Assembly: GCA_020830965.2 (NCBI GenBank)
Contig: JACCFC020000004.1
Span: forward strand, 62,001 to 126,000
Length of the DNA: 64,000 nt
Origin: Neisseriaceae bacterium TC5R-5
Lineage (GTDB): Bacteria > Pseudomonadota > Gammaproteobacteria > Burkholderiales > Chromobacteriaceae
Reading direction: 5' to 3'
Both the position numbers and the translations under genes were made by a program. This document shows, one piece after another, positions 1 to 64,000 of the stretch. Under the pieces are notes generated by a model. That model was not told where the DNA came from. It did no database searches and saw nothing but the letters and a program-made list of their open reading frames with translations. Positions within the stretch are counted from its first letter, which is position 1. Each line of letters opens with the position of its first letter.

Positions 1-3000
1 TGTTGCCTGCAAAGTACCCCCATTGAAGTTCAGCGCGCCGGCGACATCGCCCAGATTCTCATCCCTGAACGCTTGCAGCGTACCGCCGTTAATCGTGGTA
101 CCACCGGTGTAGGTGTTGATAGCCGATAACACTAGCAAACCGTCACCGTTCTTGATCAGATTACCTCCAGCGCTACTCGCGATCACACCGCTAAAAGTGG
201 TATCAATGCTGTTATTCGCTGTCAGGCTGTTGCTACCCAGTAATACGCTACCGGCACCAGACAGATTATTCGCCGTTTGGTCGAAACCACCCAAGTTGAG
301 GGTAGCGTTCTGGCTGACCGTCACATTGGCACTCTTGGCAAAAGCATCCTTCACACCACCTTGCAATGTACCTGTGTTGATCAGGGTATCGCCGCTATAG
401 GTATTCGCCGCATTAGCCAGAATCAATGTACCGCTGCCAGCCTTGCTAAGATTGCCGGTACCGCTAAGCACACCTGTCACATTCAAATCGCCGGTCACAT
501 CAAATGTGCCGCCGTTTGTCCCCAGCGTTACCGCACGTGCCGTGCCAAAACTGCTAGTCGTCTGCAGGGTACCGCCATCAAAGCTTAGCGCGCCTGCGGC
601 ATCGCCCAGATTGTTATTGGCCGCTACTTGCAGAATCCCGCCATTAAGCTTGGTACCGCCGGTATAGGTATTGACTGCTGATAACACCAGCGTACCCGCA
701 CCATTCTTGGTCAGGGTCTTGCCATCCCAACCCGTAGCGGTAAAAGGCCCGGTTTGATCGGCCAGCGCCACATCCACATTAAACGCCGTACCTTCTGCCA
801 GCGTAAAGCTACCAGTAGCCTTATCAAGTGAGCTTTGGTTCCAGGCCAGCTTGAAGCCAACGCTGTAGTTCTGACGATCACGATCAACCGAGCCTTCGGT
901 GATCAGATAATCGAGGCCGGAATTCCCTAGCGTTGGGTTTGCCGTCACAAAATCACCACTAATACCATCTGCTGCTGCAGTATGAATCACCACATAATTC
1001 TGGCCTTCAATATCCGTGGCTTTTCGAATCGAAGCATTATCAAAGGTCTTAGCAAAACCAAGCAGATTCAGTGTACCGTTCAGACTGGCGGTATTCGCTA
1101 CGACCGCAGGCGCACTACCCAGTGCCACATTCAGCACAGAGTTTGCTTCCTGAGTAAACACACCGCCGACATTCAGCGAACCGGTATCCGTACTAATTGT
1201 GGTGCTAGCCCCATCCTTCGTGGTGTAGTTACCTAATGTGGTCAACGCCCCACTCTGATTCAGGCTTAAAGTACCCCCACTCACCGTAACCGAACCCAAA
1301 GAGTTGCTATTACTGGTCAGGTTGAAAGTGCCAGTGCCGGTTTTGTTCAGCGAGCTGCTGCCGGTGCCGGTAAGCTTGCCAGCAAATGCGGTGTCGGCAA
1401 CAATCTGTGCGGTTAAAGCCCCACTAGTACCCAAGGTGATAGTACTGTCTGCGGTACCGGAGAGCTGCTTTGCTGTTTGGCTAGTATTATTCAGGTTTAA
1501 GGTCGCATCACCGGCAACGGTGACTGCTGCGCTCTGAGCAAAGACGCTATTCGCACCAGCTTGCAGCGTGCCAGCATTGATATTGGTGTTGCCGGTATAG
1601 GTATTGGTGCCGGTCAGAATCAGCGTACCCGTGCCCGCCTGCGTCAAACTGCCAGCTCCACTAACAACGCCATCATAAGTCAGCGCATTGCTACGCTTAA
1701 ACAGTAAAGAGGCCTTCTCGGCAATACTGATATCGCCTGCTACTGAACCGACCGTACCACCATTACCAATCTGTAGAGTGCCTGCACTCACAGTAGTTGT
1801 ACCGGTGTAGCTATTGTCGGCAGACAGAATCAAGGTGCCCGCGCCCAATTTAGTCAGGCTATTACCGTCCCAAGCTGTGCCGGAAACATCTGTTCGACGA
1901 GCCAGTGCAACATCCACCTCAAAGCTATCAGTTGGTGCCGTTAGCGTGAAATTGCCGGTGCTAGCGCCGGTGCTAGCCTCGGTATTGGCATTGCCATTGG
2001 TCCACGCCAAGAAGAAGCCCAAGTTGTAGCTCTTCTTATCCGTTGAGATCACGCCATTGCCAAGCAAATAGTCTGGCAAACTCGAAGGATCGGTCGGTGC
2101 GTCAAATGCGCCGGTGATATCTGCGACACTCTGAATCAAAGTATATGTGCGGGCTGCTGCCTCACTAGCCTTGGTGGGTGTAGCCCCACTATTAAAGCCA
2201 GTAACATTCAGTTTCCCTGCCAGCACAGCACTAGCAGCGGTAATCGTCGGGCCGACACTGTCGCCGTCCAACGTTACATTCAGTGTGGAACCTGCCACCT
2301 GTGTGAAGGCTCCGCCAATAATGATTTTGCCGCCAGTGGAGTTGATATTGGTGGTAGCACCATTTTGTGTGGTGTAGCTACCCAAAGTGTTCAACGTGCC
2401 GGTTTGATCCAGGCTTAAGGTACCGGCGCTGACACTGATGGAACCGACGGAGTTGCTATTGCCGGTCAGGCTGAAAGTGCCGGTGCCGGTTTTATTGAGT
2501 GAGCTGGTACCCGTACCAGTAAGCGTGCCAGCAAATGTGGTGTCGGCAACAATCTGCGCGGTTAAAGCCCCACTAGTACCTAAGGTGATAGTACTGTCTG
2601 CGGTACCGGAGAGCTGCTTTGCCAGTTGGCTGGTATTGTTCAGGTCTAAGGTGGCATCGTCGGCAACGGTGACTGCTGCGCTTTGTGCAAAGACACTACC
2701 CGCACCAGCTTGCAACGTACCAACATTGATATTGGTATCGCCGGTATAAGTATTGACCCCGCCAAGGGTCAACGTACCGGTTCCAGTTTTGATCAAGCTA
2801 CCACTACCGCTAATAACACCGCTAAAGTTGCTGGTACTGCTCCCATTATTATTGGCCGTCAGCGCTGCACTGCCTAACAAAACTGAACCGGCACCAGACA
2901 AACTACTGATGTTTTGCGCAAGGTTATTCAAATCTAAAATAGCATCAGTAGCGACACTCACTGCGGCACTTTGCGCTAGCGCATTGACAACCCCAGCCTG

Positions 3001-4452
3001 CAAGGTACCGACGTTAACGCTAGTATTGCCTGTGTAAGTATTGACTCCACCAAGGGTCAACGTACCGGTTCCAGTTTTGATCAAGCTACCACTGCCGCTA
3101 ATAACACCGCTAAAGTTGCTGGTACTGCTCCCATTATTATTGGCCGTCAGCGCTGCACTGCCTAACAAAACTGAACCAGCACCAGACAGATTATTAGCTG
3201 TTTGCGCAAAATCGTTTAAATTCAGTACAGCGTCAGTAGCTACATTTACTGCTGCGCTTTGAGCAAAGACGTTGGCTGCTCCAGCCAACAGAGTACCGGC
3301 AGCCACCGTGGTGCTACCAGTATAGTTATTGGGGGTGGTGGTAGAAGCATTGCTAAAAGTAAGCGTACCTGTGCCAGTCTTGGTGAAGTTGCCGCTACCT
3401 ATAATTCGTCCACTCAGTGTGAGGTTAGTATTATTGTTGGCAGTTAAAGTGGCCAGCGCGGTGGTACCAAGGTTTATCGTACCAGTACCAGAAAGCTCCT
3501 TAACACTCTGGTTAAAGGTGCCGATATTGAAGATAGTCGTAGCGCCGTTGACAGTAACGGCGGAACTGGTGGCGAAGATATCATTAGTCCCAGCCAGTAA
3601 GGTACCTTGAGTGATATTAGTAGCACCTTGGTATAAATTACTAGCGCTCAGAGTCAGAGTGCCCAGTCCTGTTTTCGTTAAGCTACCATTACCAGTAATT
3701 TGACTAGAAATAGTCATATTTCTGGCAGAAGTTAAGCCTGTTTGGATGGTTCCATCACCCTCTAAAATTATTCCTCCTGTGTAGTTAGTAATATTTGCAC
3801 TGTTGGCTAAGGTACCACCATTAAACGTAAAGACCCCCCCATTCAATACATTTGCATTAGCAATGCTTAGTGTCCCTTCTTTCAGGCTCCAATTGGTTGA
3901 CACTCCAAGCACAGGATCGCCCTCCAAAGCCCAAGAACCGCTACCCGATTTTTCATATCCGCTAAAACCTAGATAAACAGCACCTATCTCCGATATATCA
4001 AACGCACCATTTGTAGCACTTCCGCCTAACACTAAAATATTACTAGTTCCACTTGTAGCATTCACAAAACCAGTATCAAAATTATAACCATCATTCAGCA
4101 CGAAACGGTTGTTACTCCCGCTAATGATAACGGCATCGGCACTCCCCGCCCCACCGTAAATCCCCCCGGCATTGGTATAGGTATTATTACTCCCCGAAAT
4201 CACCAAACCAGCGGCACCATTATCTCCAGTTAGGGTGTCACCAGCAGCGGTTGAAGCAGTACCGTCATTTGTCGATATTGTCACCGTACCGACAACATCA
4301 GCCGCCATCGCCATCAGCGGATTAGCCCCCAACAAAAACCCACTCAACACCAGCGGCCACACCGGTTTGCAGAAAGCGCCATTTAGCCCTTGTGCCAGTC
4401 GTGACGGCGTAAAAGGAGGGGCGTGCTGCGTCTTTTGAAGGACATCTTTCAT
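1..4452 (-). CDS. Giant autotransporter-type adhesin with beta-strand repeats (partial; 3' end off the left edge)
   Basis: The minus frame is open from an ATG at 4452 to base 1, at least 1484 codons. The N-terminus is basic and is followed at about residues 28-50 by a hydrophobic stretch ending in AMAA, an extended signal peptide typical of type V secreted proteins. The passenger then repeats motifs such as GTLTLSGxNTYTGxT and GTLQAG many times, the pattern of the autotransporter-associated beta-strand repeat (PATR) that builds a beta-helix. The C-terminal barrel would lie outside the window, so type Va secretion is inferred. An in-frame ATG at 4464 is an alternative start; neither start has a strong ribosome site. 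Likely role: surface adhesion or aggregation. The next genes are type IV pilus genes on the same strand, about 290 bp away. Confidence 0.88.
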   Translation of the reverse strand, partial: MKDVLQKTQHAPPFTPSRLAQGLNGAFCKPVWPLVLSGFLLGANPLMAMAADVVGTVTISTNDGTASTAAGDTLTGDNGAAGLVISGSNNTYTNAGGIYGGAGSADAVIISGSNNRFVLNDGYNFDTGFVNATSGTSNILVLGGSATNGAFDISEIGAVYLGFSGYEKSGSGSWALEGDPVLGVSTNWSLKEGTLSIANANVLNGGVFTFNGGTLANSANITNYTGGIILEGDGTIQTGLTSARNMTISSQITGNGSLTKTGLGTLTLSASNLYQGATNITQGTLLAGTNDIFATSSAVTVNGATTIFNIGTFNQSVKELSGTGTINLGTTALATLTANNNTNLTLSGRIIGSGNFTKTGTGTLTFSNASTTTPNNYTGSTTVAAGTLLAGAANVFAQSAAVNVATDAVLNLNDFAQTANNLSGAGSVLLGSAALTANNNGSSTSNFSGVISGSGSLIKTGTGTLTLGGVNTYTGNTSVNVGTLQAGVVNALAQSAAVSVATDAILDLNNLAQNISSLSGAGSVLLGSAALTANNNGSSTSNFSGVISGSGSLIKTGTGTLTLGGVNTYTGDTNINVGTLQAGAGSVFAQSAAVTVADDATLDLNNTSQLAKQLSGTADSTITLGTSGALTAQIVADTTFAGTLTGTGTSSLNKTGTGTFSLTGNSNSVGSISVSAGTLSLDQTGTLNTLGSYTTQNGATTNINSTGGKIIIGGAFTQVAGSTLNVTLDGDSVGPTITAASAVLAGKLNVTGFNSGATPTKASEAAARTYTLIQSVADITGAFDAPTDPSSLPDYLLGNGVISTDKKSYNLGFFLAWTNGNANTEASTGASTGNFTLTAPTDSFEVDVALARRTDVSGTAWDGNSLTKLGAGTLILSADNSYTGTTTVSAGTLQIGNGGTVGSVAGDISIAEKASLLFKRSNALTYDGVVSGAGSLTQAGTGTLILTGTNTYTGNTNINAGTLQAGANSVFAQSAAVTVAGDATLNLNNTSQTAKQLSGTADSTITLGTSGALTAQIVADTAFAGKLTGTGSSSLNKTGTGTFNLTSNSNSLGSVTVSGGTLSLNQSGALTTLGNYTTKDGASTTISTDTGSLNVGGVFTQEANSVLNVALGSAPAVVANTASLNGTLNLLGFAKTFDNASIRKATDIEGQNYVVIHTAAADGISGDFVTANPTLGNSGLDYLITEGSVDRDRQNYSVGFKLAWNQSSLDKATGSFTLAEGTAFNVDVALADQTGPFTATGWDGKTLTKNGAGTLVLSAVNTYTGGTKLNGGILQVAANNNLGDAAGALSFDGGTLQTTSSFGTARAVTLGTNGGTFDVTGDLNVTGVLSGTGNLSKAGSGTLILANAANTYSGDTLINTGTLQGGVKDAFAKSANVTVSQNATLNLGGFDQTANNLSGAGSVLLGSNSLTANNSIDTTFSGVIASSAGGNLIKNGDGLLVLSAINTYTGGTTINGGTLQAFRDENLGDVAGALNFNGGTLQAT
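2753..3328. repeat. Tandem 288-bp repeat inside the adhesin passenger
   Basis: Two neighbouring 288-bp (96-codon) units start at 2753 and 3041. Their first ~150 bases are almost identical at DNA level, the rest diverges. A longer match, about 315 bp, pairs 1301-1615 with 2453-2767 at a distance of 1152 bp, exactly four times 288. Units are multiples of three, so copy gain or loss keeps the frame. Confidence 0.85.
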
Positions 4453-4492
4453 ATATCTACCCATAAATGATCATAGTCTGAAAAAATTCAAT

Positions 4493-4512
4493 CTATGTGA
4501 ATATTCACATAG
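4493..4512. promoter_or_regulatory. Perfect 20-bp palindrome upstream of the adhesin
   Basis: CTATGTGA-ATAT-TCACATAG is fully self-complementary and lies 41-60 bases upstream of the adhesin start codon on the minus strand. The core TGTGA-N4-TCACA resembles a CRP half-site pair but with 4 instead of 6 central bases. A dimeric repressor or activator operator is the simplest reading; the regulator is unknown. Confidence 0.5.
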
Positions 4513-4742
4513 GTTTTTGCAATTCTATACACTATGAAGACAGGAAGCAAACTCCCGTTTAGCGTACTGAAATTTGACATAAGCCAATACGCACGCAAAA
4601 AAGCCCCACAACTGTGCGTTTAATGCACGGCCATGGAGCATTTGAAGATGCTGTCAAGTAGTTTAGCGCGTGGCTCAGCAGCGCAACTTAGCGCTCTAGG
4701 GCAGCAGTTTTGCAGCTAGGTTTGGTGGGTGGCTTTATGTGA

Positions 4743-5201
4743 CTACCAACAGCCGGTTGTCGTGACAGCGCTACCGCTGCTGGTGATGTTGCTGCGATTG
4801 CCATAGCTGTCCAACTGATAAATTGCACAGCTATCGGTCGCTTGCGCACTACCGCTTACCGGGGTGGCTTGCAGGGTGTAGGAGGGAGTAGTACCGGTGG
4901 TCACTGCCGAAACCGCCAGTGTGTAGTAGTTTTGGCTGGTGCTGGGAATGGCTACGGTGTTGCTGACGATATTGCTATAGCTCAGATTGCTGAGCTGGTT
5001 GGTGTAGGCATTATTCAGCGCATAGTAACTTTCCTGGCGTGCAGCCAGGTCGAGCAAGGCCGTTTTAGCGGCAGCGCGGTTGGATTTTTGCGTGCTTCGC
5101 AGATAGCTGGGCACCGCGATGGCAACGATGATGCCGACAATGGCCATCACAATCAGTAGTTCAATCAGGCTAAAGCCGCCGGCAGTGGTTTTATTGTTCA
5201 T
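4743..5201 (-). CDS. pilE: Type IV pilin-like protein PilE (minor pilin)
   Basis: 152 aa. The N-terminus has the class III prepilin signal: a short polar leader ending in Gly9, cleavage before Phe10, then FSLIELLIV with Glu at mature position 5 and a hydrophobic helix that packs into the pilus core. Two Cys near the end (SCAIYQ and GCW) would form the D-region disulfide loop. It is the last gene of the minor pilin operon, 15 bases after pilY1. In related operons this position holds a PilE-type minor pilin rather than the major subunit. Role: a subunit of the pilus or of the tip/initiation complex. Confidence 0.88.
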   Translation of the reverse strand: MNNKTTAGGFSLIELLIVMAIVGIIVAIAVPSYLRSTQKSNRAAAKTALLDLAARQESYYALNNAYTNQLSNLSYSNIVSNTVAIPSTSQNYYTLAVSAVTTGTTPSYTLQATPVSGSAQATDSCAIYQLDSYGNRSNITSSGSAVTTTGCW

Positions 5202-5216
5202 TTTGCGTGTGCTCTC

Positions 5217-8200
5217 TTAGCGCAGTTCTACCCAGGTCAATCGGTAAGCTTGGTTGGCGGCATAGGGGTTCACTTGCAGCACATTGCCCGTAACCTGCCC
5301 CAAGGAGGTTTGGTACACCAGATAGCTGGCACCGTTGTAAGTCACCGGCTGGAAGGAACCGACCGCGCTGCCTTGCACCGCATTGATGGTATAGCCGGAT
5401 ACCCCGGTAAAACCGCTTTGATCATTGGTGAAAAACGATTTGCTGAAATTACCGCCGGTGGCCGGATTAAGTGCGTAGCTCCAGCCTGTGTCGGTGCCGG
5501 TGCTGCATAGCAGCGGGCTGTTATTGGCCGGAATGGTGGTGTTGAACAGGATGGCACCCAGATAGTTTTGTGGGTTGTATAACAGTTGTTCGGTGGAGTT
5601 GGGGAAGGTAAACGTCCAGCCGTATTGTGTATTGCCTGCAGAGCAGGCGGTACTACCCGCCCAGCACACTGGGTTGCTGCTAAGGCTGGCATAGTTTTGT
5701 ACAGTGGTGCTGGATGAGGCAATGGTGGTTTGCCGGGTTTGTGCCACCAGATTGCTCGCCGCAAGCGGCACCGTGGGGGTGCCACTGACTGGGGTGGCAT
5801 ATTGCGTAGTGGACAGGCTGTTCCAGCCCGACATATTCCAGTCCCACACGCCATAGAAGGCCTGGCTGCCGGAGGCATAAATGGAAGACGAGGTGGTGGT
5901 AAAAGGGATTTTCTGGCCGGTGCCAAAGTAGAGCATCACGCGTGGGTTAGTAGCGGAGGCAGTAATAGAGCCGACATTAATCTTGGTGGTAATGGGCCGC
6001 AAAATGGCCGAGGCCGATGAGGTGGCGGCACTGGCCGGGGTAGCAAAGACCGGCTTGGCGCTGCCACCATAGCTGGAGACGCCCCATTGAGTGGGGTTGC
6101 TATTGGTCACGTCAAAGCGCCAGACGTTGCCGAACAAATCACCCGCGTAGATGTAGTCGGTAATGCTATCGCCATCCAGGTCGACAGCAGTCGTCTGATA
6201 AATGCCATTAGGCGTACTGGCTGCACTCGGGTCCTGGCTGGCGCCATAGCCGGTGGAGTATTCGTAAAAGGTAATCGCACCGCTAGTAGGATTAACCATC
6301 ATGATAAAAATGGCACCAACACCACTATTGCTTTTGTAGCCATTGCCGAAGATTGCCCCCCAACTGCCATTGTGAAAACGGGTAATCACCGGGGTACCAA
6401 ATAGATAGCCCAAGTCATTGCCACAATTGGTTTTGTTGACACAGCTGATTGAGGAAGGTGTCCATTCTCCCAACAAGATGGAACTGGCTCTGGATTCGCT
6501 GAAGGTGCTGGGGGTGGTGACATCCAGCGCATAGAGTGCCTGGCCGCCAGCTCCTAGGCCACCTACCAGCCAAGTGCGCCAGCTATTGTTGTAAAACAGG
6601 TCGCCACTACCGGGGGTAGCATCAACGAAGTACTGATGGCCATAGCCATTGCTACTGTATTCGTCGGTATTACTAAGCACGGCATTGGGCACATAACCTA
6701 GTACTTCCTGACCATCGTTGGGTGTGGTGCTGGTGGAATAAGTGCCTGAGCTGGTGTAGGCACCGCTGCGAAAGCCATGCAGCATGCCATCATTAGCACC
6801 GACATAAACAATATTGGCCCGTGTAGCATTACTGCTAATAAAGCTAGCATAGCTGCTGGCACCGGTTGCATTTTCCGGCAGGCTGGCACTGCTATTGATA
6901 TTGTCTTTCCAGGTGGAGTTATAGCTTTGCGCTGGGGCACCTACCCACACCGGGCTGGCATTGATGATGTCGCCCAGCACGCCATCCCGTGTGCGAAACA
7001 GGCCACTGCCGCTGGAGGTGATTTCATTACTGCGATCGCCACGCAGATAGGCCAGCCGGTTACTGCCCTGATTATCGGTAGAGTTGAGCGCAGACTGTTG
7101 CGCTGAGCTGAGGTTGCTCCATTGAAACGGTACGCCGCTGGCACTGCTGCTATTCCAGGTAATCAGCTTTCTGGCAGACGAACTTTGTGCGCTGCCACTG
7201 CTTGCACCGGTGGCACTACAGGCACCACCAGTCAATACGCAGGAGGCATCCCAGGTAGCGGTGGTGGATAAGGAGACAGCGTTGGTACTGCTGTTAACAA
7301 CCAGCGGATAGGAGGCAATCTGCCCCCACCAGTTATCAGAGTGGTAATAGGCGAGATAAGCCTGAGAACCGGTTTGGATTTGTGCCGATTGTTGGGTATT
7401 GACGCCAGCGGAGCTGCCGGAGGTGGTTTGCGGCGCTGCCTGGAAGCAGGTGATTTCGTGCACATTGCGGCTACCACCCGTCGAGCCAGCAAAACCGAAA
7501 GTCACATATTCGGGCAGGGCGCCACTCACGGCCGGGTTGCTGATATCGTAGCTATTAATCACATTACGGTAAGCACCGCCATTGTAGCTGTACCAGAAAC
7601 TGAGCAGATTTTCTGGGGTAATCTGTAAGCGGTAGCTGATGGGTATGGCCTTGGGCCGGGTGGTATTGGATGGCTGAATTGCCATCGGCCCTTCACTCAC
7701 TTTCCAGATACCGTTTTGCGAGCTGGGCAGGCCACTGATGGGAATAAAAGCATAATTAGGGACAGCGGTGGTGGCCCCCTTTGAGCTGCTTTTCACGGTT
7801 CCTGACTTACAAATGCTCTGAATAGTGCCGTAGTCACGAGTGGAATAGTACTGGGCATATGAGGAGCTGTTCAGCCAGCTCAGGTTGACATTACCTGCAC
7901 CACGCATCGCAATGGCTAAGGGGCTATAAGCGGGGCCGGTGGAGGTGTTATCACTTTTATTGGTGAAGTTACCATATTCATCCATGCCCACCCCTAGGTA
8001 ACCGTTGGGCATGCCATCCGAAGCGGTATTGCCATTGGAGCAGGAATAACCTAGTGAACCACCGGTAGCTCCGATATTGGTCGGTACCGCGGCCGAAGTT
8101 GAACCACTGGGATTGGAAATAAGAAAGAAGCTCATGCCATCGGCGCCATTGCCCGCCGAACCGCCCGAGTCACCATTATAAGTATACGAAGTCCAGGTAA

Positions 8201-8543
8201 CGCTAATACCGGAGTCGGTAGGAAACCAACTGTTATAGATAATGGCACCACGCTGGTAGTTTGCACTATTTGTCAGCCGTAAAGCGCCATTGCCTGAGGG
8301 GTCGGGAAAGGTACCGTTATAGCCGCCCACCTGTCCGCTGGGGCAGCCGGGTATTTGCCCGCTTCCCGGGCTGCTATTGCTGCTCGCCGTTAAACAGGCA
8401 TTGCCTATAACATTCCAGTTTTGCTGATTATTTATACCGGTAAAATTATCGGTCACTATCAGGGCATGAGCTGGCCAAGCAAATAGGCAGGCGGTCGCCA
8501 TTACACTAAGGCGCAGCAAAGTCTTTGGTTTAGCTCGGGTCAT
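5217..8543 (-). CDS. pilY1: PilY1/PilC-type pilus tip adhesin
   Basis: 1108 aa with a signal peptide ending in WPAHA at about residue 27. The N-terminal ~350 residues contain GADGMSFFL and LGYS motifs that look like an L-type (legume-like) lectin domain. The C-terminal half is the PilY beta-propeller, with the calcium-loop signature DLDGDSITD at about residues 787-795 followed by AGDLFGNVWRFDV. PilY1/PilC proteins sit at the pilus tip, prime assembly together with the minor pilins, and bind surfaces or host ligands; calcium binding controls extension against retraction. The gene lies between pilX and pilE, with 15-base gaps on both sides, so it is co-transcribed. Confidence 0.93.
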   Translation of the reverse strand: MTRAKPKTLLRLSVMATACLFAWPAHALIVTDNFTGINNQQNWNVIGNACLTASSNSSPGSGQIPGCPSGQVGGYNGTFPDPSGNGALRLTNSANYQRGAIIYNSWFPTDSGISVTWTSYTYNGDSGGSAGNGADGMSFFLISNPSGSTSAAVPTNIGATGGSLGYSCSNGNTASDGMPNGYLGVGMDEYGNFTNKSDNTSTGPAYSPLAIAMRGAGNVNLSWLNSSSYAQYYSTRDYGTIQSICKSGTVKSSSKGATTAVPNYAFIPISGLPSSQNGIWKVSEGPMAIQPSNTTRPKAIPISYRLQITPENLLSFWYSYNGGAYRNVINSYDISNPAVSGALPEYVTFGFAGSTGGSRNVHEITCFQAAPQTTSGSSAGVNTQQSAQIQTGSQAYLAYYHSDNWWGQIASYPLVVNSSTNAVSLSTTATWDASCVLTGGACSATGASSGSAQSSSARKLITWNSSSASGVPFQWSNLSSAQQSALNSTDNQGSNRLAYLRGDRSNEITSSGSGLFRTRDGVLGDIINASPVWVGAPAQSYNSTWKDNINSSASLPENATGASSYASFISSNATRANIVYVGANDGMLHGFRSGAYTSSGTYSTSTTPNDGQEVLGYVPNAVLSNTDEYSSNGYGHQYFVDATPGSGDLFYNNSWRTWLVGGLGAGGQALYALDVTTPSTFSESRASSILLGEWTPSSISCVNKTNCGNDLGYLFGTPVITRFHNGSWGAIFGNGYKSNSGVGAIFIMMVNPTSGAITFYEYSTGYGASQDPSAASTPNGIYQTTAVDLDGDSITDYIYAGDLFGNVWRFDVTNSNPTQWGVSSYGGSAKPVFATPASAATSSASAILRPITTKINVGSITASATNPRVMLYFGTGQKIPFTTTSSSIYASGSQAFYGVWDWNMSGWNSLSTTQYATPVSGTPTVPLAASNLVAQTRQTTIASSSTTVQNYASLSSNPVCWAGSTACSAGNTQYGWTFTFPNSTEQLLYNPQNYLGAILFNTTIPANNSPLLCSTGTDTGWSYALNPATGGNFSKSFFTNDQSGFTGVSGYTINAVQGSAVGSFQPVTYNGASYLVYQTSLGQVTGNVLQVNPYAANQAYRLTWVELR

Positions 8544-8558
8544 CTCGCCTCCTTATGC

Positions 8559-9107
8559 TCATTTACCCAGATTATTAAAGGTAGACGAGACAATAAACGT
8601 GCTTTGCAATACGACCACAGCGGCCTGGTTGCCACCATAACCTACGGCATTGATCTGATAGACCAGGCCGGAGTTAATCGCATTGACGCCTAAATATTGA
8701 ATGTAAAACATGGGGTTACGGGTATAGGTATTGATACCGCTACTCGCTATAGTCATGCCGCTAGGGGTGTAGTTGACACCCACAGTCCAAGGCAGTGTTG
8801 TTGGGCTGCTATGGGCGTTGCTGCATACCACCGGTGTGGAAACAATGCTGCTACAGTTCACCGCTGTGGTCACATTACCCTGCGACAACCACCATTCGGC
8901 GTAGCGCAACGCTGCCTGTGCCGATTCAAAAGCCCGGCTTTTTTCACGAAAATTACCCGACATGCGCCCTTGCAGACCATAGCTGCGGAACATGGAGATG
9001 CCAATAATGGTAATCAGCACCAAAAATAGCAGGCTGGCCACTAGGGCAAACCCACGTGCCAAGGCAGAGGGCTTGTGCGAATAGGCATCAGGAGTGAGCG
9101 GCGTCAT
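8559..9107 (-). CDS. pilX: Type IV pilus minor pilin PilX
   Basis: 182 aa. After a 19-residue basic leader ending in Gly comes FALVASLLFLVLITIIG, a prepilin-type helix without the usual Glu at position 5, as is normal for PilX (the GspK-like tip pilin). The following segment, MSGNFREKSRAFESAQAALRYAE, shows the conserved PilX pattern (quoted here in two parts: MSGNFREK and AFESAQAALRYAE). Its start overlaps the pilW stop by 4 bases. It takes part in the tip complex with PilV, PilW and FimT that loads PilY1. Confidence 0.9.
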   Translation of the reverse strand: MTPLTPDAYSHKPSALARGFALVASLLFLVLITIIGISMFRSYGLQGRMSGNFREKSRAFESAQAALRYAEWWLSQGNVTTAVNCSSIVSTPVVCSNAHSSPTTLPWTVGVNYTPSGMTIASSGINTYTRNPMFYIQYLGVNAINSGLVYQINAVGYGGNQAAVVVLQSTFIVSSTFNNLGK

Positions 9108-9853
9108 TGCTGATTCGGCAAGAAAATAATGCGGGAAAAAGGTATCTGCTGCGGTACGCTACCCAGTTGCGCGCAATACAGCATGGTAATGGTCGCTTGT
9201 ATCGATAGCACCGACAGCCAGTTAGTGACGGCGGAAGCCACGCTGTATTGTGTAACCGAGCCATTACCGGTAGTACCCACCCCATACAGAAACTTGATAT
9301 TGCTGATTCCCTGATAACCGAGTGCATTACAGGCAGTGGCAGTGGAACCAGAGGTATTGACGCCCCCTACCAGGGCTTGGGCGGTGCCGCCATTCAACGC
9401 GCACGTGAGCTGCAGGGTAGCCGTGTTGACAGTAAAGGCATTGATGTAATTGACAGGTGTACTTGAGGAGCTATTGGTTCCACCCAGGCAATTGACCACA
9501 CTATCGTTTTGCGCACTCTGGAATTGCACATAAAGAGTATCCGGCGTACTAGCATTGGCACCACTGATGCCGTAGACAAACTGGCCACTGCTGGTAAACG
9601 GCGAGGTGGCAGGGAAAGCCTGCTGCGCCAGCTGAGATTGCACATTGCCAAAATAACCAGCGGTTTCGGTGATCTGCGTCAGCATAGTCATCGACATGCG
9701 TTGATCATCCTGCAATTGAGTCAGCCCCGACTGTGATTGGAAGGTAGTACGCATCGAAATAAAAATAGACAATAGGCCCGCCAGTAAAAACAAGCTGATC
9801 GTGATCGCAATCAGCAGTTCCAGCAGAGTCATACCGCGCTGCTTGGTTTTCAT
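9104..9853 (-). CDS. pilW: Type IV pilus minor pilin PilW
   Basis: 249 aa. The leader is MKTKQRG, with cleavage before Met8 and MTLLELLIAITISLFLLAG as the pilin helix with Glu at position 5. The segment LQDDQRMSMTMLTQITETAGYFGN is typical of PilW (the D-x-R and AGYFGN elements are visible). It is a GspJ-like subunit of the tip complex. It overlaps pilV by 4 bases upstream and pilX by 4 bases downstream, a sign of translational coupling. Confidence 0.9.
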   Translation of the reverse strand: MKTKQRGMTLLELLIAITISLFLLAGLLSIFISMRTTFQSQSGLTQLQDDQRMSMTMLTQITETAGYFGNVQSQLAQQAFPATSPFTSSGQFVYGISGANASTPDTLYVQFQSAQNDSVVNCLGGTNSSSSTPVNYINAFTVNTATLQLTCALNGGTAQALVGGVNTSGSTATACNALGYQGISNIKFLYGVGTTGNGSVTQYSVASAVTNWLSVLSIQATITMLYCAQLGSVPQQIPFSRIIFLPNQQ

Positions 9854-10344
9854 GGCAGTACCACCAGTTGATAACTAATGGTAGAAAAAGCAGCGGTATT
9901 GCTGGTGTTGTTTACCCCGATAACCTTCTCCCGCCAACTCACCGTAATGAGACAAGCAACTGGGCCACTGGCCCCAGGCGCACAAGAGAAAGTGCCGCTA
10001 CCACCGGTCAGGACAGTTTGTAAGGCACTATTCCAGTTTTGTACATCGTAACCGGCCATTTGCGCGGCGGTGCAGACACTGCTGGAGCAACTACCCGCGG
10101 TGGGAGCCGTCGTAGTAGTACTGGTAAGATTTTGCCAGTAAGCCGGATTGGCATGCATGGCGGCGGCCAGGCTATTGGCCTGAATCGCTGCCAGGCCGCG
10201 TAAACGTGACTGATTGGTGCCATTGATCGCCATCGCCTGCAAACCGGCAATGCCGAGCAACCCAACCGCAATCACCAGCAGGGCGACCAGCACCTCCAAT
10301 AAGGTGAAGCCTGCCGAGTTTGCCGTCCTAGTCATCATCAACAT
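9850..10344 (-). CDS. pilV: Type IV pilus minor pilin PilV
   Basis: 164 aa. The prepilin signal NSAG is followed by FTLLEVLVALLVIAVGLLG, and the next segment GLQAMAINGTNQSR carries the PilV/GspI pattern. Met4 is an alternative start. Four Cys in the C-terminal domain may form disulfides. It is a minor pilin of the tip/priming complex. Its start overlaps the fimT end by 7 bases. Confidence 0.9.
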   Translation of the reverse strand: MLMMTRTANSAGFTLLEVLVALLVIAVGLLGIAGLQAMAINGTNQSRLRGLAAIQANSLAAAMHANPAYWQNLTSTTTTAPTAGSCSSSVCTAAQMAGYDVQNWNSALQTVLTGGSGTFSCAPGASGPVACLITVSWREKVIGVNNTSNTAAFSTISYQLVVLP

Positions 10345-10904
10345 GTCCCAACGGCATCGGTTTTACCATACGCAATAATATGTGGCAGCCCCACTGCAGC
10401 CACAAACAAGCACTGCTTGTTATATTGTGTAGGCGAGCTGACCGCACTGCTGGTCATCAAAGTAAATTTACCGGTGCTGGAGGTGCCCAGCCGAGAAAAG
10501 CAGACACCCTGGCTGGTATTGCTACCCGTGGGGCTAAAGCTGATGGTATTACTACTCGTCAATGCCGCTTGTACTCGCAAAGGCTGGGCATTTTGGGCAG
10601 TTTGTCCGGCAGTGACGGTGCAACTGCCATTCGTGGGCACCATCACCACCCAACCATTACCCCAACTGCTGGCGGCACTACAGGTACGACCATCACTGGA
10701 GCTGCATACCAGTACGTTTAAGCCCTGCCGTATCGCTTCACTGCGCGCATAGCTGACATCTCCCATCAAGCCATTGATTTCCGAAGAAATCTGATAGCTT
10801 TCGGTGACGGTGCGATAAGACGGCACAGCAATCATCAGCACAATGACAGCTACCGCCATCGTGACGATTAATTCAACTAAGGTAAAGCCAGCAGAGGTTT
10901 TCAT
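10338..10904 (-). CDS. fimT: GspH/FimT-family pseudopilin
   Basis: 188 aa. The short leader MKTSAG precedes FTLVELIVTMAVAVIVLMIAVPS, with Glu at position 5. The motif MGDVSYARSEAIRQGL followed by CSSSDGRTC and WGNGWVV is characteristic of FimT/GspH (FimU-like) minor pilins; in some naturally competent bacteria a FimT binds DNA, but whether this copy does is not visible. It is the first gene of the operon, so the operon promoter must lie between 10905 and 11033, a space shared with divergent earP. Confidence 0.88.
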   Translation of the reverse strand: MKTSAGFTLVELIVTMAVAVIVLMIAVPSYRTVTESYQISSEINGLMGDVSYARSEAIRQGLNVLVCSSSDGRTCSAASSWGNGWVVMVPTNGSCTVTAGQTAQNAQPLRVQAALTSSNTISFSPTGSNTSQGVCFSRLGTSSTGKFTLMTSSAVSSPTQYNKQCLFVAAVGLPHIIAYGKTDAVGTC

Positions 10905-11033
10905 ACTCTACAGTGTAGAAAATCTGCGGCGATTGGCTAAGCAGCAACGACTAATGGTCAACTTTGGGTGTCAAGCGGCAAAAGCCGTATTATTAGCCAC
11001 TGTGTGCTCGTACCATCTTTAGAAAGCGTAACC

Positions 11034-12197
11034 ATGTTGACCTCCACTCACCCACCACAGCGCTGGGATATTTTTTGCCGCGTCATTGATAATTTTGGCG
11101 ATATCGGTGTGGCCTGGCGCCTAGCCCGTCGCCTGGCTCACGATTTCGGGCTTACAGTACATTTATGGGTGGATGATTTAGTCAGCTTTGCTCGCATTGC
11201 GCCAACGCTCGATCCGGCACTGCAACAACAATGGTTGAGCGGTATCAGCATTCAACATTGGCCTGACAGCAATTTCCCCGTTGATGTTCAACCAGCTGAG
11301 GTGGTGATTGAAGCGTTTGGCTGCCGTCTGCCGTCAAGCTTTGAACAGGCGATGGCAGCACAGACTAAAGCGCCGGTATGGATCAATCTGGAATATTTAT
11401 CTGCCGAAACCTGGATCGAAGATTGTCACGGCCTCCCCTCCCCGCACCCACGACTAGCCTTAAACAAATATTTTTTCTTCCCTGGTTTCACACCACAAAG
11501 CGGCGGGCTGCTTTGTGAAAGCTATTTGCTGGAGCAACGTCAGCAGTGGCAGCAGGACAGCGCAGCCCAGGCAGCCTTCTGGCAACGTTATGCGCTGCCT
11601 GCACGGCAAAGCAATGAACTACGCATCAGTTTGTTTGCTTATGAGAATCAGGCGGTAAGCAGCCTACTGTCATCCTGGGCTGGCAGTAAACGCCCTATTA
11701 GCTGCCTGCTACCCATGGGTAAAGTCGTGGCCGATGTCGAGGCAGTCTTGGGGCAAACCCTAGTAGTGGGTGAGCCCCAGCAATTAGGCCAATTGCGCAT
11801 ACACCTGCTTCCCATGGTCGATCAGGATAGTTATGACCGTCTGTTATGGTCTTGTGATCTCAATTTTGTCCGTGGTGAAGATAGCCTGGTACGTGCCCAA
11901 TGGGCTGCTCGCCCATTGATCTGGCAGATTTATCCTCAAGATGAGGGTACCCACCTGATCAAACTGCAAGCTTTTTTGGCTCGCTACTGCGCCAATCTAT
12001 CCCCCGCCACGCACGTAGCGATTCAGCAGGCGACCTTACATTGGAATCAGGGAACAGACATGGGTGAGATATGGCCGGCACTGGAAAACCATTTAGCCAG
12101 CTGGCAGCTACACAGCCAGCAATGGCCACAACAATTACTGCAATCTGGTGATCTGGCCAACAGGTTATTATGCTTTGTTGATAAAATCCGCCAGTAA
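11034..12197 (+). CDS. earP: Elongation factor P arginine rhamnosyltransferase EarP
   Basis: 387 aa from the ATG at 11034; an upstream in-frame start exists at 10968 but the family begins close to RWDIFC. EarP transfers rhamnose from dTDP-L-rhamnose to an arginine of EF-P, allowing rescue of ribosomes stalled on polyproline. Visible signatures are FCRVIDNFGDIGVAWRLAR near the N-terminus (Asp19, Asp23) and FVRGEDSLVRAQWA with Glu282, matching the catalytic Asp and the sugar-nucleotide-binding region of the GT104 fold. In most genomes I know, efp follows directly. Here the next gene is an unrelated exporter, so efp must be elsewhere. Confidence 0.92.
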   Translation: MLTSTHPPQRWDIFCRVIDNFGDIGVAWRLARRLAHDFGLTVHLWVDDLVSFARIAPTLDPALQQQWLSGISIQHWPDSNFPVDVQPAEVVIEAFGCRLPSSFEQAMAAQTKAPVWINLEYLSAETWIEDCHGLPSPHPRLALNKYFFFPGFTPQSGGLLCESYLLEQRQQWQQDSAAQAAFWQRYALPARQSNELRISLFAYENQAVSSLLSSWAGSKRPISCLLPMGKVVADVEAVLGQTLVVGEPQQLGQLRIHLLPMVDQDSYDRLLWSCDLNFVRGEDSLVRAQWAARPLIWQIYPQDEGTHLIKLQAFLARYCANLSPATHVAIQQATLHWNQGTDMGEIWPALENHLASWQLHSQQWPQQLLQSGDLANRLLCFVDKIRQ

Positions 12198-12341
12198 TGT
12201 TGAGGACGCAATGAGCAGCCGAAGTACAGTACCGGGAGAAGTGCAACTCAGCGCTTGGCAACCGAAAGATAGCTAGATTTATCTGTGGCTGGGACAAAGC
12301 CAGTAACACCAGATAGAATGTGGGGTAGCCTCTCCGGCTAA

Positions 12342-12390
12342 GGTTGGGACGACCTCACCATATCTAGATACCGCTCAGGACGACCTGGCT
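12342..12390 (+). promoter_or_regulatory. Guanidine-II (mini-ykkC) riboswitch
   Basis: Two small hairpins each present an ACGA tetraloop closed by GG/CC: loop 12349-12352 on stem GGTTGGG/CCTCACC (one mismatch, one wobble) and loop 12380-12383 on stem CAGG/CCTG plus a wobble pair. Two ACGR hairpins joined by a short linker define the guanidine-II class, which dimerises on free guanidinium and frees the ribosome site. The following gene is exactly the expected one, an SMR guanidinium exporter. The Shine-Dalgarno GAAGGA is at 12397-12402, just 3' of hairpin 2. Confidence 0.9.
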
Positions 12391-12411
12391 TTCTTTGAAG
12401 GAATTTTCCTG

Positions 12412-12726
12412 ATGGCTTGGATACTTTTGACACTCGCGGGCCTGCTCGAAGTCGTGTGGGCTTTTGCCATGAAGCAATCGCAGGGCTTTACTCAACCACT
12501 AGCTTCAATCATTACTATTTCAACGATGATCGCTAGTGTCATTCTGCTTTCCATATCCATGAAAACCCTACCTTTGGGGACGGCTTACACAATCTGGACT
12601 GGCATAGGAGCAATAGGTGCCTTCCTAGTTGGCCTCCTCGTCTTGGGAGAACCTGCCAGCCCCACACGCATTCTTGCCGCAGTTTTAATCGTCAGTGGCT
12701 TAGTGCTGATGAAACTCTCCTCATAA
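12412..12726 (+). CDS. gdx: Guanidinium exporter Gdx (SMR family, formerly SugE)
   Basis: 104 aa with four hydrophobic helices filling the protein. GLLEVVWAFAMK carries the essential membrane Glu13 of the SMR family, and GTAYTIWTGIGAIGAFLVG is the SugE/Gdx-type helix-3 motif, which separates this subgroup from EmrE-type multidrug pumps. It works as a dual-topology homodimer exchanging guanidinium for protons. The riboswitch directly upstream supports guanidinium as the physiological substrate. Ribosome site GAAGGA is 9 bases before the start. A terminator follows at 12858. Confidence 0.93.
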   Translation: MAWILLTLAGLLEVVWAFAMKQSQGFTQPLASIITISTMIASVILLSISMKTLPLGTAYTIWTGIGAIGAFLVGLLVLGEPASPTRILAAVLIVSGLVLMKLSS

Positions 12727-12857
12727 CAACGTCAACACTGATGCCTTCCCCGGTCTATTAAAGATTAAGTGTCAATGTGCCCATCTCAATCGAAATGATA
12801 CATCCAACAATATGAAGCCATACGTTTCAAACAATCGATTCATGCAGTATCATCAGC

Positions 12858-12882
12858 CCCTGACCACCGTCAGGGTTTTATT
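12858..12882 (+). terminator. Rho-independent terminator after gdx
   Basis: Perfect 7-bp stem CCCTGAC/GTCAGGG with a CACC loop, followed by TTTTATT. It lies about 130 bases after the gdx stop. Confidence 0.75.
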
Positions 12883-13652
12883 GGCTGTCCTTTAGTATCC
12901 ATTAATACTACTTAGCTTTTCGGTACCGGATAAAAACCATTTGAGGGCAGCCACTACAACCTGCTATATGACCACTAACCACCTGCAGGTAGTTTCCTTT
13001 TTACGCCAAGCGTTCGACAACGAAGGTCGATGCCTTCATGAGCGAGGTCAAGGCCACCTGAACAAAGGCAGTGTGTTTGATTCCGCCGCCAGTAAGGAGT
13101 TCCTGGCCGAAGGTATCCACAAAAGCCAGCTCAAAACTCCTAAGAAGTTGCAGCTAGTGCTGAAGGAAGCACGACGCCATCAGATTGTGCGGGGGCTATT
13201 TGATAGTTCGGCACAGTATGGACAGGATCACGGTAGCGAAAACCCTGCTGACTTAGTGGAGCAGCTATTCACCTAGCCTATAGCGAAACCGATTACGCCC
13301 GACACAGCGCGCATCTGGATTCGGCCAGCACTGACCATCATGACCCGCTGTCTTTACAACCAGATTGTGCGGTCGTCGCCATTCTGGCCCCGATGAATGA
13401 AGCCTGCCCGTGCGCGCATTATCTGCCAGCGGATATTCAATCCAATAATGCTGCGGATGCGCTTGATGAAAGTACGACGAAAATCCGGTTTCGCTTTTTG
13501 TTAAGACCGAATGGAGCAAGCCGTTCCCTGTATGGTTTTCAGGCCGCATCAGGCCAGTGAACCTCACCCTTGCCATCCAGCCATATGCGGTAGCCTCCGC
13601 TTAGATTTCACGTTACTCTTACCCGCTCTGTCCACCTCAGCGCTCTCCTTCC
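12883..13652. other. Gene-poor stretch, possibly decayed
   Basis: There is no recognisable gene here. A 111-codon plus-strand frame (12941-13276) and a second plus frame of about 100 codons ending at 13560 could be pieces of one eroded gene, but neither resembles a family I know. The remaining frames are antisense noise. The last ~90 bases before 13653 must contain the promoter of the LacI-family gene. Confidence 0.5.
12941..13276 (+). CDS. Hypothetical protein, doubtful
   Basis: 111 codons. No signal peptide or membrane segment. The middle is lysine-rich and probably helical (LKTPKKLQLVLKEARRHQ). No convincing ribosome site is seen before 12941 or before the internal Met at codon 10. It could be the remains of a gene that continues in another frame after the stop at 13276. 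I do not recognise the family and would not rule out a chance reading frame. Confidence 0.25.
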   Translation: MRAATTTCYMTTNHLQVVSFLRQAFDNEGRCLHERGQGHLNKGSVFDSAASKEFLAEGIHKSQLKTPKKLQLVLKEARRHQIVRGLFDSSAQYGQDHGSENPADLVEQLFT

Positions 13653-14678
13653 ATGAAGCTACGCCAACTTGCTGCACTGTTGCAACTCTCCCCCGCCACG
13701 GTAAGTCGTGCGCTGAATGGTTTTGCCGAAGTGAATGCCCAAACTCGTGCGCGGGTACTTGCGGCAGCGAAACTGCATGGTTATCACGCCAATACGATTG
13801 CCCGCAAGCTGGCGACTGGCCGTACCGACAGTATTGGATTGATTTATCCATTTAAACCGAGCGATTTGGGGGATCCAGTTTTTCTGGAGGTGATTGCTGG
13901 CCTCACCGAGAGCCTGAATGAGCAGCATATGGATTTAGTCATTATTTCAGCGGCCAAAGCCAATGAGCTGGCGACTTATCAGCGCGTGATGTCCGGTCGT
14001 CGTGTTGATGGCCTGGTGGTTGCCCGTACCTTAGTCAGTGACCCTAGGCTGGACTTGTTGCAAGAAAAAAACTTTCCTTTTGTCGCTTATGGTCGCTCAC
14101 AACAGCAATCGCTACCCTATGCTTGGTTCGATTACGATAATGTTAGCGGTATGCAGCTGGCCGTCGCGCGATTAGCGGCACTGGGGCACCGTAAAATCGC
14201 GCTGATCAGTGCTTCTTTGACGATGAACTTCGCCAACCAGCGTCACCAGGGTTTTATTGATGGCTTGGCTAGTGCAGGTTTGAGCCCTGACCCTCAACAC
14301 ATGCTCAACGGTGGACTCAGCCCCTTAGAAGGCAAGCAAGCGATGATTCAGTTGCTCAATGCAGTGGATCAGCCCAGTGCGGTTATCGTCGATAACAATA
14401 TTGCGGCCATCGGCGTTGTCCAGGCGCTGCAACAACTCGGTAAACAAGCCGGACGAGATATTGCGTTGATCGTCTTTGGCGGTCTGCCCTCACTGTATGG
14501 CGAAAGCGCTGCCATTAGCGCTATTATGCAACCCAAGCCACGGCAGGCGGGACATGTTATTGCCAAGCTGATGCTGGCACGGCTCAACGGTGAGGATGTG
14601 GCGGGATTAAATCAGTTATGGCAGCCGGAGCTTATTGCGGCGGCGTCGGATGCTGTGCCGGGTTCGCTACATGGTTAG
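13653..14678 (+). CDS. LacI/GalR-family transcriptional regulator
   Basis: 341 aa. Residues 1-50 are the classic LacI headpiece: LRQLAALLQLSPATVSRALNG as helix-turn-helix plus the hinge helix region with ANTIARKLATGRT. The remainder is the periplasmic-binding-protein-like core (IGLIYPF, DGLVVAR, ALGHRKIALIS, GFIDGLASAGL). The core normally binds a sugar or its phosphate. No sugar transport or catabolic gene is adjacent, so its target is not visible in the window. The gene ends 12 bases inside the convergent toxin gene. Confidence 0.88.
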   Translation: MKLRQLAALLQLSPATVSRALNGFAEVNAQTRARVLAAAKLHGYHANTIARKLATGRTDSIGLIYPFKPSDLGDPVFLEVIAGLTESLNEQHMDLVIISAAKANELATYQRVMSGRRVDGLVVARTLVSDPRLDLLQEKNFPFVAYGRSQQQSLPYAWFDYDNVSGMQLAVARLAALGHRKIALISASLTMNFANQRHQGFIDGLASAGLSPDPQHMLNGGLSPLEGKQAMIQLLNAVDQPSAVIVDNNIAAIGVVQALQQLGKQAGRDIALIVFGGLPSLYGESAAISAIMQPKPRQAGHVIAKLMLARLNGEDVAGLNQLWQPELIAAASDAVPGSLHG

Positions 14679-14996
14679 CAAACGGCGCAGCAATAGAGGC
14701 TGCATATCGCGCCTTTCGTCGGCAATCAGATAAACCACCACTTTGCTGCTCATTGCGCGATAAATAATGCGATAAGGCTTGTGTAGCAATTGCCGGTACT
14801 CACGTATTCCCAGCGCCGCCAGTTCCTTAGGGTGGCTGCCCCGCTCTGGTAGCTTAGCCAGACTTTCTATCAGTTCCAGCAAAGAGTCCGCATAAATCGA
14901 CCCAACCGTCTCTGCAAGATAGTCGTGAATGGACTCAAGATCTCGCTCCGCTCCATTGGTGAGAAAAACCTCATACTCATCGGCTAGCGGGGACAT
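14667..14996 (-). CDS. RelE/ParE-family toxin
   Basis: 109 aa. VFLTNGAERDLESIHDYLAE at the start, LPERGSHPKELAALGIREYRQLL in the middle and YRIIYRAMSSKVVVYLIADERRDMQPLL at the end follow the ParE/RelE fold plan. RelE-type members cleave mRNA on the ribosome and ParE-type members poison gyrase; sequence alone does not decide. Its start codon overlaps the antitoxin stop (TGATG), so the two are translationally coupled. The 3' end overlaps the convergent LacI-family gene by 12 bases. Confidence 0.85.
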   Translation of the reverse strand: MSPLADEYEVFLTNGAERDLESIHDYLAETVGSIYADSLLELIESLAKLPERGSHPKELAALGIREYRQLLHKPYRIIYRAMSSKVVVYLIADERRDMQPLLLRRLLTM

Positions 14997-15271
14997 CAGC
15001 CAACCTTTTTACGCGTTCGCAGCCTAGCAGCAACCTCGGCCACCGAGCTGACTTGATTAGCGGCAATCTCTTGATTACCCAATGCCAGAATCTTCAGCAA
15101 AGCAAGCGTCTGCTGAGTTTCTTCAAACGAGGCCACGTCTTGCAATACTGCCTTTGCTTCGCCGTTTTGCGTGATCAATAACGGTTCGCGCTGCTCGGTA
15201 AGCTGCACTAATACTTCAGCAGCATTCGCTTTGAGGTAGCTGATCGGTCTAACTTGAGTGGAATAGCGCAT
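14996..15271 (-). CDS. Phd/YefM-type antitoxin
   Basis: 91 aa from the ATG at 15271; a longer frame opens at 15331 but the family begins close to VRPISYLKANAAEVLVQL. This N-terminal half (about residues 5-50, with REPLLITQNGEAKAVLQD) is the Phd/YefM DNA-binding dimerisation fold. The C-terminal part would wrap the toxin. The complex normally represses its own promoter, expected at about 15275-15330, between this gene and recD upstream. Confidence 0.85.
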   Translation of the reverse strand: MRYSTQVRPISYLKANAAEVLVQLTEQREPLLITQNGEAKAVLQDVASFEETQQTLALLKILALGNQEIAANQVSSVAEVAARLRTRKKVG

Positions 15272-15338
15272 GATGGGTGTCCGTAAGAAGCAATCTGGAC
15301 CTAATATAGTCTTTTTATGGTTCTCAAACAAGTCAAAT

Positions 15339-17066
15339 TCAATTCAAGAGGTACGCGACTCCCGCTAATCTGTCCGCCAGGCCGGAATAACGCTGTGGCG
15401 CAGTCTGTATCGCCTGCAACCATACTTCTGACGAACCAAACACACTAAATTGTTCGCGAGCACGGGTGATGGCCGTATAGATTAATGATCGGTGTAGATT
15501 GGCCCCGGCCTGAACCGGCAATAGCAAACCAACTTCGGTAAACTCCGACCCCTGGCTTTTATGCACCGTCATGGCGTACACCGTGTCATGGGCGGGCAAG
15601 CGACCGGGAGCAAACTCACGCCAACCACCGTCCTCGCCCGGAAAAGCCACACGTAAGCCATCAGCGCGCTGCACAGTGAAACCAATATCGCCATTAAACA
15701 GACCCAGTCCATAATCATTTTCGCTAATCATGACTGGGCGCCCGGCATACCAGTCTCGCGCGCTGGACTTTAAGCCCAGCCGTTCCAGCTTGCGTTCTAT
15801 CTGCTGATTGTGTGCCGTCACCTGCTGCCGTTCTGCTACCAGCAACATAAAATCACTAAAAGCTTGCTGAATATCGCTCAGTTCACCATCTTGCTCAATA
15901 AGCTGCCAATAAGCCTGACGCCGCTGCCAGTCAGCCTCTTCATCCATTTGCGCTAACAGACAAACATCATGCCACGCAGGGTCCTGCAATAGTTTCAGGG
16001 CGGCTACCGCCTCACCGGCATTCACCCGCCGTGCCAGTTCGCCGATGCCAGAATCGGCCCCAAAACGATGACTATGCGTCAGCCATACCACACAATCGCT
16101 TAAACACGTTTCACTCCCTCCTTCCGGCGGTAAATCTATATCCACCACTTGCTGTAACCAGTTCAGGGTCTCACGACGGTAATGCCGCTGGCGGGACAAA
16201 TCGCCCAATACCGCGCCGGCCTCCACAGAGGATAATTGATCCCTATCTCCGAGCAGAATCAGCCTGGCCTGGCTTGGCAAAGCAGCCACCGTCTGCGCCA
16301 TTAAAGACAGATCAATCATGGATGCCTCATCCAGCACCAGCACATCCAGGGCGAGCGGATTAGCCGCATGATGTCGCGGCATGGTCATTCCTGGTCGCAA
16401 GCCCAGTAAACGATGCAAAGTCTGTGCCTGTTGCGGTAATTGCTGCTGCACGCTGTCATTTAAAACTAACTGCGTGCGCGCCTGACGTACTGACTCTGCC
16501 AAACGCGCGGCAGCCTTGCCAGTCGGGGCCGCCATACTCATCACCAATGGGCGGGGTGACAAACTGGCTAGTAAAGCCAGCAGCTTCATCACGGTGGTGG
16601 TCTTGCCTGTCCCCGGGCCGCCAGAAATCACCAGTAAATGCTGGCGAGTGGCCAGCGCTGCAGCCAACTTCTGCTGATCGGGCTGCTGTGTTGGCGATGC
16701 AGGAAACCACTGCGCCAGACATTGCCGCAAACGTACCGGGTCCGGCGCACTACTTTGCGCTGCCAGTTGCGCCAGACGTTTAGCCAAATTCTGCTCATCA
16801 AACCAATGCCGTGCAAAATACAGACGGGCCGCTTCATCCAGGATCAGCGGTGCATAGTCGCCAGGTCGGCCCACCAGCTTACAAGCCAACATGGCCTGTC
16901 GTTCCGGCCGCAGAGCCAGGGGTAGACAGACATGACCGACCTGATTGGCCTGCACCAGTTCAGTTACCAGCAGCAGCAGGGTTTCAGGTACCGTTGGGTC
17001 AAGCCGACGAAACAAATGAATCAGCTCAGAGGCCAACAAGGAAGGCAAAACATGAGTGCTGGACAA
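15339..17066 (-). CDS. recD: RecD-like helicase, exodeoxyribonuclease V alpha subunit
   Basis: 575 aa, starting with TTG at 17066, the first possible start after an in-frame stop. RecD is the 5'-3' helicase of the RecBCD double-strand-break repair enzyme. Motifs seen: Walker A GGPGTGKT (149-156), Walker B VLDEAS (244-249), the GDRDQL motif, YAMTVHKSQGSEF and the C-terminal YTAITRAREQ. recB and recC are not in the window, so the genes are dispersed. The TA pair lies 68 bases downstream on the same strand. Confidence 0.9.
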   Translation of the reverse strand: MSSTHVLPSLLASELIHLFRRLDPTVPETLLLLVTELVQANQVGHVCLPLALRPERQAMLACKLVGRPGDYAPLILDEAARLYFARHWFDEQNLAKRLAQLAAQSSAPDPVRLRQCLAQWFPASPTQQPDQQKLAAALATRQHLLVISGGPGTGKTTTVMKLLALLASLSPRPLVMSMAAPTGKAAARLAESVRQARTQLVLNDSVQQQLPQQAQTLHRLLGLRPGMTMPRHHAANPLALDVLVLDEASMIDLSLMAQTVAALPSQARLILLGDRDQLSSVEAGAVLGDLSRQRHYRRETLNWLQQVVDIDLPPEGGSETCLSDCVVWLTHSHRFGADSGIGELARRVNAGEAVAALKLLQDPAWHDVCLLAQMDEEADWQRRQAYWQLIEQDGELSDIQQAFSDFMLLVAERQQVTAHNQQIERKLERLGLKSSARDWYAGRPVMISENDYGLGLFNGDIGFTVQRADGLRVAFPGEDGGWREFAPGRLPAHDTVYAMTVHKSQGSEFTEVGLLLPVQAGANLHRSLIYTAITRAREQFSVFGSSEVWLQAIQTAPQRYSGLADRLAGVAYLLN

Positions 17067-17206
17067 TAGATGCTTTCATGAAAACGCAACAGGGAATAAA
17101 CGGCAAAATTATACCAAAGGCAAAGCTCAGTATAAGTTCTGTCTTCGCTGGCAAAGCGCAACTGTTATAATCCTCGCTTAAATTGCAACAGCCCTGGCCA
17201 GTTCAA

Positions 17207-19081
17207 ATGAATGTTTTTTACGAAGAAAGCGGTAGCTTCAAGGTAGGCAGCATTGTGTCACGTAACGACAACAGCCTGCAGGTCGATACCCAATATGGCA
17301 AACGCGCCAAGATCAAATCCAGTAATGTTTTTCTGGAATTCAATTCCGCTCTGGTCGATTTTTTACCCGCCGCCGAGCTGCTCGCCACCGAAATAGACTT
17401 GGATTTTCTATGGGAATGCAGCCCGGACGAGGAATTTGCCTACCCTAGCCTGGCCGAGGACTACTGGGGCCATACGCCCAGCGCACAAGAAGCTGCAGCC
17501 ATCATCCTGCGCCTGTTTGGTGCGCCGATGTACTTTTATAAAAAGGGCAAAGGAAACTATAAAAAGGCCCCGCCCGAAGCCCTACAAGCGGCATTAGCCG
17601 GCATAGAACGCAAAAAACGAGAGCAAGAACAAATAGAGCATTGGGTAAAGGAACTCAAAGCCGGCCAATTACCTGCCGCCATTCAGCAGCAATTAATGAC
17701 TCTGCTATGGAAGCCTGACAAAAATACCCTGGAATTTAAAGCTTTCGAGCAAGCTGCTCGTGAACTGAACCTAGCGCCATTACGCTTGGCCAACCAGCTT
17801 GGTGGTATTAGCTCTATCCCCGTTTACCTGATGGCTGGTTTTATGTTGGAGTTTTTCCCCAAGGGCATCGGCTTTGGTAAGTATGCTTCCCCTGAACTCC
17901 CCATTGATCTGCCGCTGGCGCCAGTAAAAGCATTTTCTATCGATGATGCCAACACCACTGAGATTGATGATGCCCTATCCGTTGTTGACTTAGCGAATGG
18001 CAATAAACGGGTAGGCATCCATATCGCCGCCCCCACTCTGGGCATCGCCGTTGACTCCGATCTGGAAAAGCTGATTTTTCAACGCCTCTCTACGGTTTAT
18101 TTCCCCGGTGACAAAATCACCATGCTGCCGGACGAACTGGTCAATCAATTCACTTTGCAGGAAGGTATCGATTGCCCTGCCCTCAGCCTGTATGTGGAAG
18201 TGACACCAGACTTTGTACCCATCAGCTACGAAAACCGGATAGAAAAAGTCCCTATTGCGGCCAATTTACGTCATGCCCAGCTAGAAACCCTATTTAACGC
18301 GGATACGCTGATCAACGACCCGGGTATCGACTACCCATTCAAACAAGAGCTGATCTGGTTCTGGCACTTTGCCAATGCCCTGGAAAAACGCCGTGGCAAG
18401 TACGACCCCAGCCGTGGCCCGCAAGTCGACTACAACTTTGATGTGATCGATGACAAAATCCTGATCAGCCAGCGTCAGCGCGGTGCCCCCATGGACAAGT
18501 TGGTGTCCGAGCTGATGATTCTAGCCAATAGTGAATGGGGGCGCATGCTCGCAGAGGCTGATATTCCGGGCATGTATCGCGCACAAAGCATGGGCAAAGT
18601 ACGCATGACCACCCGTCCCGAGCCGCATAGTGGCTTGGGGGTGGCTCAATATGCCTGGGCTACCTCGCCACTGCGCCGCGCTACCGACTTTGTCAACCAA
18701 CGCCAGCTATGCGCGATGATACGCGGTGAAGACCCACAGTTTGAACAAGGCAGTACTAAGCTGTTTGCGCTACTGCGGGATTTTGACACCACCTACTCCG
18801 CCTACTTGGCTTTTCAGGACAAGCTAGAATACTTCTGGTGCCTACGCTGGTTCACACAAGAAGGGATAAGCGAACCCACGGCTACGCATATCAAGGAAGA
18901 TCTGGTACGTATTGACGGTCTACCCATGCGGGTGCGTATTCCTGGCCTGCCCGAAATGGCGCGGGGTACTCGCATTCAGCTGTCAATTATTCGGATTGAT
19001 GAACTAATGCAGGAAATTGAACTACGCTTCATCGGCGTCCTGTCTGAGCCTGCCGCTGCACCCGCAGAGCAAAGCAGTTGA
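17207..19081 (+). CDS. RNB-domain exoribonuclease (RNase II/R family)
   Basis: 624 aa from the ATG at 17207; a TTG at 17183 is an alternative start. RNase II/R enzymes degrade RNA processively 3' to 5'. The catalytic RNB core begins near residue 240, and the acidic cluster IDDANTTEIDDAL (Asp246, 247, 254, 255) holds the magnesium ions. Later come the segments HAQLETLFN, MILANSEWGRML and the C-terminal FATSPLRR-like sequence WATSPLRRATDFVNQRQL that recognises the RNA end. It is shorter than RNase R and lacks its long C-terminal tail; this size is usual for the betaproteobacterial relatives. A terminator follows directly. Confidence 0.88.
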   Translation: MNVFYEESGSFKVGSIVSRNDNSLQVDTQYGKRAKIKSSNVFLEFNSALVDFLPAAELLATEIDLDFLWECSPDEEFAYPSLAEDYWGHTPSAQEAAAIILRLFGAPMYFYKKGKGNYKKAPPEALQAALAGIERKKREQEQIEHWVKELKAGQLPAAIQQQLMTLLWKPDKNTLEFKAFEQAARELNLAPLRLANQLGGISSIPVYLMAGFMLEFFPKGIGFGKYASPELPIDLPLAPVKAFSIDDANTTEIDDALSVVDLANGNKRVGIHIAAPTLGIAVDSDLEKLIFQRLSTVYFPGDKITMLPDELVNQFTLQEGIDCPALSLYVEVTPDFVPISYENRIEKVPIAANLRHAQLETLFNADTLINDPGIDYPFKQELIWFWHFANALEKRRGKYDPSRGPQVDYNFDVIDDKILISQRQRGAPMDKLVSELMILANSEWGRMLAEADIPGMYRAQSMGKVRMTTRPEPHSGLGVAQYAWATSPLRRATDFVNQRQLCAMIRGEDPQFEQGSTKLFALLRDFDTTYSAYLAFQDKLEYFWCLRWFTQEGISEPTATHIKEDLVRIDGLPMRVRIPGLPEMARGTRIQLSIIRIDELMQEIELRFIGVLSEPAAAPAEQSS

Positions 19082-19084
19082 ATA

Positions 19085-19131
19085 AAAAAGAACGGTCTGG
19101 CCTTGTGCCTCGTGGCCCGATCGTTCTTTTT
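19085..19131 (+). terminator. Terminator after the RNB ribonuclease
   Basis: AAAAAGAACG pairs with CGTTCTTTTT; an inner GGCC/GGCC stem sits within the loop. The structure begins 3 bases after the stop codon and ends in a T-run. Confidence 0.75.
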
Positions 19132-19188
19132 CAATCAGCACGTTGCTGCATCGATAATTCGTCGAACACAAAAAATACCGAAAAGTAC

Positions 19189-19218
19189 TTGACGCCTACA
19201 CGAACTCACTTTTATAAT
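19189..19218 (+). promoter_or_regulatory. Sigma-70 promoter of the tRNA gene
   Basis: -35 TTGACG at 19189-19194 and a perfect -10 TATAAT at 19213-19218 with an 18-base spacer. Predicted transcription start is near 19225, about 32 bases before the tRNA 5' end. Confidence 0.8.
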
Positions 19219-19256
19219 TCGCCCCACTTCGAGATACAGCAAGCATTGAGAAGCAC

Positions 19257-19333
<77 letters not shown>

Positions 19334-19341
19334 GATTAAAA

Positions 19342-19380
19342 CAAAGGCTTAGATGCAAATCTAAGCCTTTGTGTTTTTCT
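19342..19380 (+). terminator. Terminator after tRNA-Met
   Basis: Perfect 13-bp stem CAAAGGCTTAGAT/ATCTAAGCCTTTG with a GCAA tetraloop followed by TGTTTTTCT. It begins 9 bases after the tRNA. Confidence 0.9.
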
Positions 19381-19386
19381 AACTGC

Positions 19387-19399
19387 GACAAATTTTGTC
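19387..19399. promoter_or_regulatory. Short palindrome between tRNA-Met and tolR
   Basis: GACAAA-T-TTTGTC, nested in an outer CTGC/GCAG pair. It is the only symmetrical element in the 236-base spacer where tolQ would be expected. It might be an operator for the tol genes, though it lies over 200 bases from tolR. Confidence 0.25.
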
Positions 19400-19617
19400 A
19401 TCGTGCAGTATCTTTTTTTGTCTTCCGAAATTCTCTAGCAAGCGTCAAAAATTTCAGTTTTATTCGCACCCAAAGCTGTACGCGCAATGCAAGCAAACAC
19501 ACCAAACAAATTATCTTCTAGTCGTAAGCGAGTCGGCAGACGTATCCGCCCTGGCACATAAGCGATACACATAGGGATAATGTTATGATTAAGCACTTTT
19601 CCCCTGGTTAATGCCAC

Positions 19618-20034
19618 ATGCTCAATCGCCGCCCCCGCCGTCAGATCAATCAGATGAACGTCGTACCTTATATTGATGTGATGCTGGTACTGCTGGTTAT
19701 TTTCATGGTTACTGCCCCGATGTTCACCCCGGGAGCCATTGACGTACCCAGCGTTTCGCAGGCGGCTAGCCTAGACACCCGCCCGCTGGAGGTCACTGTC
19801 GATGCGGATGGCAAACTGCAGCTAATCGATGATCAGCAAACCCTGGATATGCCCTCACTGGATACGCTAAGCATTCAGATCAAGCAGCGGCTTGCGAACA
19901 CGCCAGAACGGCCGGTAGCGATTTCTGCCGACGCCAGTCTCAAGTACGCTCAGGTAATCCAGATTGCAGACCAGTTGCATCAGGCTGGCATTAAGCGCGT
20001 AGCTTTAACGGTTAAACAACAAACACGGAAATGA
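19618..20034 (+). CDS. tolR: Tol-Pal system protein TolR (ExbD family)
   Basis: 138 aa. A short basic N-terminus precedes the single transmembrane helix VVPYIDVMLVLLVIFMVTA, which carries Asp20, the proton-path residue conserved in TolR/ExbD. A periplasmic domain follows. With TolQ it forms the proton-driven stator that energises TolA during outer-membrane constriction at division. tolQ, which normally lies immediately upstream, is absent. The frame overlaps tolA by 4 bases. Confidence 0.92.
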   Translation: MLNRRPRRQINQMNVVPYIDVMLVLLVIFMVTAPMFTPGAIDVPSVSQAASLDTRPLEVTVDADGKLQLIDDQQTLDMPSLDTLSIQIKQRLANTPERPVAISADASLKYAQVIQIADQLHQAGIKRVALTVKQQTRK

Positions 20035-20852
20035 ATAAAACTGCGTCACCGTCCAAGCCATTATTAGGCTCTATTACGCTACACCTGCTCATTCTGGGCT
20101 TGCTGCTCTGGGGTGGTTGGCAATCCACCATCAAGCCAGCACCACCCCCGCTGGCACTGGAGCTCTGGAGTAGCCCCCCGGCATCTAAGCCCAGTCAGCC
20201 GGCCCCTTCCGCTAAAGTTCAGCAAACCATAAGCGCACCACCAGCGCCCGCTGCTGATATTCAATTAGGGCCGAAAACACCCCCGAAACCCAAGCCACCA
20301 CCCACACAAGCAACCACCCCAACCCACCCGCAGGCTGCGCCTCATGCAGTGATCAAGCCTAAGCCGCTGGAAAAAGCAGATAAACAAGCAAGGGAAGTTG
20401 CACCCAAAAAAATAGCCACCCAAGCCCCCAAGACGGCTAAAACGTACCAACCCAATACCGATGACTTATTGGCGGGCCTGGATAGCACCAGTAGCAAACA
20501 AGAGAGCAATGCCCGTCATCATCAGGCAGGTAGCAAACAAGGCATTGCCGGTGGTGCCATTGATGGTTCGTCAGTGAGCAGCAGTTGGATCAACCAAGTC
20601 AAAGCTAAGGTTACCCCGCTGGTAGATATCCCCCCCAGCGTCAAAGGCAACCCTAGTGTGCTGGTACGCGTTACCCTCTTACCGACACTGGAGGTCAAAG
20701 CGGTGGAATTACTGCAAAGCAGCGGCAATACCGCCTACGATGACGCGGTACAACGGGCGATCTGGGAAACCAAACGTATGCCTAGCTTGCCCAATGGTGT
20801 CAGCTTTAATAATCAGTACCGGGTCTTCAACTTGGCGTTTCGACCACGCTAA
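20031..20852 (+). CDS. tolA: Tol-Pal system protein TolA
   Basis: 273 aa. One N-terminal membrane helix (about residues 12-30), then a long Pro/Ala/Lys-rich linker (about 35-150) able to span the periplasm, then a TolA/TonB-like C-terminal domain (SSWINQVKAKVTPLV to the end, with VRVTLLPTLEVKAVELLQSSG and DDAVQRAIWE). It transmits TolQR energy to TolB and Pal. The linker is Pro-rich and shorter than the long alanine-rich helix of the E. coli protein. Start overlaps the tolR stop (ATGA). Confidence 0.9.
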   Translation: MNKTASPSKPLLGSITLHLLILGLLLWGGWQSTIKPAPPPLALELWSSPPASKPSQPAPSAKVQQTISAPPAPAADIQLGPKTPPKPKPPPTQATTPTHPQAAPHAVIKPKPLEKADKQAREVAPKKIATQAPKTAKTYQPNTDDLLAGLDSTSSKQESNARHHQAGSKQGIAGGAIDGSSVSSSWINQVKAKVTPLVDIPPSVKGNPSVLVRVTLLPTLEVKAVELLQSSGNTAYDDAVQRAIWETKRMPSLPNGVSFNNQYRVFNLAFRPR

Positions 20853-20870
20853 GCCGTTTAAAGGAAAACC

Positions 20871-22085
20871 ATGCCGAGCTTACCCAAGCTGTTTAAGCAG
20901 CTAGCCATATTCAGTTTTTGCCTAGTCACCAGTGCCCACGCAGCGTTGACCATCGACATTATCGGTGGCGGTGCCAATCGCCACGCTATAGCCATCCCAC
21001 CATTCGGCAACGAAAACCAGTTACCGGAAAGTTTAAGCAATATCATCCAGAATAATCTGGTTTTCTCCGGTGCCTTTCGCCTGACTGACAGTAGCAGCGC
21101 ACAATCGATTACCAGCGGCCAGCTTGCCAATAGTGGTGGCGGCAAGGTGCATATCGACTTTCAACTGACAGATAAATTACTGCATAAGCAGCTTAGCACT
21201 GCGGAATTCACCGTCTTACCCGCACAAACACGCTCGGTAGCACACACCATTGCCGACCTGATTTACCAAGCAATTACCGGGCAACAAGGTATCTTCAGCA
21301 CCCGCATTGCCTACGTTTTGCAATCTGCTGGTCATTACCAGTTGCAGATTGCCGACGTCGATGGTGGTCGGGTACAGACCATTCTGCGCTCAAACGAACC
21401 GATACTCTCACCCAGTTGGAGCCCAGACGGGGGGAGTTTGGCTTATGTGTCGTTTGAAAGCCAAAAACCGGTGGTATGGATTCAAAACCTTGGCACAGGC
21501 AAGCGTTTTGCAGTGGCTAACTTCAAAGGCAGTAACTCTGCGCCCGCCTGGAGCCCGGACAGCAGCCAGCTAGCAGTCGTACTCACCACCAGTGGTAACT
21601 CACAAATCTATTTGATCAGCGCCAGCGGCGGCCGTCCAAGACGATTGATCAGCAGCAGCGGTATTGATACCGAACCCAGCTGGAGCCCGGATGGTAACAG
21701 CCTGTACTTTGTCTCCGACCGGGCCGGTAGCCCGCAAATCTATCGGGTAGCCACTAGTGGTGGCGCAGTACAACGCATCAGTTGGGACGGAAACTATAAT
21801 GTCTCGCCCAAAGTCTCACCTGATGGCAAGACGCTAAGCTTCATTCGCCGCGAAAACGGCAACTTCCGTGTCATGCTGCAAGACCTCGATAATGGCGACA
21901 GCCGGGTACTGGTCGACAGCGGCAATAACGAACGCCCCAGCTTTGCACCCAATGGCCGCCTGCTACTGTATGCCAACAACGGTGCGCTGTACGCGGCCAG
22001 TCTGGATGGTAGTCATAAAGTAAAACTCGCCGTCACCAACGGTAATGTGCAAGACCCCACTTGGGGCCCATTCAAGCAGCCTTAA
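20871..22085 (+). CDS. tolB: Tol-Pal system beta-propeller protein TolB
   Basis: 404 aa with a signal peptide ending in SAHA at about residue 23. The N-terminal ~140 residues form the alpha/beta domain that contacts TolA. The rest is a beta-propeller with repeated WSPDG or SPDG blades (for example SWSPDGGSLAYVSFE and SWSPDGNSLYFVSDR). TolB shuttles between Pal and TolA in the periplasm. It follows tolA by 18 bases and is followed by pal after 14. Confidence 0.95.
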   Translation: MPSLPKLFKQLAIFSFCLVTSAHAALTIDIIGGGANRHAIAIPPFGNENQLPESLSNIIQNNLVFSGAFRLTDSSSAQSITSGQLANSGGGKVHIDFQLTDKLLHKQLSTAEFTVLPAQTRSVAHTIADLIYQAITGQQGIFSTRIAYVLQSAGHYQLQIADVDGGRVQTILRSNEPILSPSWSPDGGSLAYVSFESQKPVVWIQNLGTGKRFAVANFKGSNSAPAWSPDSSQLAVVLTTSGNSQIYLISASGGRPRRLISSSGIDTEPSWSPDGNSLYFVSDRAGSPQIYRVATSGGAVQRISWDGNYNVSPKVSPDGKTLSFIRRENGNFRVMLQDLDNGDSRVLVDSGNNERPSFAPNGRLLLYANNGALYAASLDGSHKVKLAVTNGNVQDPTWGPFKQP

Positions 22086-22099
22086 TCAGGAGTTTAGTG

Positions 22100-22645
22100 A
22101 TGAACTGGAAACCACTTATTGTTAGCATGGCCACAGCCACCCTTTTGGCCGCCTGCGCCAGCACGCCGTCCACGCCAACGGGAACCACCAGCGCCCCCTC
22201 GTCTGACAATACACCATCCACGCAAACCGATAGCACCAAGGATGGTAACACTGGGATCAATAGCACTGATCGACTTGGCAGCAACCCGCTGAACGACCCG
22301 AACAGCCCACTGGCCAAACGCAGCGTCTATTTTGCCTTCGACTCCACCAATATCGGCCCGGGCAGCAAACCGGTAATCGATACTCACGCCACCTTTCTCA
22401 AACAAAACTCAGGCCAGCAGGTAGTCATTCAGGGCAATACCGATATACGCGGTAGCCGTGAATACAATCTGGCACTGGGCCAGCGTCGTGCCGAAAGTGT
22501 CAAACAGGCCATGCGCTTGCTGGGTGTGCCAGAAAATCAGTTAGAGGCAGTAAGCTTTGGCAAGGAAAAGCCACGCGCTACCGGCAACAGTGAAGCCGAC
22601 CATGCTGAAAACCGTCGCGCTGACATTGTTTATCAAAATCAATAA
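22100..22645 (+). CDS. pal: Peptidoglycan-associated lipoprotein Pal
   Basis: 181 aa from the ATG at 22100, preceded by the ribosome site CAGGAG 7 bases away; a longer frame from 22061 would overlap tolB. The signal peptide ends in the lipobox LLAAC, with lipidated Cys19. A Ser/Thr-rich linker leads to an OmpA-like domain (VYFAFDSTNIGP, GNTDIRGSREYNLALGQRRA) in which the Asp and Arg bind meso-diaminopimelate. It anchors the outer membrane to peptidoglycan. Confidence 0.95.
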   Translation: MNWKPLIVSMATATLLAACASTPSTPTGTTSAPSSDNTPSTQTDSTKDGNTGINSTDRLGSNPLNDPNSPLAKRSVYFAFDSTNIGPGSKPVIDTHATFLKQNSGQQVVIQGNTDIRGSREYNLALGQRRAESVKQAMRLLGVPENQLEAVSFGKEKPRATGNSEADHAENRRADIVYQNQ

Positions 22646-22683
22646 CCGAATACATAGGCTATCTTTCGCGTATTCACTCACTA

Positions 22684-22729
22684 TATGTGTGCCGCCCACG
22701 CAGCATAAGCGCCAGGGTGGCACATAGAT
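22684..22729 (+). other. Imperfect hairpin between pal and cpoB
   Basis: TATGTGTGCCGCCC and GGGTGGCACATA pair with one bulge and one mismatch across a 17-base loop. There is no T-run, so it may act as an mRNA-processing or attenuating structure rather than a full terminator. Confidence 0.4.
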
Positions 22730-22739
22730 CAGGAAAGCT

Positions 22740-23474
22740 ATGAAACCGCTGATTCTCTCTAGCACGCTCATTTTGATGCTGACTGCCTGTGCCACTTCCA
22801 GCGACCTGGAAGAAACCCGCAGAAAGCTTGATCAGGTTAACCAACAGGCCTCCAACCGTCTGAGCGAAGTAGAAAATAAGCTTGCTAATGACAAGCTTTT
22901 GGAAATGATCAGCCAGGTAGAAAGCTTGAAAGCAGAAGTCGCCAAGCTGCGCGGCGAAACTGAGGTGCTGAGCTATAATCTGCAAACCACTCAAAAACGG
23001 CAGAATGATTTGTTCAACGATCTGGACAGTCGTTTAAGTACACTGGAAAAAACCCAGAAACCGGAACCAGCAGCCAGCGCTCCCAGCAGTGATAGCACTG
23101 CCAGCAACAGCCGTGCTGAATATGATCAGGCACTTGATCTGCTACGCGCCCGTGAGTTCCCCCAGGCAGCTAACGCCTTTCGCAACTTTATTCAGCAAAA
23201 CCCGCAAGCAGCACAGATTCCCGATGCCAACTACTGGCTGGGCGTCGCACATACGGCACTGAAACAGTACGATGCTGCCATCGATATTCATCGGCGCTTC
23301 GTCAAGCAATACCCTAATCACCCACTAGCACCAGAAGCGCTTCGCAATATCGGCAACAGTCAGCAAGCCCTTGATCAGCTAGACCAGGCCCGCGCCACCT
23401 ACAAGCGCTTAATCAAACTCTACCCCAAGTCTGAGTCAGCCAAAAAAGCCAAGCTACAACTAGAAAAACTGTAA
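22740..23474 (+). CDS. cpoB: Cell division coordinator CpoB/YbgF
   Basis: 244 aa. The N-terminal region is a coiled coil (about residues 25-105), then a Ser/Ala-rich linker, then three TPR units (about 120-244; DYDQALDLL-like start, YWLGVAHTALKQYDAAI, PEALRNIGNSQQALDQLDQARATYKRLI). CpoB links Tol function to PBP1B activity at the septum. Unlike the soluble E. coli protein, the signal here ends in a lipobox (LTAC, Cys17), suggesting a lipoprotein. It completes the tolR-tolA-tolB-pal-cpoB order. Confidence 0.9.
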   Translation: MKPLILSSTLILMLTACATSSDLEETRRKLDQVNQQASNRLSEVENKLANDKLLEMISQVESLKAEVAKLRGETEVLSYNLQTTQKRQNDLFNDLDSRLSTLEKTQKPEPAASAPSSDSTASNSRAEYDQALDLLRAREFPQAANAFRNFIQQNPQAAQIPDANYWLGVAHTALKQYDAAIDIHRRFVKQYPNHPLAPEALRNIGNSQQALDQLDQARATYKRLIKLYPKSESAKKAKLQLEKL

Positions 23475-23732
23475 GCTCAGATTGGCGAAGTGAGTGGGAG
23501 TCAACTAAACCCTATCAACCATCAGTGCCAACACGTCTTCCACGCGTCCGTGAAGGCATTTCTTGGCTATCTGGTTTCTGGTGGAGTGCGGCGGCCTGTC
23601 ATCTGGCCAGATATTGTTGCTAGCAGATCGACAAACTGACGCGATTATTATGCAAACGGCAGGTAGGGGCCATGCTTTGTTGCCCCCACCCACATGCTAT
23701 TGAGCCTGACTTGGCCCACGTAGCGACACGAT

Positions 23733-25769
23733 TTAATTCGCCTCAGTCACCATGCCGGAATGACGCAATAAGGCATCGATCTGCGGGTCGCGGCCACGAA
23801 AGGCGCGGAAGGAAGTCAGTGCCGAACGACTACCACCCACGGCCAGCACTTCGCTCCAGAAGCGTTGTCCCATCTGCGCATTGGCTCCGCCCACTTCTTC
23901 AAATGCAGCATAGGCATCGGCCGATAAAACTTCTGCCCATTTATAGCTGTAATAACCGGCCGCATAGCCTCCGGCAAAAATATGACTAAAGCTGTTCGGA
24001 AAGCGGTTATAGGATGGCGGGAAGTTGACCGCTACCTCGCTGCGCACTTCGTTCAATAGCGCCAGCCAATCGCCCTGCTTGGCATCAAAGTCGCTGTAGA
24101 GCAGCAGGTCAAACAAGGCGAACTCCAATTGGCGCACCGTGGCCATACCACTTTGGAAGTTTTTGGCGGCCAGCATTTTATCAAACAGTTCGCGCGGTAA
24201 GGTTTCACCGGTTTCGACATGTGCGGTCAAACCCTGCACGACTTGCCATTCCCAAGCGAAGTTCTCTAAAAACTGGCTGGGTAGTTCCACCGCATCCCAT
24301 TCCACACCATTAATACCGGATACCGCCAGTTCGTCTACCTGGGTCAGCATGTGGTGCAGGCCATGACCAAACTCATGGAACAAGGTAATCACTTCATCAT
24401 GGGTAAACAGTGCCGGTTTATTACCCAGCGGACGGGTAAAGTTGCAGGTGAGATAGGCAACCGGTGTTTGTACGCCACGAGCGGTGCGGCGACGGCCACG
24501 AGCGTCGTCCATCCAGGCACCGGAGCGCTTGCCATCACGGGCATACAGGTCAAAGTAGAAGCTACCGACCAATTTGCCATCTTTGAGAATATCGAAGAAG
24601 CGTACGTCTTCATGCCATACCGGCGCCTTACTTGCTTGCACTTCTATACCGAACAGGGTGCTGACCACATCAAACAGCCCAGGCAGCACTTTGTTTTCCG
24701 GAAAGTACTGTTTTACTTCCTGTTCGGAAAACGCATAACGCGCCACGCGCAGTTTTTCTGCGGCATAGGCCAGGTCCCAAGCTTGCAGCTCTGGTAAATT
24801 TAATTCCTGACGCGCAAAAGCCTCCAGCTCGCGACGATCTTGCAAAGCAAAAGGCTTAGCACGGCTGGCAAGGTCACGCAGGAAGCTGATGACCTGTGCC
24901 GGGCTTTCGGCCATTTTGGTAAAGAGTGAGAGTTCGGCAAAATTGGCAAAGCCGAGTAACTGCGCTTCTTCTTGCACCAGTTGCAGTTTTTCGCGAATCA
25001 CTGGGCTGTTATCGCGTTCGGTCGGGCCAAATTCGGAGGCACGCTGCACATAAGCCAGATACAACTGTTCACGCAGCGGGCGATGGTGGGCGTACTGCAT
25101 CACCGGGAAGTAGAACGGGAACTGCAAAGTGATTTTGTAGCCAGTTTTGCCATCAGCCTGTGCCGCGCTGGCAAACAGTTCCAAGGCATCATCAGGTACG
25201 CCGTCCAACTGCGCCTTGTCGTCGAGATACAGACTGAAAGCATCGGTGGCGTCCAGTACATTTTGTTCAAATTTGGCCGAGAGTTCGGCCAGTCTTGACT
25301 GTATTGCTGCAAAGCGCTCTTTATCTGCCGGGGCCAGTTCGGCTCCCGATAGGCGAAAATCGCGCAAATCGTTGCTGATAACCTGCTTGCGCGCCATGCT
25401 GTAGTCAGCGTATTCGGAGCTATCGGCCAAGGCTTTAAAACGGGCAAACAAGGCCAGATTCTGCCCCATTTCAGTCCAGAACTCGGAAATACGCGGAATA
25501 TTGCGGTTGTAGGCATCGCGCAACTCAGGCGTATTCACCACCGCATTTAAATGGGTTACCACTCCCCAGGCGCGGCTCAGTTGTTCGGTGGCATCGGTTA
25601 AGGGATCAACAAAATTTTCCCAGTCCACTGCTTCGGCGGCGGTAAGCCTGGTCACCGTCTCACGCGCGGCCGCTAATAAGCTATCAATAGCAGGGTCAAT
25701 ATCTTCGGTTTTGATGTCGACAAAGCGGGGCAAGGCGGAGAAATCCAGCAAGGGATTGTGTAGGCTCAT
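23733..25769 (-). CDS. prlC: Oligopeptidase A (M3 family zinc metallopeptidase)
   Basis: 678 aa from the ATG at 25769; the frame opens at 25844 but the family begins with NPLLDF. The zinc motif HEFGHGLHH is at His465, Glu466 and His469, followed by the family's EFxSQFLENF-type segment. It degrades short peptides in the cytosol, including cleaved signal peptides. It is divergent from the yrdA-like gene. The length and order match PrlC/OpdA. Confidence 0.93.
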   Translation of the reverse strand: MSLHNPLLDFSALPRFVDIKTEDIDPAIDSLLAAARETVTRLTAAEAVDWENFVDPLTDATEQLSRAWGVVTHLNAVVNTPELRDAYNRNIPRISEFWTEMGQNLALFARFKALADSSEYADYSMARKQVISNDLRDFRLSGAELAPADKERFAAIQSRLAELSAKFEQNVLDATDAFSLYLDDKAQLDGVPDDALELFASAAQADGKTGYKITLQFPFYFPVMQYAHHRPLREQLYLAYVQRASEFGPTERDNSPVIREKLQLVQEEAQLLGFANFAELSLFTKMAESPAQVISFLRDLASRAKPFALQDRRELEAFARQELNLPELQAWDLAYAAEKLRVARYAFSEQEVKQYFPENKVLPGLFDVVSTLFGIEVQASKAPVWHEDVRFFDILKDGKLVGSFYFDLYARDGKRSGAWMDDARGRRRTARGVQTPVAYLTCNFTRPLGNKPALFTHDEVITLFHEFGHGLHHMLTQVDELAVSGINGVEWDAVELPSQFLENFAWEWQVVQGLTAHVETGETLPRELFDKMLAAKNFQSGMATVRQLEFALFDLLLYSDFDAKQGDWLALLNEVRSEVAVNFPPSYNRFPNSFSHIFAGGYAAGYYSYKWAEVLSADAYAAFEEVGGANAQMGQRFWSEVLAVGGSRSALTSFRAFRGRDPQIDALLRHSGMVTEAN

Positions 25770-25833
25770 GATCTGGAGGTCCTGTAAAGAGTATGATGAC
25801 GACTTCAACCACTGACAAAATGAGGACAGAGCG

Positions 25834-26379
25834 ATGAAAAGCAATATCCGCCCCTACGATGGCCATCAACCCAGCATCCACGCTAGTTGCTATATTGACC
25901 CCATGGCGGTGGTCATCGGTGAGGCCACTCTGGCAGCGGGTGTTTCGGTTTGGCCTTGTGCCGTGATTAGGGCTGATGTTAACGCCATTCATATTGGCGA
26001 AAACAGCAATATTCAGGATTTTGCCATGTTACACGTCAGTCATAAAAGTGCTGCCGACCCGCAAGGCGCCCCGCTGCATATCGGCAACCATGTCACCATC
26101 GGCCATCATGCAACACTACATGGCTGCACGATTGGTGATCAGGTGCTGGTAGGCATAGGCAGCATTATTCTGGATAGGGCCATTATTGAGCCACGTGTTT
26201 TGATTGGCGCAGGTAGTCTGGTACCCCCTGGCAAAAATTTAAAATCGGGCTATCTTTATTTGGGCAACCCGGTTAAACAGGTGCGGCCGCTCACTGCAGA
26301 TGAATTAGCCTATTTCGAATACTCGGCACAGCACTATCTGCGTGTCGCTTCCAAACATCAAGCCAATCTGAAAAAATAA
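25834..26379 (+). CDS. Gamma carbonic anhydrase-like protein (YrdA family)
   Basis: 181 aa of left-handed beta-helix hexapeptide repeats (IHIGENSNIQD, LHIGNHVTIGHHATLHGCTIGD, VLVGIGSIILDRAII). The gamma-CA zinc histidines are visible at about 67, 91 and 96. YrdA-type proteins form trimers; many show weak or no carbonic anhydrase activity, so the function is uncertain. The start ATG follows GAGGACAG. Confidence 0.88.
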   Translation: MKSNIRPYDGHQPSIHASCYIDPMAVVIGEATLAAGVSVWPCAVIRADVNAIHIGENSNIQDFAMLHVSHKSAADPQGAPLHIGNHVTIGHHATLHGCTIGDQVLVGIGSIILDRAIIEPRVLIGAGSLVPPGKNLKSGYLYLGNPVKQVRPLTADELAYFEYSAQHYLRVASKHQANLKK

Positions 26380-26539
26380 AAATCCAAGCAAACTAGCTAT
26401 ATTTTGACAACATCATTCTGTCAAAAACTTATGCAAAAATATCCAGATGACGACCAAGTGTTTTGTTGTTTAAAATTATGCTTACGCTGATGCGTTGTGT
26501 GATTAAGCCAGCACAGTATCTACTCATAAGGACATGACG

Positions 26540-26719
26540 ATGTATCAATCTGACTTCACCCAGTTCATGAATAAGTTTCTGGAAAAAAATCCAACGGTGG
26601 ACCAGCAGCGCCGTGAGCTGCGACTAACCTTGTGGGAGCGCTCTCTTAATCTGGATGAAGAGCGCCGCTGGCAAGAATCTGAAGTGCCGCAGAAACCTTA
26701 TGTCTACCAGCCCGACTAA
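26540..26719 (+). CDS. Small DUF3460-family protein
   Basis: 59 aa starting MYQSDFTQFMNKFL. AAGGA lies 7 bases before this ATG, whereas the other ATG at 26534 is too close. Highly charged, helical, with no signal or membrane segment. The family is a conserved betaproteobacterial small protein of unknown function. A terminator follows at once, so it is monocistronic. Confidence 0.85.
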   Translation: MYQSDFTQFMNKFLEKNPTVDQQRRELRLTLWERSLNLDEERRWQESEVPQKPYVYQPD

Positions 26720-26727
26720 AAGTTTTT

Positions 26728-26750
26728 GCCCGCGAAGCGGGCATTTTGTT
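26728..26750 (+). terminator. Terminator after the DUF3460 gene
   Basis: Stem GCCCGC/GCGGGC with a GAA loop, followed by ATTTTGTTATTT, 9 bases after the stop codon. Confidence 0.85.
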
Positions 26751-26770
26751 ATTTACCTTGAAATGAGCTC

Positions 26771-27439
26771 ATGACCAGCCGCACCCTCGCCCTTGATAAT
26801 GCATTGCATCGCTACCTATTAGATATTTGCCTCAACGAACATCCGCTATTACAAGAACTGCGCGAATTCACCAGTCGCCATCGCATGGCCAAAATGCAGA
26901 TCGCTCCCGAGCAAGGTCAGTTTATGGCGTGGCTAGCCCATTTGATCGGTGCCCGACGTTATCTGGAAATAGGCGTTTTTACCGGCTACAGTACCTTGGC
27001 GGTTGCTTTGGCCATGCCGGAAGATAGCGAGATTCTAGCCTGTGACCTGAGCGAGGAATTCACCGAGATCGCCCGCCGCTACTGGCAAAAAGCAGGCGTT
27101 GATGAGCGCATCAGACTGGTACTGCAACCAGCGCGCACTACTTTGCGGCAGGAGATTTTGTCGGAACGCTGCAATTATTATGATCTCGCCTTTATTGATG
27201 CTGACAAATCTTCTTATCACGACTATTTTGAGGCTTGCCTGCAACTGGTGCGTCCTGGTGGGGTGATTGTCATCGATAATATCTTTTTGTCTGGCCGTAC
27301 CGCTGAGCCCCACCCGGAAGATCCACCCGGTGTCCATCGCTTGCATGAGTTCAATGCTCGTCTCAAACACGATAAACGTATCCGCCTTTCTATTTTACCC
27401 TTGGGTGATGGTGTTGCACTGTGTACACGTGTGCAGTAA
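26771..27439 (+). CDS. SAM-dependent O-methyltransferase (caffeoyl-CoA type)
   Basis: 222 aa. The SAM-binding motif YLEIGVFTGYSTLAVA is at about residues 64-78; EILACDLSEEF and the metal-binding FIDADKSSYHDYFE and VIDNIFLSG follow, as in the methyltransf_3 family. These enzymes methylate catechol-like hydroxyls with a divalent metal. The substrate is unknown, and there is no pathway context here. Confidence 0.88.
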   Translation: MTSRTLALDNALHRYLLDICLNEHPLLQELREFTSRHRMAKMQIAPEQGQFMAWLAHLIGARRYLEIGVFTGYSTLAVALAMPEDSEILACDLSEEFTEIARRYWQKAGVDERIRLVLQPARTTLRQEILSERCNYYDLAFIDADKSSYHDYFEACLQLVRPGGVIVIDNIFLSGRTAEPHPEDPPGVHRLHEFNARLKHDKRIRLSILPLGDGVALCTRVQ

Positions 27440-27464
27440 CACAGCAGCGTGGCTGACAAGTGCA

Positions 27465-27500
27465 CGGGAATCGGCTAGCATGCGGTTCCCGCATTTTTAT
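27465..27500 (+). terminator. Probable terminator after the O-methyltransferase
   Basis: CGGGAA/TTCCCG stem with a 15-base loop, followed by CATTTTTAT. It is weaker than the other terminators listed. Confidence 0.45.
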
Positions 27501-27512
27501 GATGGATAAGCT

Positions 27513-28820
27513 GTGCAAGCTGGTTTTTCATTTTTTTCCACTCGGCGTTTCTTTCCGCTCTTCAGCACACAGTTTTTAGGAGCTTTTAACGATAACCTGC
27601 TGAAAACGGCTATTGTGGTGCTGATCAGTTTCCACGGCTTAAGCCTGGCGGGCTTACCTGCCGAGCAACTGGTCAATATGGCAGCCGGTGTATTCATTTT
27701 GCCGTTTTTTCTGTTTTCCGCTACGGCTGGCAAATTATCAGAGCGCTACGATAAAGCGCAATTAGCGCGAGTGATCAAACTGGTCGAAATAGCCATCATG
27801 CTGCTGGCGGCAGCCGGCTTTTATTGGAAGTCGGCGGGCCTGTTGATGGCCGGTTTGTTTTTGATGGGCACACACTCTGCCTTTTTCGGGCCGCTCAAGT
27901 ATTCGGTACTACCACAGTACCTCGGGGATAAAGAGCTGATAGGTGGTAATGGATTAATCGAAATGGGTACTTTCCTGGCCATACTGCTGGGACAGATCGG
28001 CGGTAGCCTGCTGATGCAGCAAAGCTCTTTACTCATTATCGGCCTGTTATTGCTGACTGCGCTGCTCGGCTATGCCAGCAGTCGCGCGATGCCCGCCGCC
28101 CCAGCTAGTAGCCCAACACTGTCTCTGTCCTTTAATATCTTTCGCGATTCACTGGAACTGGTCAGGGCGGCCTGGCGCATCCACAATGTGCGTTGCGCGA
28201 TATTGGGCATTTCCTGGTTCTGGTTGATGGGAGCCGTCTATACCACGCAATTGCCAACCTTTACCCGACTGCACCTCGGAGGGAACGCTCAGGTTTATAC
28301 CCTGATGCTGGCCTTGTTTTCGATTGGCATCGGCGTGGGCTCGGTGGTTTGTGCCAAATTGTCGCGCGGTCAGTTACAACTCGGCATGGTGTTATTAGGC
28401 AGCCTGGGCATGACGCTGTTCGGCGGGGATCTGGCTTGGTCGGCGCTAACACACTACCAGGGTGCGCTGGTCGGGCTGAGTGAGTTTCTGGCCCGTGCAA
28501 GTAGCTGGCGCGCCTTGCTGGACATCACGCTGTTGGGGTTTTTTGGTGGTTTTTTCACCGTACCCCTCTATACTTGGCTACAAATCAGTAGCCCGGATAA
28601 TTTTCGCTCACAAGCCATTGCCGCTAATAACATCATCAATGGCTTCTATATGGTGGCCGCCGCCATCGGTAGCGCGCTGGTATTGCAACTGTTCAACAAT
28701 ATCGCCATTCTGTTCCTCGCTACTGCAGTACTGAATATTGCTGCCAGCGCACATTTACTCTACCGCGCCCCGCTGATCTGGCAACAAAGGTTAAGCTGGT
28801 TACGTGTGTTGCGAAATTAA
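27513..28820 (+). CDS. LplT-like MFS transporter
   Basis: 435 aa with about 12 hydrophobic helices, starting with GTG at 27513. The opening RRFFPLFSTQFLGAFNDNLLKTA is the signature of the LplT branch of the MFS, which flips lysophospholipids across the inner membrane. In many proteobacteria this module is fused to or adjacent to Aas/PlsC acyltransferase; here it stands alone and no acyltransferase gene follows. Lysophospholipid import is therefore likely but not proved. Confidence 0.78.
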   Translation: MQAGFSFFSTRRFFPLFSTQFLGAFNDNLLKTAIVVLISFHGLSLAGLPAEQLVNMAAGVFILPFFLFSATAGKLSERYDKAQLARVIKLVEIAIMLLAAAGFYWKSAGLLMAGLFLMGTHSAFFGPLKYSVLPQYLGDKELIGGNGLIEMGTFLAILLGQIGGSLLMQQSSLLIIGLLLLTALLGYASSRAMPAAPASSPTLSLSFNIFRDSLELVRAAWRIHNVRCAILGISWFWLMGAVYTTQLPTFTRLHLGGNAQVYTLMLALFSIGIGVGSVVCAKLSRGQLQLGMVLLGSLGMTLFGGDLAWSALTHYQGALVGLSEFLARASSWRALLDITLLGFFGGFFTVPLYTWLQISSPDNFRSQAIAANNIINGFYMVAAAIGSALVLQLFNNIAILFLATAVLNIAASAHLLYRAPLIWQQRLSWLRVLRN

Positions 28821-28845
28821 AACCACATAAAAAGTGGCCTGCTAT

Positions 28846-28963
28846 TAAGAGCTGCTAACAAGACCTCGAAGAGTAGCTGAGCCGAGGCGCACCGACGCAG
28901 ACAGTACCAGTAGTACGGCAAGGAGGTGCAACGCTGGATCAGGGGTTTTGTTAGCGGCTCTAA
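28846..28963 (+). mobile_element. MITE copy A (forward), with TAA target duplication
   Basis: The element runs 28849-28960 (112 bp) between TAA at 28846-28848 and TAA at 28961-28963. Ends are inverted repeats: GAGCTGCTAACAA on the left and TTGTTAGCGGCTC on the right. The interior carries GACGCAGACAG and AAGGAGGTGCAACGCTGGATC, also found in copies B, C and D. An outer GGCCTGCTA/TAGCAGGCC pair flanks it, so it seems to have landed in an existing hairpin. It lies between two convergent genes and could work as a bidirectional terminator. It encodes no protein. Confidence 0.85.
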
Positions 28964-29016
28964 GTTAGCAGGCCAATCAAGCCTTACTCAGCTGATTAAC
29001 AACAGCTAATCTGCAC

Positions 29017-29880
29017 TTACCACTGCATCTCACCTTTATTAACCTTGGCACCGATTTCCAGACTCATCATACCGTCAAGATTAGGGAAAGCCTGTTTCAT
29101 GCCTGCGATCAATTCAGCACTATTCTGACTAGCTGCCAACTGCTTTTCAAAGGCCTGTAAATAATCACGAGTAAACAACACCGTGCTAATATCCATCTTA
29201 CTACCCGCTTGCATGTGCCCAGGCACAACGACTTGTGGCTTGAGTGCAATGATTTCGTTCAGTTGAGTTATCCAGGCTGCGCGCTCTTTGGCTGTTTGGG
29301 TGTCGGCCGTCCAGACGTGCATATCACCAACTACCCCCACATTCCCAACCACCGCTCGCAGCGACGGAATCCAAGCATAAGGACGATGTGCCAATATGCC
29401 TTCGGCACCACGAATCTCGATAGACTCGCCATCAAGTTTCAAAACATTACCCTCAAGGGCACGCGGTACGATTGACTGCTGCGGTGCATTCATTCCCATC
29501 TTCGGGCCCCAATAAGCCAGCTTGCCCTCTTTCTTGGCAACGATTTTTTTGAGTACTGCCGGGGTGGTGACAACATCGGCATTAGGGAAGATTTTCTTCA
29601 GTTGCTCTACCCCAAAATAATAATCAGGATCGGCCTGACTGACATAAATCGTCCGCAGGGTTCTGCCGCTATCAAGCACATTGGCGGCAATACGTAAAGC
29701 GTCGGCCCGCGTAAAACCCGCATCAATCACCATGGCTTCTTTTTCTCCATACACCAAGGTGGAATTAACGTTAAAACTATTGCCATCGGCATGATATACC
29801 TTCATTTGCAGCCCTGATGCAGCCTGTACACCGGAACAAATAATGGCAAAGAAAACCGTCATTAAAATAAAACGAATCAT
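29017..29880 (-). CDS. Secreted MBL-fold hydrolase-like protein with altered metal site
   Basis: 287 aa from the ATG at 29880; an upstream ATG at 29901 is possible. A signal peptide ends at about residue 21 (GVQAAS). Strand pattern MVIDAGFTRADALRIA, then a position where the fold normally has THxHxDH but this protein reads SQADPDYYFG (residues 81-90), so two or three zinc histidines are replaced by Gln, Asp and Tyr. Late motifs such as VVPGHM are kept. A periplasmic hydrolase or a non-zinc binding protein is possible. It belongs broadly to the metallo-beta-lactamase superfamily; the substrate is unknown. Confidence 0.75.
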   Translation of the reverse strand: MIRFILMTVFFAIICSGVQAASGLQMKVYHADGNSFNVNSTLVYGEKEAMVIDAGFTRADALRIAANVLDSGRTLRTIYVSQADPDYYFGVEQLKKIFPNADVVTTPAVLKKIVAKKEGKLAYWGPKMGMNAPQQSIVPRALEGNVLKLDGESIEIRGAEGILAHRPYAWIPSLRAVVGNVGVVGDMHVWTADTQTAKERAAWITQLNEIIALKPQVVVPGHMQAGSKMDISTVLFTRDYLQAFEKQLAASQNSAELIAGMKQAFPNLDGMMSLEIGAKVNKGEMQW

Positions 29881-29944
29881 TATTAAACTCTTTCTAGTCA
29901 TTTTTAATTACCTTGAATCCCCGTTTGGCCGCCTTTGATTACTA

Positions 29945-30030
29945 TAAGAGCTGCTAACAAAATCCCTGATCCAACGCTGCACCTCCTTGCTGTACTACTG
30001 GTACTGTCTGCGTCGGTGCACCTTGGCTCA
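29945..30030 (-). mobile_element. MITE copy B (reverse, 3' truncated)
   Basis: TAA at 29945-29947 precedes an intact terminus GAGCTGCTAACAAAATCCC at 29948. The match to the reverse complement of copy A continues through the ACCTCCTTGC, GTACTGTCTGCGTCGGTGC and GGCTCA blocks to 30030 and then stops. The other terminus is missing. The sequence forms the end of the small reading frame 29954-30238. Confidence 0.75.
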
Positions 30031-30238
30031 CATCGGCCAGCATGCCACCCAAATCTTGGTGTGCAGAAGCGGTGTAATGATCAGCAATAATGCTCAAATT
30101 ACTACGCACCGGACGTTGATCTGTTTGAGCCGGCATTCTATTTGCCGAGCTATTCAGTGACTCATCAAGTTGGGCTGCATTAATCTGAATACTCGCCAGC
30201 ATGACCGCCAAAGAAGTGCTCATAGCTGTGGAGTTCAT
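29954..30238 (-). CDS. Small hypothetical protein with a MITE-derived C-terminus
   Basis: 94 aa from the ATG at 30238 (frame opens at 30310). The first ~70 residues are Ala/Ser-rich and probably helical (STSLAVMLASIQINAAQLDES). The last 24 residues, from SQGAPTQ to the stop, are translated from MITE copy B, and the stop TAG lies in the element's terminal repeat. AGGA lies about 11 bases before the start. I do not recognise a family. The original C-terminus has probably been replaced, or the frame may be non-functional. Confidence 0.45.
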   Translation of the reverse strand: MNSTAMSTSLAVMLASIQINAAQLDESLNSSANRMPAQTDQRPVRSNLSIIADHYTASAHQDLGGMLADVSQGAPTQTVPVVQQGGAALDQGFC

Positions 30239-30411
30239 CCCGGTATATTCCTGTGTGGAGAATTGATCGCAGTATAGTTTTGGCCTATATGCGAAATAAA
30301 GCCCGAACAATGCAATTAACTATTGCAGAAAGTGATTAAATAGCCTGAAGGGAACAACAGCAAAATTGCACTCATCATCAATCCAAGTAGTACCAGCGGC
30401 AGTCTCATCAC

Positions 30412-30528
30412 TAAGAGCCACTAACAAAACCTCGAAGAGGTTCTGAACCGAGGCGCGCCGACGCAGACAGGACAAGTCGTACGGCAAGGAGGTGCAACGC
30501 TGGATCGGGGTTTTGTTAGCGACTCTAA
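30412..30528 (+). mobile_element. MITE copy C (forward), with TAA target duplication
   Basis: The element is 30415-30525 (111 bp) between TAA at 30412-30414 and TAA at 30526-30528. Termini are GAGCCACTAACAAAACC and GGTTTTGTTAGCGACTC. The interior matches copy A closely (GACGCAGACAG, ACGGCAAGGAGGTGCAACGC). It lies 29 bases upstream of the LysR-type gene at 30558, inside its likely promoter/leader. Confidence 0.88.
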
Positions 30529-30557
30529 AAATGTTCGTATCTGTAACGGAAAGATAA

Positions 30558-31487
30558 ATGGATAGATTAACGGCGATGCGGGTATTCATCGAAGTGAGCG
30601 ACCGCGGCAGCCTCACCCAGGCAGCAGAGGAACTGGATATGTCACTGGCCACGGTCAGCCGCTATTTGGCCAGTCTGGAAAACTGGCTGGGAGCAAGGCT
30701 TTTGCACCGTACCACCCGGCGTATCAGTCTGAGCGATGCAGGCCAGGAGGCATTGCCATTTTGTCGTCAGTTGCTGGAGCTTGCCCAAGAAATCGAAGTG
30801 GTTACCGGCAATCGGCGTCATGCCCCTAGCGGTAAACTACGCATCACCACCAGTCTGTCTTTTGCCCAGGCACAATTGACGGGCGCCATCGTGGAATTTC
30901 AAAAAAGCTACCCCGGCATAGAAGTAGAGCTGTTGGTGGCGGATCGCACTATCGATCTGGTGGCAGAGCGCATCGACCTGGCTATTCGCATCACCAATGT
31001 GCTGGATGAACAACTGCTGGCGCGCCGGCTGACCACCTGCCGTTCTGTGCTCTGTGCCGCGCCCGACTACCTGCAAAGACATGGCTACCCGGCCACGCCG
31101 CAAGAGTTGAGTCAGCACAGCTGTATTACGCATGCTTTTGGCTCTGGTACTGAATACCACTTACAGCAACAGCAGCAAAACCTGCGAATCAGCGTCAGCG
31201 GCCAGGTATTCAGCAATGAGACCGCCATCCTGCGTCAGGCAGCACTGGCCGGGGGAGGCATTGCTCTGTTGCCCACCTATTATGTTGTCGATGATATTTG
31301 CAGCGGTGCACTCATTCCGCTGCTAAGCGACTGTAAACCGGAAACAATGGACATTCATGCTGTGTATTTATCCCGCCAGCACCAGCCACAAGCCTTGCGC
31401 TTACTGATTGAATTTCTGGCACAACGCTTTGGCGGCGAACTGCCGCCTTGGGATAAACAATGGATGCCACCAGCAAGCAAGGTATAG
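30558..31487 (+). CDS. LysR-family transcriptional regulator (CrgA/AaeR-like)
   Basis: 309 aa. The winged helix-turn-helix is at residues 1-65: MRVFIEVSDRGSLTQAAEEL, ATVSRYLASLENWLGARLLHR. A type 2 periplasmic-binding-like effector domain follows (SGKLRITTSLSFAQ, IEVELLVADRTIDLVAERIDLAIRI in two parts). The DLAIRI pattern is typical of the large LysR subgroup with unknown ligands. It is divergent from the small gene at 29954-30238. MITE copy C lies immediately upstream. Confidence 0.9.
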   Translation: MDRLTAMRVFIEVSDRGSLTQAAEELDMSLATVSRYLASLENWLGARLLHRTTRRISLSDAGQEALPFCRQLLELAQEIEVVTGNRRHAPSGKLRITTSLSFAQAQLTGAIVEFQKSYPGIEVELLVADRTIDLVAERIDLAIRITNVLDEQLLARRLTTCRSVLCAAPDYLQRHGYPATPQELSQHSCITHAFGSGTEYHLQQQQQNLRISVSGQVFSNETAILRQAALAGGGIALLPTYYVVDDICSGALIPLLSDCKPETMDIHAVYLSRQHQPQALRLLIEFLAQRFGGELPPWDKQWMPPASKV

Positions 31488-31558
31488 CGCATGGTGGGAC
31501 AGATATTGAAGGCTGATATTACAACGGCCTGTAAGACTTCACAGACCGCCACAAATTA

Positions 31559-33085
31559 TCAGGCCAAATTAACCGGGATCTTGCCGATTTTAACCCGCCA
31601 CTCCGCCGGACCGGTGATGTGAACGCTGCTACCAGCAGCATCAACGGCCACGGTTACCGGCATATCTTGCACTTCAAACTCATAGATAGCCTCCATGCCC
31701 AGATCGGCAAAGGCCACGACTTTGGCCGCTTTAATCGCTTTGGACACCAAATAGGCGGCACCACCTACTGCCATCAGGTAGACCGCTTTATTCTGTTTAA
31801 TGGCCTCAATGCCGGTCGGGCCACGTTCGGCCTTGCCTATCATGCCAAGCAGACCGGTGCTTTGCAGTAACTGAGCGGTGAATTTATCCATACGGGTAGC
31901 CGTAGTTGGGCCGGCCGGGCCGACGATTTCGTCACGTACCGGGTCGACGGGGCCAACGTAGTAGATAAAGCGCCCACGCAAGTCGACTGGCAGGCTTTGC
32001 CCCTGATTAAGCATGTCTATCATGCGTTTGTGCGCGGCATCGCGGCCAGTAAACAATTTGCCGTTGAGCAGTAATACTTCGCCTGGCTGCCAGCTTTGCA
32101 CATCAGCCGGGGTTAGTGTGTCCAGATTAACGCGCTTGCCTTTACTGGTATCGTACGGAATGTCCGGCCAGTCCTCCAGCTTGGGCGCTTGCAACTGTGC
32201 TGGGCCGCTGCCATCCAGATGGAAATGAATATGACGTGTCGCCGCACAGTTGGGAATCAATGCCACCGGTAAACTGGCCGCATGGGTGGGGTAGTCAAGA
32301 ATTTTGACATCCAGTACTGTGGTAAGGCCACCTAGGCCCTGCGCGCCAATCCCCAAAGCATTAACCTTTTCAAACAGTTCCAGTCGCAACTGCTCAACAC
32401 GGCTAAGTTCTGCCCCGCTGTCCGCTTTGATTTTCAATTCATGGATATCAACATGCTGCATCAGACTTTCTTTGGCCAACAGCATGGCTTTTTCCGGGGT
32501 GCCTCCAATACCGATACCGAGTATACCCGGCGGACACCAGCCCGCGCCCATGGTTGGCAGGGTTTTCAATACCCAATCAACGATGGAGTCGGAAGGATTA
32601 AGCATGGCCAGTTTGGATTTGTTTTCCGAGCCACCGCCTTTGGCCGCACAGGTCACTTCTATGCCATCGCCGGCCACAATGTCGATATGCACCACCGCCG
32701 GAGTATTGTCCTTGCTATTCTGGCGCTTGCCCGCCGGGTCAAGCAATACCGAGGCCCGCAGCTTGTTGTCCGGGTTGAGATAGGCGCGGCGCACCCCCTC
32801 ATTCACCATCTCATGCAGCGATAGCTGGCTGTCCCATTGCACTTGCATGCCGACTTTGAGAAAAACCACAGCAATCCCGGTATCCTGGCAGATAGGACGG
32901 TGGCCTTCGGCACACATGCGGCTATTGATGAGGATTTGCGCCATCGCGTCTTTGGCTGCAGGGCTGGCTTCATGCAGATACGCCTGATAAAGCGCATCGA
33001 TATAATCTTTAGGATGGTAGTAACTGATGAACTGAAAAGCATCGGCAATGCTTTGCACAAAGTCTTCTTGTTTGATGATAGCCAT
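31559..33085 (-). CDS. fumA: Fumarate hydratase, class I (iron-sulfur)
   Basis: 508 aa, full length for a class I fumarase. It interconverts fumarate and malate using a [4Fe-4S] cluster held by three Cys, one of which is in CQDTGIA (Cys66). Other family segments include GIGIGGTPEKAMLLAKE, HIHFHLDGSGP, the swivel domain with LLLNGKLFTGRDAAHKR, and YYVGPVDP. It lies 56 bases downstream of the peptide-binding protein gene on the same strand, so the two may be co-transcribed. The oxygen-stable class II enzyme is not in the window. Confidence 0.95.
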   Translation of the reverse strand: MAIIKQEDFVQSIADAFQFISYYHPKDYIDALYQAYLHEASPAAKDAMAQILINSRMCAEGHRPICQDTGIAVVFLKVGMQVQWDSQLSLHEMVNEGVRRAYLNPDNKLRASVLLDPAGKRQNSKDNTPAVVHIDIVAGDGIEVTCAAKGGGSENKSKLAMLNPSDSIVDWVLKTLPTMGAGWCPPGILGIGIGGTPEKAMLLAKESLMQHVDIHELKIKADSGAELSRVEQLRLELFEKVNALGIGAQGLGGLTTVLDVKILDYPTHAASLPVALIPNCAATRHIHFHLDGSGPAQLQAPKLEDWPDIPYDTSKGKRVNLDTLTPADVQSWQPGEVLLLNGKLFTGRDAAHKRMIDMLNQGQSLPVDLRGRFIYYVGPVDPVRDEIVGPAGPTTATRMDKFTAQLLQSTGLLGMIGKAERGPTGIEAIKQNKAVYLMAVGGAAYLVSKAIKAAKVVAFADLGMEAIYEFEVQDMPVTVAVDAAGSSVHITGPAEWRVKIGKIPVNLA

Positions 33086-33141
33086 CTTGCTTGCTCCAGC
33101 GTGGGGATGAAGTGCTCATTTTACTCCATCTAAGAGCCGCC

Positions 33142-34935
33142 TTAGTGCGGCAACAAATCCATATACATCCAGCTCCCCCCTACCGTGCCAATCGGATGCG
33201 GCTTAAAACCGAGCACATGACGGTGACTGAGCGTATTACTAAAGCGAGTCACACCGTAGATATAAGGCTGGTAGGCACTGACCAGACGGTTCATTTGATC
33301 GAATAGTTGTTGCCGCTCGGGGCCATTGGCCAATATTTGCGAGGCCTCATACGCACGGTCAAACGCGGGCAGGCTGAAAAAGGCCAAATTACCCTGGCCG
33401 ATTTGGCCAGACCACAGCCCGGAAACAAAATCATCACCATCCGGAGTGCTGGCAGAACCACCCAGACTCCACATCTGCAGTTTGCCAGCATAGGCTGCTT
33501 TCAGGTTTTCGTTCCATTTAGCGGTGGCAAAGCGCACTTTGATTTTCAGGCGATCAAACACGTTTTGCCAAATCTGATTGAATTGCGTATCTGTTGCACT
33601 CCCCTGCGTGGCTTGCGTAATGAGCAGCGGCTGACCATTGGGCTGCCGGCGATAGCCATCACTGCCGATTTTAAAACCCGCCTTATCCAGCAAAGCATTA
33701 GCTAATGCTGGGTCATACTGGGGAGCACCCTGCCATTGTGGGTTATTACCAAACATGCCCAATGGCACCAGATTTTCTAAGGCAATAGCCTGATTACCAT
33801 ACAACAGCTTGATCACTTCCTGTTTGGGATAGGCCAGCGCAATCGCACGCCGTAGTGCAATCTTGTCTTTGCTATAGCCACCCACAACCGGGTCGCGCAT
33901 ATTAAAAAAGGTGTAGGTCACATCCATATTCAGATGACGGTGCAGACGAATACCGCGCTCAGCCAGCACCGGGTTGAGCGTGGCTTGGTAAGGATTCCCT
34001 GGCTGAATGGTAATGGCGCCAGACAAGGCCGATTTAGGAATGCCGCTATAATCCAGCTGCTTGTTCAGAAACGACAGCCAGCGCGGCTGATCTTCCTCAA
34101 TAATGCGAATTTCAACACGGCCGATATTGGGTAGCACTTTACCTTTTAACTGCTTAAGCAGTTCCTGATCGGCAGGTGCAAGCGGCTCACTCGCAGCAAA
34201 AACCACTTTACGAAAACCAGGATTTGCTTCCAGCACAATTTTGCTACCCGGTTTCCACTCTTTCAGCAGAAATGGGCCGGAGCCTACCGGATGCGCATTG
34301 GTATTGCTCTGGTAAGCCTCAATCACCTCACGCGCTACCGCACCCGAATTCTTGGCCGCCAGCGTATACAGCATATTGAAATTGGTTTTTTTCAGGCGTA
34401 ACTGCAAGGTATAGCGATCCAATACCTTGATGCCGGCAATCGGTGCATCGTAATCAAAGCGACCACCACGCTTACGCGCCTGAATACCCGCTTCGGCCAG
34501 GCCAAGAATGAAATCGGTAAAGTTATTCGCGGTGGGAGAGCGAACTTCGGGATCAGCAAAACGCTTGATACTGTAGGCATAATCAGTCGCGGTTAATTCA
34601 CGGCGCTGACCTTTAAATACCGGATCATCGCTGAAATAAAGACCGGGTCGAATCCTGAAGGTAAACACCTTGCCATCTGCTGACACTTGCGGCATCTCTC
34701 GAATGGTATTGGGTACCAGCTTTAGCGGCCTGGCCAGATAATCGTAGCTGAGCAAGCTATCAAAAATATTATCAATCACCGCTAGGGAATAAACATCGCT
34801 CATTTTGGCCGGATCAAAACCAGTTTCCGGTGCAGCAAATGCCACACGTAGCGTTTTATTCATATCAGCGGCATAGGCTGCCGACAAACTCAGCTTACAT
34901 AGCAAAAGAAACCAAACCGATTGCCAGCATTTCAT
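33142..34935 (-). CDS. Periplasmic solute-binding protein, peptide/nickel ABC transporter family (SBP_bac_5)
   Basis: 597 aa from the ATG at 34935, which has AAGGA 8 bases before it; the frame opens at 34974. A signal peptide ends in AAYAAD. The mature protein has the DppA/OppA fold: IDNIFDSLLSYDYLARPLKL, FRIRPGLYFSDDP, TATDYAYSIKRFADP, GSGPFLLKEW, NPQWQGAPQYDPALANALL. It should bind an oligopeptide or similar ligand in the periplasm. No permease or ATPase gene is adjacent, so its partner transporter is encoded elsewhere. Confidence 0.88.
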   Translation of the reverse strand: MKCWQSVWFLLLCKLSLSAAYAADMNKTLRVAFAAPETGFDPAKMSDVYSLAVIDNIFDSLLSYDYLARPLKLVPNTIREMPQVSADGKVFTFRIRPGLYFSDDPVFKGQRRELTATDYAYSIKRFADPEVRSPTANNFTDFILGLAEAGIQARKRGGRFDYDAPIAGIKVLDRYTLQLRLKKTNFNMLYTLAAKNSGAVAREVIEAYQSNTNAHPVGSGPFLLKEWKPGSKIVLEANPGFRKVVFAASEPLAPADQELLKQLKGKVLPNIGRVEIRIIEEDQPRWLSFLNKQLDYSGIPKSALSGAITIQPGNPYQATLNPVLAERGIRLHRHLNMDVTYTFFNMRDPVVGGYSKDKIALRRAIALAYPKQEVIKLLYGNQAIALENLVPLGMFGNNPQWQGAPQYDPALANALLDKAGFKIGSDGYRRQPNGQPLLITQATQGSATDTQFNQIWQNVFDRLKIKVRFATAKWNENLKAAYAGKLQMWSLGGSASTPDGDDFVSGLWSGQIGQGNLAFFSLPAFDRAYEASQILANGPERQQLFDQMNRLVSAYQPYIYGVTRFSNTLSHRHVLGFKPHPIGTVGGSWMYMDLLPH

Positions 34936-35009
34936 CACGTCATTCCTTCTGGGTTTATTGACCATAGCATGCACTGACAGTCACCCCCTTAGCAATGCTT
35001 CCCTTTAAT

Positions 35010-35123
35010 TAAGAACCGCTCACAAAACCTTGAAGAGTCCCTAGGCCAAGGTGCGCCGACGCAGACAGTACCGGCAGTAAGGCAAGGAGGCGCAACGCTG
35101 GATCAGGGGGTTTGTCAGCTTGC
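35010..35123 (+). mobile_element. MITE copy D (forward, degenerate right end)
   Basis: TAA at 35010-35012, then the terminus GAACCGCTCACAAAACC and the conserved blocks GCGCCGACGCAGACAGTACC and GGCAAGGAGGCGCAACGCTGG. The right end reads TTTGTCAGCTTGC instead of TTTTGTTAGCGGCTC, so it has decayed. It sits between the divergent solute-binding protein and WYL regulator genes. Confidence 0.75.
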
Positions 35124-35176
35124 ATGCACAAGCTATCTGGATAACACTAAGCTCTTTTTTGAGCAGGGAAACCACC

Positions 35177-35893
35177 ATGCGGCGAGCAGACAGATTGATG
35201 CAGATTTTATTGCTGATGCGCGGTCGACGTCGCACGACTGCACGTCAGTTGGCCGAATGGCTGGAGGTCTCTTTACGCACGGTTTACCGCGATATGGCCG
35301 ACCTCATGCAAAGCGGCACGCCCATCAATGGGGAGGCGGGTGAAGGATATTGGCTGGAGGCAGGGTTTAATCCGCCAGCCGCTTCTTTTTCTAGCCGGGA
35401 ACTGGCTGCACTGGAGGTCGGTGCGCGAATGCTGACCGCCTGGGCCGATCACGATACCGCGCAAGCGGCACAATCAGCCCTAGCACGTATTCACGCGGTA
35501 CTGGGTTCTACCGAGCTGCCGTTGGAACCGCTGTATGCGCCACCGAGCGCCTATTATCCGCGCGATCGCTTAACACCATTACGCGATGCCATTTTGCAAC
35601 GGCAAGCTTTAACGGTGCAGTATCAGGATGCACAGGCACAAAGCAGCGAGCGCATTCTATGCCCAGTGGCCCTGTTTTTTTGGGGGGATCGCTGGGTGCT
35701 GGCCGCTTGGTGCGCCTTACGTGCTGCTTATCGCAGTTTTCGTGTCGACAGACTGCAAAGCTGGCAACCCTGTGAGCAAAATTATCCCGAGGATATCAGT
35801 CTGGATGCCTATGTACGCCAACACGATTGCAGCCAGCACGTAGCCAACTGGTTACAGCAAAATAATCGGCGGGCTTGGCATGCCGAATCGTGA
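35177..35893 (+). CDS. HTH/WYL-domain transcriptional regulator (YafY-like)
   Basis: 238 aa from the ATG at 35177, with AGGGA about 9 bases upstream; an upstream start at 35120 is less likely. An N-terminal HTH_11 domain (RLMQILLLMRGRRRTTARQLAEWL, quoted in part, then VSLRTVYRDMADLMQSG) is followed by a WYL domain (residues ~130-215) with ERILCPVALFFWGDRWVLAAWC and YRSFRVDRLQ. WYL domains sense nucleic-acid or small-molecule ligands. The regulon is unknown. It is divergent from the solute-binding protein gene, a possible target. Confidence 0.87.
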   Translation: MRRADRLMQILLLMRGRRRTTARQLAEWLEVSLRTVYRDMADLMQSGTPINGEAGEGYWLEAGFNPPAASFSSRELAALEVGARMLTAWADHDTAQAAQSALARIHAVLGSTELPLEPLYAPPSAYYPRDRLTPLRDAILQRQALTVQYQDAQAQSSERILCPVALFFWGDRWVLAAWCALRAAYRSFRVDRLQSWQPCEQNYPEDISLDAYVRQHDCSQHVANWLQQNNRRAWHAES

Positions 35894-35955
35894 ATGCCTC
35901 ACTCACCCCTCCTAAAGCTTGCCATAGCCAACGCAGCCATCTCCTTCTTACAGAT

Positions 35956-36037
35956 TTAGCGCCGCGAACAAATCCACTGATCCAAGGTTGCACCGCGTGA
36001 GCGTAGAGACCATGCGGTGTCTTGTTGCCCACTCTAT
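35956..36037. mobile_element. MITE-like remnant E
   Basis: TTA followed by GCGCCGCGAACAAATCCACTGATCC (positions 35959-35983) resembles the reverse-orientation left end of the family, and CTTGTTGCCCACTC at 36021-36034 resembles the opposite end. The interior is only ~40 bases and mostly unrelated. It is probably an old deleted copy. Confidence 0.4.
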
Positions 36038-36099
36038 ATTCAGAGTTTTTGTTTTCGGTAGTAAAGCATTGATGTTTATTCACTAATTTTTTAAAAAAT

Positions 36100-36127
36100 T
36101 TGCATGGGATATAAAAATACCTATAAT
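36100..36127 (+). promoter_or_regulatory. Predicted promoter of the PHB depolymerase gene
   Basis: -35 TTGCAT at 36100-36105, 16-base spacer, -10 TATAAT at 36122-36127. Transcription would begin near 36134, leaving a ~130-base AT-rich leader before the ATG at 36264. Confidence 0.55.
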
Positions 36128-36263
36128 GCGAGGCGTTACATTAGATTTTTGACATAAAAATTAATAAATCATTATTCCTTATGGAAGTTAATTGTTCGGT
36201 ATTGCTGAGCATGAAATGTGCGATATGTAACTTTATTATTCATGACATAGAGGAACTAGAGAG

Positions 36264-37733
36264 ATGAAACACCAGCTGTATAAATTGTGCTGTGCGGCCG
36301 CTATTGCGGCTCTGGGCACTGGAGTCAGTCACGCCGCCGTTGATTTACCAGCACTGAATATCGACAAAAGCCAAACCACCGTCTCCGGGCTGTCCTCTGG
36401 TGGCTTTATGGCAGTACAACTGCATGTAGCTTACTCGGCCACCTTCAAAAAAGGGGCCGGAATTGTCGCTGGCGGACCATTCTACTGCGCGGAAGGTTCG
36501 GTGATGAATGCAACCGGCCGGTGTATGGCCAGCCCTGCTGGTATCAGCACCAGCACTCTGGTGAACACCACCAATAGCTGGGCCAGTCAAGGTTTAATCG
36601 ATCCAGTGGCCAATTTGCAGGAATCCAGGGTCTATCTGTTTTCTGGCACCTTGGACAGTACCGTCAAGCAGGGAGTCATGAATGCCTTGCAGACTTACTA
36701 TCAGAGCTTTGTGCCTGCAGCCAACACCATTTACAAGAACAATATCGCCGCCGAACACGCGATGATTACCGACGACTTTGGCAGTAGTTGCGCGACCAAT
36801 GGCACCCCTTATATCAATAATTGTAATGTTGATCTGGCTGGTAATATTCTTACCCATCTATACGGCACGCTGAACGCACGCAACACCGCGGCCTTAGCAG
36901 AAGCCAATTTTGTCGAGTTCAACCAGAACAAATTCATCACCAATCATGGCATGGCCACCACCGGCTGGGCTTATATTCCGCAAGCGTGTAAAGCGGGCAG
37001 CAGTTGTCGTTTGCATGTGGTGATGCACGGTTGTAAGCAGAATATCAATGATATCCAGCAGCGTTATGTACGTAACACCGGTTACAACCGCTGGGCAGAT
37101 AGCAATAATATCGTCGTGCTCTATCCGCAAACCAGCACCTTGGCGACCAATAGTTGTTGGGACTGGTGGGGCTATGACAGCGCTAATTATGCGAAGAAAT
37201 CCGGCCCGCAAATGGCTGCGATCAAGGCAATGGTAGATCAGTTGTCTTCCGGTAGTAGCGGCGGTGGCAGTACCCCTCCCCCCGCGAATACCCTGCCCGC
37301 CCCCAGCAATGTCAGCACCACCAATGCCAGCGATAGCAGCATGACGATCAACTGGAGCGCCGTCAGCAGTGCCAGCGGCTATAACGTTTATCGCAATGGT
37401 AACAAGGCTAATGCAGCAGCGCTGAGCAACACCAATTTCACCGATACAGCCCTGTCACCGGCGACGCAATACAGCTGGAGCGTGCGCGCCATCGACAGCA
37501 CCGGCAATGAAGGGGCAGCTTCGGCTGCGGTCAGTGCCAGCACAACCGGTGCCGCAGTTAGCTGCGTAACAGCAACAAATTATGCGCACACCACTGCTGG
37601 CCGGGCATCCCAAACTGCCGGGACCACCTATGCCAACGGTTCCAATCAGAATATGGGTTTGTGGAATACTTTTGTAACTACCACGCTGAAGATGACCGGG
37701 CCTAATTACTATGTGATTGGCACGTGTCCGTAA
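36264..37733 (+). CDS. Extracellular poly(3-hydroxybutyrate) depolymerase
   Basis: 489 aa. A signal peptide ends in VSHA (about residue 24). The catalytic domain (about 30-330) has the lipase-box GLSSG with Ser44 near the N-terminus, Asp in FSGTLDSTV (about 131) and His in EHAM (about 166), the order of the circularly permuted catalytic type. HGCKQN is also present. A Ser/Gly/Pro linker at about 330-345 leads to a fibronectin type III domain (about 347-430) and a short C-terminal module with WNTFVTTTLK that probably binds the polymer. It is secreted to hydrolyse extracellular PHB granules. The ATG has GAGG upstream. Confidence 0.9.
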   Translation: MKHQLYKLCCAAAIAALGTGVSHAAVDLPALNIDKSQTTVSGLSSGGFMAVQLHVAYSATFKKGAGIVAGGPFYCAEGSVMNATGRCMASPAGISTSTLVNTTNSWASQGLIDPVANLQESRVYLFSGTLDSTVKQGVMNALQTYYQSFVPAANTIYKNNIAAEHAMITDDFGSSCATNGTPYINNCNVDLAGNILTHLYGTLNARNTAALAEANFVEFNQNKFITNHGMATTGWAYIPQACKAGSSCRLHVVMHGCKQNINDIQQRYVRNTGYNRWADSNNIVVLYPQTSTLATNSCWDWWGYDSANYAKKSGPQMAAIKAMVDQLSSGSSGGGSTPPPANTLPAPSNVSTTNASDSSMTINWSAVSSASGYNVYRNGNKANAAALSNTNFTDTALSPATQYSWSVRAIDSTGNEGAASAAVSASTTGAAVSCVTATNYAHTTAGRASQTAGTTYANGSNQNMGLWNTFVTTTLKMTGPNYYVIGTCP

Positions 37734-37768
37734 ACTGACTACTGCCCTGGGTCTGAACAAGCTTAGCG

Positions 37769-37815
37769 CTCAGCGCGCCTCGCAGCGGAGGCTGCGCTGA
37801 GTTTGTTAGCGACTC
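37769..37815. terminator. Strong hairpin between PHB depolymerase and msrB, with a MITE-like end
   Basis: CTCAGCGCGCCTC pairs with GAGGC-GCGCTGAG across GCAGCG (37769-37801), with one bulged T. The plus strand continues with TTTGTTAGCGACTCTTTT, so it can end the depolymerase transcript. GTTTGTTAGCGACTC at 37801-37815 equals the right terminus of the MITE family and supplies the last two codons and the stop of msrB. Confidence 0.7.
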
Positions 37816-38207
37816 TTTTCATCCGGCTTAAAATGCAAAGCGACCGAGTTAATGCAGTAACGCTCGCCAGTCGGCTCTGGCCCATCCGGGAACACATGAC
37901 CCAGGTGCGCATCACAGTGAGAGCAGCGTACTTCAATACGCTGCATACCGTGGCTATGATCATGCAGGCGCTTGATCCGTGCTTCGGCCGCTTCCGCCCA
38001 GAAACTGGGCCAGCCACAATGGGCATCAAATTTATTATTCGCATGAAACAATAGCGTGTCACAGCACAGACAATGATAGTTACCCGCTTCTTCGCGCCGA
38101 TAATGCTCACCACTAAAGGGAGCTTCGGTGCCTCCCTGACGAGTAACACGGTACTGTTCCGGGCTAAGTTGTTGCTGCCATTCTTGTTCACTTTTATGTA
38201 GGGTCAT
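37806..38207 (-). CDS. msrB: Peptide-methionine (R)-S-oxide reductase MsrB
   Basis: 133 aa, typical length. It reduces the R epimer of methionine sulfoxide in proteins. The structural zinc site is CLCC (Cys46 and Cys49) plus CSHC (Cys95 and Cys98), and the catalytic Cys118 lies in GERYCINSVALHF. Cys64 in HCGWPSF may be the recycling cysteine. It is 20 bases upstream of nothing on the same strand; the dGTPase gene ends 20 bases 5' of its start, so the two may be co-transcribed. Confidence 0.95.
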   Translation of the reverse strand: MTLHKSEQEWQQQLSPEQYRVTRQGGTEAPFSGEHYRREEAGNYHCLCCDTLLFHANNKFDAHCGWPSFWAEAAEARIKRLHDHSHGMQRIEVRCSHCDAHLGHVFPDGPEPTGERYCINSVALHFKPDEKSR

Positions 38208-38227
38208 GCTTATTTTCCTCAGTGAGT

Positions 38228-39592
38228 CTACAGGATGCCAACGCCAGAAATTTCGCGCGCCAGGTCGGCTGCATAGTTGTCGGTCATGCCGCCAACAAAG
38301 TCCAGCACTTTCATATAGGCCGCATACAAGCTATCGTCCTCCGAGTATTCCTCAAGCAGGCCGATAGCCAGTTGTTGGCGTGGCTTCAGGCTTTCTTTGC
38401 CACCGACAACAGCAGCATGTACTGCTGGCACCAACGCATCCAGCAGCACAGCAATGCAGGGATAAGCAGCCAGTTCGGTCACTAGCTTGGTGCGATGGCG
38501 ATAAACACGGGTGCTGGCCAGATCCTTCGCTGCCAGCAGCGCATCGTGCACATTGCTATCACATAGATTGATCAAGTCTTTGGCTGGAAGCTGGCCGGCT
38601 AATAAGGCCTGCTGATATTGCATGAATTTTCCCGCGACTTCATTAACACAGTCGCCAATGGCCTTACCACGCAGAGCGGCACATTGCTGCTTAACGTTTT
38701 GCACATTACCGAGAGGCTTATCTTTAGCAAAGCAGGCTAAAGGTTTACTGAATTCTGCAAAGTCAAGAATACCGATTTCCACCGCGTCTTCCAGATCAAG
38801 AATGGCGTAACAGATATCATCGGCAGCCTCCATTAAATAGGAGAGTGGATGGCGACTCCATTCATTCTGACCGCGCGATAACAGACCCAACTCGTCAGCA
38901 ATGCACTGAAAATATGCTAGTTCGGTGCGATAAATATTAAATTTACCGAGCTGCTGTGCGGTAATAGCGCTGGATGTCCACGGATATTTAATCAATGTTC
39001 CCAGTGCCGCTGCGGTAAGGCGCATGCCACCGGCACCACCATACATTTCCAGTGAAGTCAGCATACGCAAGCTATGTGCATTACCCTCATAGGTTTGCAC
39101 ATCACAAGTCTGTTCTGGTGTAAGCCCTTGCAGCCAATGGCGATGACGTTCGTCGCGAAACCAATCACGCAATGCATCTTCACCAGTATGACCAAATGGC
39201 GGATTACCGATGTCATGCGCTAGGCATGCCACTTGTACCACGGTACCAATATCGTGGGCCGTATAGCCCGCAGGGAGTTGCCCTCCCTGTTGCAGTTTCA
39301 GGCCAACACGGTTGCCCAGGCTACGGCCAACGCTGGCGACTTCCACACTGTGCGTGAGTCGATTATGCGTATGGTCGTTTCTGGCCAGCGGGTGTACCTG
39401 GGTTTTGCGCCCGAGCCGACGAAAGGCGCTGGAGAACACGATGCGATCATGATCAATGTGAAAATCAGTACGCAAGCCCTGACTGCCCTCTTCTGTGGCC
39501 GGGGTACGGGTTTCGCTGATGATGTCTTGGTTAATTTTAAAGCGACAGGTGGAGAGCAAAGCTTCCCAATTCATAGCTGCGGAGGTGGTCAT
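38228..39592 (-). CDS. dgt: dGTPase-family deoxynucleotide triphosphohydrolase
   Basis: 454 aa. It hydrolyses dNTPs, classically dGTP, to the nucleoside and tripolyphosphate. Visible are the HD-domain ligands: His81 in RLTHSVEV, His126-Asp127 in CLAHDIGNPPFGHTGEDAL, and a later Asp in MEAADDICYAILDLEDAVE. FSSAFRRLGRKTQVHPL is the usual nucleotide-binding segment. The start could be Met1 or Met7. msrB follows 20 bases downstream. Confidence 0.9.
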   Translation of the reverse strand: MTTSAAMNWEALLSTCRFKINQDIISETRTPATEEGSQGLRTDFHIDHDRIVFSSAFRRLGRKTQVHPLARNDHTHNRLTHSVEVASVGRSLGNRVGLKLQQGGQLPAGYTAHDIGTVVQVACLAHDIGNPPFGHTGEDALRDWFRDERHRHWLQGLTPEQTCDVQTYEGNAHSLRMLTSLEMYGGAGGMRLTAAALGTLIKYPWTSSAITAQQLGKFNIYRTELAYFQCIADELGLLSRGQNEWSRHPLSYLMEAADDICYAILDLEDAVEIGILDFAEFSKPLACFAKDKPLGNVQNVKQQCAALRGKAIGDCVNEVAGKFMQYQQALLAGQLPAKDLINLCDSNVHDALLAAKDLASTRVYRHRTKLVTELAAYPCIAVLLDALVPAVHAAVVGGKESLKPRQQLAIGLLEEYSEDDSLYAAYMKVLDFVGGMTDNYAADLAREISGVGIL

Positions 39593-39649
39593 GAGGAGGC
39601 GCGCGGTGGCGAGAATGACGGAAGTCTTGATGATAGGGGGTCAAGGATA

Positions 39650-39679
39650 AAAACAAAAGAGCCAGCATAACGCTGGCTC
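39650..39679 (-). terminator. Terminator of the glycine-zipper lipoprotein gene
   Basis: GAGCCAGC/GCTGGCTC with an ATAAC loop (39659-39679). On the minus strand it is followed by TTTTGTTTTT, about 60 bases after the stop of the gene at 39740-39955. Confidence 0.8.
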
Positions 39680-39739
39680 ACTATAGACGGTCAAGCTTAA
39701 CAAGAGTTTGTCATTACCCTTTGACGCCTAAAAATAGGC

Positions 39740-39955
39740 TTATTTACCACCCACATTACGACCGACCACCCCGCCAATTACAGCGCCACCCAAGATAGCA
39801 CCGGTATCACCACGAGAGACCGCTGAACCAACAATAGCACCACCAGCTGCGCCCACGGCAGTATTCCTGTCTCGCTCAGACATCGTCGCACAACCAGATA
39901 AGGTGGCGATACCAAGCAATGTTACCGTTAGTGTTGTCACTAGTTTGCTACGCAT
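39740..39955 (-). CDS. Small glycine-zipper lipoprotein (OsmB-like)
   Basis: 71 aa. A lipoprotein signal ends in LSGC with lipidated Cys22. The rest is a glycine-zipper (AVGAAGGAIVGSAVSRGDTGA then ILGGAVIGGVVGRNVGG), two short helices that can pack in a membrane. OsmB-type lipoproteins are often induced by osmotic or envelope stress. It is probably a single-gene transcript with its own terminator. Confidence 0.85.
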   Translation of the reverse strand: MRSKLVTTLTVTLLGIATLSGCATMSERDRNTAVGAAGGAIVGSAVSRGDTGAILGGAVIGGVVGRNVGGK

Positions 39956-40044
39956 TTTCTATCTCCCGAGAAGAACCAAAAGGTGCTTTTACTATAGGAT
40001 AAATACCATTTTTTGTATGACTTTGCGCACAATAAGCATCAGTG

Positions 40045-40617
40045 CTACCGCTTTACCTCTATTTGATCAGGATGCAAAAAGCAACTGTGGATGTGGTCGC
40101 TGACGACGCCGGTGGCTTGCAGGTACGCATACACCACGGTACTGCCAACAAAATTCATACCCGCCCGTTTCAGCTCTCGGCTGATGTGGTCAGACAACGG
40201 GGTAGATGCCGGGCAGTCACTATGCTGCGCCCAGCGACTAATAATGGGCTTTCCTTCCACCTGTGCCCACAGCCAGCTGGCAAAGCTGCCGTATTGTTGC
40301 TGCATCTGCAGAAAAACCTTGGCATTGCGAATGGCGCTCTGGATTTTCAGGCGGTTGCGCACAATGGCCGGATTTTGTAGTAAACGCTCGACATCGTCCT
40401 GCCCCATAGCCGCCACCTTGATCGGATCAAAATGATGAAAGGCCTCACGATAGCCTGCGCGTTTACGCAATATCGTGATCCAGGAAAGTCCGGCTTGCGC
40501 CCCTTCCAAAATCAACATTTCAAATAATTTGCAATCATCATGTTCCGGTCGGCCCCACTCCTGATCATGGTAGGCAATATAGACTGGATCATCACCGCAC
40601 CAGGCACAACGCTGCAT
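40045..40617 (-). CDS. tag: DNA-3-methyladenine glycosylase I
   Basis: 190 aa. Tag excises 3-methyladenine from alkylated DNA. The family zinc snap is visible: Cys4 in RCAWCG, His17 in YHDQEWG, and a late His/Cys pair in DHIHSCF. LFEMLILEGAQAGLSW with Glu38 holds the base-recognition residues. It begins 6 bases after fliW on the same strand. Confidence 0.95.
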   Translation of the reverse strand: MQRCAWCGDDPVYIAYHDQEWGRPEHDDCKLFEMLILEGAQAGLSWITILRKRAGYREAFHHFDPIKVAAMGQDDVERLLQNPAIVRNRLKIQSAIRNAKVFLQMQQQYGSFASWLWAQVEGKPIISRWAQHSDCPASTPLSDHISRELKRAGMNFVGSTVVYAYLQATGVVSDHIHSCFLHPDQIEVKR

Positions 40618-40623
40618 CTTTAA

Positions 40624-41061
40624 TTAACTCCGGTTATGTAGTAGCAGATCGCTTTGCAGGCCAAGCTTTTGTAAGCCAGTACGATTATGCAGATTAATTA
40701 CGAATGGATTGTGAATATTGGCCTTCAGTTTACCTAGCGCCGGATGGCTATGCTCCTCCTGGTTGGTGAGAATCACCAGGATAAGTGCTTCTTTTTGACT
40801 GCTTAGTCCAAGTTGAGCTACTTCGGCGTCGTTCAACTCGATTTCATAGTTGATGCCCAGCGTTTCCGGAATGGTGATACTGAAGATCACACCGGGATCA
40901 TCCAGGGATTGCATCCAGAAAACATGCGGTTCCGCATGGGTGGCATTGTGAAACAGTTTGAAGGTGGTGCAGTGCTCCAACGCCGGAATGCCTGCAGGAA
41001 AAGTAATGATGGTACTTTGGTCAATTTCTACTTGGCCGAGCTGTTTGGAAGTGAACTGCAT
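40624..41061 (-). CDS. fliW: Flagellar assembly factor FliW
   Basis: 145 aa. FliW binds flagellin and CsrA and times flagellin translation. Family features are TIITFPAGIPALEHCTTF near the N-terminus, FSITIPETLG in the middle and NIHNPFVINLHNRTGLQ towards the end. csrA and flagellin genes are not in the window, unlike the usual fliW-csrA pairing. It lies between ppk2 and tag on the same strand. Confidence 0.92.
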   Translation of the reverse strand: MQFTSKQLGQVEIDQSTIITFPAGIPALEHCTTFKLFHNATHAEPHVFWMQSLDDPGVIFSITIPETLGINYEIELNDAEVAQLGLSSQKEALILVILTNQEEHSHPALGKLKANIHNPFVINLHNRTGLQKLGLQSDLLLHNRS

Positions 41062-41120
41062 CGCAGACTCCTATTTTCGCAAGTTCAAATGCCCCATGCG
41101 CTGAGCTTGGGGCGCTGATA

Positions 41121-42158
41121 TTAGCTGAAGGATAGTGGTTTTTGCGGCTCTTCGCTGTCCATGCTGTGTGGGGGGCCGACGAGTAGCGGATCTGCCTGGC
41201 GAGCAACGCGCAAGTCTTTGTCGGGATAATTCAAGCTGGCGAGAAAATGACGGATACAGTTCAAGCGCGCGCGCTTTTTATCATCAGACTTGACGACTAC
41301 CCAAGGTGCATCGCCAGTATGGGTGTGGAAGAACATCGCTTCTTTAGCCGTAGTGTAATCATCCCATTTATCTAGCGATTGGATATCGATGGGAGACAGT
41401 TTCCAGTGTTTCAACGGATCATCACGACGGGAAATAAAGCGACGCAACTGCTCTTCGCGGCTCACCGAGAACCAAAACTTGAACAGATGAATACCACTAT
41501 TGACCAGCATGCGTTCCAGTTGAGGGGTCTGGCGCATGAACTCTAGATATTCATGCGGATGACAGAAACCCATTACCCGCTCTACGCCAGCACGGTTATA
41601 CCAAGAACGGTCAAAAAAGACGATTTCACCAGCAGTTGGCAGGTGTTGTATATAACGTTGAAAATACCATTGCCCACGCTCGCGATCTGAAGGCTTCTCC
41701 AGCGCAACAACGCGCGCACCACGCGGGTTGAGGTGCTCCATATAACGTTTGATCGTCCCACCCTTGCCAGCGGCATCGCGCCCTTCAAACAGAATAACGA
41801 GCTTCTGTCCGGTTTCTTTCACCCAGTTTTGTACTTTGAGTAATTCTGTCTGTAAGGCTTCTTTTTGTTTCTCGTATTCAACACGACCTAAACGGGTACG
41901 GTAGGGATAACTGGCCGGCAATTCGGCGCTACTGCTGTCTTCAGAGCTACCATGCGGCGCACTGGCCACTTGCAGAGCCATGGGCTGCTGGCTAATCGAC
42001 TCAATCGCCTTAACCGACTCCTTACGTACACGCACCATATTCTTGCGACGATGCGAAGTAGGAGAGCTAGCTACCGGCTCTGAGGAAGACATCGGCTCTA
42101 TCGTTTGCTCTGTAACGGGGGAATCAATGGGAGGTGTCAGAGTTTTATCTTGAGTCAT
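41121..42158 (-). CDS. ppk2: Polyphosphate kinase 2
   Basis: 345 aa. PPK2 transfers phosphate between polyphosphate and nucleotides. The first ~80 residues are a low-complexity, Ser/Pro/Glu-rich extension. The catalytic domain then has Walker A GRDAAGKGG (about 127-135), lid-region FQRYIQHLPTAGEIVFFDRSWYNRAG (the FFDRSWYNR Walker B is the key part) and the lid arginines in SREEQLRRFISR. It is a single-domain class I type enzyme that usually favours (d)NDP phosphorylation. It is upstream of fliW. Confidence 0.93.
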   Translation of the reverse strand: MTQDKTLTPPIDSPVTEQTIEPMSSSEPVASSPTSHRRKNMVRVRKESVKAIESISQQPMALQVASAPHGSSEDSSSAELPASYPYRTRLGRVEYEKQKEALQTELLKVQNWVKETGQKLVILFEGRDAAGKGGTIKRYMEHLNPRGARVVALEKPSDRERGQWYFQRYIQHLPTAGEIVFFDRSWYNRAGVERVMGFCHPHEYLEFMRQTPQLERMLVNSGIHLFKFWFSVSREEQLRRFISRRDDPLKHWKLSPIDIQSLDKWDDYTTAKEAMFFHTHTGDAPWVVVKSDDKKRARLNCIRHFLASLNYPDKDLRVARQADPLLVGPPHSMDSEEPQKPLSFS

Positions 42159-42271
42159 GCGAATCTCTTAGCATAGGGAATGCCTGAATGCTAACGCTAT
42201 TGACATTCCTCTGTCGAGATTGAGCAGCATAAACCTTGATCTAATACCAGTCTTTATGATGATGCAAACAC

Positions 42272-42304
42272 AACAGAGCAGGCGCAGACACAACCTGCTC
42301 TGTT
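42272..42304 (-). terminator. Terminator of the NCS1 permease gene
   Basis: Perfect 11-bp stem AACAGAGCAGG/CCTGCTCTGTT with an 11-base loop, 9 bases after the stop codon. On the minus strand the stem is followed by GTGTTTG. Confidence 0.7.
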
Positions 42305-42313
42305 ATTTGCAGC

Positions 42314-43729
42314 TTACTTGGCCGTAGTTGATTGCGGCTGTAATGCATGCTCGGGAAAGTTTTGTGTCTGATGTCGGGCCCAGAAGTAATACAGAATACC
42401 CGGGGCAATCACCCCAACCAACCAAGAAATATCTACGCCCCCCAAACTCGCTACCAGTGGTCCTTGGTAAAAACTACTGTCAATAAAAGGCAGCTGTACC
42501 AGTAAACCGAAGAAATACGTGGAAATCCCTACTTTATTCCAGCGCCCATAGCGGCCATCTGGATCATTCAAAGCCGGGATGTCATAGCGTTCTTTAGTAA
42601 TCCAGTAATAGTCCACCAGATTGATTGCACTCCATGGCGTAAAGAAGGTGAGCAGGAAGAGCAAGAAAGATTTAAAACTAGCCAGAAAGGATTGCTGGGC
42701 GAGTAAAGCCACCGAGGTGGAAATACTGACAATAACCAGTACAAAAATCAGACGTTGGAGTTGGCCTATTTTTAGATTGCGTTTAAAGCCATTCAGAATA
42801 GTGGCGAAGCACATGAAACTGCCATAAGTATTGAGAGTCGAAACCATGATTTTGCCAAAGGCAATGCTGAAAAACAGCAGGCTAGCGATAATGCCACCGC
42901 CACCTAGGCTAACAATATAAGACACTTCGCTACCGATAAACTCCTTGCCTGCAAGCGCAGCAGCAAATACCCCCAGCGTCATCGCCACTTGCGAGCCGAC
43001 TACCGAGCCAGCACCGACACAGAAGAAGGTTTTAACCGGGGAAGTATCACTGGGTAGATAGCGTGAGTAGTCAGCCACATAAGGGCCATAGGCAATTTGC
43101 CAGGAAGCCGACAATGACACAGCGAGCAGAAACTTATCTAAGGCAAAATGGCGGTTATTGAGCAGCAGGCTGACATCATGCATTGACAATAAACGGAAGA
43201 ACAAATAGGCAAAAGCAATGATGCCCAGTACGCTGGCAACCCGTCCCAAACTGTGGATCAGATGATAGCCACAAACAGTGGCAAACAGAATACTGATGGC
43301 AAACAGAAGAATTCCGCTGGTATCGCTAACATGCACCAGTTGAGCAATAGCTTGTCCGGCCAGAATGGTACCACTGGCAGTAAAGCCGATATACAAGATA
43401 CAGACCAGCACCAGTGGCAGCATCGCACCCAGCACGCCAAACTGTACACGGCTGGAAATCATTTGGGGCAAGCCCAGTTGCGGTCCTTGCGCACCATGCA
43501 GCGCCATCACGGCACCACCCATTAATTGACCAATCAGCAAGCCAATCAATGACCAGAACACATCACCACCTGCCACTACAGCGACCGCGCCGGTAATGAT
43601 GGCAGTGATTTGTAAATTGGCCCCTAACCATAGAGTCAGCTGGCTGGATGGTTTACCATGACGCTCATTCTCTGGTATGTAGTCGATAGAACGTGTTTCG
43701 ATTAGCGGTTTGCTTGAAGAAGTGCTCAT
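42314..43729 (-). CDS. NCS1-family purine/cytosine permease
   Basis: 471 aa with about 12 transmembrane helices. GKPSSQLTLWLGANLQITAII near the N-terminus, GGAVMALHGAQGPQLGLPQMISSR (in two parts: GAVMALHGAQGP, LPQMISSR) and YVADYSRYLP are the CodB/NCS1 motifs. The substrate could be cytosine, a purine, allantoin, hydantoin or thiamine precursors; none can be chosen without neighbours. A near-perfect 26-bp palindrome lies 208 bases upstream. Confidence 0.88.
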   Translation of the reverse strand: MSTSSSKPLIETRSIDYIPENERHGKPSSQLTLWLGANLQITAIITGAVAVVAGGDVFWSLIGLLIGQLMGGAVMALHGAQGPQLGLPQMISSRVQFGVLGAMLPLVLVCILYIGFTASGTILAGQAIAQLVHVSDTSGILLFAISILFATVCGYHLIHSLGRVASVLGIIAFAYLFFRLLSMHDVSLLLNNRHFALDKFLLAVSLSASWQIAYGPYVADYSRYLPSDTSPVKTFFCVGAGSVVGSQVAMTLGVFAAALAGKEFIGSEVSYIVSLGGGGIIASLLFFSIAFGKIMVSTLNTYGSFMCFATILNGFKRNLKIGQLQRLIFVLVIVSISTSVALLAQQSFLASFKSFLLFLLTFFTPWSAINLVDYYWITKERYDIPALNDPDGRYGRWNKVGISTYFFGLLVQLPFIDSSFYQGPLVASLGGVDISWLVGVIAPGILYYFWARHQTQNFPEHALQPQSTTAK

Positions 43730-44231
43730 ATAGGGTTCTCCTCTACTTGTTGTCCGGCGACCTTAAAGATCGCTACGCATTTTTTAAAACCGATCACCTT
43801 AGCCGGCGACTTATCACTTAAAGTCAACATAGTTACCCATGTATCGCATGCAACTTGATCACAAAAACGCTCAATTTATTGTTATTAAATGATATTTTTC
43901 AACGGACTCCTGCTTGGCCTGTCTGGTCAATTGGCAACGTTATCTGTATATACATATAACGTCAACTGCTTAATTAAAGTTGTCAAGCAATGCCAATTTA
44001 ATGAATGACTACTAAGTGCCCTTATCAGGCCTCTGCTGAACTAATACACTCGGATACCAGTTTTTGTGAACAATCCGCATTCGGGTACACTTAGCACTCA
44101 ATCGACCCTGCCGGGCTTTGCTGGCTGCCACTATCACGCACCTATGCCTGTTTTGGGTATCGGATAAAATTCGGGAATACAGCCAGGAAAGCGAGAAATA
44201 AACATTTTACTCATTACACAATATCAGAACG
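43730..44231. other. 502-base intergenic region between divergent genes
   Basis: No gene is seen. It is AT-rich in the middle and must contain the promoters of the NCS1 permease (minus) and the YgjP-like gene (plus). The only clear structure is the palindrome at 43937-43962. Confidence 0.7.
43937..43962. promoter_or_regulatory. Near-perfect 26-bp palindrome, candidate operator
   Basis: ACGTTAT-C-TGTATATACA-T-ATAACGT: every position pairs except one C/T pair. The inner TGTATATACA is itself a perfect 10-bp palindrome. GntR- or TetR-type dimers bind such sites. It lies in the spacer upstream of the NCS1 permease. Confidence 0.5.
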
Positions 44232-44747
44232 ATGATCACGCTTAGCTACTTAACAGGCTATCCCCAACACCTACTAGAACGCATCCATGCACTAGTGGCG
44301 CAAAATCAGCTCGGCACCTGGTTGGAACAACAATACCCAGATGCTCATAATGTCCAAACGGATAAGGCGTTGTACCAGTATGTGGCCGAACTAAAACAAC
44401 GCTATCTGAGAAATACACCCGTAATAGCCAGAGTGCAATTTGACAATCAACAGCACCCTATGAAAGGCACACTGGGCACCAATACTTTCATCGCACGTGT
44501 GCAGGGAAGCAAACTCAAAAGTAAAAACGAAATCCGTATCGCCTCGTTGTTCCGTGATGCGCCGGAAGCATTTCTACGGATGATCGTAATACACGAGCTT
44601 TCACACTTAAAAGAAAAGGACCATAACAAAGCCTTCTATCAGTTGTGCTGCCATATGGAGCCGAACTACCATCAATTGGAATTTGGTATGCGTGTTTGGT
44701 TAAGCTGGCGTGAGTACAACAATAAGCTATCCTCAATGCCGAAGTGA
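44232..44747 (+). CDS. YgjP-like zinc metallopeptidase-domain protein
   Basis: 171 aa. VIHELSHLKEKDHNKAFY contains HExxH (His121, Glu122, His125) with a further His131, as in the YgjP/COG1451 (DUF45) group of M48-like minimal metallopeptidases. No signal peptide or membrane segment. The physiological substrate is unknown. A MITE copy follows about 100 bases downstream. Confidence 0.85.
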   Translation: MITLSYLTGYPQHLLERIHALVAQNQLGTWLEQQYPDAHNVQTDKALYQYVAELKQRYLRNTPVIARVQFDNQQHPMKGTLGTNTFIARVQGSKLKSKNEIRIASLFRDAPEAFLRMIVIHELSHLKEKDHNKAFYQLCCHMEPNYHQLEFGMRVWLSWREYNNKLSSMPK

Positions 44748-44852
44748 CAAAAGATGATAGGTATAAGCCAGCGACCCGAAGCCGCACTCATACGATTGTC
44801 CCCTACTTTTTTGATTCGCTGATTAAACATGTAGTTGATCATCCAGCCAAAC

Positions 44853-44958
44853 TTAGAGCCGCTAACAAAACCCCTGATCCAGCGTTGCGCCTCCTTGTCG
44901 TATCACAGCTACTGCGCCTTAGCTCAGGGGTTCTTCGAGCTCTTGTGAGCGGCTCTTA
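44853..44958 (-). mobile_element. MITE copy G (reverse), with TTA target duplication
   Basis: The element is 44856-44955 (100 bp) between TTA at 44853-44855 and TTA at 44956-44958. Termini are GAGCCGCTAACAAAACCCC and a matching ...GTGAGCGGCTC. The left third matches the reverse complement of copy A (CTGATCCAGCGTTGCGCCTCCTTG). The centre differs, so this is a separate subfamily. Confidence 0.85.
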
Positions 44959-45106
44959 GCCTGATGGCAGCATGACTAAACCGTGATAAAAAACCATCTT
45001 GCGAGTGGCGTTTTGCCAAAAGAAAATCAACATTGGCATGGAGCAAACACTTGTTCATGGCTAGCGTTGGTGAGTGTCTCGCCATATCAAAGAAAGAAAA
45101 TATTTC

Positions 45107-46453
45107 ATGCCTACCAATCCTGATGTCAGCAACGCTGCTGGCCACACTCTGCGTCGCGTTCTGTCCCTACCGGCTCTCGTTCTGTTTGGGTTGGTGTATA
45201 TGGTACCGTTAACCGTGTTTACCACTTATGGCGTGGTGACACAGATTAGTGGCGGCAGAACCGCTCTAGCCTATGCTGCCACGCTGCTGGCCATGCTGTT
45301 TACCGCACTATCGTATGGAGCGATGGTCAAGAAATACCCTAGCACGGGCTCGGCTTACGCTTATGCCAGCAAGAGCTTTGGCAGAACGCCAGGCTTTTTG
45401 GCTGGCTGGTCTTTGCTGCTGGACTATTTGTTTTTACCGATGATCAATTATTTAGTGATTGGTATTTACCTGCATCAGAGCATGCCGCAGATTCCAGTCT
45501 GGGTATTTATAGTCGCAGCGATCAGCTTAGTAACTGTGCTAAATATTATCGGTATCCAGTCAGTATCGCGCTTTGGCAATCTCCTGGTGGTGGCACAGAT
45601 AGTGTTTATCCTGGTTTTTATTGCCCTTGCCTGGCACACCTTACAGAAGCAGCCTTTACTGAATCTGGCCACGCCGTTCTTAGGTGATAACAGCGCACCA
45701 GGCTGGTCGCCACTACTGGCTGGTGCCGCCATTTTATGCCTGTCTTTTCTTGGCTTTGATGCCGTATCTACGATGGCAGAGGAAGCCCGTAGGCCGGAGC
45801 GCGATATTCCGCTGGCCGTGATATTTACCACCATCAGCGCCGGTGTTCTGTTTATCTTATTGGCAACTGTCAGCCAGCTGATATTACCAGGCAGCCATTT
45901 TCAGCAGGTTGATACCGCAGCCAATGAAATCATGCAGGCCTTGGCTGGCAAGATGCTGGTCGCATTTTTTACCGCTACCTATGTTGCCGGTGCCTGTGGT
46001 TCGGCACTTGCTTCACAAGCGTCCGTCTCACGAATACTGTATTGCATGGGACGAGATGGTGTCTTACCCCGGTCGCTGTTCGGGCGCTTGTCCGGTCGTT
46101 TTCAGACACCAGTTTGTGCGATTGTCCTGGTATCAGCGGTATCACTGCTAGCACTGGTGATTAGCCTAGAAACGCTGGCCTCACTCATCAGCTTTGGAGC
46201 GCTGGTAGCCTTCTCAACGGTGAATCTGGCGGTGATCAAAAGCTATCTGCTGGATGGTGGCAGACATTCGCTTGGCGCTTACCTACGTTATGGGCTGTTG
46301 CCACTGATTGGTTTTACGCTGATTGCCTGGCTATGGACCAGCTTGTCCACCCTAACATTGCAAATAGGCATGGGCTGGCTGCTGCTGGGGAGCACTTATT
46401 ACCTGTTTTTCCTCAGGCGCAAGCAGCTCAACCCACAACAGGCCTTCAACTGA
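45107..46453 (+). CDS. APC-family amino acid/polyamine permease (PuuP-like)
   Basis: 448 aa from the ATG at 45107, preceded by AAAGAAAGAAAA; a GTG at 45074 is an alternative. About 12 helices. LPALVLFGLVYMVPLTVFTTYG, STGSAYAYASKSFG and FLGFDAVSTMAEEARRPERDIP are APC motifs, the last especially like the putrescine importer PuuP. Putrescine or another amine is plausible as substrate. It is convergent with ktrA, separated by a strong hairpin. Confidence 0.83.
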   Translation: MPTNPDVSNAAGHTLRRVLSLPALVLFGLVYMVPLTVFTTYGVVTQISGGRTALAYAATLLAMLFTALSYGAMVKKYPSTGSAYAYASKSFGRTPGFLAGWSLLLDYLFLPMINYLVIGIYLHQSMPQIPVWVFIVAAISLVTVLNIIGIQSVSRFGNLLVVAQIVFILVFIALAWHTLQKQPLLNLATPFLGDNSAPGWSPLLAGAAILCLSFLGFDAVSTMAEEARRPERDIPLAVIFTTISAGVLFILLATVSQLILPGSHFQQVDTAANEIMQALAGKMLVAFFTATYVAGACGSALASQASVSRILYCMGRDGVLPRSLFGRLSGRFQTPVCAIVLVSAVSLLALVISLETLASLISFGALVAFSTVNLAVIKSYLLDGGRHSLGAYLRYGLLPLIGFTLIAWLWTSLSTLTLQIGMGWLLLGSTYYLFFLRRKQLNPQQAFN

Positions 46454-46546
46454 TGCCTACTCCCAAGCTGTTCGTACCAGCCCTAGGAGCGCACCACCAA
46501 TCTCAGAACAAGAATTTCCACCGATACTCCGACCACTGCAACCAAA

Positions 46547-46590
46547 GCCGCCCCGGAATTCAGCCCAAACAGGCTGAATTCCGGGGCGGC
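46547..46590. terminator. Perfect 19-bp hairpin between convergent genes
   Basis: GCCGCCCCGGAATTCAGCC at 46547-46565 and its exact complement at 46572-46590 enclose a CAAACA loop. It lies 93 bases after the permease stop and 19 bases after the ktrA stop, so a bidirectional terminator is likely, although neither side has a good T-run. Confidence 0.65.
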
Positions 46591-46609
46591 AGCCACTTGC
46601 CTCTAGAGG

Positions 46610-47305
46610 CTATGCCTTACTATCGCCAGCGAGCCTCTCAATAGCCTGCACCGGGCCAGAAACAATCAGCAAATCATCAGGCAAAACAACAGTAGTGGAT
46701 TTGGCATGCTCAAAACCCTCGTTCAAGTGCTTGACCGCCACCACCGTTACCCCAAATTTCTCACGCAGATCAGACTCAGCCAACGAACAGTTAATCATCT
46801 GTCCAGGAACATGAATTTCGGCAACAGCAAAGCCACCATCAAACTCAATAAAATCCATCATTGTTCCGGTAATCAGATGAGCTACTCGCTCCCCCATTTC
46901 CACCTCCGGATACACCACATGATGAGCACCAATACGCTGAGCGATATGACCATGCTCCGTCGTCATGGCCTTTACCCAAATATCCTTCACACCGAGCTCG
47001 GTCAAGGCCACAATCGTCATCAAGCTGGCGGCTAAATCCGAACCCATGCTGACGATGGCATGCGTAAAATCGGCCACGCCCAGTTGCTTCATCACATTCA
47101 CATTACTTGCATCTGCCTGCACCGCATGGGTCAGCGTCTCTGCCCAAAGCTGTACCGGTTCAACAGCCTTATCTACTCCCATTACTTCGTGTCCCAAACG
47201 CATAAGAGACTGTGAAACAGAGCTACCAAAACGTCCTAATCCAATTACAACCACACTGCCAGTTTTGGCAGAGGACCGCTTATCTTTAAATAATTTATCC
47301 AACAA
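46610..47305 (-). CDS. ktrA: K+ uptake regulatory protein KtrA (RCK domain)
   Basis: 231 aa. An N-terminal Rossmann RCK_N domain has VVVIGLGRFGSSV (about residues 18-30) and the acidic MGVDKA strand end for nucleotide binding. A RCK_C domain follows (about 145-225). An octameric ring of KtrA gates KtrB in response to ATP/ADP. It overlaps the end of ktrB by 11 bases, forming a ktrB-ktrA operon. Confidence 0.92.
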   Translation of the reverse strand: MLDKLFKDKRSSAKTGSVVVIGLGRFGSSVSQSLMRLGHEVMGVDKAVEPVQLWAETLTHAVQADASNVNVMKQLGVADFTHAIVSMGSDLAASLMTIVALTELGVKDIWVKAMTTEHGHIAQRIGAHHVVYPEVEMGERVAHLITGTMMDFIEFDGGFAVAEIHVPGQMINCSLAESDLREKFGVTVVAVKHLNEGFEHAKSTTVVLPDDLLIVSGPVQAIERLAGDSKA

Positions 47306-48638
47306 TGGGATGCTCCTCTGGGTATCGGTAAGGCATGTTTCGTTCGACTAATATCAGTGATACGGCAAGCGTAATAGTCCCGATACGTCCTACATACATT
47401 AATAGCGCCAGCATAAGCTGGCCGGAAGGAGGAAGGTCGGCGGTAATGCCTGTAGACAAGCCAACCGTACCAAACGCGGATATCACTTCGAAAATGACTT
47501 TATCCGTTGGAAAATCGCTCACCCGCAGCAGCACCAAGGTGGCAATAGTCACCAGACTGCTACCAAGCAGCAGTACCGTAATAGCCTGGCGTTGTACCGA
47601 TGAGCTGATACGACGCCCAAACGCTTCGCTATCACCGCGCCCACGAATTTCGGCTAGCACCAGTAAAACCAGGATGGCAACAGTACCCACCTTGACCCCC
47701 CCAGCCGTGCCCGCACTACCACCGCCGATAAACATCAGCAAATAATGCACCCCCCAGCTCTCATGGGTCATGGCAGCGATATCAATAGAGTTAAACCCTG
47801 CTGTCCGCGCCGATACCGAGGCAAAAGCTGCAGAAAGCAATTTGTGCCACAAGGGCATATCACCTAGTGTCTTGGGGTTTGACCACTCGGCCAATAAGAT
47901 GGCAACAAAACCGACTACTAGGAGTATCGCCGTCCCCCAAAGAGTCAACTTAGTATGCAGAGACCAATGTCGGGGATCGAAAAATTTATTACGTAAATTA
48001 TGCAAAACAGGAAAGCCAATACCTCCTACAATAATTCCCAGCATCACCGGCAACAAAATAAGTGCATCGGAGGAGTAACTCATTAAACTGTCGGAATAAA
48101 TAGAGAAACCAGCATTATTGAAAGCTGAGATTGCATGAAACAATCCACTCCAAATGGCTTCATGCCACGGGTGGTCATAAGTGAAATGGAACCTGAGTGT
48201 AAGCAATAATGCGATTAATAACTCCGATGCGCCGGTCACCACAAATACCAGCTTGGCAACACTGGACACTTCCCCCAAGCCGATAAAACCAGACACTCGC
48301 GTTTCAACCTGAGTAATTAGCTTGGTCTGAAGCCGTAATGAGCGATTGACCATCAAACCAAGTAGCGTTGCAGTGGTCATCATGCCAAAGCCACCAATTT
48401 GGAACAAAAGCATGATGATGGTTTGGCCAAATGTAGACCAGTAGCTGCCGGTATCAACCACCACCAGGCCAGTGACACACACCGCCGAGACGGCGGTAAA
48501 AAAAGCCGTCAACCATGGCACCACCTGCCCGCTAGCATGAGCGATGGGAAGCATCAACAGCAGTGTGCCGAGCATGATCACGGAGAGAAAACTGAGGGCA
48601 ACGATCCGGGTAGGATGCAATAAAGTTTTCATATGCAC
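47295..48638 (-). CDS. ktrB: K+/Na+ uptake transporter KtrB, intact copy
   Basis: 447 aa, full length, with four M1-P-M2 repeats. Selectivity-filter loops appear as TAVSAVCVTGL, SAFNNAGFS, ASVSARTAGFNS and SAFGTVGLSTG, each with the conserved Gly. Met3 is an alternative start. Only 64 bases of its original upstream region remain before foreign AT-rich DNA begins, so its promoter may be altered; the rest of the original upstream sequence now sits behind the duplicate copy at 50483. Confidence 0.93.
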   Translation of the reverse strand: MHMKTLLHPTRIVALSFLSVIMLGTLLLMLPIAHASGQVVPWLTAFFTAVSAVCVTGLVVVDTGSYWSTFGQTIIMLLFQIGGFGMMTTATLLGLMVNRSLRLQTKLITQVETRVSGFIGLGEVSSVAKLVFVVTGASELLIALLLTLRFHFTYDHPWHEAIWSGLFHAISAFNNAGFSIYSDSLMSYSSDALILLPVMLGIIVGGIGFPVLHNLRNKFFDPRHWSLHTKLTLWGTAILLVVGFVAILLAEWSNPKTLGDMPLWHKLLSAAFASVSARTAGFNSIDIAAMTHESWGVHYLLMFIGGGSAGTAGGVKVGTVAILVLLVLAEIRGRGDSEAFGRRISSSVQRQAITVLLLGSSLVTIATLVLLRVSDFPTDKVIFEVISAFGTVGLSTGITADLPPSGQLMLALLMYVGRIGTITLAVSLILVERNMPYRYPEEHPIVG

Positions 48639-48702
48639 ACGTTATAGACAAATACATGAAGGGAAGTTAACTTAAAACCCATCAATTATAACGCGGAAAG
48701 TT
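48102..48702. repeat. Direct repeat, left copy (ktrB 5' part plus leader)
   Basis: 601 bases match 49943-50546 with a few substitutions (for example C/T in GTTTCAACCTGAG and A/G in GTTGCAGTGG) and a 3-base ATT difference at the inner edge. The repeat covers codons 1-179 of ktrB and 64 bases upstream of it. Confidence 0.97.
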
Positions 48703-49561
48703 TTTTTGATATTTTACTTTCGGACTTAACTTTTAAATTATAATTTTTTAAATCTTCAAAAAACTTACCCATTAACCCATTACCCTCTATTTCAAAATAA
48801 TTAATTAAATCTGAATGTTTATACGTCATTATGGTAAAAATACTTTCTTCAGTACCCATATAACCTTCCTGCAATGTGGATAACAACAACCCATAATAAA
48901 TTGAGTTCATATTTGAAATAGATTCTTTTGGTCCACCAAAAAAACCCGCTCTTGCAACTTTGTTGACTTTATCACCAGCAATTGAATTTAATTTATTGTA
49001 CTCAAATCCGTGTATTTCTGTACTCGCTTTATATGGAAAACAAACAAAAGAAAATTTTGAAATATATTTTTCTAAATTATTTAAGACTTTGTCGTGAGTA
49101 AAATATCTGGAGTGTATGGTATTTGTTAATCCCGCATCAATCCAAAACATATATTTTGAATCAAATCTATCTATGATTTTGGCGTCGTGTAATAAAAACA
49201 TTTTAGACATAACCAATGGGTTATACATTTCAAGTTTTGCCTGAGTTGAATCTGTCAACCAATCCACCTGATTATACCAACTCGGATTATTTCTAATATC
49301 TTGAATTAAATGATAATAATCATTAAGTCTAAACCAATCCAATGACCTTAAAATAAATTGAGTATTTTCAGAAACTCTATATTCTTTAACAAAAGAACGA
49401 AGTTCTTCGTCTCCAAATATTATCATATTCTCATCAACTTTCAAAAGTTGTTTGAATTTATCCAAATATTGTTCAAATGAACGACTCCAACCTTCAGTCA
49501 GATTACCTCTACCCAAATCCCATAAACCTGTTACTAATGTTATTTTGCTCATAAATTTCAT
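48686..49561 (-). CDS. HtrL/YibB (WlaTC)-family glycosyltransferase-like protein, horizontally acquired
   Basis: 291 aa from the ATG at 49561, with AGAAGAA 5 bases before it; Met4 (49552) begins the typical MSKITLVTGLWDLGRG. Features of the HtrL/WlaTC family: the TLVTGLWDLGRG start, MYNPLVMSKMFLLHDA, MFWIDAGLTNTIH with a DxD-like acidic site, and ARAGFFGGPK. Members act on lipooligosaccharide or capsule. Base composition is far more AT-rich than all neighbours. The last six codons and the stop lie in the ktrB-leader repeat, so the natural C-terminus may be missing by a few residues. Confidence 0.8.
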   Translation of the reverse strand: MKFMSKITLVTGLWDLGRGNLTEGWSRSFEQYLDKFKQLLKVDENMIIFGDEELRSFVKEYRVSENTQFILRSLDWFRLNDYYHLIQDIRNNPSWYNQVDWLTDSTQAKLEMYNPLVMSKMFLLHDAKIIDRFDSKYMFWIDAGLTNTIHSRYFTHDKVLNNLEKYISKFSFVCFPYKASTEIHGFEYNKLNSIAGDKVNKVARAGFFGGPKESISNMNSIYYGLLLSTLQEGYMGTEESIFTIMTYKHSDLINYFEIEGNGLMGKFFEDLKNYNLKVKSESKISKKLSAL

Positions 49562-49942
49562 TTAATTCTTCTAAAATTTTATAAAAATTTTTTTATTGCT
49601 AACATACTCCTGCATATTTTCTATATCAGGATATTTTTTCATTTTCATGTCACTAAACATCAAATTTAAACATGTTAAACAATTCTTCATGACCCCTAAA
49701 AATTAAAGTCATTATATCTTCTTCGTGATAAACTTTACTCTCTTCGAGATTCACCTCATAACCGCACTCTTAAATAACTCAACAACCATATTCCATAGCT
49801 GTTTTTTCACAAAATAATGTATTAACAACATAGCAATTTCTATTATAATTAAAAAATATTTATTATTTTTTGGCGATTATTGAAAATTTATCTTCGGTTT
49901 TTTGTATCAGATTTTTTAAAAAATTTTTATTAAATAAAAAAC
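49562..49942 (-). other. AT-rich inserted DNA with coding remnants
   Basis: No complete gene. On the minus strand there are three short frames: 49863-49931, coding a peptide like a protein C-terminus (FLKNLIQKTEDKFSIIAKK then stop); 49653-49769 (EESKVYHEEDIMTLIFRGHEE and then stop); and 49571-49648, a 25-codon frame just before the HtrL-type gene. They look like pieces of surface-polysaccharide genes of an AT-rich donor. Confidence 0.5.
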
Positions 49943-50482
49943 AGAGAAACCAGCATTATTATTGAAAGCTGAGATTGCATGAAACAATCCACTCCAAATG
50001 GCTTCATGCCACGGGTGGTCATAAGTGAAATGGAACCTGAGTGTAAGCAATAATGCGATTAATAACTCCGATGCGCCGGTCACCACAAATACCAGCTTGG
50101 CAACACTGGACACTTCCCCCAAGCCGATAAAACCAGACACTCGCGTTTCAACTTGAGTAATTAGCTTGGTCTGAAGCCGTAATGAGCGATTGACCATCAA
50201 ACCAAGTAGCGTTGCGGTGGTCATCATGCCAAAGCCACCAATTTGGAACAAAAGCATGATGATGGTTTGGCCAAATGTAGACCAGTAGCTGCCGGTATCA
50301 ACCACCACCAGGCCAGTGACACACACCGCCGAGACGGCGGTAAAAAAAGCCGTCAACCATGGCACCACCTGCCCGCTAGCATGAGCGATGGGAAGCATCA
50401 ACAGCAGTGTGCCGAGCATGATCACGGAGAGAAAACTGAGGGCAACGATCCGGGTAGGATGCAATAAAGTTTTCATATGCAC
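49916..50482 (-). pseudogene. ktrB': Truncated duplicate of ktrB
   Basis: Codons 1-177 equal those of the intact ktrB at 47295-48638. The next codons gain one Asn (SAFNNNAGFS) and then run into AT-rich DNA (VFYLIKIF and stop). Only the first of the four pore repeats and part of the second remain, so it cannot form a channel. It retains the original ktrB leader on its 5' side. Confidence 0.93.
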
Positions 50483-50546
50483 ACGTTATAGACAAATACA
50501 TGAAGGGAAGTTAACTTAAAACCCATCAATTATAACGCGGAAAGTT
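49943..50546. repeat. Direct repeat, right copy
   Basis: 604 bases, about 99% identical to 48102-48702. Identity ends at the same GCGGAAAGTT; the left copy then continues into the AT-rich insert and the right copy into host-like DNA. Confidence 0.97.
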
Positions 50547-50822
50547 CTTTACCAACTATAGCGACTGTCATGGTGCTTTTTACAGCCTGCTCTGCCGCAC
50601 GCATCACCTATTGCAGCAAGGCTTGCAAAATGTGCTGCGCTAAGCTGACAAAAGGCAAGCTAGCCGGTCACGACGCCGAGGCAATTCTATGGCGATGTCC
50701 AATACACAGCGGCCGTGCTCCAACAAAATTACCCGATCAGCCAACCCGGAAAAAGCAGCAAAGGAGCAACTATGGCAATAAATACGGTATGTGTTTAAAC
50801 CGACTTGGCATGGTACCTCCGT
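50547..50822. other. Intergenic region with degenerate coding traces
   Basis: Short plus-strand frames are present, none with a recognisable product. The long frame that continues to 51217 is antisense to ssuD. A GGAGCAACTATGG at 50763-50775 looks like a ribosome site and start, but the frame is closed after eight codons. Confidence 0.4.
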
Positions 50823-51950
50823 TTATGAGGCAAGAGCCAGAGCGACCGGGTTGTGCTGATGTGCCACCAGTTCGCCATGTGCCCCGGTTCCCTGTTGTTG
50901 CCGCCCAGGCAAATGCGGGAAGAGCAGCTCGGCAACACGATAAGCCTCGTCTAGGTGCGGATAGCCGGAGAAGACGAAAGTCTCAACCCCCAAAGCCGCA
51001 TACTCCTGCATACGCTGCGCCACCGTCGGACCATCGCCCACCAAGGCGGTACCGGCACCACCACGCGCCAAGCCAACCCCGGCCCATAAATTGGGGGCAA
51101 TTTCCAGCTGGTCACGGCGGCCACCATGCAGTGCAGCCATCCGACGCTGCCCTTCCGAATCGGTCGCTGCCAGCGTTTTCTGCGCACGGGCAATCGTTGC
51201 CTCATCCAGACGGCTAATCAGCCGCTCGGCTTCTGCCCAAGCCTCCTCATTGGTTTCACGCACAATCACATGCAGACGAATACCAAAGCGCACACTGCGA
51301 CCATATTGCGCAGCTTTGCTGCGAACATCGTCAATTTTGCGTGCAACATCTTCCAATGGCTCGCCCCAGCTCAGATAAACATCGACATGCTCTGCCGCCA
51401 GCTCATGCGCCGCTGGTGAAGAGCCGCCAAAATATAAAGGCGGGTAAGTGTGGCTGGTGGTCGGGAAAAACTGCTGCGCGCCCTGCACCTTGATGTATTT
51501 GCCATCCAGATCAATCTTCTCGCCAGCCAGTACCCCCTTCCACACCTGTAAAAACTCGGCCGCGGCTTCGTAGCGCTCATCATGAGCCAGCCAGCAACCG
51601 TCGGCCTGTAAATCCGCCGGATCACCGCCAGCGACCACATTCACCAGCAAACGACCGCCAGAATGGCGATCAAAACTGGCTGCCATCCGGGCGGCGACGG
51701 TGGGCGACATGATGCCAGGGCGCACCGCCACCAGAAACTTCAAGCGTTTGGTCAATGGAATCAGGCTGGAAGCGGTTACCCAGGGGTCTTCGCAAGAGCG
51801 GCCAGTCGGAATCAGTGCACCATCAAAACCTAGGCTATCAGCCGCGCGTGCTATCTGCGCCAGATAATCATGATCAACCACGCGGGCGGAATCACTACTG
51901 CCTAGATAACGTCCATCACCATGTGTGGGGAAAAACCAGAAAAGCTGCAT
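50823..51950 (-). CDS. ssuD: FMNH2-dependent alkanesulfonate monooxygenase
   Basis: 375 aa from the ATG at 51950, with CAGGAG 9 bases upstream; the frame opens at 51971. SsuD cleaves sulfite from alkanesulfonates with reduced FMN from SsuE. The luciferase-like TIM barrel shows [21 protein letters not shown] ([11 protein letters not shown] is the key part), [18 protein letters not shown] and the arginine/histidine segment [10 protein letters not shown]. The C-terminus contains [14 protein letters not shown]. It follows ssuE with a 1-base gap. Confidence 0.93.
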
Positions 51951-51951
51951 A

Positions 51952-52569
51952 TCATTTACTCCTGAGTACACTGAAAAGAGAGAGGAAGCGATCAGACATC
52001 AATGGAAGCGGTGGTGGCGGGACAAAACGTTTAATTTCACGGCCAGCCAGCAGTTGTTGGCTAAAATCCGCAGCTGCCTCGTGTAAACGCTTGCGCAAAC
52101 CTCCTTCTAACTGGATAGGGCCATCCTGTACCCGGCTAACCTGACTATCCACCGCAAACACGCCTTGATGGATAACGCTGGCTTTTAAAGCCGTCAGCAC
52201 CGGCTTCAAGGCGTAATCCAGCGCCAATAAATGGCTGAGCGAACCACCGCTCACCAGCGGCAATACCGGCTTGCCCTCCAAGCCACCAGCCGGGATTAAA
52301 TCCAGCAGCACCTTGAGTGCGCCGGCATAGGCCGCCTTGTAGACCGGCGTGACTATCATGATGCCGCTGGCCTGCTGCACTTGCTGCAGAAAAGCCTTCA
52401 CTGTCGGTGCGCTGAAGTCACCATACAACAAAGCCTGAGGTGGAAAGTCATAGACCGATACCTTGCTGGTCTCGATATGATTTTGCTCCAACAAAGTCGC
52501 CACATAATCGGCCAATTGCGTGGTACGAGAGTGACGACTGGGGCTGCCGCAAATCGCTAATATTTTCAT
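51952..52569 (-). CDS. ssuE: NAD(P)H-dependent FMN reductase
   Basis: 205 aa from the ATG at 52569; the frame extends to 52707 but the flavodoxin-like fold begins [32 protein letters not shown] and [22 protein letters not shown] are the FMN-binding segments of the SsuE/MsuE group. It supplies FMNH2 to SsuD. Transport genes ssuABC are not in the window. Confidence 0.9.
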
Positions 52570-52770
52570 GATCGCACAATGATATTTGGGTGAAGTTGCA
52601 ACTGTAGCAGCGGCCAACAGGCGACCAAAGCAAGAAAATCTGCATAGCTTTGCAGGAAAATAGCGAATAAAAAGCCGCAGCCATTTATCGAATAAGTAAG
52701 GAAGCAATCATTCTTTTCGAACCGGCAAAAATGAAAATACCATGCGCTTCTTTGTCAGAACAAAGCCGCC

Positions 52771-53700
52771 ATGAACTTTCAGCAACTGCGCATCGTCAGA
52801 GAAACCGTCCGCCAGAATTTTAATCTGACCGCCGTAGCTCAGGTTCTGTTTACCTCCGCCTCCGGCGTCAGCAAACATATCAAGGATCTGGAAAATGAAC
52901 TGGGGGTGGAGCTGTTTATCCGTAAAGGCAAGCGCCTGCTGGCATTAAGTGAACCGGGCAAGGAGCTGCTTGGCATGGTGGAACGGGTATTGCTGGACAC
53001 CAGTAATATCAAGCGGCTGGCAGAGCAATACAGCCAGCGCGATGAAGGCCAGCTCAGCATCGCCACCACCCATACTCAAGCACGTTATGCACTGCCACCC
53101 GTCATTAGCCGCTTCAAACAGGCCTTCCCCAAGGTACAGCTGGTGCTACACCAGGCCAGCCCGCAAGAACTGGTACGTCTGCTGCTCAATGGCGACGCCG
53201 ATATCGGTATCGCGACCGAAGCGGTAGCGGCAGTGGACGAGTTAGTCTCCTTCCCCTATTACCACTGGCACCACAGCGTGATTGCCCCTGTCGATCACCC
53301 CTTACACCAGCAGACCTTGAGCTTGCAGACACTCGCCAACTATCCGCTGATCACCTACCACCAAGGCTTTACCGGGCGCTCCGAAATCGACCAGGCCTTC
53401 AACGCAGCCGGGCTGAACGTCGATATCGTCATGTCAGCCCTGGACGCTGATGTGATCAAAACCTATGTGGCGCTTGGTATGGGCGTCGGCATCATCGCCG
53501 CCATGGCCATGGAAAACCACCACGACACCCAAGTACAAGCCATCAAGGCCCCACCGCTGTTTGCACAGCAAACCGCTCGTATCGCCATTCATCGCGGCCA
53601 TTATCTGCGTGGTTTTGCCTATCACTTCATTCAACTGTGTGCAGCGGATTTAAGCGAAGACATCATCCGGCAACAACTACACCCGACAGAGCTGATTTGA
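52771..53700 (+). CDS. CysB/Cbl-type LysR regulator of sulfur metabolism
   Basis: 309 aa. MNFQQLRIVRETVRQNFNL, then ALFTSASGVSKHIKDLE-like (VLFTSASGVSKHIKDLEN) and VELFIRKGKRLLALSEPG match the CysB winged helix. IATTHTQARYALPPVISRFKQ is the CysB effector-binding (sulfate/thiosulfate/O-acetylserine) signature. Divergent from ssuED across a 201-base spacer, so the pair is a likely target and is probably induced on sulfate starvation. The Rieske cluster begins 180 bases after its stop. Confidence 0.92.
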   Translation: MNFQQLRIVRETVRQNFNLTAVAQVLFTSASGVSKHIKDLENELGVELFIRKGKRLLALSEPGKELLGMVERVLLDTSNIKRLAEQYSQRDEGQLSIATTHTQARYALPPVISRFKQAFPKVQLVLHQASPQELVRLLLNGDADIGIATEAVAAVDELVSFPYYHWHHSVIAPVDHPLHQQTLSLQTLANYPLITYHQGFTGRSEIDQAFNAAGLNVDIVMSALDADVIKTYVALGMGVGIIAAMAMENHHDTQVQAIKAPPLFAQQTARIAIHRGHYLRGFAYHFIQLCAADLSEDIIRQQLHPTELI

Positions 53701-53789
53701 TGTCGTATTAGAGCCGTCAGGGTCAACAACTACCGCCTCCATCAGCCATGCCCATGACAAAGCGGCAATAAAATTTTCATGCCATACAA

Positions 53790-53820
53790 TTGACAAAATC
53801 ATTGCCTATGCGCAATGATT
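53790..53820 (+). promoter_or_regulatory. Promoter -35 plus 24-bp inverted repeat before the Rieske cluster
   Basis: A consensus -35 TTGACA at 53790-53795 is followed directly by a perfect inverted repeat, AATCATTGC-ctatgc-GCAATGATT (53797-53820). The repeat covers the spacer and expected -10, so a bound protein would block transcription. The IclR-type regulator encoded at 56440 is the obvious candidate; CysB-type binding is less likely. Confidence 0.55.
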
Positions 53821-53879
53821 CCTCCGGCATGATTCATAAAAGAAAATCAGTTTTATATATGAAACAAAAAGGAGAAATA

Positions 53880-54212
53880 ATGCCAGACAACTGGATCACC
53901 ATCTGTGCTGTATCAGATATCAACGCCGACTTTCCCTACGCCAGCAAAATAGCGGGACAAGACATCGGCATCTACCAATTAGGTGACGAATACCACGCAC
54001 TGGAAGACATCTGCCCCCATGCCTACGCGCTGCTCAGCCAAGGCTTTGTTGAAGATGGCAAAGTGGAATGCCCATTGCACGAAGCAGTCTTCGATATTCG
54101 TACCGGTGCCTGCCTGCGCGAACCAGGCGGACGCGATATCAAGAAATTTCCACTACGCGTCGTCGATCAACACATTCAAGTACAGCTCAGCCTGGTCAGC
54201 GAGGAAGCCTAA
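53880..54212 (+). CDS. Rieske [2Fe-2S] ferredoxin
   Basis: 110 aa from the ATG at 53880, directly after the strong site AAAGGAGAAATA; the frame opens at 53790. CPH (Cys45, His47) and CPLH (Cys64, His67) are the four ligands of a Rieske cluster, as in ferredoxin components of ring-hydroxylating oxygenases. It should carry electrons from the FAD reductase at 58255 to the oxygenase at 54544. First gene of the catabolic cluster. Confidence 0.92.
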   Translation: MPDNWITICAVSDINADFPYASKIAGQDIGIYQLGDEYHALEDICPHAYALLSQGFVEDGKVECPLHEAVFDIRTGACLREPGGRDIKKFPLRVVDQHIQVQLSLVSEEA

Positions 54213-54214
54213 AC

Positions 54215-54523
54215 ATGCCAGCCACTCACGATTTCAATCCGCACCTGAATGCTAAACAGCAACGTAATCTGAGCCAAGAAGGCGGCCAGGGCGCCATTCA
54301 CCAGCCGGGTCAATACCAGAATCTGATCTGGCAAACACGCCCACATGCTCCCGACGCATTTACGCTCAACCTGATCGCTCAGCTAGAAACCATCTTCGAC
54401 AACGGCGAGCAGGAATTACCTCAAATCGTGGCGCAACTGAATCAGCAGCGCAGTTTTAGACGCGATGGTCAAGTCTGGACCGAAGCAAGCTTCAGCAGCT
54501 TTCTGGCCGAACAAGGTTATTGA
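54215..54523 (+). CDS. Small protein between ferredoxin and oxygenase
   Basis: 102 aa starting 2 bases after the ferredoxin stop. No signal or membrane segment. Gln/Asn-rich N-terminal half (KQQRNLSQEGGQGAIHQPGQ) and a C-terminal half, LETIFDNGEQELPQIVAQLN followed by DGQVWTEASFSSFLAEQGY, that looks like a small winged/HTH fold of the recombinase-like type. I recall similar small proteins next to ring-hydroxylating oxygenases, but could not check this. It may be an accessory or regulatory subunit; no function is assigned. Confidence 0.75.
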   Translation: MPATHDFNPHLNAKQQRNLSQEGGQGAIHQPGQYQNLIWQTRPHAPDAFTLNLIAQLETIFDNGEQELPQIVAQLNQQRSFRRDGQVWTEASFSSFLAEQGY

Positions 54524-54543
54524 GAACAAGAGGAGTCAACACT

Positions 54544-55590
54544 ATGAGCCAAACAAGCGCAGCAAACGTACAAGACTATCTCGATCAAGGCATACGTGCT
54601 TGCTGGTATCCGGTACTCGCCAGTTGGGAAGTCGCGCAACAGCCGGTCGGCATCACTAGACTGGAACAACAAATTGTTCTATGGCGTGACCAGCAAGGCC
54701 AGGTACACGCACTAGAAGACCGCTGCCCACATCGCGGAGCGCGGCTATCCATGGGCTGGAATCTGGGCGATCGTGTTGCCTGCTGGTATCACGGCGTGGA
54801 AGTCAACGCGACAGGCGTGGTCACCGACGTACCGGCGATAGACAACTGCCCACTACTCGGCCAGAAATGCCTGCAAAGCTACCCGGTGCAGGAAAAATTC
54901 GGTGCCATCTTCCTTTATTTTGGCGTGACCGCCACTGAAGAACCCGCCCCGCTCTCCTTCCCACCCGAACTTAGCGATGAAGCCAGCTATAGCCAGTTTC
55001 TGTGTACCGCCAGTTGGCACTGCAACTACCAATATGCGCTGGAAAACGTGATGGACCCGATGCACGGCAGCTATCTGCATGCCTCCTCACACTCCATGGC
55101 CGAAGGCGACCGCAAGGCACAAATGAGCCTGCAAGCCACTGAAACCGGCTTTATTTTCAAAAAAAATGAGCAATCCGGCGTCAATTTTGATTGGGTAGAA
55201 CTCGGCGTCAGCGGCTGCTACTGGATGCGTCTATCCATACCCTATCGCCAACGTTTTGGCCCCGGTGGCCATTTCTGGATTGTCGGCATGGTGGTTCCGG
55301 AAGATCGCGACAACTGCCGGGTATTTTTCTGGCGCATCCGCAAAGTACAGGGTTGGCAACGCGATTTATGGCGCTTCATGTACCGCAACCGGCTGGAAGC
55401 GCTGCACTGGGATGTGCTGGAACAAGACCGCGTGCTGCTGGAAAACATGAGCCCCAACGCCCGCGACAAGGAATACCTGTACCAGCATGATGTTGGCCTC
55501 TCCCACCTGCGCCGCCTGCTGCAAAAACAGGCCAAACAGCATCTGGCCAAACTGGCTGCCCAGCAAGAACAACAGGCGCAACCAGCATGA
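54544..55590 (+). CDS. Rieske non-heme iron oxygenase, alpha (catalytic) subunit
   Basis: 348 aa from the ATG at 54544, with GAGGAG upstream. The N-terminal Rieske domain has CPH (Cys61, His63) and CWYH (Cys80, His83). The C-terminal catalytic domain binds iron through ENVMDPMHGSYLH (His174, His179, plus a downstream Asp), with Asp171 as the electron-bridge residue. No beta subunit gene follows, so it resembles alpha-only enzymes such as phthalate or vanillate oxygenases. It would add oxygen to an aromatic or N-alkyl substrate. Stop overlaps the next start (ATGA). Confidence 0.93.
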   Translation: MSQTSAANVQDYLDQGIRACWYPVLASWEVAQQPVGITRLEQQIVLWRDQQGQVHALEDRCPHRGARLSMGWNLGDRVACWYHGVEVNATGVVTDVPAIDNCPLLGQKCLQSYPVQEKFGAIFLYFGVTATEEPAPLSFPPELSDEASYSQFLCTASWHCNYQYALENVMDPMHGSYLHASSHSMAEGDRKAQMSLQATETGFIFKKNEQSGVNFDWVELGVSGCYWMRLSIPYRQRFGPGGHFWIVGMVVPEDRDNCRVFFWRIRKVQGWQRDLWRFMYRNRLEALHWDVLEQDRVLLENMSPNARDKEYLYQHDVGLSHLRRLLQKQAKQHLAKLAAQQEQQAQPA

Positions 55591-56342
55591 ACGGCCTACT
55601 GACAGGACACCGCATCGTGATTACCGGCGCTGCCCGTGGCCTTGGCCGCAGCTTTGCCACGGCAGTCGCCAAAGCCGGAGCTAGCGTGGTGTTATGCGAT
55701 ATCCGGGCAGCCGAGCTGGAAGACACCACCGCTACGCTGCAACAGGCTGGTTTTAGCGTAGAAGCACAACTGCTGGATCTGGCCGAACCAGCCTCCATCA
55801 GGGCAGCCTTTCAAGCGATTGCTGCTGGAGGTGGCGTCGATGGTTTGATCAATAACGCCGCGCTGGCTACTGGCGTCGGCGGCAAAGACCTGATGGAGCA
55901 CGATATCGAACTTTGGGATCGTGTAATGACAGTCAATGTCCGTGGCAGTTGGCTGGTTAGCCAGGCGGCGGTGCCGCTACTCGCCCAGGCAGCCCACGGC
56001 AAGATTGTGAACATCGTGTCCGATACCGCCTTATGGGGCGCACCGCGTCTGCTGGCCTATGTCGCCAGCAAGGGCGCGCTAATAGCGATGACCCGCTCCA
56101 TGGCACGCGAACTGGGGCCGCAAGGAATTTGCGTCAACAGCATCGCCCCGGGTTTAACCCGTGTCGAAGCCACCGAATACGTACCCGAACAACGCCATCG
56201 TCTGTATGAGGATGGCCGTGCCCTCTCCCGCGCGCAATACCCGGAAGATATCGATGGCACCGCCATTTATTTACTCTCGCCGCTCGCCAACTTTGTCAGC
56301 GGACAGATGATCCCAGTAAATGGTGGATTTGTATTTAATTAA
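55587..56342 (+). CDS. SDR-family dehydrogenase 1
   Basis: 251 aa. The NAD(P) motif TGAARGLG is at 13-20, and the catalytic set Ser145, Tyr158, Lys162 (YVASK) is complete. The family is classical SDR. In context it most likely oxidises the cis-dihydrodiol or hydroxyl product of the Rieske oxygenase to a catechol or ketone. It overlaps the oxygenase stop by 4 bases, so translation is coupled. Confidence 0.9.
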   Translation: MNGLLTGHRIVITGAARGLGRSFATAVAKAGASVVLCDIRAAELEDTTATLQQAGFSVEAQLLDLAEPASIRAAFQAIAAGGGVDGLINNAALATGVGGKDLMEHDIELWDRVMTVNVRGSWLVSQAAVPLLAQAAHGKIVNIVSDTALWGAPRLLAYVASKGALIAMTRSMARELGPQGICVNSIAPGLTRVEATEYVPEQRHRLYEDGRALSRAQYPEDIDGTAIYLLSPLANFVSGQMIPVNGGFVFN

Positions 56343-56439
56343 AAATGGAGAACAAATTAACTGCTTATTTGAACTTACTTTTTATAGAGCTGCTCCATAA
56401 AAACTCATTTCCTATCGATGATTATTAAAAGAAAACAAA

Positions 56440-57249
56440 ATGAATGATGAACAACAAAAATATCTCACCCCAGGCTTGGCTCGCGGTCTGGAATTATTAT
56501 TAAAGTTCAGCCAGCAGCGTCGTGAAATGAGTTTTAGTGAATTACATGCTTTAGTCGATATGCCCAAAGCCAGTGCCTACCGCGCAGTGCAAACACTCGA
56601 GGCCATGGGTTTTTTGCAGCGAGATGTGCGGAGCAATACTTTTTCACTGGGTATGCAGGTATTAAGGCTGGGCTTTGAATATATTGCCTCGCTGGATGTG
56701 GTACAGCTAGGGCAACCAATTATTGAAGCCTTACGTGATCAAAGTTCCTATAGCAGCCATTTGGCCATACGCGATGGTCGAGAAGTGGTGTATATCGCCC
56801 GGGTGAGTGCCGCTAAATCGCTGATTAATCAGGTGAGCATTGGTAGCCGCCTGCCGGTGCACTGTACCTCGTTAGGGCGCATGTTATTGACCGACCTGTC
56901 ACGTGCAGAATTTGAACAACTTTATCCCAGTACCACCTTGCCAGTCGATGAAATCTATACCACATCAACGGATAGAGAAACACTATGGCAATTAGTGCAG
57001 CAGGACAAAGCCCAGGGTTATGTTGTTGGCGAGTCTTTTTATCGACCCGGTATTTCCTCGATTGTTTATCCGGTATTTAACCGCAGCCAGCAAGTAGAAG
57101 CTGTTGTCAGCATTATGATACCCAGTAAAAACATCCCGCTCATGCAGCAAAAAAAACTGTGTGATTATGTGGCCACAGCAGCAAATAAAATATCGGGGTT
57201 ATTAGGAGCCACAATAAGACCATCTCCCATAAATTGTTTTAGCAACTAA
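56440..57249 (+). CDS. IclR-family transcriptional regulator
   Basis: 269 aa. The winged HTH (about residues 10-75: RGLELLLKFSQQRREMSFSE, DMPKASAYRAVQTLEAMGFL) is followed by the IclR ligand-binding GAF-like domain (SSHLAIRDGREVVYIARV, GSRLPVHCTSLGRMLL, GISSIVYPVFN). IclR proteins sense aromatic or small organic acids. Its place inside the cluster suggests that it controls it. It begins 97 bases after the SDR, with its own AT-rich leader. Confidence 0.92.
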   Translation: MNDEQQKYLTPGLARGLELLLKFSQQRREMSFSELHALVDMPKASAYRAVQTLEAMGFLQRDVRSNTFSLGMQVLRLGFEYIASLDVVQLGQPIIEALRDQSSYSSHLAIRDGREVVYIARVSAAKSLINQVSIGSRLPVHCTSLGRMLLTDLSRAEFEQLYPSTTLPVDEIYTTSTDRETLWQLVQQDKAQGYVVGESFYRPGISSIVYPVFNRSQQVEAVVSIMIPSKNIPLMQQKKLCDYVATAANKISGLLGATIRPSPINCFSN

Positions 57250-57334
57250 TAAAAATAGGCAAACAATTAAAAATTAATTTCGTGGCTAAAAAGCTTTCAC
57301 ACACCACGATGATGAGTACAAAGGAGAAATAAGC

Positions 57335-58258
57335 ATGACTATCAGCGGTATCGAACGACTCGAATTCGGTGTAACAGACCCGGCATTATGCAGCCAGTTT
57401 CTGCGTGACTTTGGTTTAACGGAAAGCATCCCATCGCAGCTGTTTACCACACAAAGCGGAGCGCAACTAAGTGTGCATGATATTGCTAGCCCTCACCTGC
57501 CCCCCGCTTTTGAAAAAGGTTCCACGCTACGGCGGATGAGTTGGGCAGTGGCGGATGCCACAGCACTGGAGTCACTGGCCAAGCAATTGCAGGATTATCC
57601 GGGTACTAGCTGGCAGGGAAGCGAGCTGCAATGCATCGACCCTAATGGCCTGACCCTGCGCTTTGTCCTCAGCAAGCAGCACGAGGTCAGCACCAACACT
57701 CCAGCACTCAATCAATGGGGCGATATTCGCCGTATTGACCAGCCCAGCCCAGTATATGAGCAGGCCAGCCCGATCAATATCGGCCACGTGGTGTTTTTTG
57801 TCGACGATCTGGCCGCAATGGAAAAGTTTTATTGCGAACAACTAGGCTTTCATGTGTCCGACCGCTATCGCAACCGTGCGGTGTTTTTACGCAGCCGACA
57901 ACGCGGCCAACATCATGACCTGTTTTTACTGCATAGACCGGAACATGCGCGTGGGCTGAATCATGTGGCTTTCAATGTACGCGATATTCACGAAGTCATC
58001 GGCGGAGGTATTGCAATGAACCGCCGCGAGTGGAGCACCTTTATCGGCCCGGGTCGCCACCCGATTTCCTCGGCGTATTTCTGGTATGTCCACAGCCCGC
58101 TTGGCGGCGCGTTCGAGTACTACACCAATGATGATTATCTGACCGAACAATGGCAGCCACGTACGCTGGATTACTCATTGGCGGCCTTCACCGAATGGGG
58201 AATAGCAGGAGGGATTGATTACCAAACCCGTCGCCAGCGGCAACAGGAGCAGCCATGA
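57335..58258 (+). CDS. VOC-family extradiol-type dioxygenase
   Basis: 307 aa with two vicinal-oxygen-chelate modules, the arrangement of type I extradiol ring-cleavage dioxygenases. Metal ligands of the C-terminal module are His151 (GHVVFFVDD), His210 (LNHVAFNV) and Glu261 (GGAFEYYTNDD). LHRPEHARGLNH is a typical substrate-pocket region. It probably opens the catechol-like ring meta to a hydroxyl. The ATG is preceded by AAAGGAGAAATA, as in the ferredoxin gene, and the stop overlaps the reductase start. Confidence 0.9.
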   Translation: MTISGIERLEFGVTDPALCSQFLRDFGLTESIPSQLFTTQSGAQLSVHDIASPHLPPAFEKGSTLRRMSWAVADATALESLAKQLQDYPGTSWQGSELQCIDPNGLTLRFVLSKQHEVSTNTPALNQWGDIRRIDQPSPVYEQASPINIGHVVFFVDDLAAMEKFYCEQLGFHVSDRYRNRAVFLRSRQRGQHHDLFLLHRPEHARGLNHVAFNVRDIHEVIGGGIAMNRREWSTFIGPGRHPISSAYFWYVHSPLGGAFEYYTNDDYLTEQWQPRTLDYSLAAFTEWGIAGGIDYQTRRQRQQEQP

Positions 58259-59478
58259 GCGCCAACGAACGCAACGATGTTGGTATCGTCATCGTCGGAG
58301 GGGGTCAAGCCGCCGGCTGGGCAGCAAAAACACTGCGCGATCAAGGCTATGCTGGCCGTCTTAGCATCGTCAGCGATGAACCCTACGACTTTTACGAGCG
58401 CCCGCCCTTATCCAAAGACGTACTGCTGAGTGACAGTCACTCACCACCATTTTGCGCACTGTTTCCCGAGAGCACCGTACAAGCTTTACAACTGTGCTGG
58501 TACCGCCCACAACGCGCGGTACAGCTGGATATCAACACCCAGCAAATCCTGCTGGATAGCGGTGAATGGCTGCCCTTCACCCAGTTACTATTAGCTACCG
58601 GCGCACGTCCGCACTGGCCCGACCCCAGCTGGCAACAGCATCCGCAAGTGCTATCGCTGCGTAGCTGGGAGGATGCACAGCGTCTGCGCCAGCAACTCAA
58701 ACGATGCCGCTCGCTGGCCTTGCTGGGCGGTGGTTGGATAGGTCTGGAAATAGCAGCCGCTGCGCGTCAACTAGGGCTTAGCGTCAGCCTGTTTGAACGC
58801 GCCGAACGGCTATGCTCGCGCAGTGCCGCCGTGGAAGTCAGCCAGTACCTGGCACGCTTGCAGCAACAGCATGGCGTCACCTTGCATACCGGCTGCCAGA
58901 CATTACGGCTGGACCTGAGCCAGGCACAACCGCGAATACGTACTCCGCAAACCGAAACAGAAGCCTTTGACCTGCTGCTTGTGGGCACCGGCGTGGAGCT
59001 CAATCTGGAACTGGCCAGACAAGCCGGCTTGGCGATACGCCAAGGTGTGGTGGTGGATGGTCAGGGGCGCAGCAGCCACCCCGCTGTCTTTGCCGCTGGT
59101 GATATTGCCGAACATCCACAATTGGGTGTGTGCTTACAGTCCTGGGCCTATGCCCAGAATCAGGCGATCACTACCGCCCGGGCGATGCTGGATGCACAGG
59201 CCAGCCCGTACGACGAGCCCGCCTGGCTGTGGTCAGATCAATACGACGTCAATATTCAACTACTGGGCTTACCCGCGCCGGATCTGCAATGTGTCCAGCG
59301 CCATAGCATCGACTCTTCTCTGTTTTTCTATCTGAATGAACAGCAGCAGCTGGTGCATATGGTGGCCTGCAATGACGGTCGGGCAATCAAGCTGGGCAAA
59401 CGCTGGCTGCAAAGTGGTCGGGTACTGGATGCGGCCCAACTAAGCGACCCAGACTGTGTGCTGATGTCTTTGCGCTGA
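58255..59478 (+). CDS. FAD-dependent ferredoxin reductase of the oxygenase system
   Basis: 407 aa, BphA4/ring-hydroxylating reductase type. FAD motif VIVGGGQAAGWAAKTLRDQG at about 12-31, YERPPLSKD after it, NAD motif ALLGGGWIGLEIAAAARQLG near 158-177, and FAAGDIAEHP near 282. With the Rieske ferredoxin it makes the electron chain NADH to FAD to ferredoxin to oxygenase. It begins 4 bases inside the VOC stop. Confidence 0.93.
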   Translation: MSANERNDVGIVIVGGGQAAGWAAKTLRDQGYAGRLSIVSDEPYDFYERPPLSKDVLLSDSHSPPFCALFPESTVQALQLCWYRPQRAVQLDINTQQILLDSGEWLPFTQLLLATGARPHWPDPSWQQHPQVLSLRSWEDAQRLRQQLKRCRSLALLGGGWIGLEIAAAARQLGLSVSLFERAERLCSRSAAVEVSQYLARLQQQHGVTLHTGCQTLRLDLSQAQPRIRTPQTETEAFDLLLVGTGVELNLELARQAGLAIRQGVVVDGQGRSSHPAVFAAGDIAEHPQLGVCLQSWAYAQNQAITTARAMLDAQASPYDEPAWLWSDQYDVNIQLLGLPAPDLQCVQRHSIDSSLFFYLNEQQQLVHMVACNDGRAIKLGKRWLQSGRVLDAAQLSDPDCVLMSLR

Positions 59479-59600
59479 AGCTCACCAAATCTTGTTTGGC
59501 CACGAAGACCATCAAAAAACACGACAAAGCGCGATGCCTGCTAGCAAAAGCCTTCATTGTTCGTGTTCTTTCATGGCTAAAAATACACAGGAGATGATTA

Positions 59601-60866
59601 ATGTCCGAACCGAATGCCGCGCTGACCCTGCCTGCTAACGCAGCCATCAGTCCAGAACAAAGCCAGGCAGTCACGCTTAACTGGTCGATTCCACTGGCGC
59701 TGTTCGCCTGCGTGCTACTGGCCTTTTTCGACAAGGTCAGCATTGCCGCCCTCTTCCCCGATCCGGGCTTTCAGCAAGCGATGGGCATAGGCTTTGACCC
59801 GGTAGCACTGGGACTGCTGATGACCGCTTTCCTGCTGTCTTATGGTGCCTCTTCCATTCTACTCAGCGCCTGCGGTGATCTGTTCAGCCCAACCCGCATT
59901 CTCAGTTGCATGATGCTGAGTTGGGGGGGGCTGATGCTGCTGATGGGTCTGAGCAATAGTTACCGCAGCATGTTGCTGTTACGCATTTTGCTTGGTATTG
60001 CCGAAGGCCCGCTGTTTGCCCTCGCCTATAGCATAGTTCGGCGCAGCTTCCCCTTGCAGTTACAAGCGCGCGCCACCGTATTATGGTTATTAGGCACGCC
60101 CATTGGTGCCGCTATCGGTATTCCGCTGACCTTGTTCATGCTGCATCAATTCGGTTGGCGCAGCACCTTCTTCCTGATGGCAGGTTTGACCGTCCCGGTA
60201 CTGTTACTGGCGCTATACGGGCTGCGTCATGTGCGCTTTATCCCCCAACACACAGACAAGCGTTCAGCACCGGCCTGGGCCGAGCGCAAACAAGCCTGGG
60301 GGCAATTATTCCGCAGCCCCGCCTTCTGGCTAACCTGCACCTTCAATATCGCCTTTCTCACCTATCTATGGGGCTTGAACAGCTGGCTGCCCAGCTATCT
60401 GATTAAGGGCAAAGGTATCGATCTGAACCACGCCGGTTATCTGAGTTCGCTACCGTTTATTGCCATGTTGATCGGCGAGGTATTGGGCGCCTGGCTATCT
60501 GACCGTTTCGACCGCCGGGCACTGGCCTGTCTGATCTCGCTACTGGGTGCCAGTGGTGGCCTGGTACTAGTGCTGCTGGCACATGATGTCACGCTGGTGA
60601 TGGGGGCGATGATTATCAGCACGTTTATGTGGGGCCTAGGAGCGGCCAATATTTTTGCTCTGCTAGCCAAGGCCACGGCCAGCGGGGTGAGCGCCATGGC
60701 CGGCGGTATTTTCAATGGCCTGGGCAACTTTGCCAGTGCGTTTTCACCCATGTTGATGGGCTTATTGATTGCATTTTCACAACATCTGGATAGCGGGCTA
60801 TGGTTTTTAGTGGTGGTGGCCGTGCTGGGTAGCTTGGCGTTATTGCCCCTGGTACGGCGTTTGTAA
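59601..60866 (+). CDS. MFS transporter (ACS-like aromatic/organic acid symporter)
   Basis: 421 aa with 12 helices. FFDKVSIAALFPD in helix 1, LSYGASSILLSACGDLF, and RILLGIAEGPLFALAYSIVRR after helix 4 are the pattern of the anion/cation symporter branch of the MFS. It probably imports the pathway substrate. ACACAGGAGATGATTA leads to the ATG. Confidence 0.88.
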   Translation: MSEPNAALTLPANAAISPEQSQAVTLNWSIPLALFACVLLAFFDKVSIAALFPDPGFQQAMGIGFDPVALGLLMTAFLLSYGASSILLSACGDLFSPTRILSCMMLSWGGLMLLMGLSNSYRSMLLLRILLGIAEGPLFALAYSIVRRSFPLQLQARATVLWLLGTPIGAAIGIPLTLFMLHQFGWRSTFFLMAGLTVPVLLLALYGLRHVRFIPQHTDKRSAPAWAERKQAWGQLFRSPAFWLTCTFNIAFLTYLWGLNSWLPSYLIKGKGIDLNHAGYLSSLPFIAMLIGEVLGAWLSDRFDRRALACLISLLGASGGLVLVLLAHDVTLVMGAMIISTFMWGLGAANIFALLAKATASGVSAMAGGIFNGLGNFASAFSPMLMGLLIAFSQHLDSGLWFLVVVAVLGSLALLPLVRRL

Positions 60867-60988
60867 GTATTTTTCATGACGAAAAACACTAGAGATATGA
60901 CCTGGCACAGTCTGGCGTTTTTTGTACCCTGTCGTGATGGCAAAGTGTTAAAAAAGCAAATTTTTTCTGATATTTCTAGGAGAAACCA

Positions 60989-61528
60989 ATGGAACAAGTC
61001 CTCCATAAAACCAGCAGCAGCTCTAACTCACATGAGATTAAGCCGCTATCACTGGCAGAACGGGTAGAAGCCCGTATCGCCCGCTTCAAAGGCCGTACTT
61101 ACGATTGGAACGCACTCAAGTTCCAAGCGGATTTCGACCCCAAATACCGCCGTGCGCAAATGCGCTATATCGGCACCGGTGCAACCGGTGTGGCTAGCGA
61201 TGTCAACACGATTCCAGCTGGCGGTTTTACCTTCTCCACCATGGTGCTGCCAGCCAAATGTGAAGGCCCGCTGCATGTGCATGATGATGTCGAAGAAGTC
61301 TTTTTCATGCTCAAAGGCAATATCACCTTGTTTATTCAGGATGGTGATGAGTATTACGAAACTGCCTTGCAGGAGCGCGACCTGATCTCCGTCCCTCCTG
61401 GCATTTATCGCGGCCTGTTTAATCACGGTGAAGAAGAAGCGCTGATGTGTGTCATGCTCGGCACCCCCCAACCCATGATCCCCACCTATCCACCAGATCA
61501 CCCGCTAGCCAGCATAAAGCGAAATTAA
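60989..61528 (+). CDS. Cupin-domain protein
   Basis: 179 aa with one cupin barrel. GPLHVHDDVEEVFFMLKGN (His92, His94, Glu98 spacing by motif) is cupin motif 1; motif 2 appears as ISVPPGIYRGLFNHG. These residues could hold a metal. Cupins in catabolic clusters are dioxygenases, decarboxylases or isomerases; here the step is unknown. Ribosome site CTAGGAGAAACC. Confidence 0.87.
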   Translation: MEQVLHKTSSSSNSHEIKPLSLAERVEARIARFKGRTYDWNALKFQADFDPKYRRAQMRYIGTGATGVASDVNTIPAGGFTFSTMVLPAKCEGPLHVHDDVEEVFFMLKGNITLFIQDGDEYYETALQERDLISVPPGIYRGLFNHGEEEALMCVMLGTPQPMIPTYPPDHPLASIKRN

Positions 61529-61529
61529 C

Positions 61530-62324
61530 ATGCTCATCTCACCGCAAACCGTGGGCAACATCCGTTGGCTCAACGCGGGCTCGGGCGCGCAGCCGCTAGT
61601 GCTGCTGCATGGTATTAGCTCCCGCGCGCAATCCTGGCAGCAACAGTTTAGCGATGAGCGTCTGTTAGCGCGCTATCAATTACTAGCCTGGGATACCCCC
61701 GGCTATGGCGAGAGTAACGCGCTACCGCTTCTTGAACCGCTGGCCAGCGATTACGCCAATGCCCTGGCCTATAGTCTGGCGCAATGGTCGTTTGCGCAGC
61801 CGCCGATACTGCTTGGCCATTCACTAGGCGCGATGGTGGCAGCGGCCTATGCCGCACGTTATCCGCAGCGTATTGCTGGCCTGATCCTGGTCAGCCCGGC
61901 ACAGGGTTATGCGCATGAATCTGCGGCACAACAGCAGCAGCGTTTTGCACAGCGCTGCGAGTGGACACAGCAAATCAACGGTGCGGACGCCTATGCGGCC
62001 CAGCGCGCAGTGGCGCTGCTGCGCCCGAACGCCTCAGTTGAGGAAGTCGAACAAGTCGCCAACAGCATGCGAGCACTGCACTGCGACGGTTACCGGGCTG
62101 CTGCCTGGATGCTGACGCATGACAGCATTCATCGCTATTTGCCGGATTACCTTGGTCAAACGATGGTGTGGTGCGGTGAACAGGACACGATTACCCCACC
62201 GACCGCAGCAGAAGAACTGGCCGCGCATTATGGCTGGCCATTCCGTTTGATCACCGACGCCGGCCATGCTTGTTATCTCGATGCTCCGGACGAATTTGCG
62301 GCGTATTGCTTGCAGGGGCTTTAG
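61530..62324 (+). CDS. Alpha/beta hydrolase (MhpC/BphD-like)
   Basis: 264 aa. LLHGISS oxyanion loop, nucleophile Ser98 in GHSLGAM, acid in GEQDTITPP (about 213) and His in DAGHACYLD (about 247). The fold and the extradiol dioxygenase beside it suggest cleavage of a meta-ring-fission product (C-C hydrolase) or an ester/enol-lactone step. The gene starts 1 base after the cupin stop. Confidence 0.88.
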   Translation: MLISPQTVGNIRWLNAGSGAQPLVLLHGISSRAQSWQQQFSDERLLARYQLLAWDTPGYGESNALPLLEPLASDYANALAYSLAQWSFAQPPILLGHSLGAMVAAAYAARYPQRIAGLILVSPAQGYAHESAAQQQQRFAQRCEWTQQINGADAYAAQRAVALLRPNASVEEVEQVANSMRALHCDGYRAAAWMLTHDSIHRYLPDYLGQTMVWCGEQDTITPPTAAEELAAHYGWPFRLITDAGHACYLDAPDEFAAYCLQGL

Positions 62325-62425
62325 TTATGGGGACTTTATCCGCCATACAAATCACAAAATATAAAAACCAGGACTGACAACTGGCTCGGTAATTCAACAA
62401 ACCGTTCACAAAGGAGAAATACCCT

Positions 62426-63220
62426 ATGCACAGCCAACTCAGCCAGCGCATCGCCGTCGTGACTGGCGGTTCCTCCGGCATTGGTCTGGCCACCGTGCGC
62501 CTGCTATTAGCTGAAGGGGCAAAGGTCGCTTTCTGCGGACGTGATCACGATCGCTTAGCCACAGCGGAACAACAGCTAAAACAAGCATTTCCACAAGCAG
62601 ACTTATTAGCCCTGTCATGTGATGTACTCAATGAAGAACAGGTGCACCACTTTGCCCAGCAAGTACAGCAGCACTTCGGCGGCGTGGATGTACTGATCAA
62701 TAATGCTGGACAGGGCTTTGTGGCACATTTTGACGACACCCCCAGCGAGCGCTGGTTGCTGGAAGCACAGCTTAAGCTGTTTGGCGTCATCTATCCGGTA
62801 CAGGCGTTTATGTCGGCACTGCAAGCCTCGGACATTGCCTCCATCACCTGCGTCAATTCGCTGCTGGCGCTGCAACCCGAGCCACATATGATCGCCACCT
62901 CAGCCGCCCGCGCCGCCTTGCTGAATATGACGCTGACGCTGGCGCATGAGTTGGCGCCGAAAAACATCCGCGTTAACTCCATCCTGCTGGGCATGGTGGA
63001 CTCCGGTCAATGGCGGCGACGCTATGCCGAACGCAGTGACCCACAGCAAAGCTGGGCAAGCTGGAGCAGCGAACTGGCACAACGGCGCGGCATCCCCTTG
63101 GGCAGGCTAGGCCAGCCAGAAGAAGCCGCACAAGCCTTACTGTTTCTGGCCTCTCCGCTGGCAGCCTTCACCACCGGTGCCGCGCTGGATGTCTCTGGTG
63201 GTTATAACCGCCATCTATAG
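62426..63220 (+). CDS. SDR-family protein 2 with a non-canonical active site
   Basis: 264 aa. The nucleotide motif TGGSSGIG (13-20) and INNAG (91-95) are normal, and Ser145 is kept. At the YxxxK position the protein has Thr158 and Arg162 (TSAAR). Without the catalytic Tyr/Lys it cannot work as a classical dehydrogenase and may be a lyase, isomerase or regulator. I recall related proteins with the same TSAAR motif in other AspDH clusters. The ribosome site AAAGGAGAAATA repeats that of the ferredoxin and VOC genes. Confidence 0.88.
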   Translation: MHSQLSQRIAVVTGGSSGIGLATVRLLLAEGAKVAFCGRDHDRLATAEQQLKQAFPQADLLALSCDVLNEEQVHHFAQQVQQHFGGVDVLINNAGQGFVAHFDDTPSERWLLEAQLKLFGVIYPVQAFMSALQASDIASITCVNSLLALQPEPHMIATSAARAALLNMTLTLAHELAPKNIRVNSILLGMVDSGQWRRRYAERSDPQQSWASWSSELAQRRGIPLGRLGQPEEAAQALLFLASPLAAFTTGAALDVSGGYNRHL

Positions 63221-63230
63221 GAGGCTTATC

Positions 63231-64000
63231 ATGCAAAAAATCATGCTGATCGGCTATGGCGCTATGGCCCAGGCGGTGATTCAGCACCTGCCAGCCAAGC
63301 GGCTGGGCTGGATTGTGGCTCGCCCTCATCACCATGCGGCCATCCAACAGCGCTTTGGCGGTCAGGTCGCCGCGCTGACCCATCCGCTAGCCTGCGACGG
63401 CCACCCGGCACTGGTGGTGGAATGCGCCAGTCAGCAGGCCATCGCCGATTTCGCTACCGAGATACTGACGCAAGGCTGGTCACTGGCTTTGATATCGGTG
63501 GGTGCACTGGCCAACGCTGCGTTACAACAAAAACTGCAACAAGCCACCCGCCAGCCCGGACAGTTGCAATTGCTGGCCGGAGCCGTCGCCGGCCTGGAGG
63601 CTCTGCGGGCAGCACGCCACGGTGGTCTGGAGCAAGTCAGCTATCAGGCCAGCAAGCCACCGGCGGCCTGGCGCGGCAGCCTCGCCGAACAATGGCTGCC
63701 ACTGGATCAACTCAGCTGTGCGCAGACTTTTTTTGAAGGCAGCGCCCGCGAGGCCGCGCAGCGCTTTCCGGCCAATGCCAATGTTGCGGCAAGCATCGCG
63801 CTGGCCGGGCTCGGCCTTGATCGCACCCGTGTCAGCCTGCAAGCCGACCCCGGCTTACAGCGCAATCGCCACACCATCCATGCCCACGGCCAGTTTGGCG
63901 ATTTCACTATCCAACTAAATGGCAACCCGCTGCCGGGTAACCCGAAAACCTCACTGCTAGCCGCCCTCAGCGTGGTAGAAGCCTGCCGCCAATTGTGGCT
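63231..64000 (+). CDS. Aspartate dehydrogenase-like protein (partial; 3' end off the right edge)
   Basis: 256 of perhaps ~265 codons. An N-terminal Rossmann motif GYGAMA (8-13) is followed by the AspDH domain: LISVGALAN, LLAGAVAGLEALRAAR, FPANANVAASIALAGLGLD and the NxH segment NRHTIHAHGQFGDF with His214, probably catalytic. The family oxidatively deaminates L-aspartate to iminoaspartate or runs in reverse; paralogues in catabolic clusters may use other amino/imino acids. The site AGGAGG overlaps the SDR stop. Confidence 0.9.
   Translation, partial: MQKIMLIGYGAMAQAVIQHLPAKRLGWIVARPHHHAAIQQRFGGQVAALTHPLACDGHPALVVECASQQAIADFATEILTQGWSLALISVGALANAALQQKLQQATRQPGQLQLLAGAVAGLEALRAARHGGLEQVSYQASKPPAAWRGSLAEQWLPLDQLSCAQTFFEGSAREAAQRFPANANVAASIALAGLGLDRTRVSLQADPGLQRNRHTIHAHGQFGDFTIQLNGNPLPGNPKTSLLAALSVVEACRQLW

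Follow-up and report, generated by a model that had tools for sequence, protein, structure and literature searches.

A gene cluster at the end of the analysed window (the whole stretch of 64,000 nucleotides from Neisseriaceae bacterium TC5R-5) probably enables bacteria to degrade kynurenic acid (4-hydroxyquinoline-2-carboxylate) aerobically; versions with an added molybdenum hydroxylase would also degrade quinaldic acid. Its gene content, conserved linkage and conserved catalytic residues, as well as a molybdenum hydroxylase linkage in some relatives, were observed directly; we infer the substrate and all of the reactions. Kynurenic acid is a breakdown product of tryptophan and a neuroactive host metabolite, which occurs in the gut, urine and food. 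Its degradation by Pseudomonas was reportedly described in the 1960s by Hayaishi, Taniuchi, Kuno, Horibata and others, with a kynurenate 7,8-hydroxylase, a 7,8-dihydroxykynurenate dehydrogenase and an 8,8a-dioxygenase, and is said to proceed by 7,8-dioxygenation, dehydrogenation, extradiol cleavage, side-chain reduction, decarboxylation, aldehyde oxidation and ring cleavage. The reaction order predicted for the cluster, from dihydroxylation through ring opening, matches this pathway. The classic description comprises, as far as is known, enzyme activities only and lacks the aspartate dehydrogenase, cupin and HTH_62 proteins of the cluster; the link to genes is the present proposal, and we know of no sequence assigned to the 1960s activities.

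It is possible, though somewhat short of an even chance, that these are the genes of kynurenic acid catabolism in Klebsiella, Enterobacter, Serratia, Providencia, Acinetobacter and Burkholderiales, including a new TxxxR-type SDR serving as reductase of a conjugated double bond, a new pyridone-cleaving cupin forming 2-oxoglutarate and iminosuccinate, nitrogen capture by aspartate dehydrogenase, and an HTH_62 protein that is an obligate oxygenase partner rather than part of a recombinase. If the assignment is true, the 1960s activities gain genes, bacteria that remove kynurenate or quinaldate become readable from genomes, and generically annotated genes of many common bacteria (‘VOC family protein’, ‘recombinase-like HTH’, ‘aspartate dehydrogenase’) gain a place. 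Four unusual proteins would also become testable, namely SDR2, the cupin, HTH_62 and an aspartate dehydrogenase in catabolism.

Gene content and conserved order

According to ORF and domain reading, positions 53880-64000 hold twelve genes, all co-directional on the + strand (Table 1). The initial annotation had counted eleven; all proteins it named are present on that strand with the domains stated, but it overlooked a 102-aa HTH_62 protein in the ferredoxin/oxygenase interval and the genes past the window end. There the aspartate dehydrogenase (AspDH) gene stops at L082:1034 and is followed by genes for an aldehyde dehydrogenase (ALDH), a thiamine-diphosphate (TPP) enzyme and an outer-membrane protein (OMP). 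The complete order is Fdx-HTH62-RO-SDR1-IclR-VOC-FNR-MFS-cupin-hydrolase-SDR2-AspDH-ALDH-TPP-OMP, with intergenic gaps of -32 to +122 bp. A LysR gene at 52771-53700 was rejected as a member, not being conserved with the cluster in other loci; FMN reductase and luciferase-like genes precede it and were set aside as divergent neighbours.

Table 1 Genes of the cluster, with positions in the window unless marked otherwise
Feature	Position	Strand	Basis
Rieske-type ferredoxin of the oxygenase (Fdx)	53880..54212	+	PF00355; AndAb/HcaC-like, below NCBIfam cut-offs
Small HTH_62 protein, 102 aa, proposed oxygenase accessory	54215..54523	+	PF20552, E=3.3e-20
Alpha-only Rieske oxygenase (RO), proposed kynurenate 7,8-dioxygenase	54544..55590	+	PF00355 + VanA_C
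SDR1, proposed NAD-dependent dihydrodiol dehydrogenase	55587..56342	+	Y158/K162, D38
IclR regulator	56440..57249	+	PF09339 + PF01614
VOC extradiol dioxygenase, proposed 7,8-dihydroxykynurenate 8,8a-dioxygenase	57335..58258	+	HpaD/catechol 2,3-dioxygenase-like
FAD ferredoxin reductase of the oxygenase (FNR)	58255..59478	+	PF07992 + PF14759; HcaD/AndAa-like, below cut-offs
MFS transporter, proposed substrate importer	59601..60866	+	PF07690; place in core fixed
Cupin, proposed ring-cleaving dioxygenase of a pyridine intermediate	60989..61528	+	PF07883
Alpha/beta hydrolase, proposed hydrolase of the cleaved ring	61530..62324	+	S98, D219, H246
SDR2 (PRK07062 family), proposed NADPH-dependent side-chain C=C reductase	62426..63220	+	NF005468, 430 bits (cut-off 266)
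Aspartate dehydrogenase-like enzyme (AspDH)	63231..64000, ending 34 bp past window	+	NF009828, 358 bits (cut-off 177)
Aldehyde dehydrogenase (ALDH)	L082:1003-2505, outside window, after AspDH		
TPP decarboxylase-like enzyme	L082:2509-4146, outside window		
Outer-membrane protein (OMP)	L082:4227-5084, outside window		

Eighty loci (L002-L081) were found via the VOC protein alone. In a gene-neighbourhood comparison, all 13 core genes (the cluster minus OMP and IclR) occurred in the same order in 74 of these loci, and the remaining six run into contig ends. This conservation of gene order is far beyond chance. Candidates for an oxygenase, a dihydrodiol dehydrogenase, an extradiol dioxygenase, a 2-oxoacid decarboxylase and an ALDH are thereby encoded together in 74/80 loci. 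The position of the IclR gene varies; it sits in the SDR1/VOC interval in 66/80. Four weaker VOC matches (L106, L107, L108 and L113; 30-39% identity) were examined and rejected as not belonging to this cluster.

Carriers include many soil, insect and gut bacteria, in the genera and the order named above. Serratia species are among them, and there is reportedly a quinaldate report for Serratia marcescens 2CC-1. The copy in the window groups with Enterobacterales copies and not with those of its own genus, and was therefore probably acquired by horizontal transfer. The description of the cluster as apparently uncharacterised holds in the sources searched, but the cluster is not rare. The portions of the literature covered, with bioRxiv and most subscription journals outside the scope, name no substrate for such a gene set.

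Predicted dihydroxylation and extradiol cleavage

In the proposed pathway, RO with its ferredoxin and FAD reductase would dihydroxylate kynurenate at C7/C8 (step 1), SDR1 with NAD+ would convert the dihydrodiol to 7,8-dihydroxykynurenate (step 2), and the VOC enzyme would cleave C8/C8a to give 5-(3-carboxy-3-oxopropenyl)-4,6-dihydroxypicolinate (step 3). The MFS protein, and OMP, may serve import, and IclR regulation. Ring hydroxylation, dehydrogenation and meta cleavage had been suggested from the gene order, and conserved catalytic residues lend this support; the roles of the extradiol, Rieske, TPP, serine-hydrolase and AspDH residues described here and below are those we take to be established.

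The oxygenase is of the three-component, alpha-only type, with a Rieske CxH..CxxH motif, a mononuclear 2-His-1-carboxylate site, ferredoxin and reductase genes and no beta subunit gene; residues C61, H63, C80, H83, D171, H174, H179 and D295 are conserved in at least 97% of 54 aligned rows. Carbazole 1,9a-dioxygenase, dicamba demethylase, LigX and 2-oxoquinoline 8-monooxygenase are systems of the same make-up. Three of these four appear among the solved sequences closest to RO, with alignments that cover part of its 348 residues, chiefly in the N-terminal half, at E values no better than 1e-20, and their substrates and gene neighbours differ from those of the cluster.

The nearest solved structures to RO are phthalate 4,5-dioxygenase-like, carbazole dioxygenase and dicamba demethylase. 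The last of these, together with the VanA_C domain and the existence of three-component alpha-only demethylases such as LigX, might indicate that RO performs O-demethylation or another monooxygenation instead of cis-dihydroxylation, yielding a catechol for the VOC enzyme. This appears quite improbable, given that carbazole dioxygenase is no more distant and that an SDR1 with classical SDR residues comes after the oxygenase in all 74 complete loci, as expected for a dihydrodiol dehydrogenase. SDR1 residues Y158/K162 and D38 are present in 53/54 rows; the exception, L172, matches weakly (26%) and stands at the place of another SDR.

The VOC residues H151, H210, E261 and H194, presumably homologous to the known extradiol active-site positions, are present in 53/53 rows and make up the 2-His-1-Glu triad and acid/base His of a type I extradiol dioxygenase. 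The enzyme shares its fold family and metal/active-site residues with the HpaD/catechol 2,3-dioxygenase group, but scores 74 bits against the HpaD cut-off of 321, and on this sequence criterion is therefore a subfamily separate from HpaD.

The HTH_62 gene lies at most 150 bp upstream of RO in all 79 oxygenase-holding loci of L002-L081. Matches were found in 20 other genomes, and eight loci outside the cluster genomes were examined. Relatives of RO, SDR1 and the cupin are near the match in six; of the other two, L168 holds a serine-recombinase-like protein and L169 is without RO, SDR1 and cupin relatives. In the structural model (mean pLDDT 69), an N-terminal part of low confidence precedes a helical C-terminal part, which does not decide the function. 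The proposed role as an oxygenase accessory protein is among the least certain assignments.

Predicted fate of the side chain and pyridone ring

SDR2 with NADPH would next reduce the side-chain double bond (step 4), the TPP enzyme would decarboxylate the 2-oxo acid to an aldehyde (step 5), and ALDH would oxidize this to 5-(2-carboxyethyl)-4,6-dihydroxypicolinate (step 6). The cupin with O2 and the serine hydrolase with H2O would then convert the pyridone to 2-oxoglutarate and iminosuccinate (step 7), which AspDH would reduce to L-aspartate, keeping the nitrogen (step 8). By our own arithmetic the formulas balance with every enzyme used once. The initial annotation knew of no pathway with exactly this set of genes; that is probably wrong, the set together with ALDH and the TPP enzyme fitting the kynurenic acid pathway described biochemically. 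A naphthalene- or biphenyl-type meta pathway was rejected: the cluster proteins scanned include no hydratase-aldolase, and the TPP enzyme and ALDH are present.

Catalytic residues are conserved in the TPP enzyme, and S98, D219 and H246 of the hydrolase in at least 97% of 52 rows. A serine hydrolase is thus present, as the suggestion that the meta-cleavage product is hydrolysed implied, but it need not act there; what becomes of the side chain is better accounted for by the TPP decarboxylase and ALDH. Steps 4 and 7 are among the least certain. The YxxxK motif of SDR2 is replaced by T158/R162 in 53/54 rows and by S/R in one, so that the Ser-Tyr-Lys set of classical SDRs is absent, and R39 is present in 54/54; with the catalytic Tyr/Lys missing, the role as C=C reductase is tentatively proposed.

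Equally tentative is the cupin as a pyridine-ring-cleaving dioxygenase. It has H96, H98 and E103 in 52/52 rows, with the last His replaced by R141 in 50 and kept in two (L163 and L166), and thus lacks the full metal-ligand set of quercetinase and acetylacetone-cleaving dioxygenases. The structural model is of poor quality (mean pLDDT 65); its core matches many cupins generally, Ni-quercetinase among the best, which does not decide the function. Since cupins catalyse many reactions and just three metal ligands are conserved here, the cupin may instead be a hydrolase, isomerase or decarboxylase, with steps 1-6 unchanged and a hydrolytic, retro-Claisen cleavage of the pyridone giving glutarate and iminosuccinate. 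This variant, which is compatible with kynurenate as substrate, is unlikely. In a search covering the CsiD route only, this glutarate hydroxylase was absent from 5/7 genomes or records (the genome of the window included, one record plasmid-only), and one of the two matches was weak (26.7 bits), which makes glutarate a less likely end product. Furthermore, a passage in PMC11354673 citing Horibata 1961 states that certain pseudomonads convert kynurenate to glutamate, alanine and organic acids, and glutamate formation fits 2-oxoglutarate better.

The preferred route to iminosuccinate would explain the presence of AspDH, because the N1-C2(COOH)-C3-C4 part of the kynurenate ring would yield this compound. 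H214, N182, N184 and K142 are conserved in at least 97% of 52 rows, and NF009828 is the only model matched above its curated cut-off, the other seven falling below theirs. This subfamily links the enzyme to the NadX aspartate dehydrogenases (PRK13303); unlike NadX, it stands in a catabolic setting and is proposed to reduce pathway-derived iminosuccinate rather than supply NAD synthesis.

Substrate evidence from genome context

Of 16 looser Burkholderiales-type loci, four carry a molybdenum hydroxylase next to the cluster, once in the same gene run and three times about 6 kb away; two of the four cases come from one genus. The second copy in Caballeronia NK8 has the order Fdx-HTH62-RO-TPP-VOC-molybdenum hydroxylase large/medium/small-CoxG in one co-directional run, in which the TPP enzyme beside RO and VOC fits decarboxylation of an extradiol product. 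The hydroxylase genes adjoining the G328 cluster are orthologous to those of NK8 (64/61/84/61% identity), and a second, two-subunit molybdenum hydroxylase adjoins the cluster in G255 and Cupriavidus campinensis. The stretch examined held no molybdenum hydroxylase in the other 12/16 of these loci and in 80/80 of L002-L081, and such enzymes occur widely in these genomes (8-15 matches per genome in 6/8, none in 2/8). Two further candidates were discarded: the L165 hydroxylase, 28% identical to that of L172, is near a guanine-deaminase-like gene (by eye), suggesting purine use, and the subunit matches in L113 belong to a locus that is not this cluster.

A molybdenum hydroxylase is expected for quinaldate 4-hydroxylation, and the linkage tentatively points to an N-heteroaromatic substrate, which would support the initial suggestion of a nitrogen-containing aromatic. 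It indicates only this class, and the flavin monooxygenase, diverged oxygenase (49-53%), sulfatase-like or GH3 genes of some versions suggest varied entry substrates. The same chemistry may accordingly serve xanthurenate, another quinoline- or pyridine-fused carboxylate, or an alkaloid from plants or insects, and kynurenate would then be a minor substrate or none. We consider this unlikely: the core is uniform in 74 loci, and AspDH would need an N-C(COOH)-C-C product, which 4-oxygenated quinoline-2-carboxylates would give directly.

An aromatic without ring nitrogen is very improbable. AspDH, TPP enzyme and ALDH would then process the side chain of an amino acid (via the 2-oxo acid and the aldehyde to the acid) and RO and VOC the ring, and the contiguity of AspDH-ALDH-TPP in the 74 complete loci could reflect such an Ehrlich-type module. 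However, the hydroxylase within the NK8 gene run would be left unexplained, the TPP enzyme there adjoins RO and VOC without AspDH, and AspDH family enzymes favour aspartate/iminosuccinate.

Other features of the genome context speak against kynurenate. No kynurenine-pathway gene is named adjoining the cluster in the annotated records examined. Tryptophan dioxygenase is absent from 4/7 genomes or records searched (E. cloacae, A. nosocomialis, P. rettgeri and one plasmid-only record), where the substrate would therefore come from outside; in the three genomes that have it, it is on a different contig or far from the cluster.

The lum cluster for lumichrome/riboflavin of Nocardioides simplex, as described in passages of PMC12746152, shares a Rieske dioxygenase, a xanthine-oxidase-type hydroxylase, thiamin-dependent decarboxylation, an extradiol enzyme and an N-heteroaromatic substrate. 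It differs in its P450, uracil-ring amidases and alpha/beta oxygenase, in organism and products, and in that AspDH is not mentioned in these passages; the lumichrome pathway was considered as a function and set aside.

Kynurenate explains neither the GH3 gene near the Novosphingobium version nor the sulfatase-like gene of three other versions. In some versions, a flavin monooxygenase or the more diverged oxygenase lies in or near the cluster.

Gene content and predicted pathway

The catabolic cluster described in the initial annotation is indeed a run of co-directional genes, twelve of them in the window, and every gene named there is present, although a 102-aa HTH_62 (PF20552) protein had been overlooked. 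The order is Rieske ferredoxin, HTH_62 protein, alpha-only Rieske oxygenase (RO) with a VanA_C domain, SDR1, IclR regulator, VOC extradiol dioxygenase, HcaD/AndAa-like flavin reductase, MFS transporter, cupin, alpha/beta hydrolase, SDR2 (PRK07062 family) and aspartate-dehydrogenase-like enzyme (AspDH). Past the window end the run continues with an aldehyde dehydrogenase (ALDH), a three-domain thiamine-diphosphate decarboxylase-like (TPP) enzyme and an outer-membrane protein (OMP), the last named from its look, with no Pfam match. The successive intergenic gaps are 2, 20, -4, 97, 85, -4, 122, 122, 1, 101, 10, -32, 3 and 80 bp. Three of them hold the 15-base motif TTTCRTGGCTAAAAA, which at up to 2 mismatches is absent from the rest of the window (at least 3 copies in 1 of 100 shuffles) and is perhaps a small repeat element or a regulatory site.

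Positions of features in the window
Feature	Position	Detail
Catabolic cluster	53880 to window end	twelve co-directional genes
TTTCRTGGCTAAAAA, copy 1	57278-57292	0 mismatches
TTTCRTGGCTAAAAA, copy 2	59569-59583	0 mismatches
TTTCRTGGCTAAAAA, copy 3	60872-60886	2 mismatches
Partly doubled TrkH-type gene	47295-50482	looks like an insertion plus duplication of the 5' part of trkH
TrkH repeat, first copy	48114-48413	at least 300 bp, 99% identical to second copy
TrkH repeat, second copy	49958-50257	
AT-rich stretch	48001-50000	34% G+C
HtrL_YibB-family gene	48686-49561	

The predicted function that we consider most likely, and on balance probable, is degradation of kynurenate, and also of quinaldate where a molybdenum hydroxylase has been added. 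In pseudomonads the kynurenate route runs through the 7,8-dihydrodiol and 7,8-dihydroxykynurenate to 5-(3-carboxy-3-oxopropenyl)-4,6-dihydroxypicolinate; its saturated form and then the formylethyl and carboxyethyl derivatives follow, and small acids and glutamate are formed last. The cluster would supply one enzyme for each early step, namely RO, SDR1, VOC, SDR2, TPP enzyme and ALDH in that order. The final step may be written as C9H9NO6 + O2 + H2O -> C5H6O5 (2-oxoglutarate) + C4H5NO4 (iminosuccinate); so balanced, it needs an oxygenase, a hydrolase and an iminosuccinate reductase, which are the three enzymes left over, and these roles would fall to the cupin, the serine hydrolase and AspDH, respectively. 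According to PMC11354673, citing Horibata 1961, certain pseudomonads convert kynurenate to glutamate, alanine and organic acids. A variant of the final step yielding glutarate is less likely, because CsiD was not found in 5 of the 7 genomes or records searched. Tryptophan dioxygenase is encoded, away from the cluster, in 3 of the 7, including the window's genome.

Active-site residues were compared in alignments of 52-54 relatives per protein and are given in window numbering if 97% or more of the rows share them; 5 of the 514 underlying segments held a stop sign, which was deleted. Those which we take to be catalytic or ligand residues are H151, H210, E261 and H194 in VOC, C61/H63/C80/H83 and D171/H174/H179/D295 in the oxygenase, E53, G432-D433-G434 and N459 in the TPP enzyme, S98/D219/H246 in the hydrolase, H214, N182 and N184 in AspDH, and N117/S145/Y158/K162 in SDR1. 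SDR1 also keeps D38, a sign of NAD+, and SDR2 has R39, a sign of NADPH, with T158/R162 where Tyr/Lys is expected, a loss of Tyr that recalls dienoyl-CoA reductases; from these residues we read SDR1 as a predicted oxidising and SDR2 as a predicted reducing enzyme. The cupin has H96, H98 and E103, and its presumed last His ligand is Arg in 50 of 52 rows.

PMC5757984 reports that A1S_0954 (alpha/beta hydrolase), A1S_0956 (aspartate dehydrogenase), A1S_0957 (betaine-aldehyde dehydrogenase) and A1S_0958 (acetolactate synthase large subunit) of A. baumannii are up 2.2-3.7-fold with mucin. Judged by order and annotation only, these four are probable orthologues of the cluster tail.

Molybdenum hydroxylases beside related clusters

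The proposal in the initial annotation that the substrate is a nitrogen-containing aromatic gained some support from molybdenum hydroxylase genes beside some related clusters. Among 127 loci searched, such genes lie near the cluster in 4 of the 16 looser, rearranged loci that we call Burkholderiales-type (two on short contigs) and in none of the examined stretches of the 80 loci found via the VOC protein. The linkage that carries most weight is a single gene run on the Caballeronia NK8 plasmid pNK84, whose second cluster copy comprises ferredoxin, HTH_62 protein, oxygenase, TPP enzyme and VOC, followed by large, medium and small hydroxylase subunits and a CoxG-like protein (gaps of 1, 47, 106, 56 and 198 bp, overlaps thereafter). 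In genome G328, orthologues of these subunits and of the CoxG-like protein (64, 61, 84 and 61% identity) are found, identically ordered, some 6 kb past the VOC gene. At about the same distance, with an IclR gene between, G255 and Cupriavidus campinensis carry a second, two-subunit hydroxylase (90-94% identical between the two), which we take to be IorAB-like. G255 and G328 belong to one genus and have 15 and 12 hydroxylase-domain matches, respectively; by our own arithmetic roughly 0.04 matches are expected per 20 kb, so four linked cases are unlikely by chance. Relatives of the large NK8 subunit with solved structures include, in this order, 4-hydroxybenzoyl-CoA reductase, 6-hydroxypseudooxynicotine dehydrogenase, a CO dehydrogenase and quinoline 2-oxidoreductase, a set that does not name its substrate.

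Conservation and origin of the cluster

When the VOC protein was used to scan species genomes, 148 relatives came up, the best 80 of which were kept; these include Enterobacter, Klebsiella, Raoultella, Serratia, Citrobacter, Kluyvera, Providencia, Yersinia, Erwinia, Aeromonas, Acinetobacter, Marinobacterium, Neisseriaceae MAGs and others. All 13 core genes (the cluster without IclR and OMP) occur in the same order and strand in 74 of these 80 loci, and the other six (L006, L010, L012, L037, L069, L071) run to a contig end. Identity to the window proteins is 71-82% for the cupin, 65-77% for the oxygenase, 64-77% for ALDH, 58-65% for VOC, 37-52% for the hydrolase and 32-56% for the HTH_62 protein. 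IclR stands between SDR1 and VOC in 66/80; matches to the LysR 5' of the cluster and to the OMP were not found in these loci. Two genomes of the window's genus do have relatives of the OMP (43-44%) inside their clusters. Searching the E. coli genome collection with a 10-kb stretch of the cluster from E. cloacae found no near match.

In the phylum, VOC was matched at 1e-40 or better in 11 of 398 genomes, nine of which carry the cluster (G023 and G276 do not); G322 has one cluster copy and one unrelated VOC match of 35%. The Burkholderiales-type versions, found in the window's taxonomic order and in Caballeronia, Burkholderia and Cupriavidus, keep the enzymes in a rearranged gene order. Five loci (L103, L104, L109, L111, L112) have a more diverged oxygenase (49-53%) after the VOC gene, and in L105 a one-piece flavin/iron-sulphur reductase replaces the HcaD-like one. 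VOC matches in 24 plasmid-collection records (two at only 31-35%) come from Klebsiella, A. baumannii, Caballeronia, Burkholderia, Cupriavidus, Novosphingobium and Massilia, and the cluster genes bear generic names in those plasmid or genome records that show annotation. Three genomes outside the window's class hold remoter versions with ABC-transporter-like genes (L162, L163, L166). On Novosphingobium resinovorum plasmids (L126, L127) a version of the cluster adjoins a GH3 glycoside hydrolase and a TonB receptor, and an NMT1/THI5-like binding protein (by Pfam for L126) is also present, hinting at a glycosylated substrate.

In the TPP-enzyme tree the window, on a long branch of approximate placement, joins Enterobacterales rows (100/99), and two genomes of its genus have copies that fall within the Burkholderiales-type group. 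This placement, the occurrence of a VOC match at 1e-40 in 2 of 18 genomes of the genus, and a G+C content of 55% in the cluster part versus 51% in the rest of the window suggest that the window copy was gained horizontally. Around the clusters of two genomes listed in the genus (L109, L111) G+C is 66-67%, as against 51-52% in the window's continuation (L082) and L083, a difference unusually wide within a single genus. Elsewhere in the window, the repeats of the TrkH-type gene flank the AT-rich stretch with the HtrL_YibB-family gene.

The HTH_62 protein

We see the HTH_62 protein, whose name "recombinase" stems from its domain family only, as a putative accessory protein of this oxygenase or a regulator specific to it. 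Among the best 80 loci, all 79 that hold an oxygenase have it upstream of that gene, no more than 150 bp away, and a profile search found it in all 15 Burkholderiales-type loci holding an oxygenase; L110, a 6-kb contig, has neither. At 1e-3 it was matched in 29 of the 398 genomes (22 above the cut-off) and in none of 14 control genomes, and it stands beside the oxygenase in all nine cluster genomes. Eight loci were taken from the other 20 genomes; six have relatives of RO (45-48%), SDR1 (50-58%) and the cupin (30-35%) within a few kb, and two lack them nearby. Its invariant residues lie in the N-terminal and predicted helical parts alike. L164, L165 and L167 are loci that hold HTH_62, RO, SDR1 and cupin relatives, with VOC and TPP enzyme absent from the stretch examined. 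Inspection by eye of the sequence starts shows that most of them also have TRAP-type transport genes, a flavin monooxygenase and a sulfatase-like gene nearby; they may encode a related pathway that acts on a sulfated aromatic.
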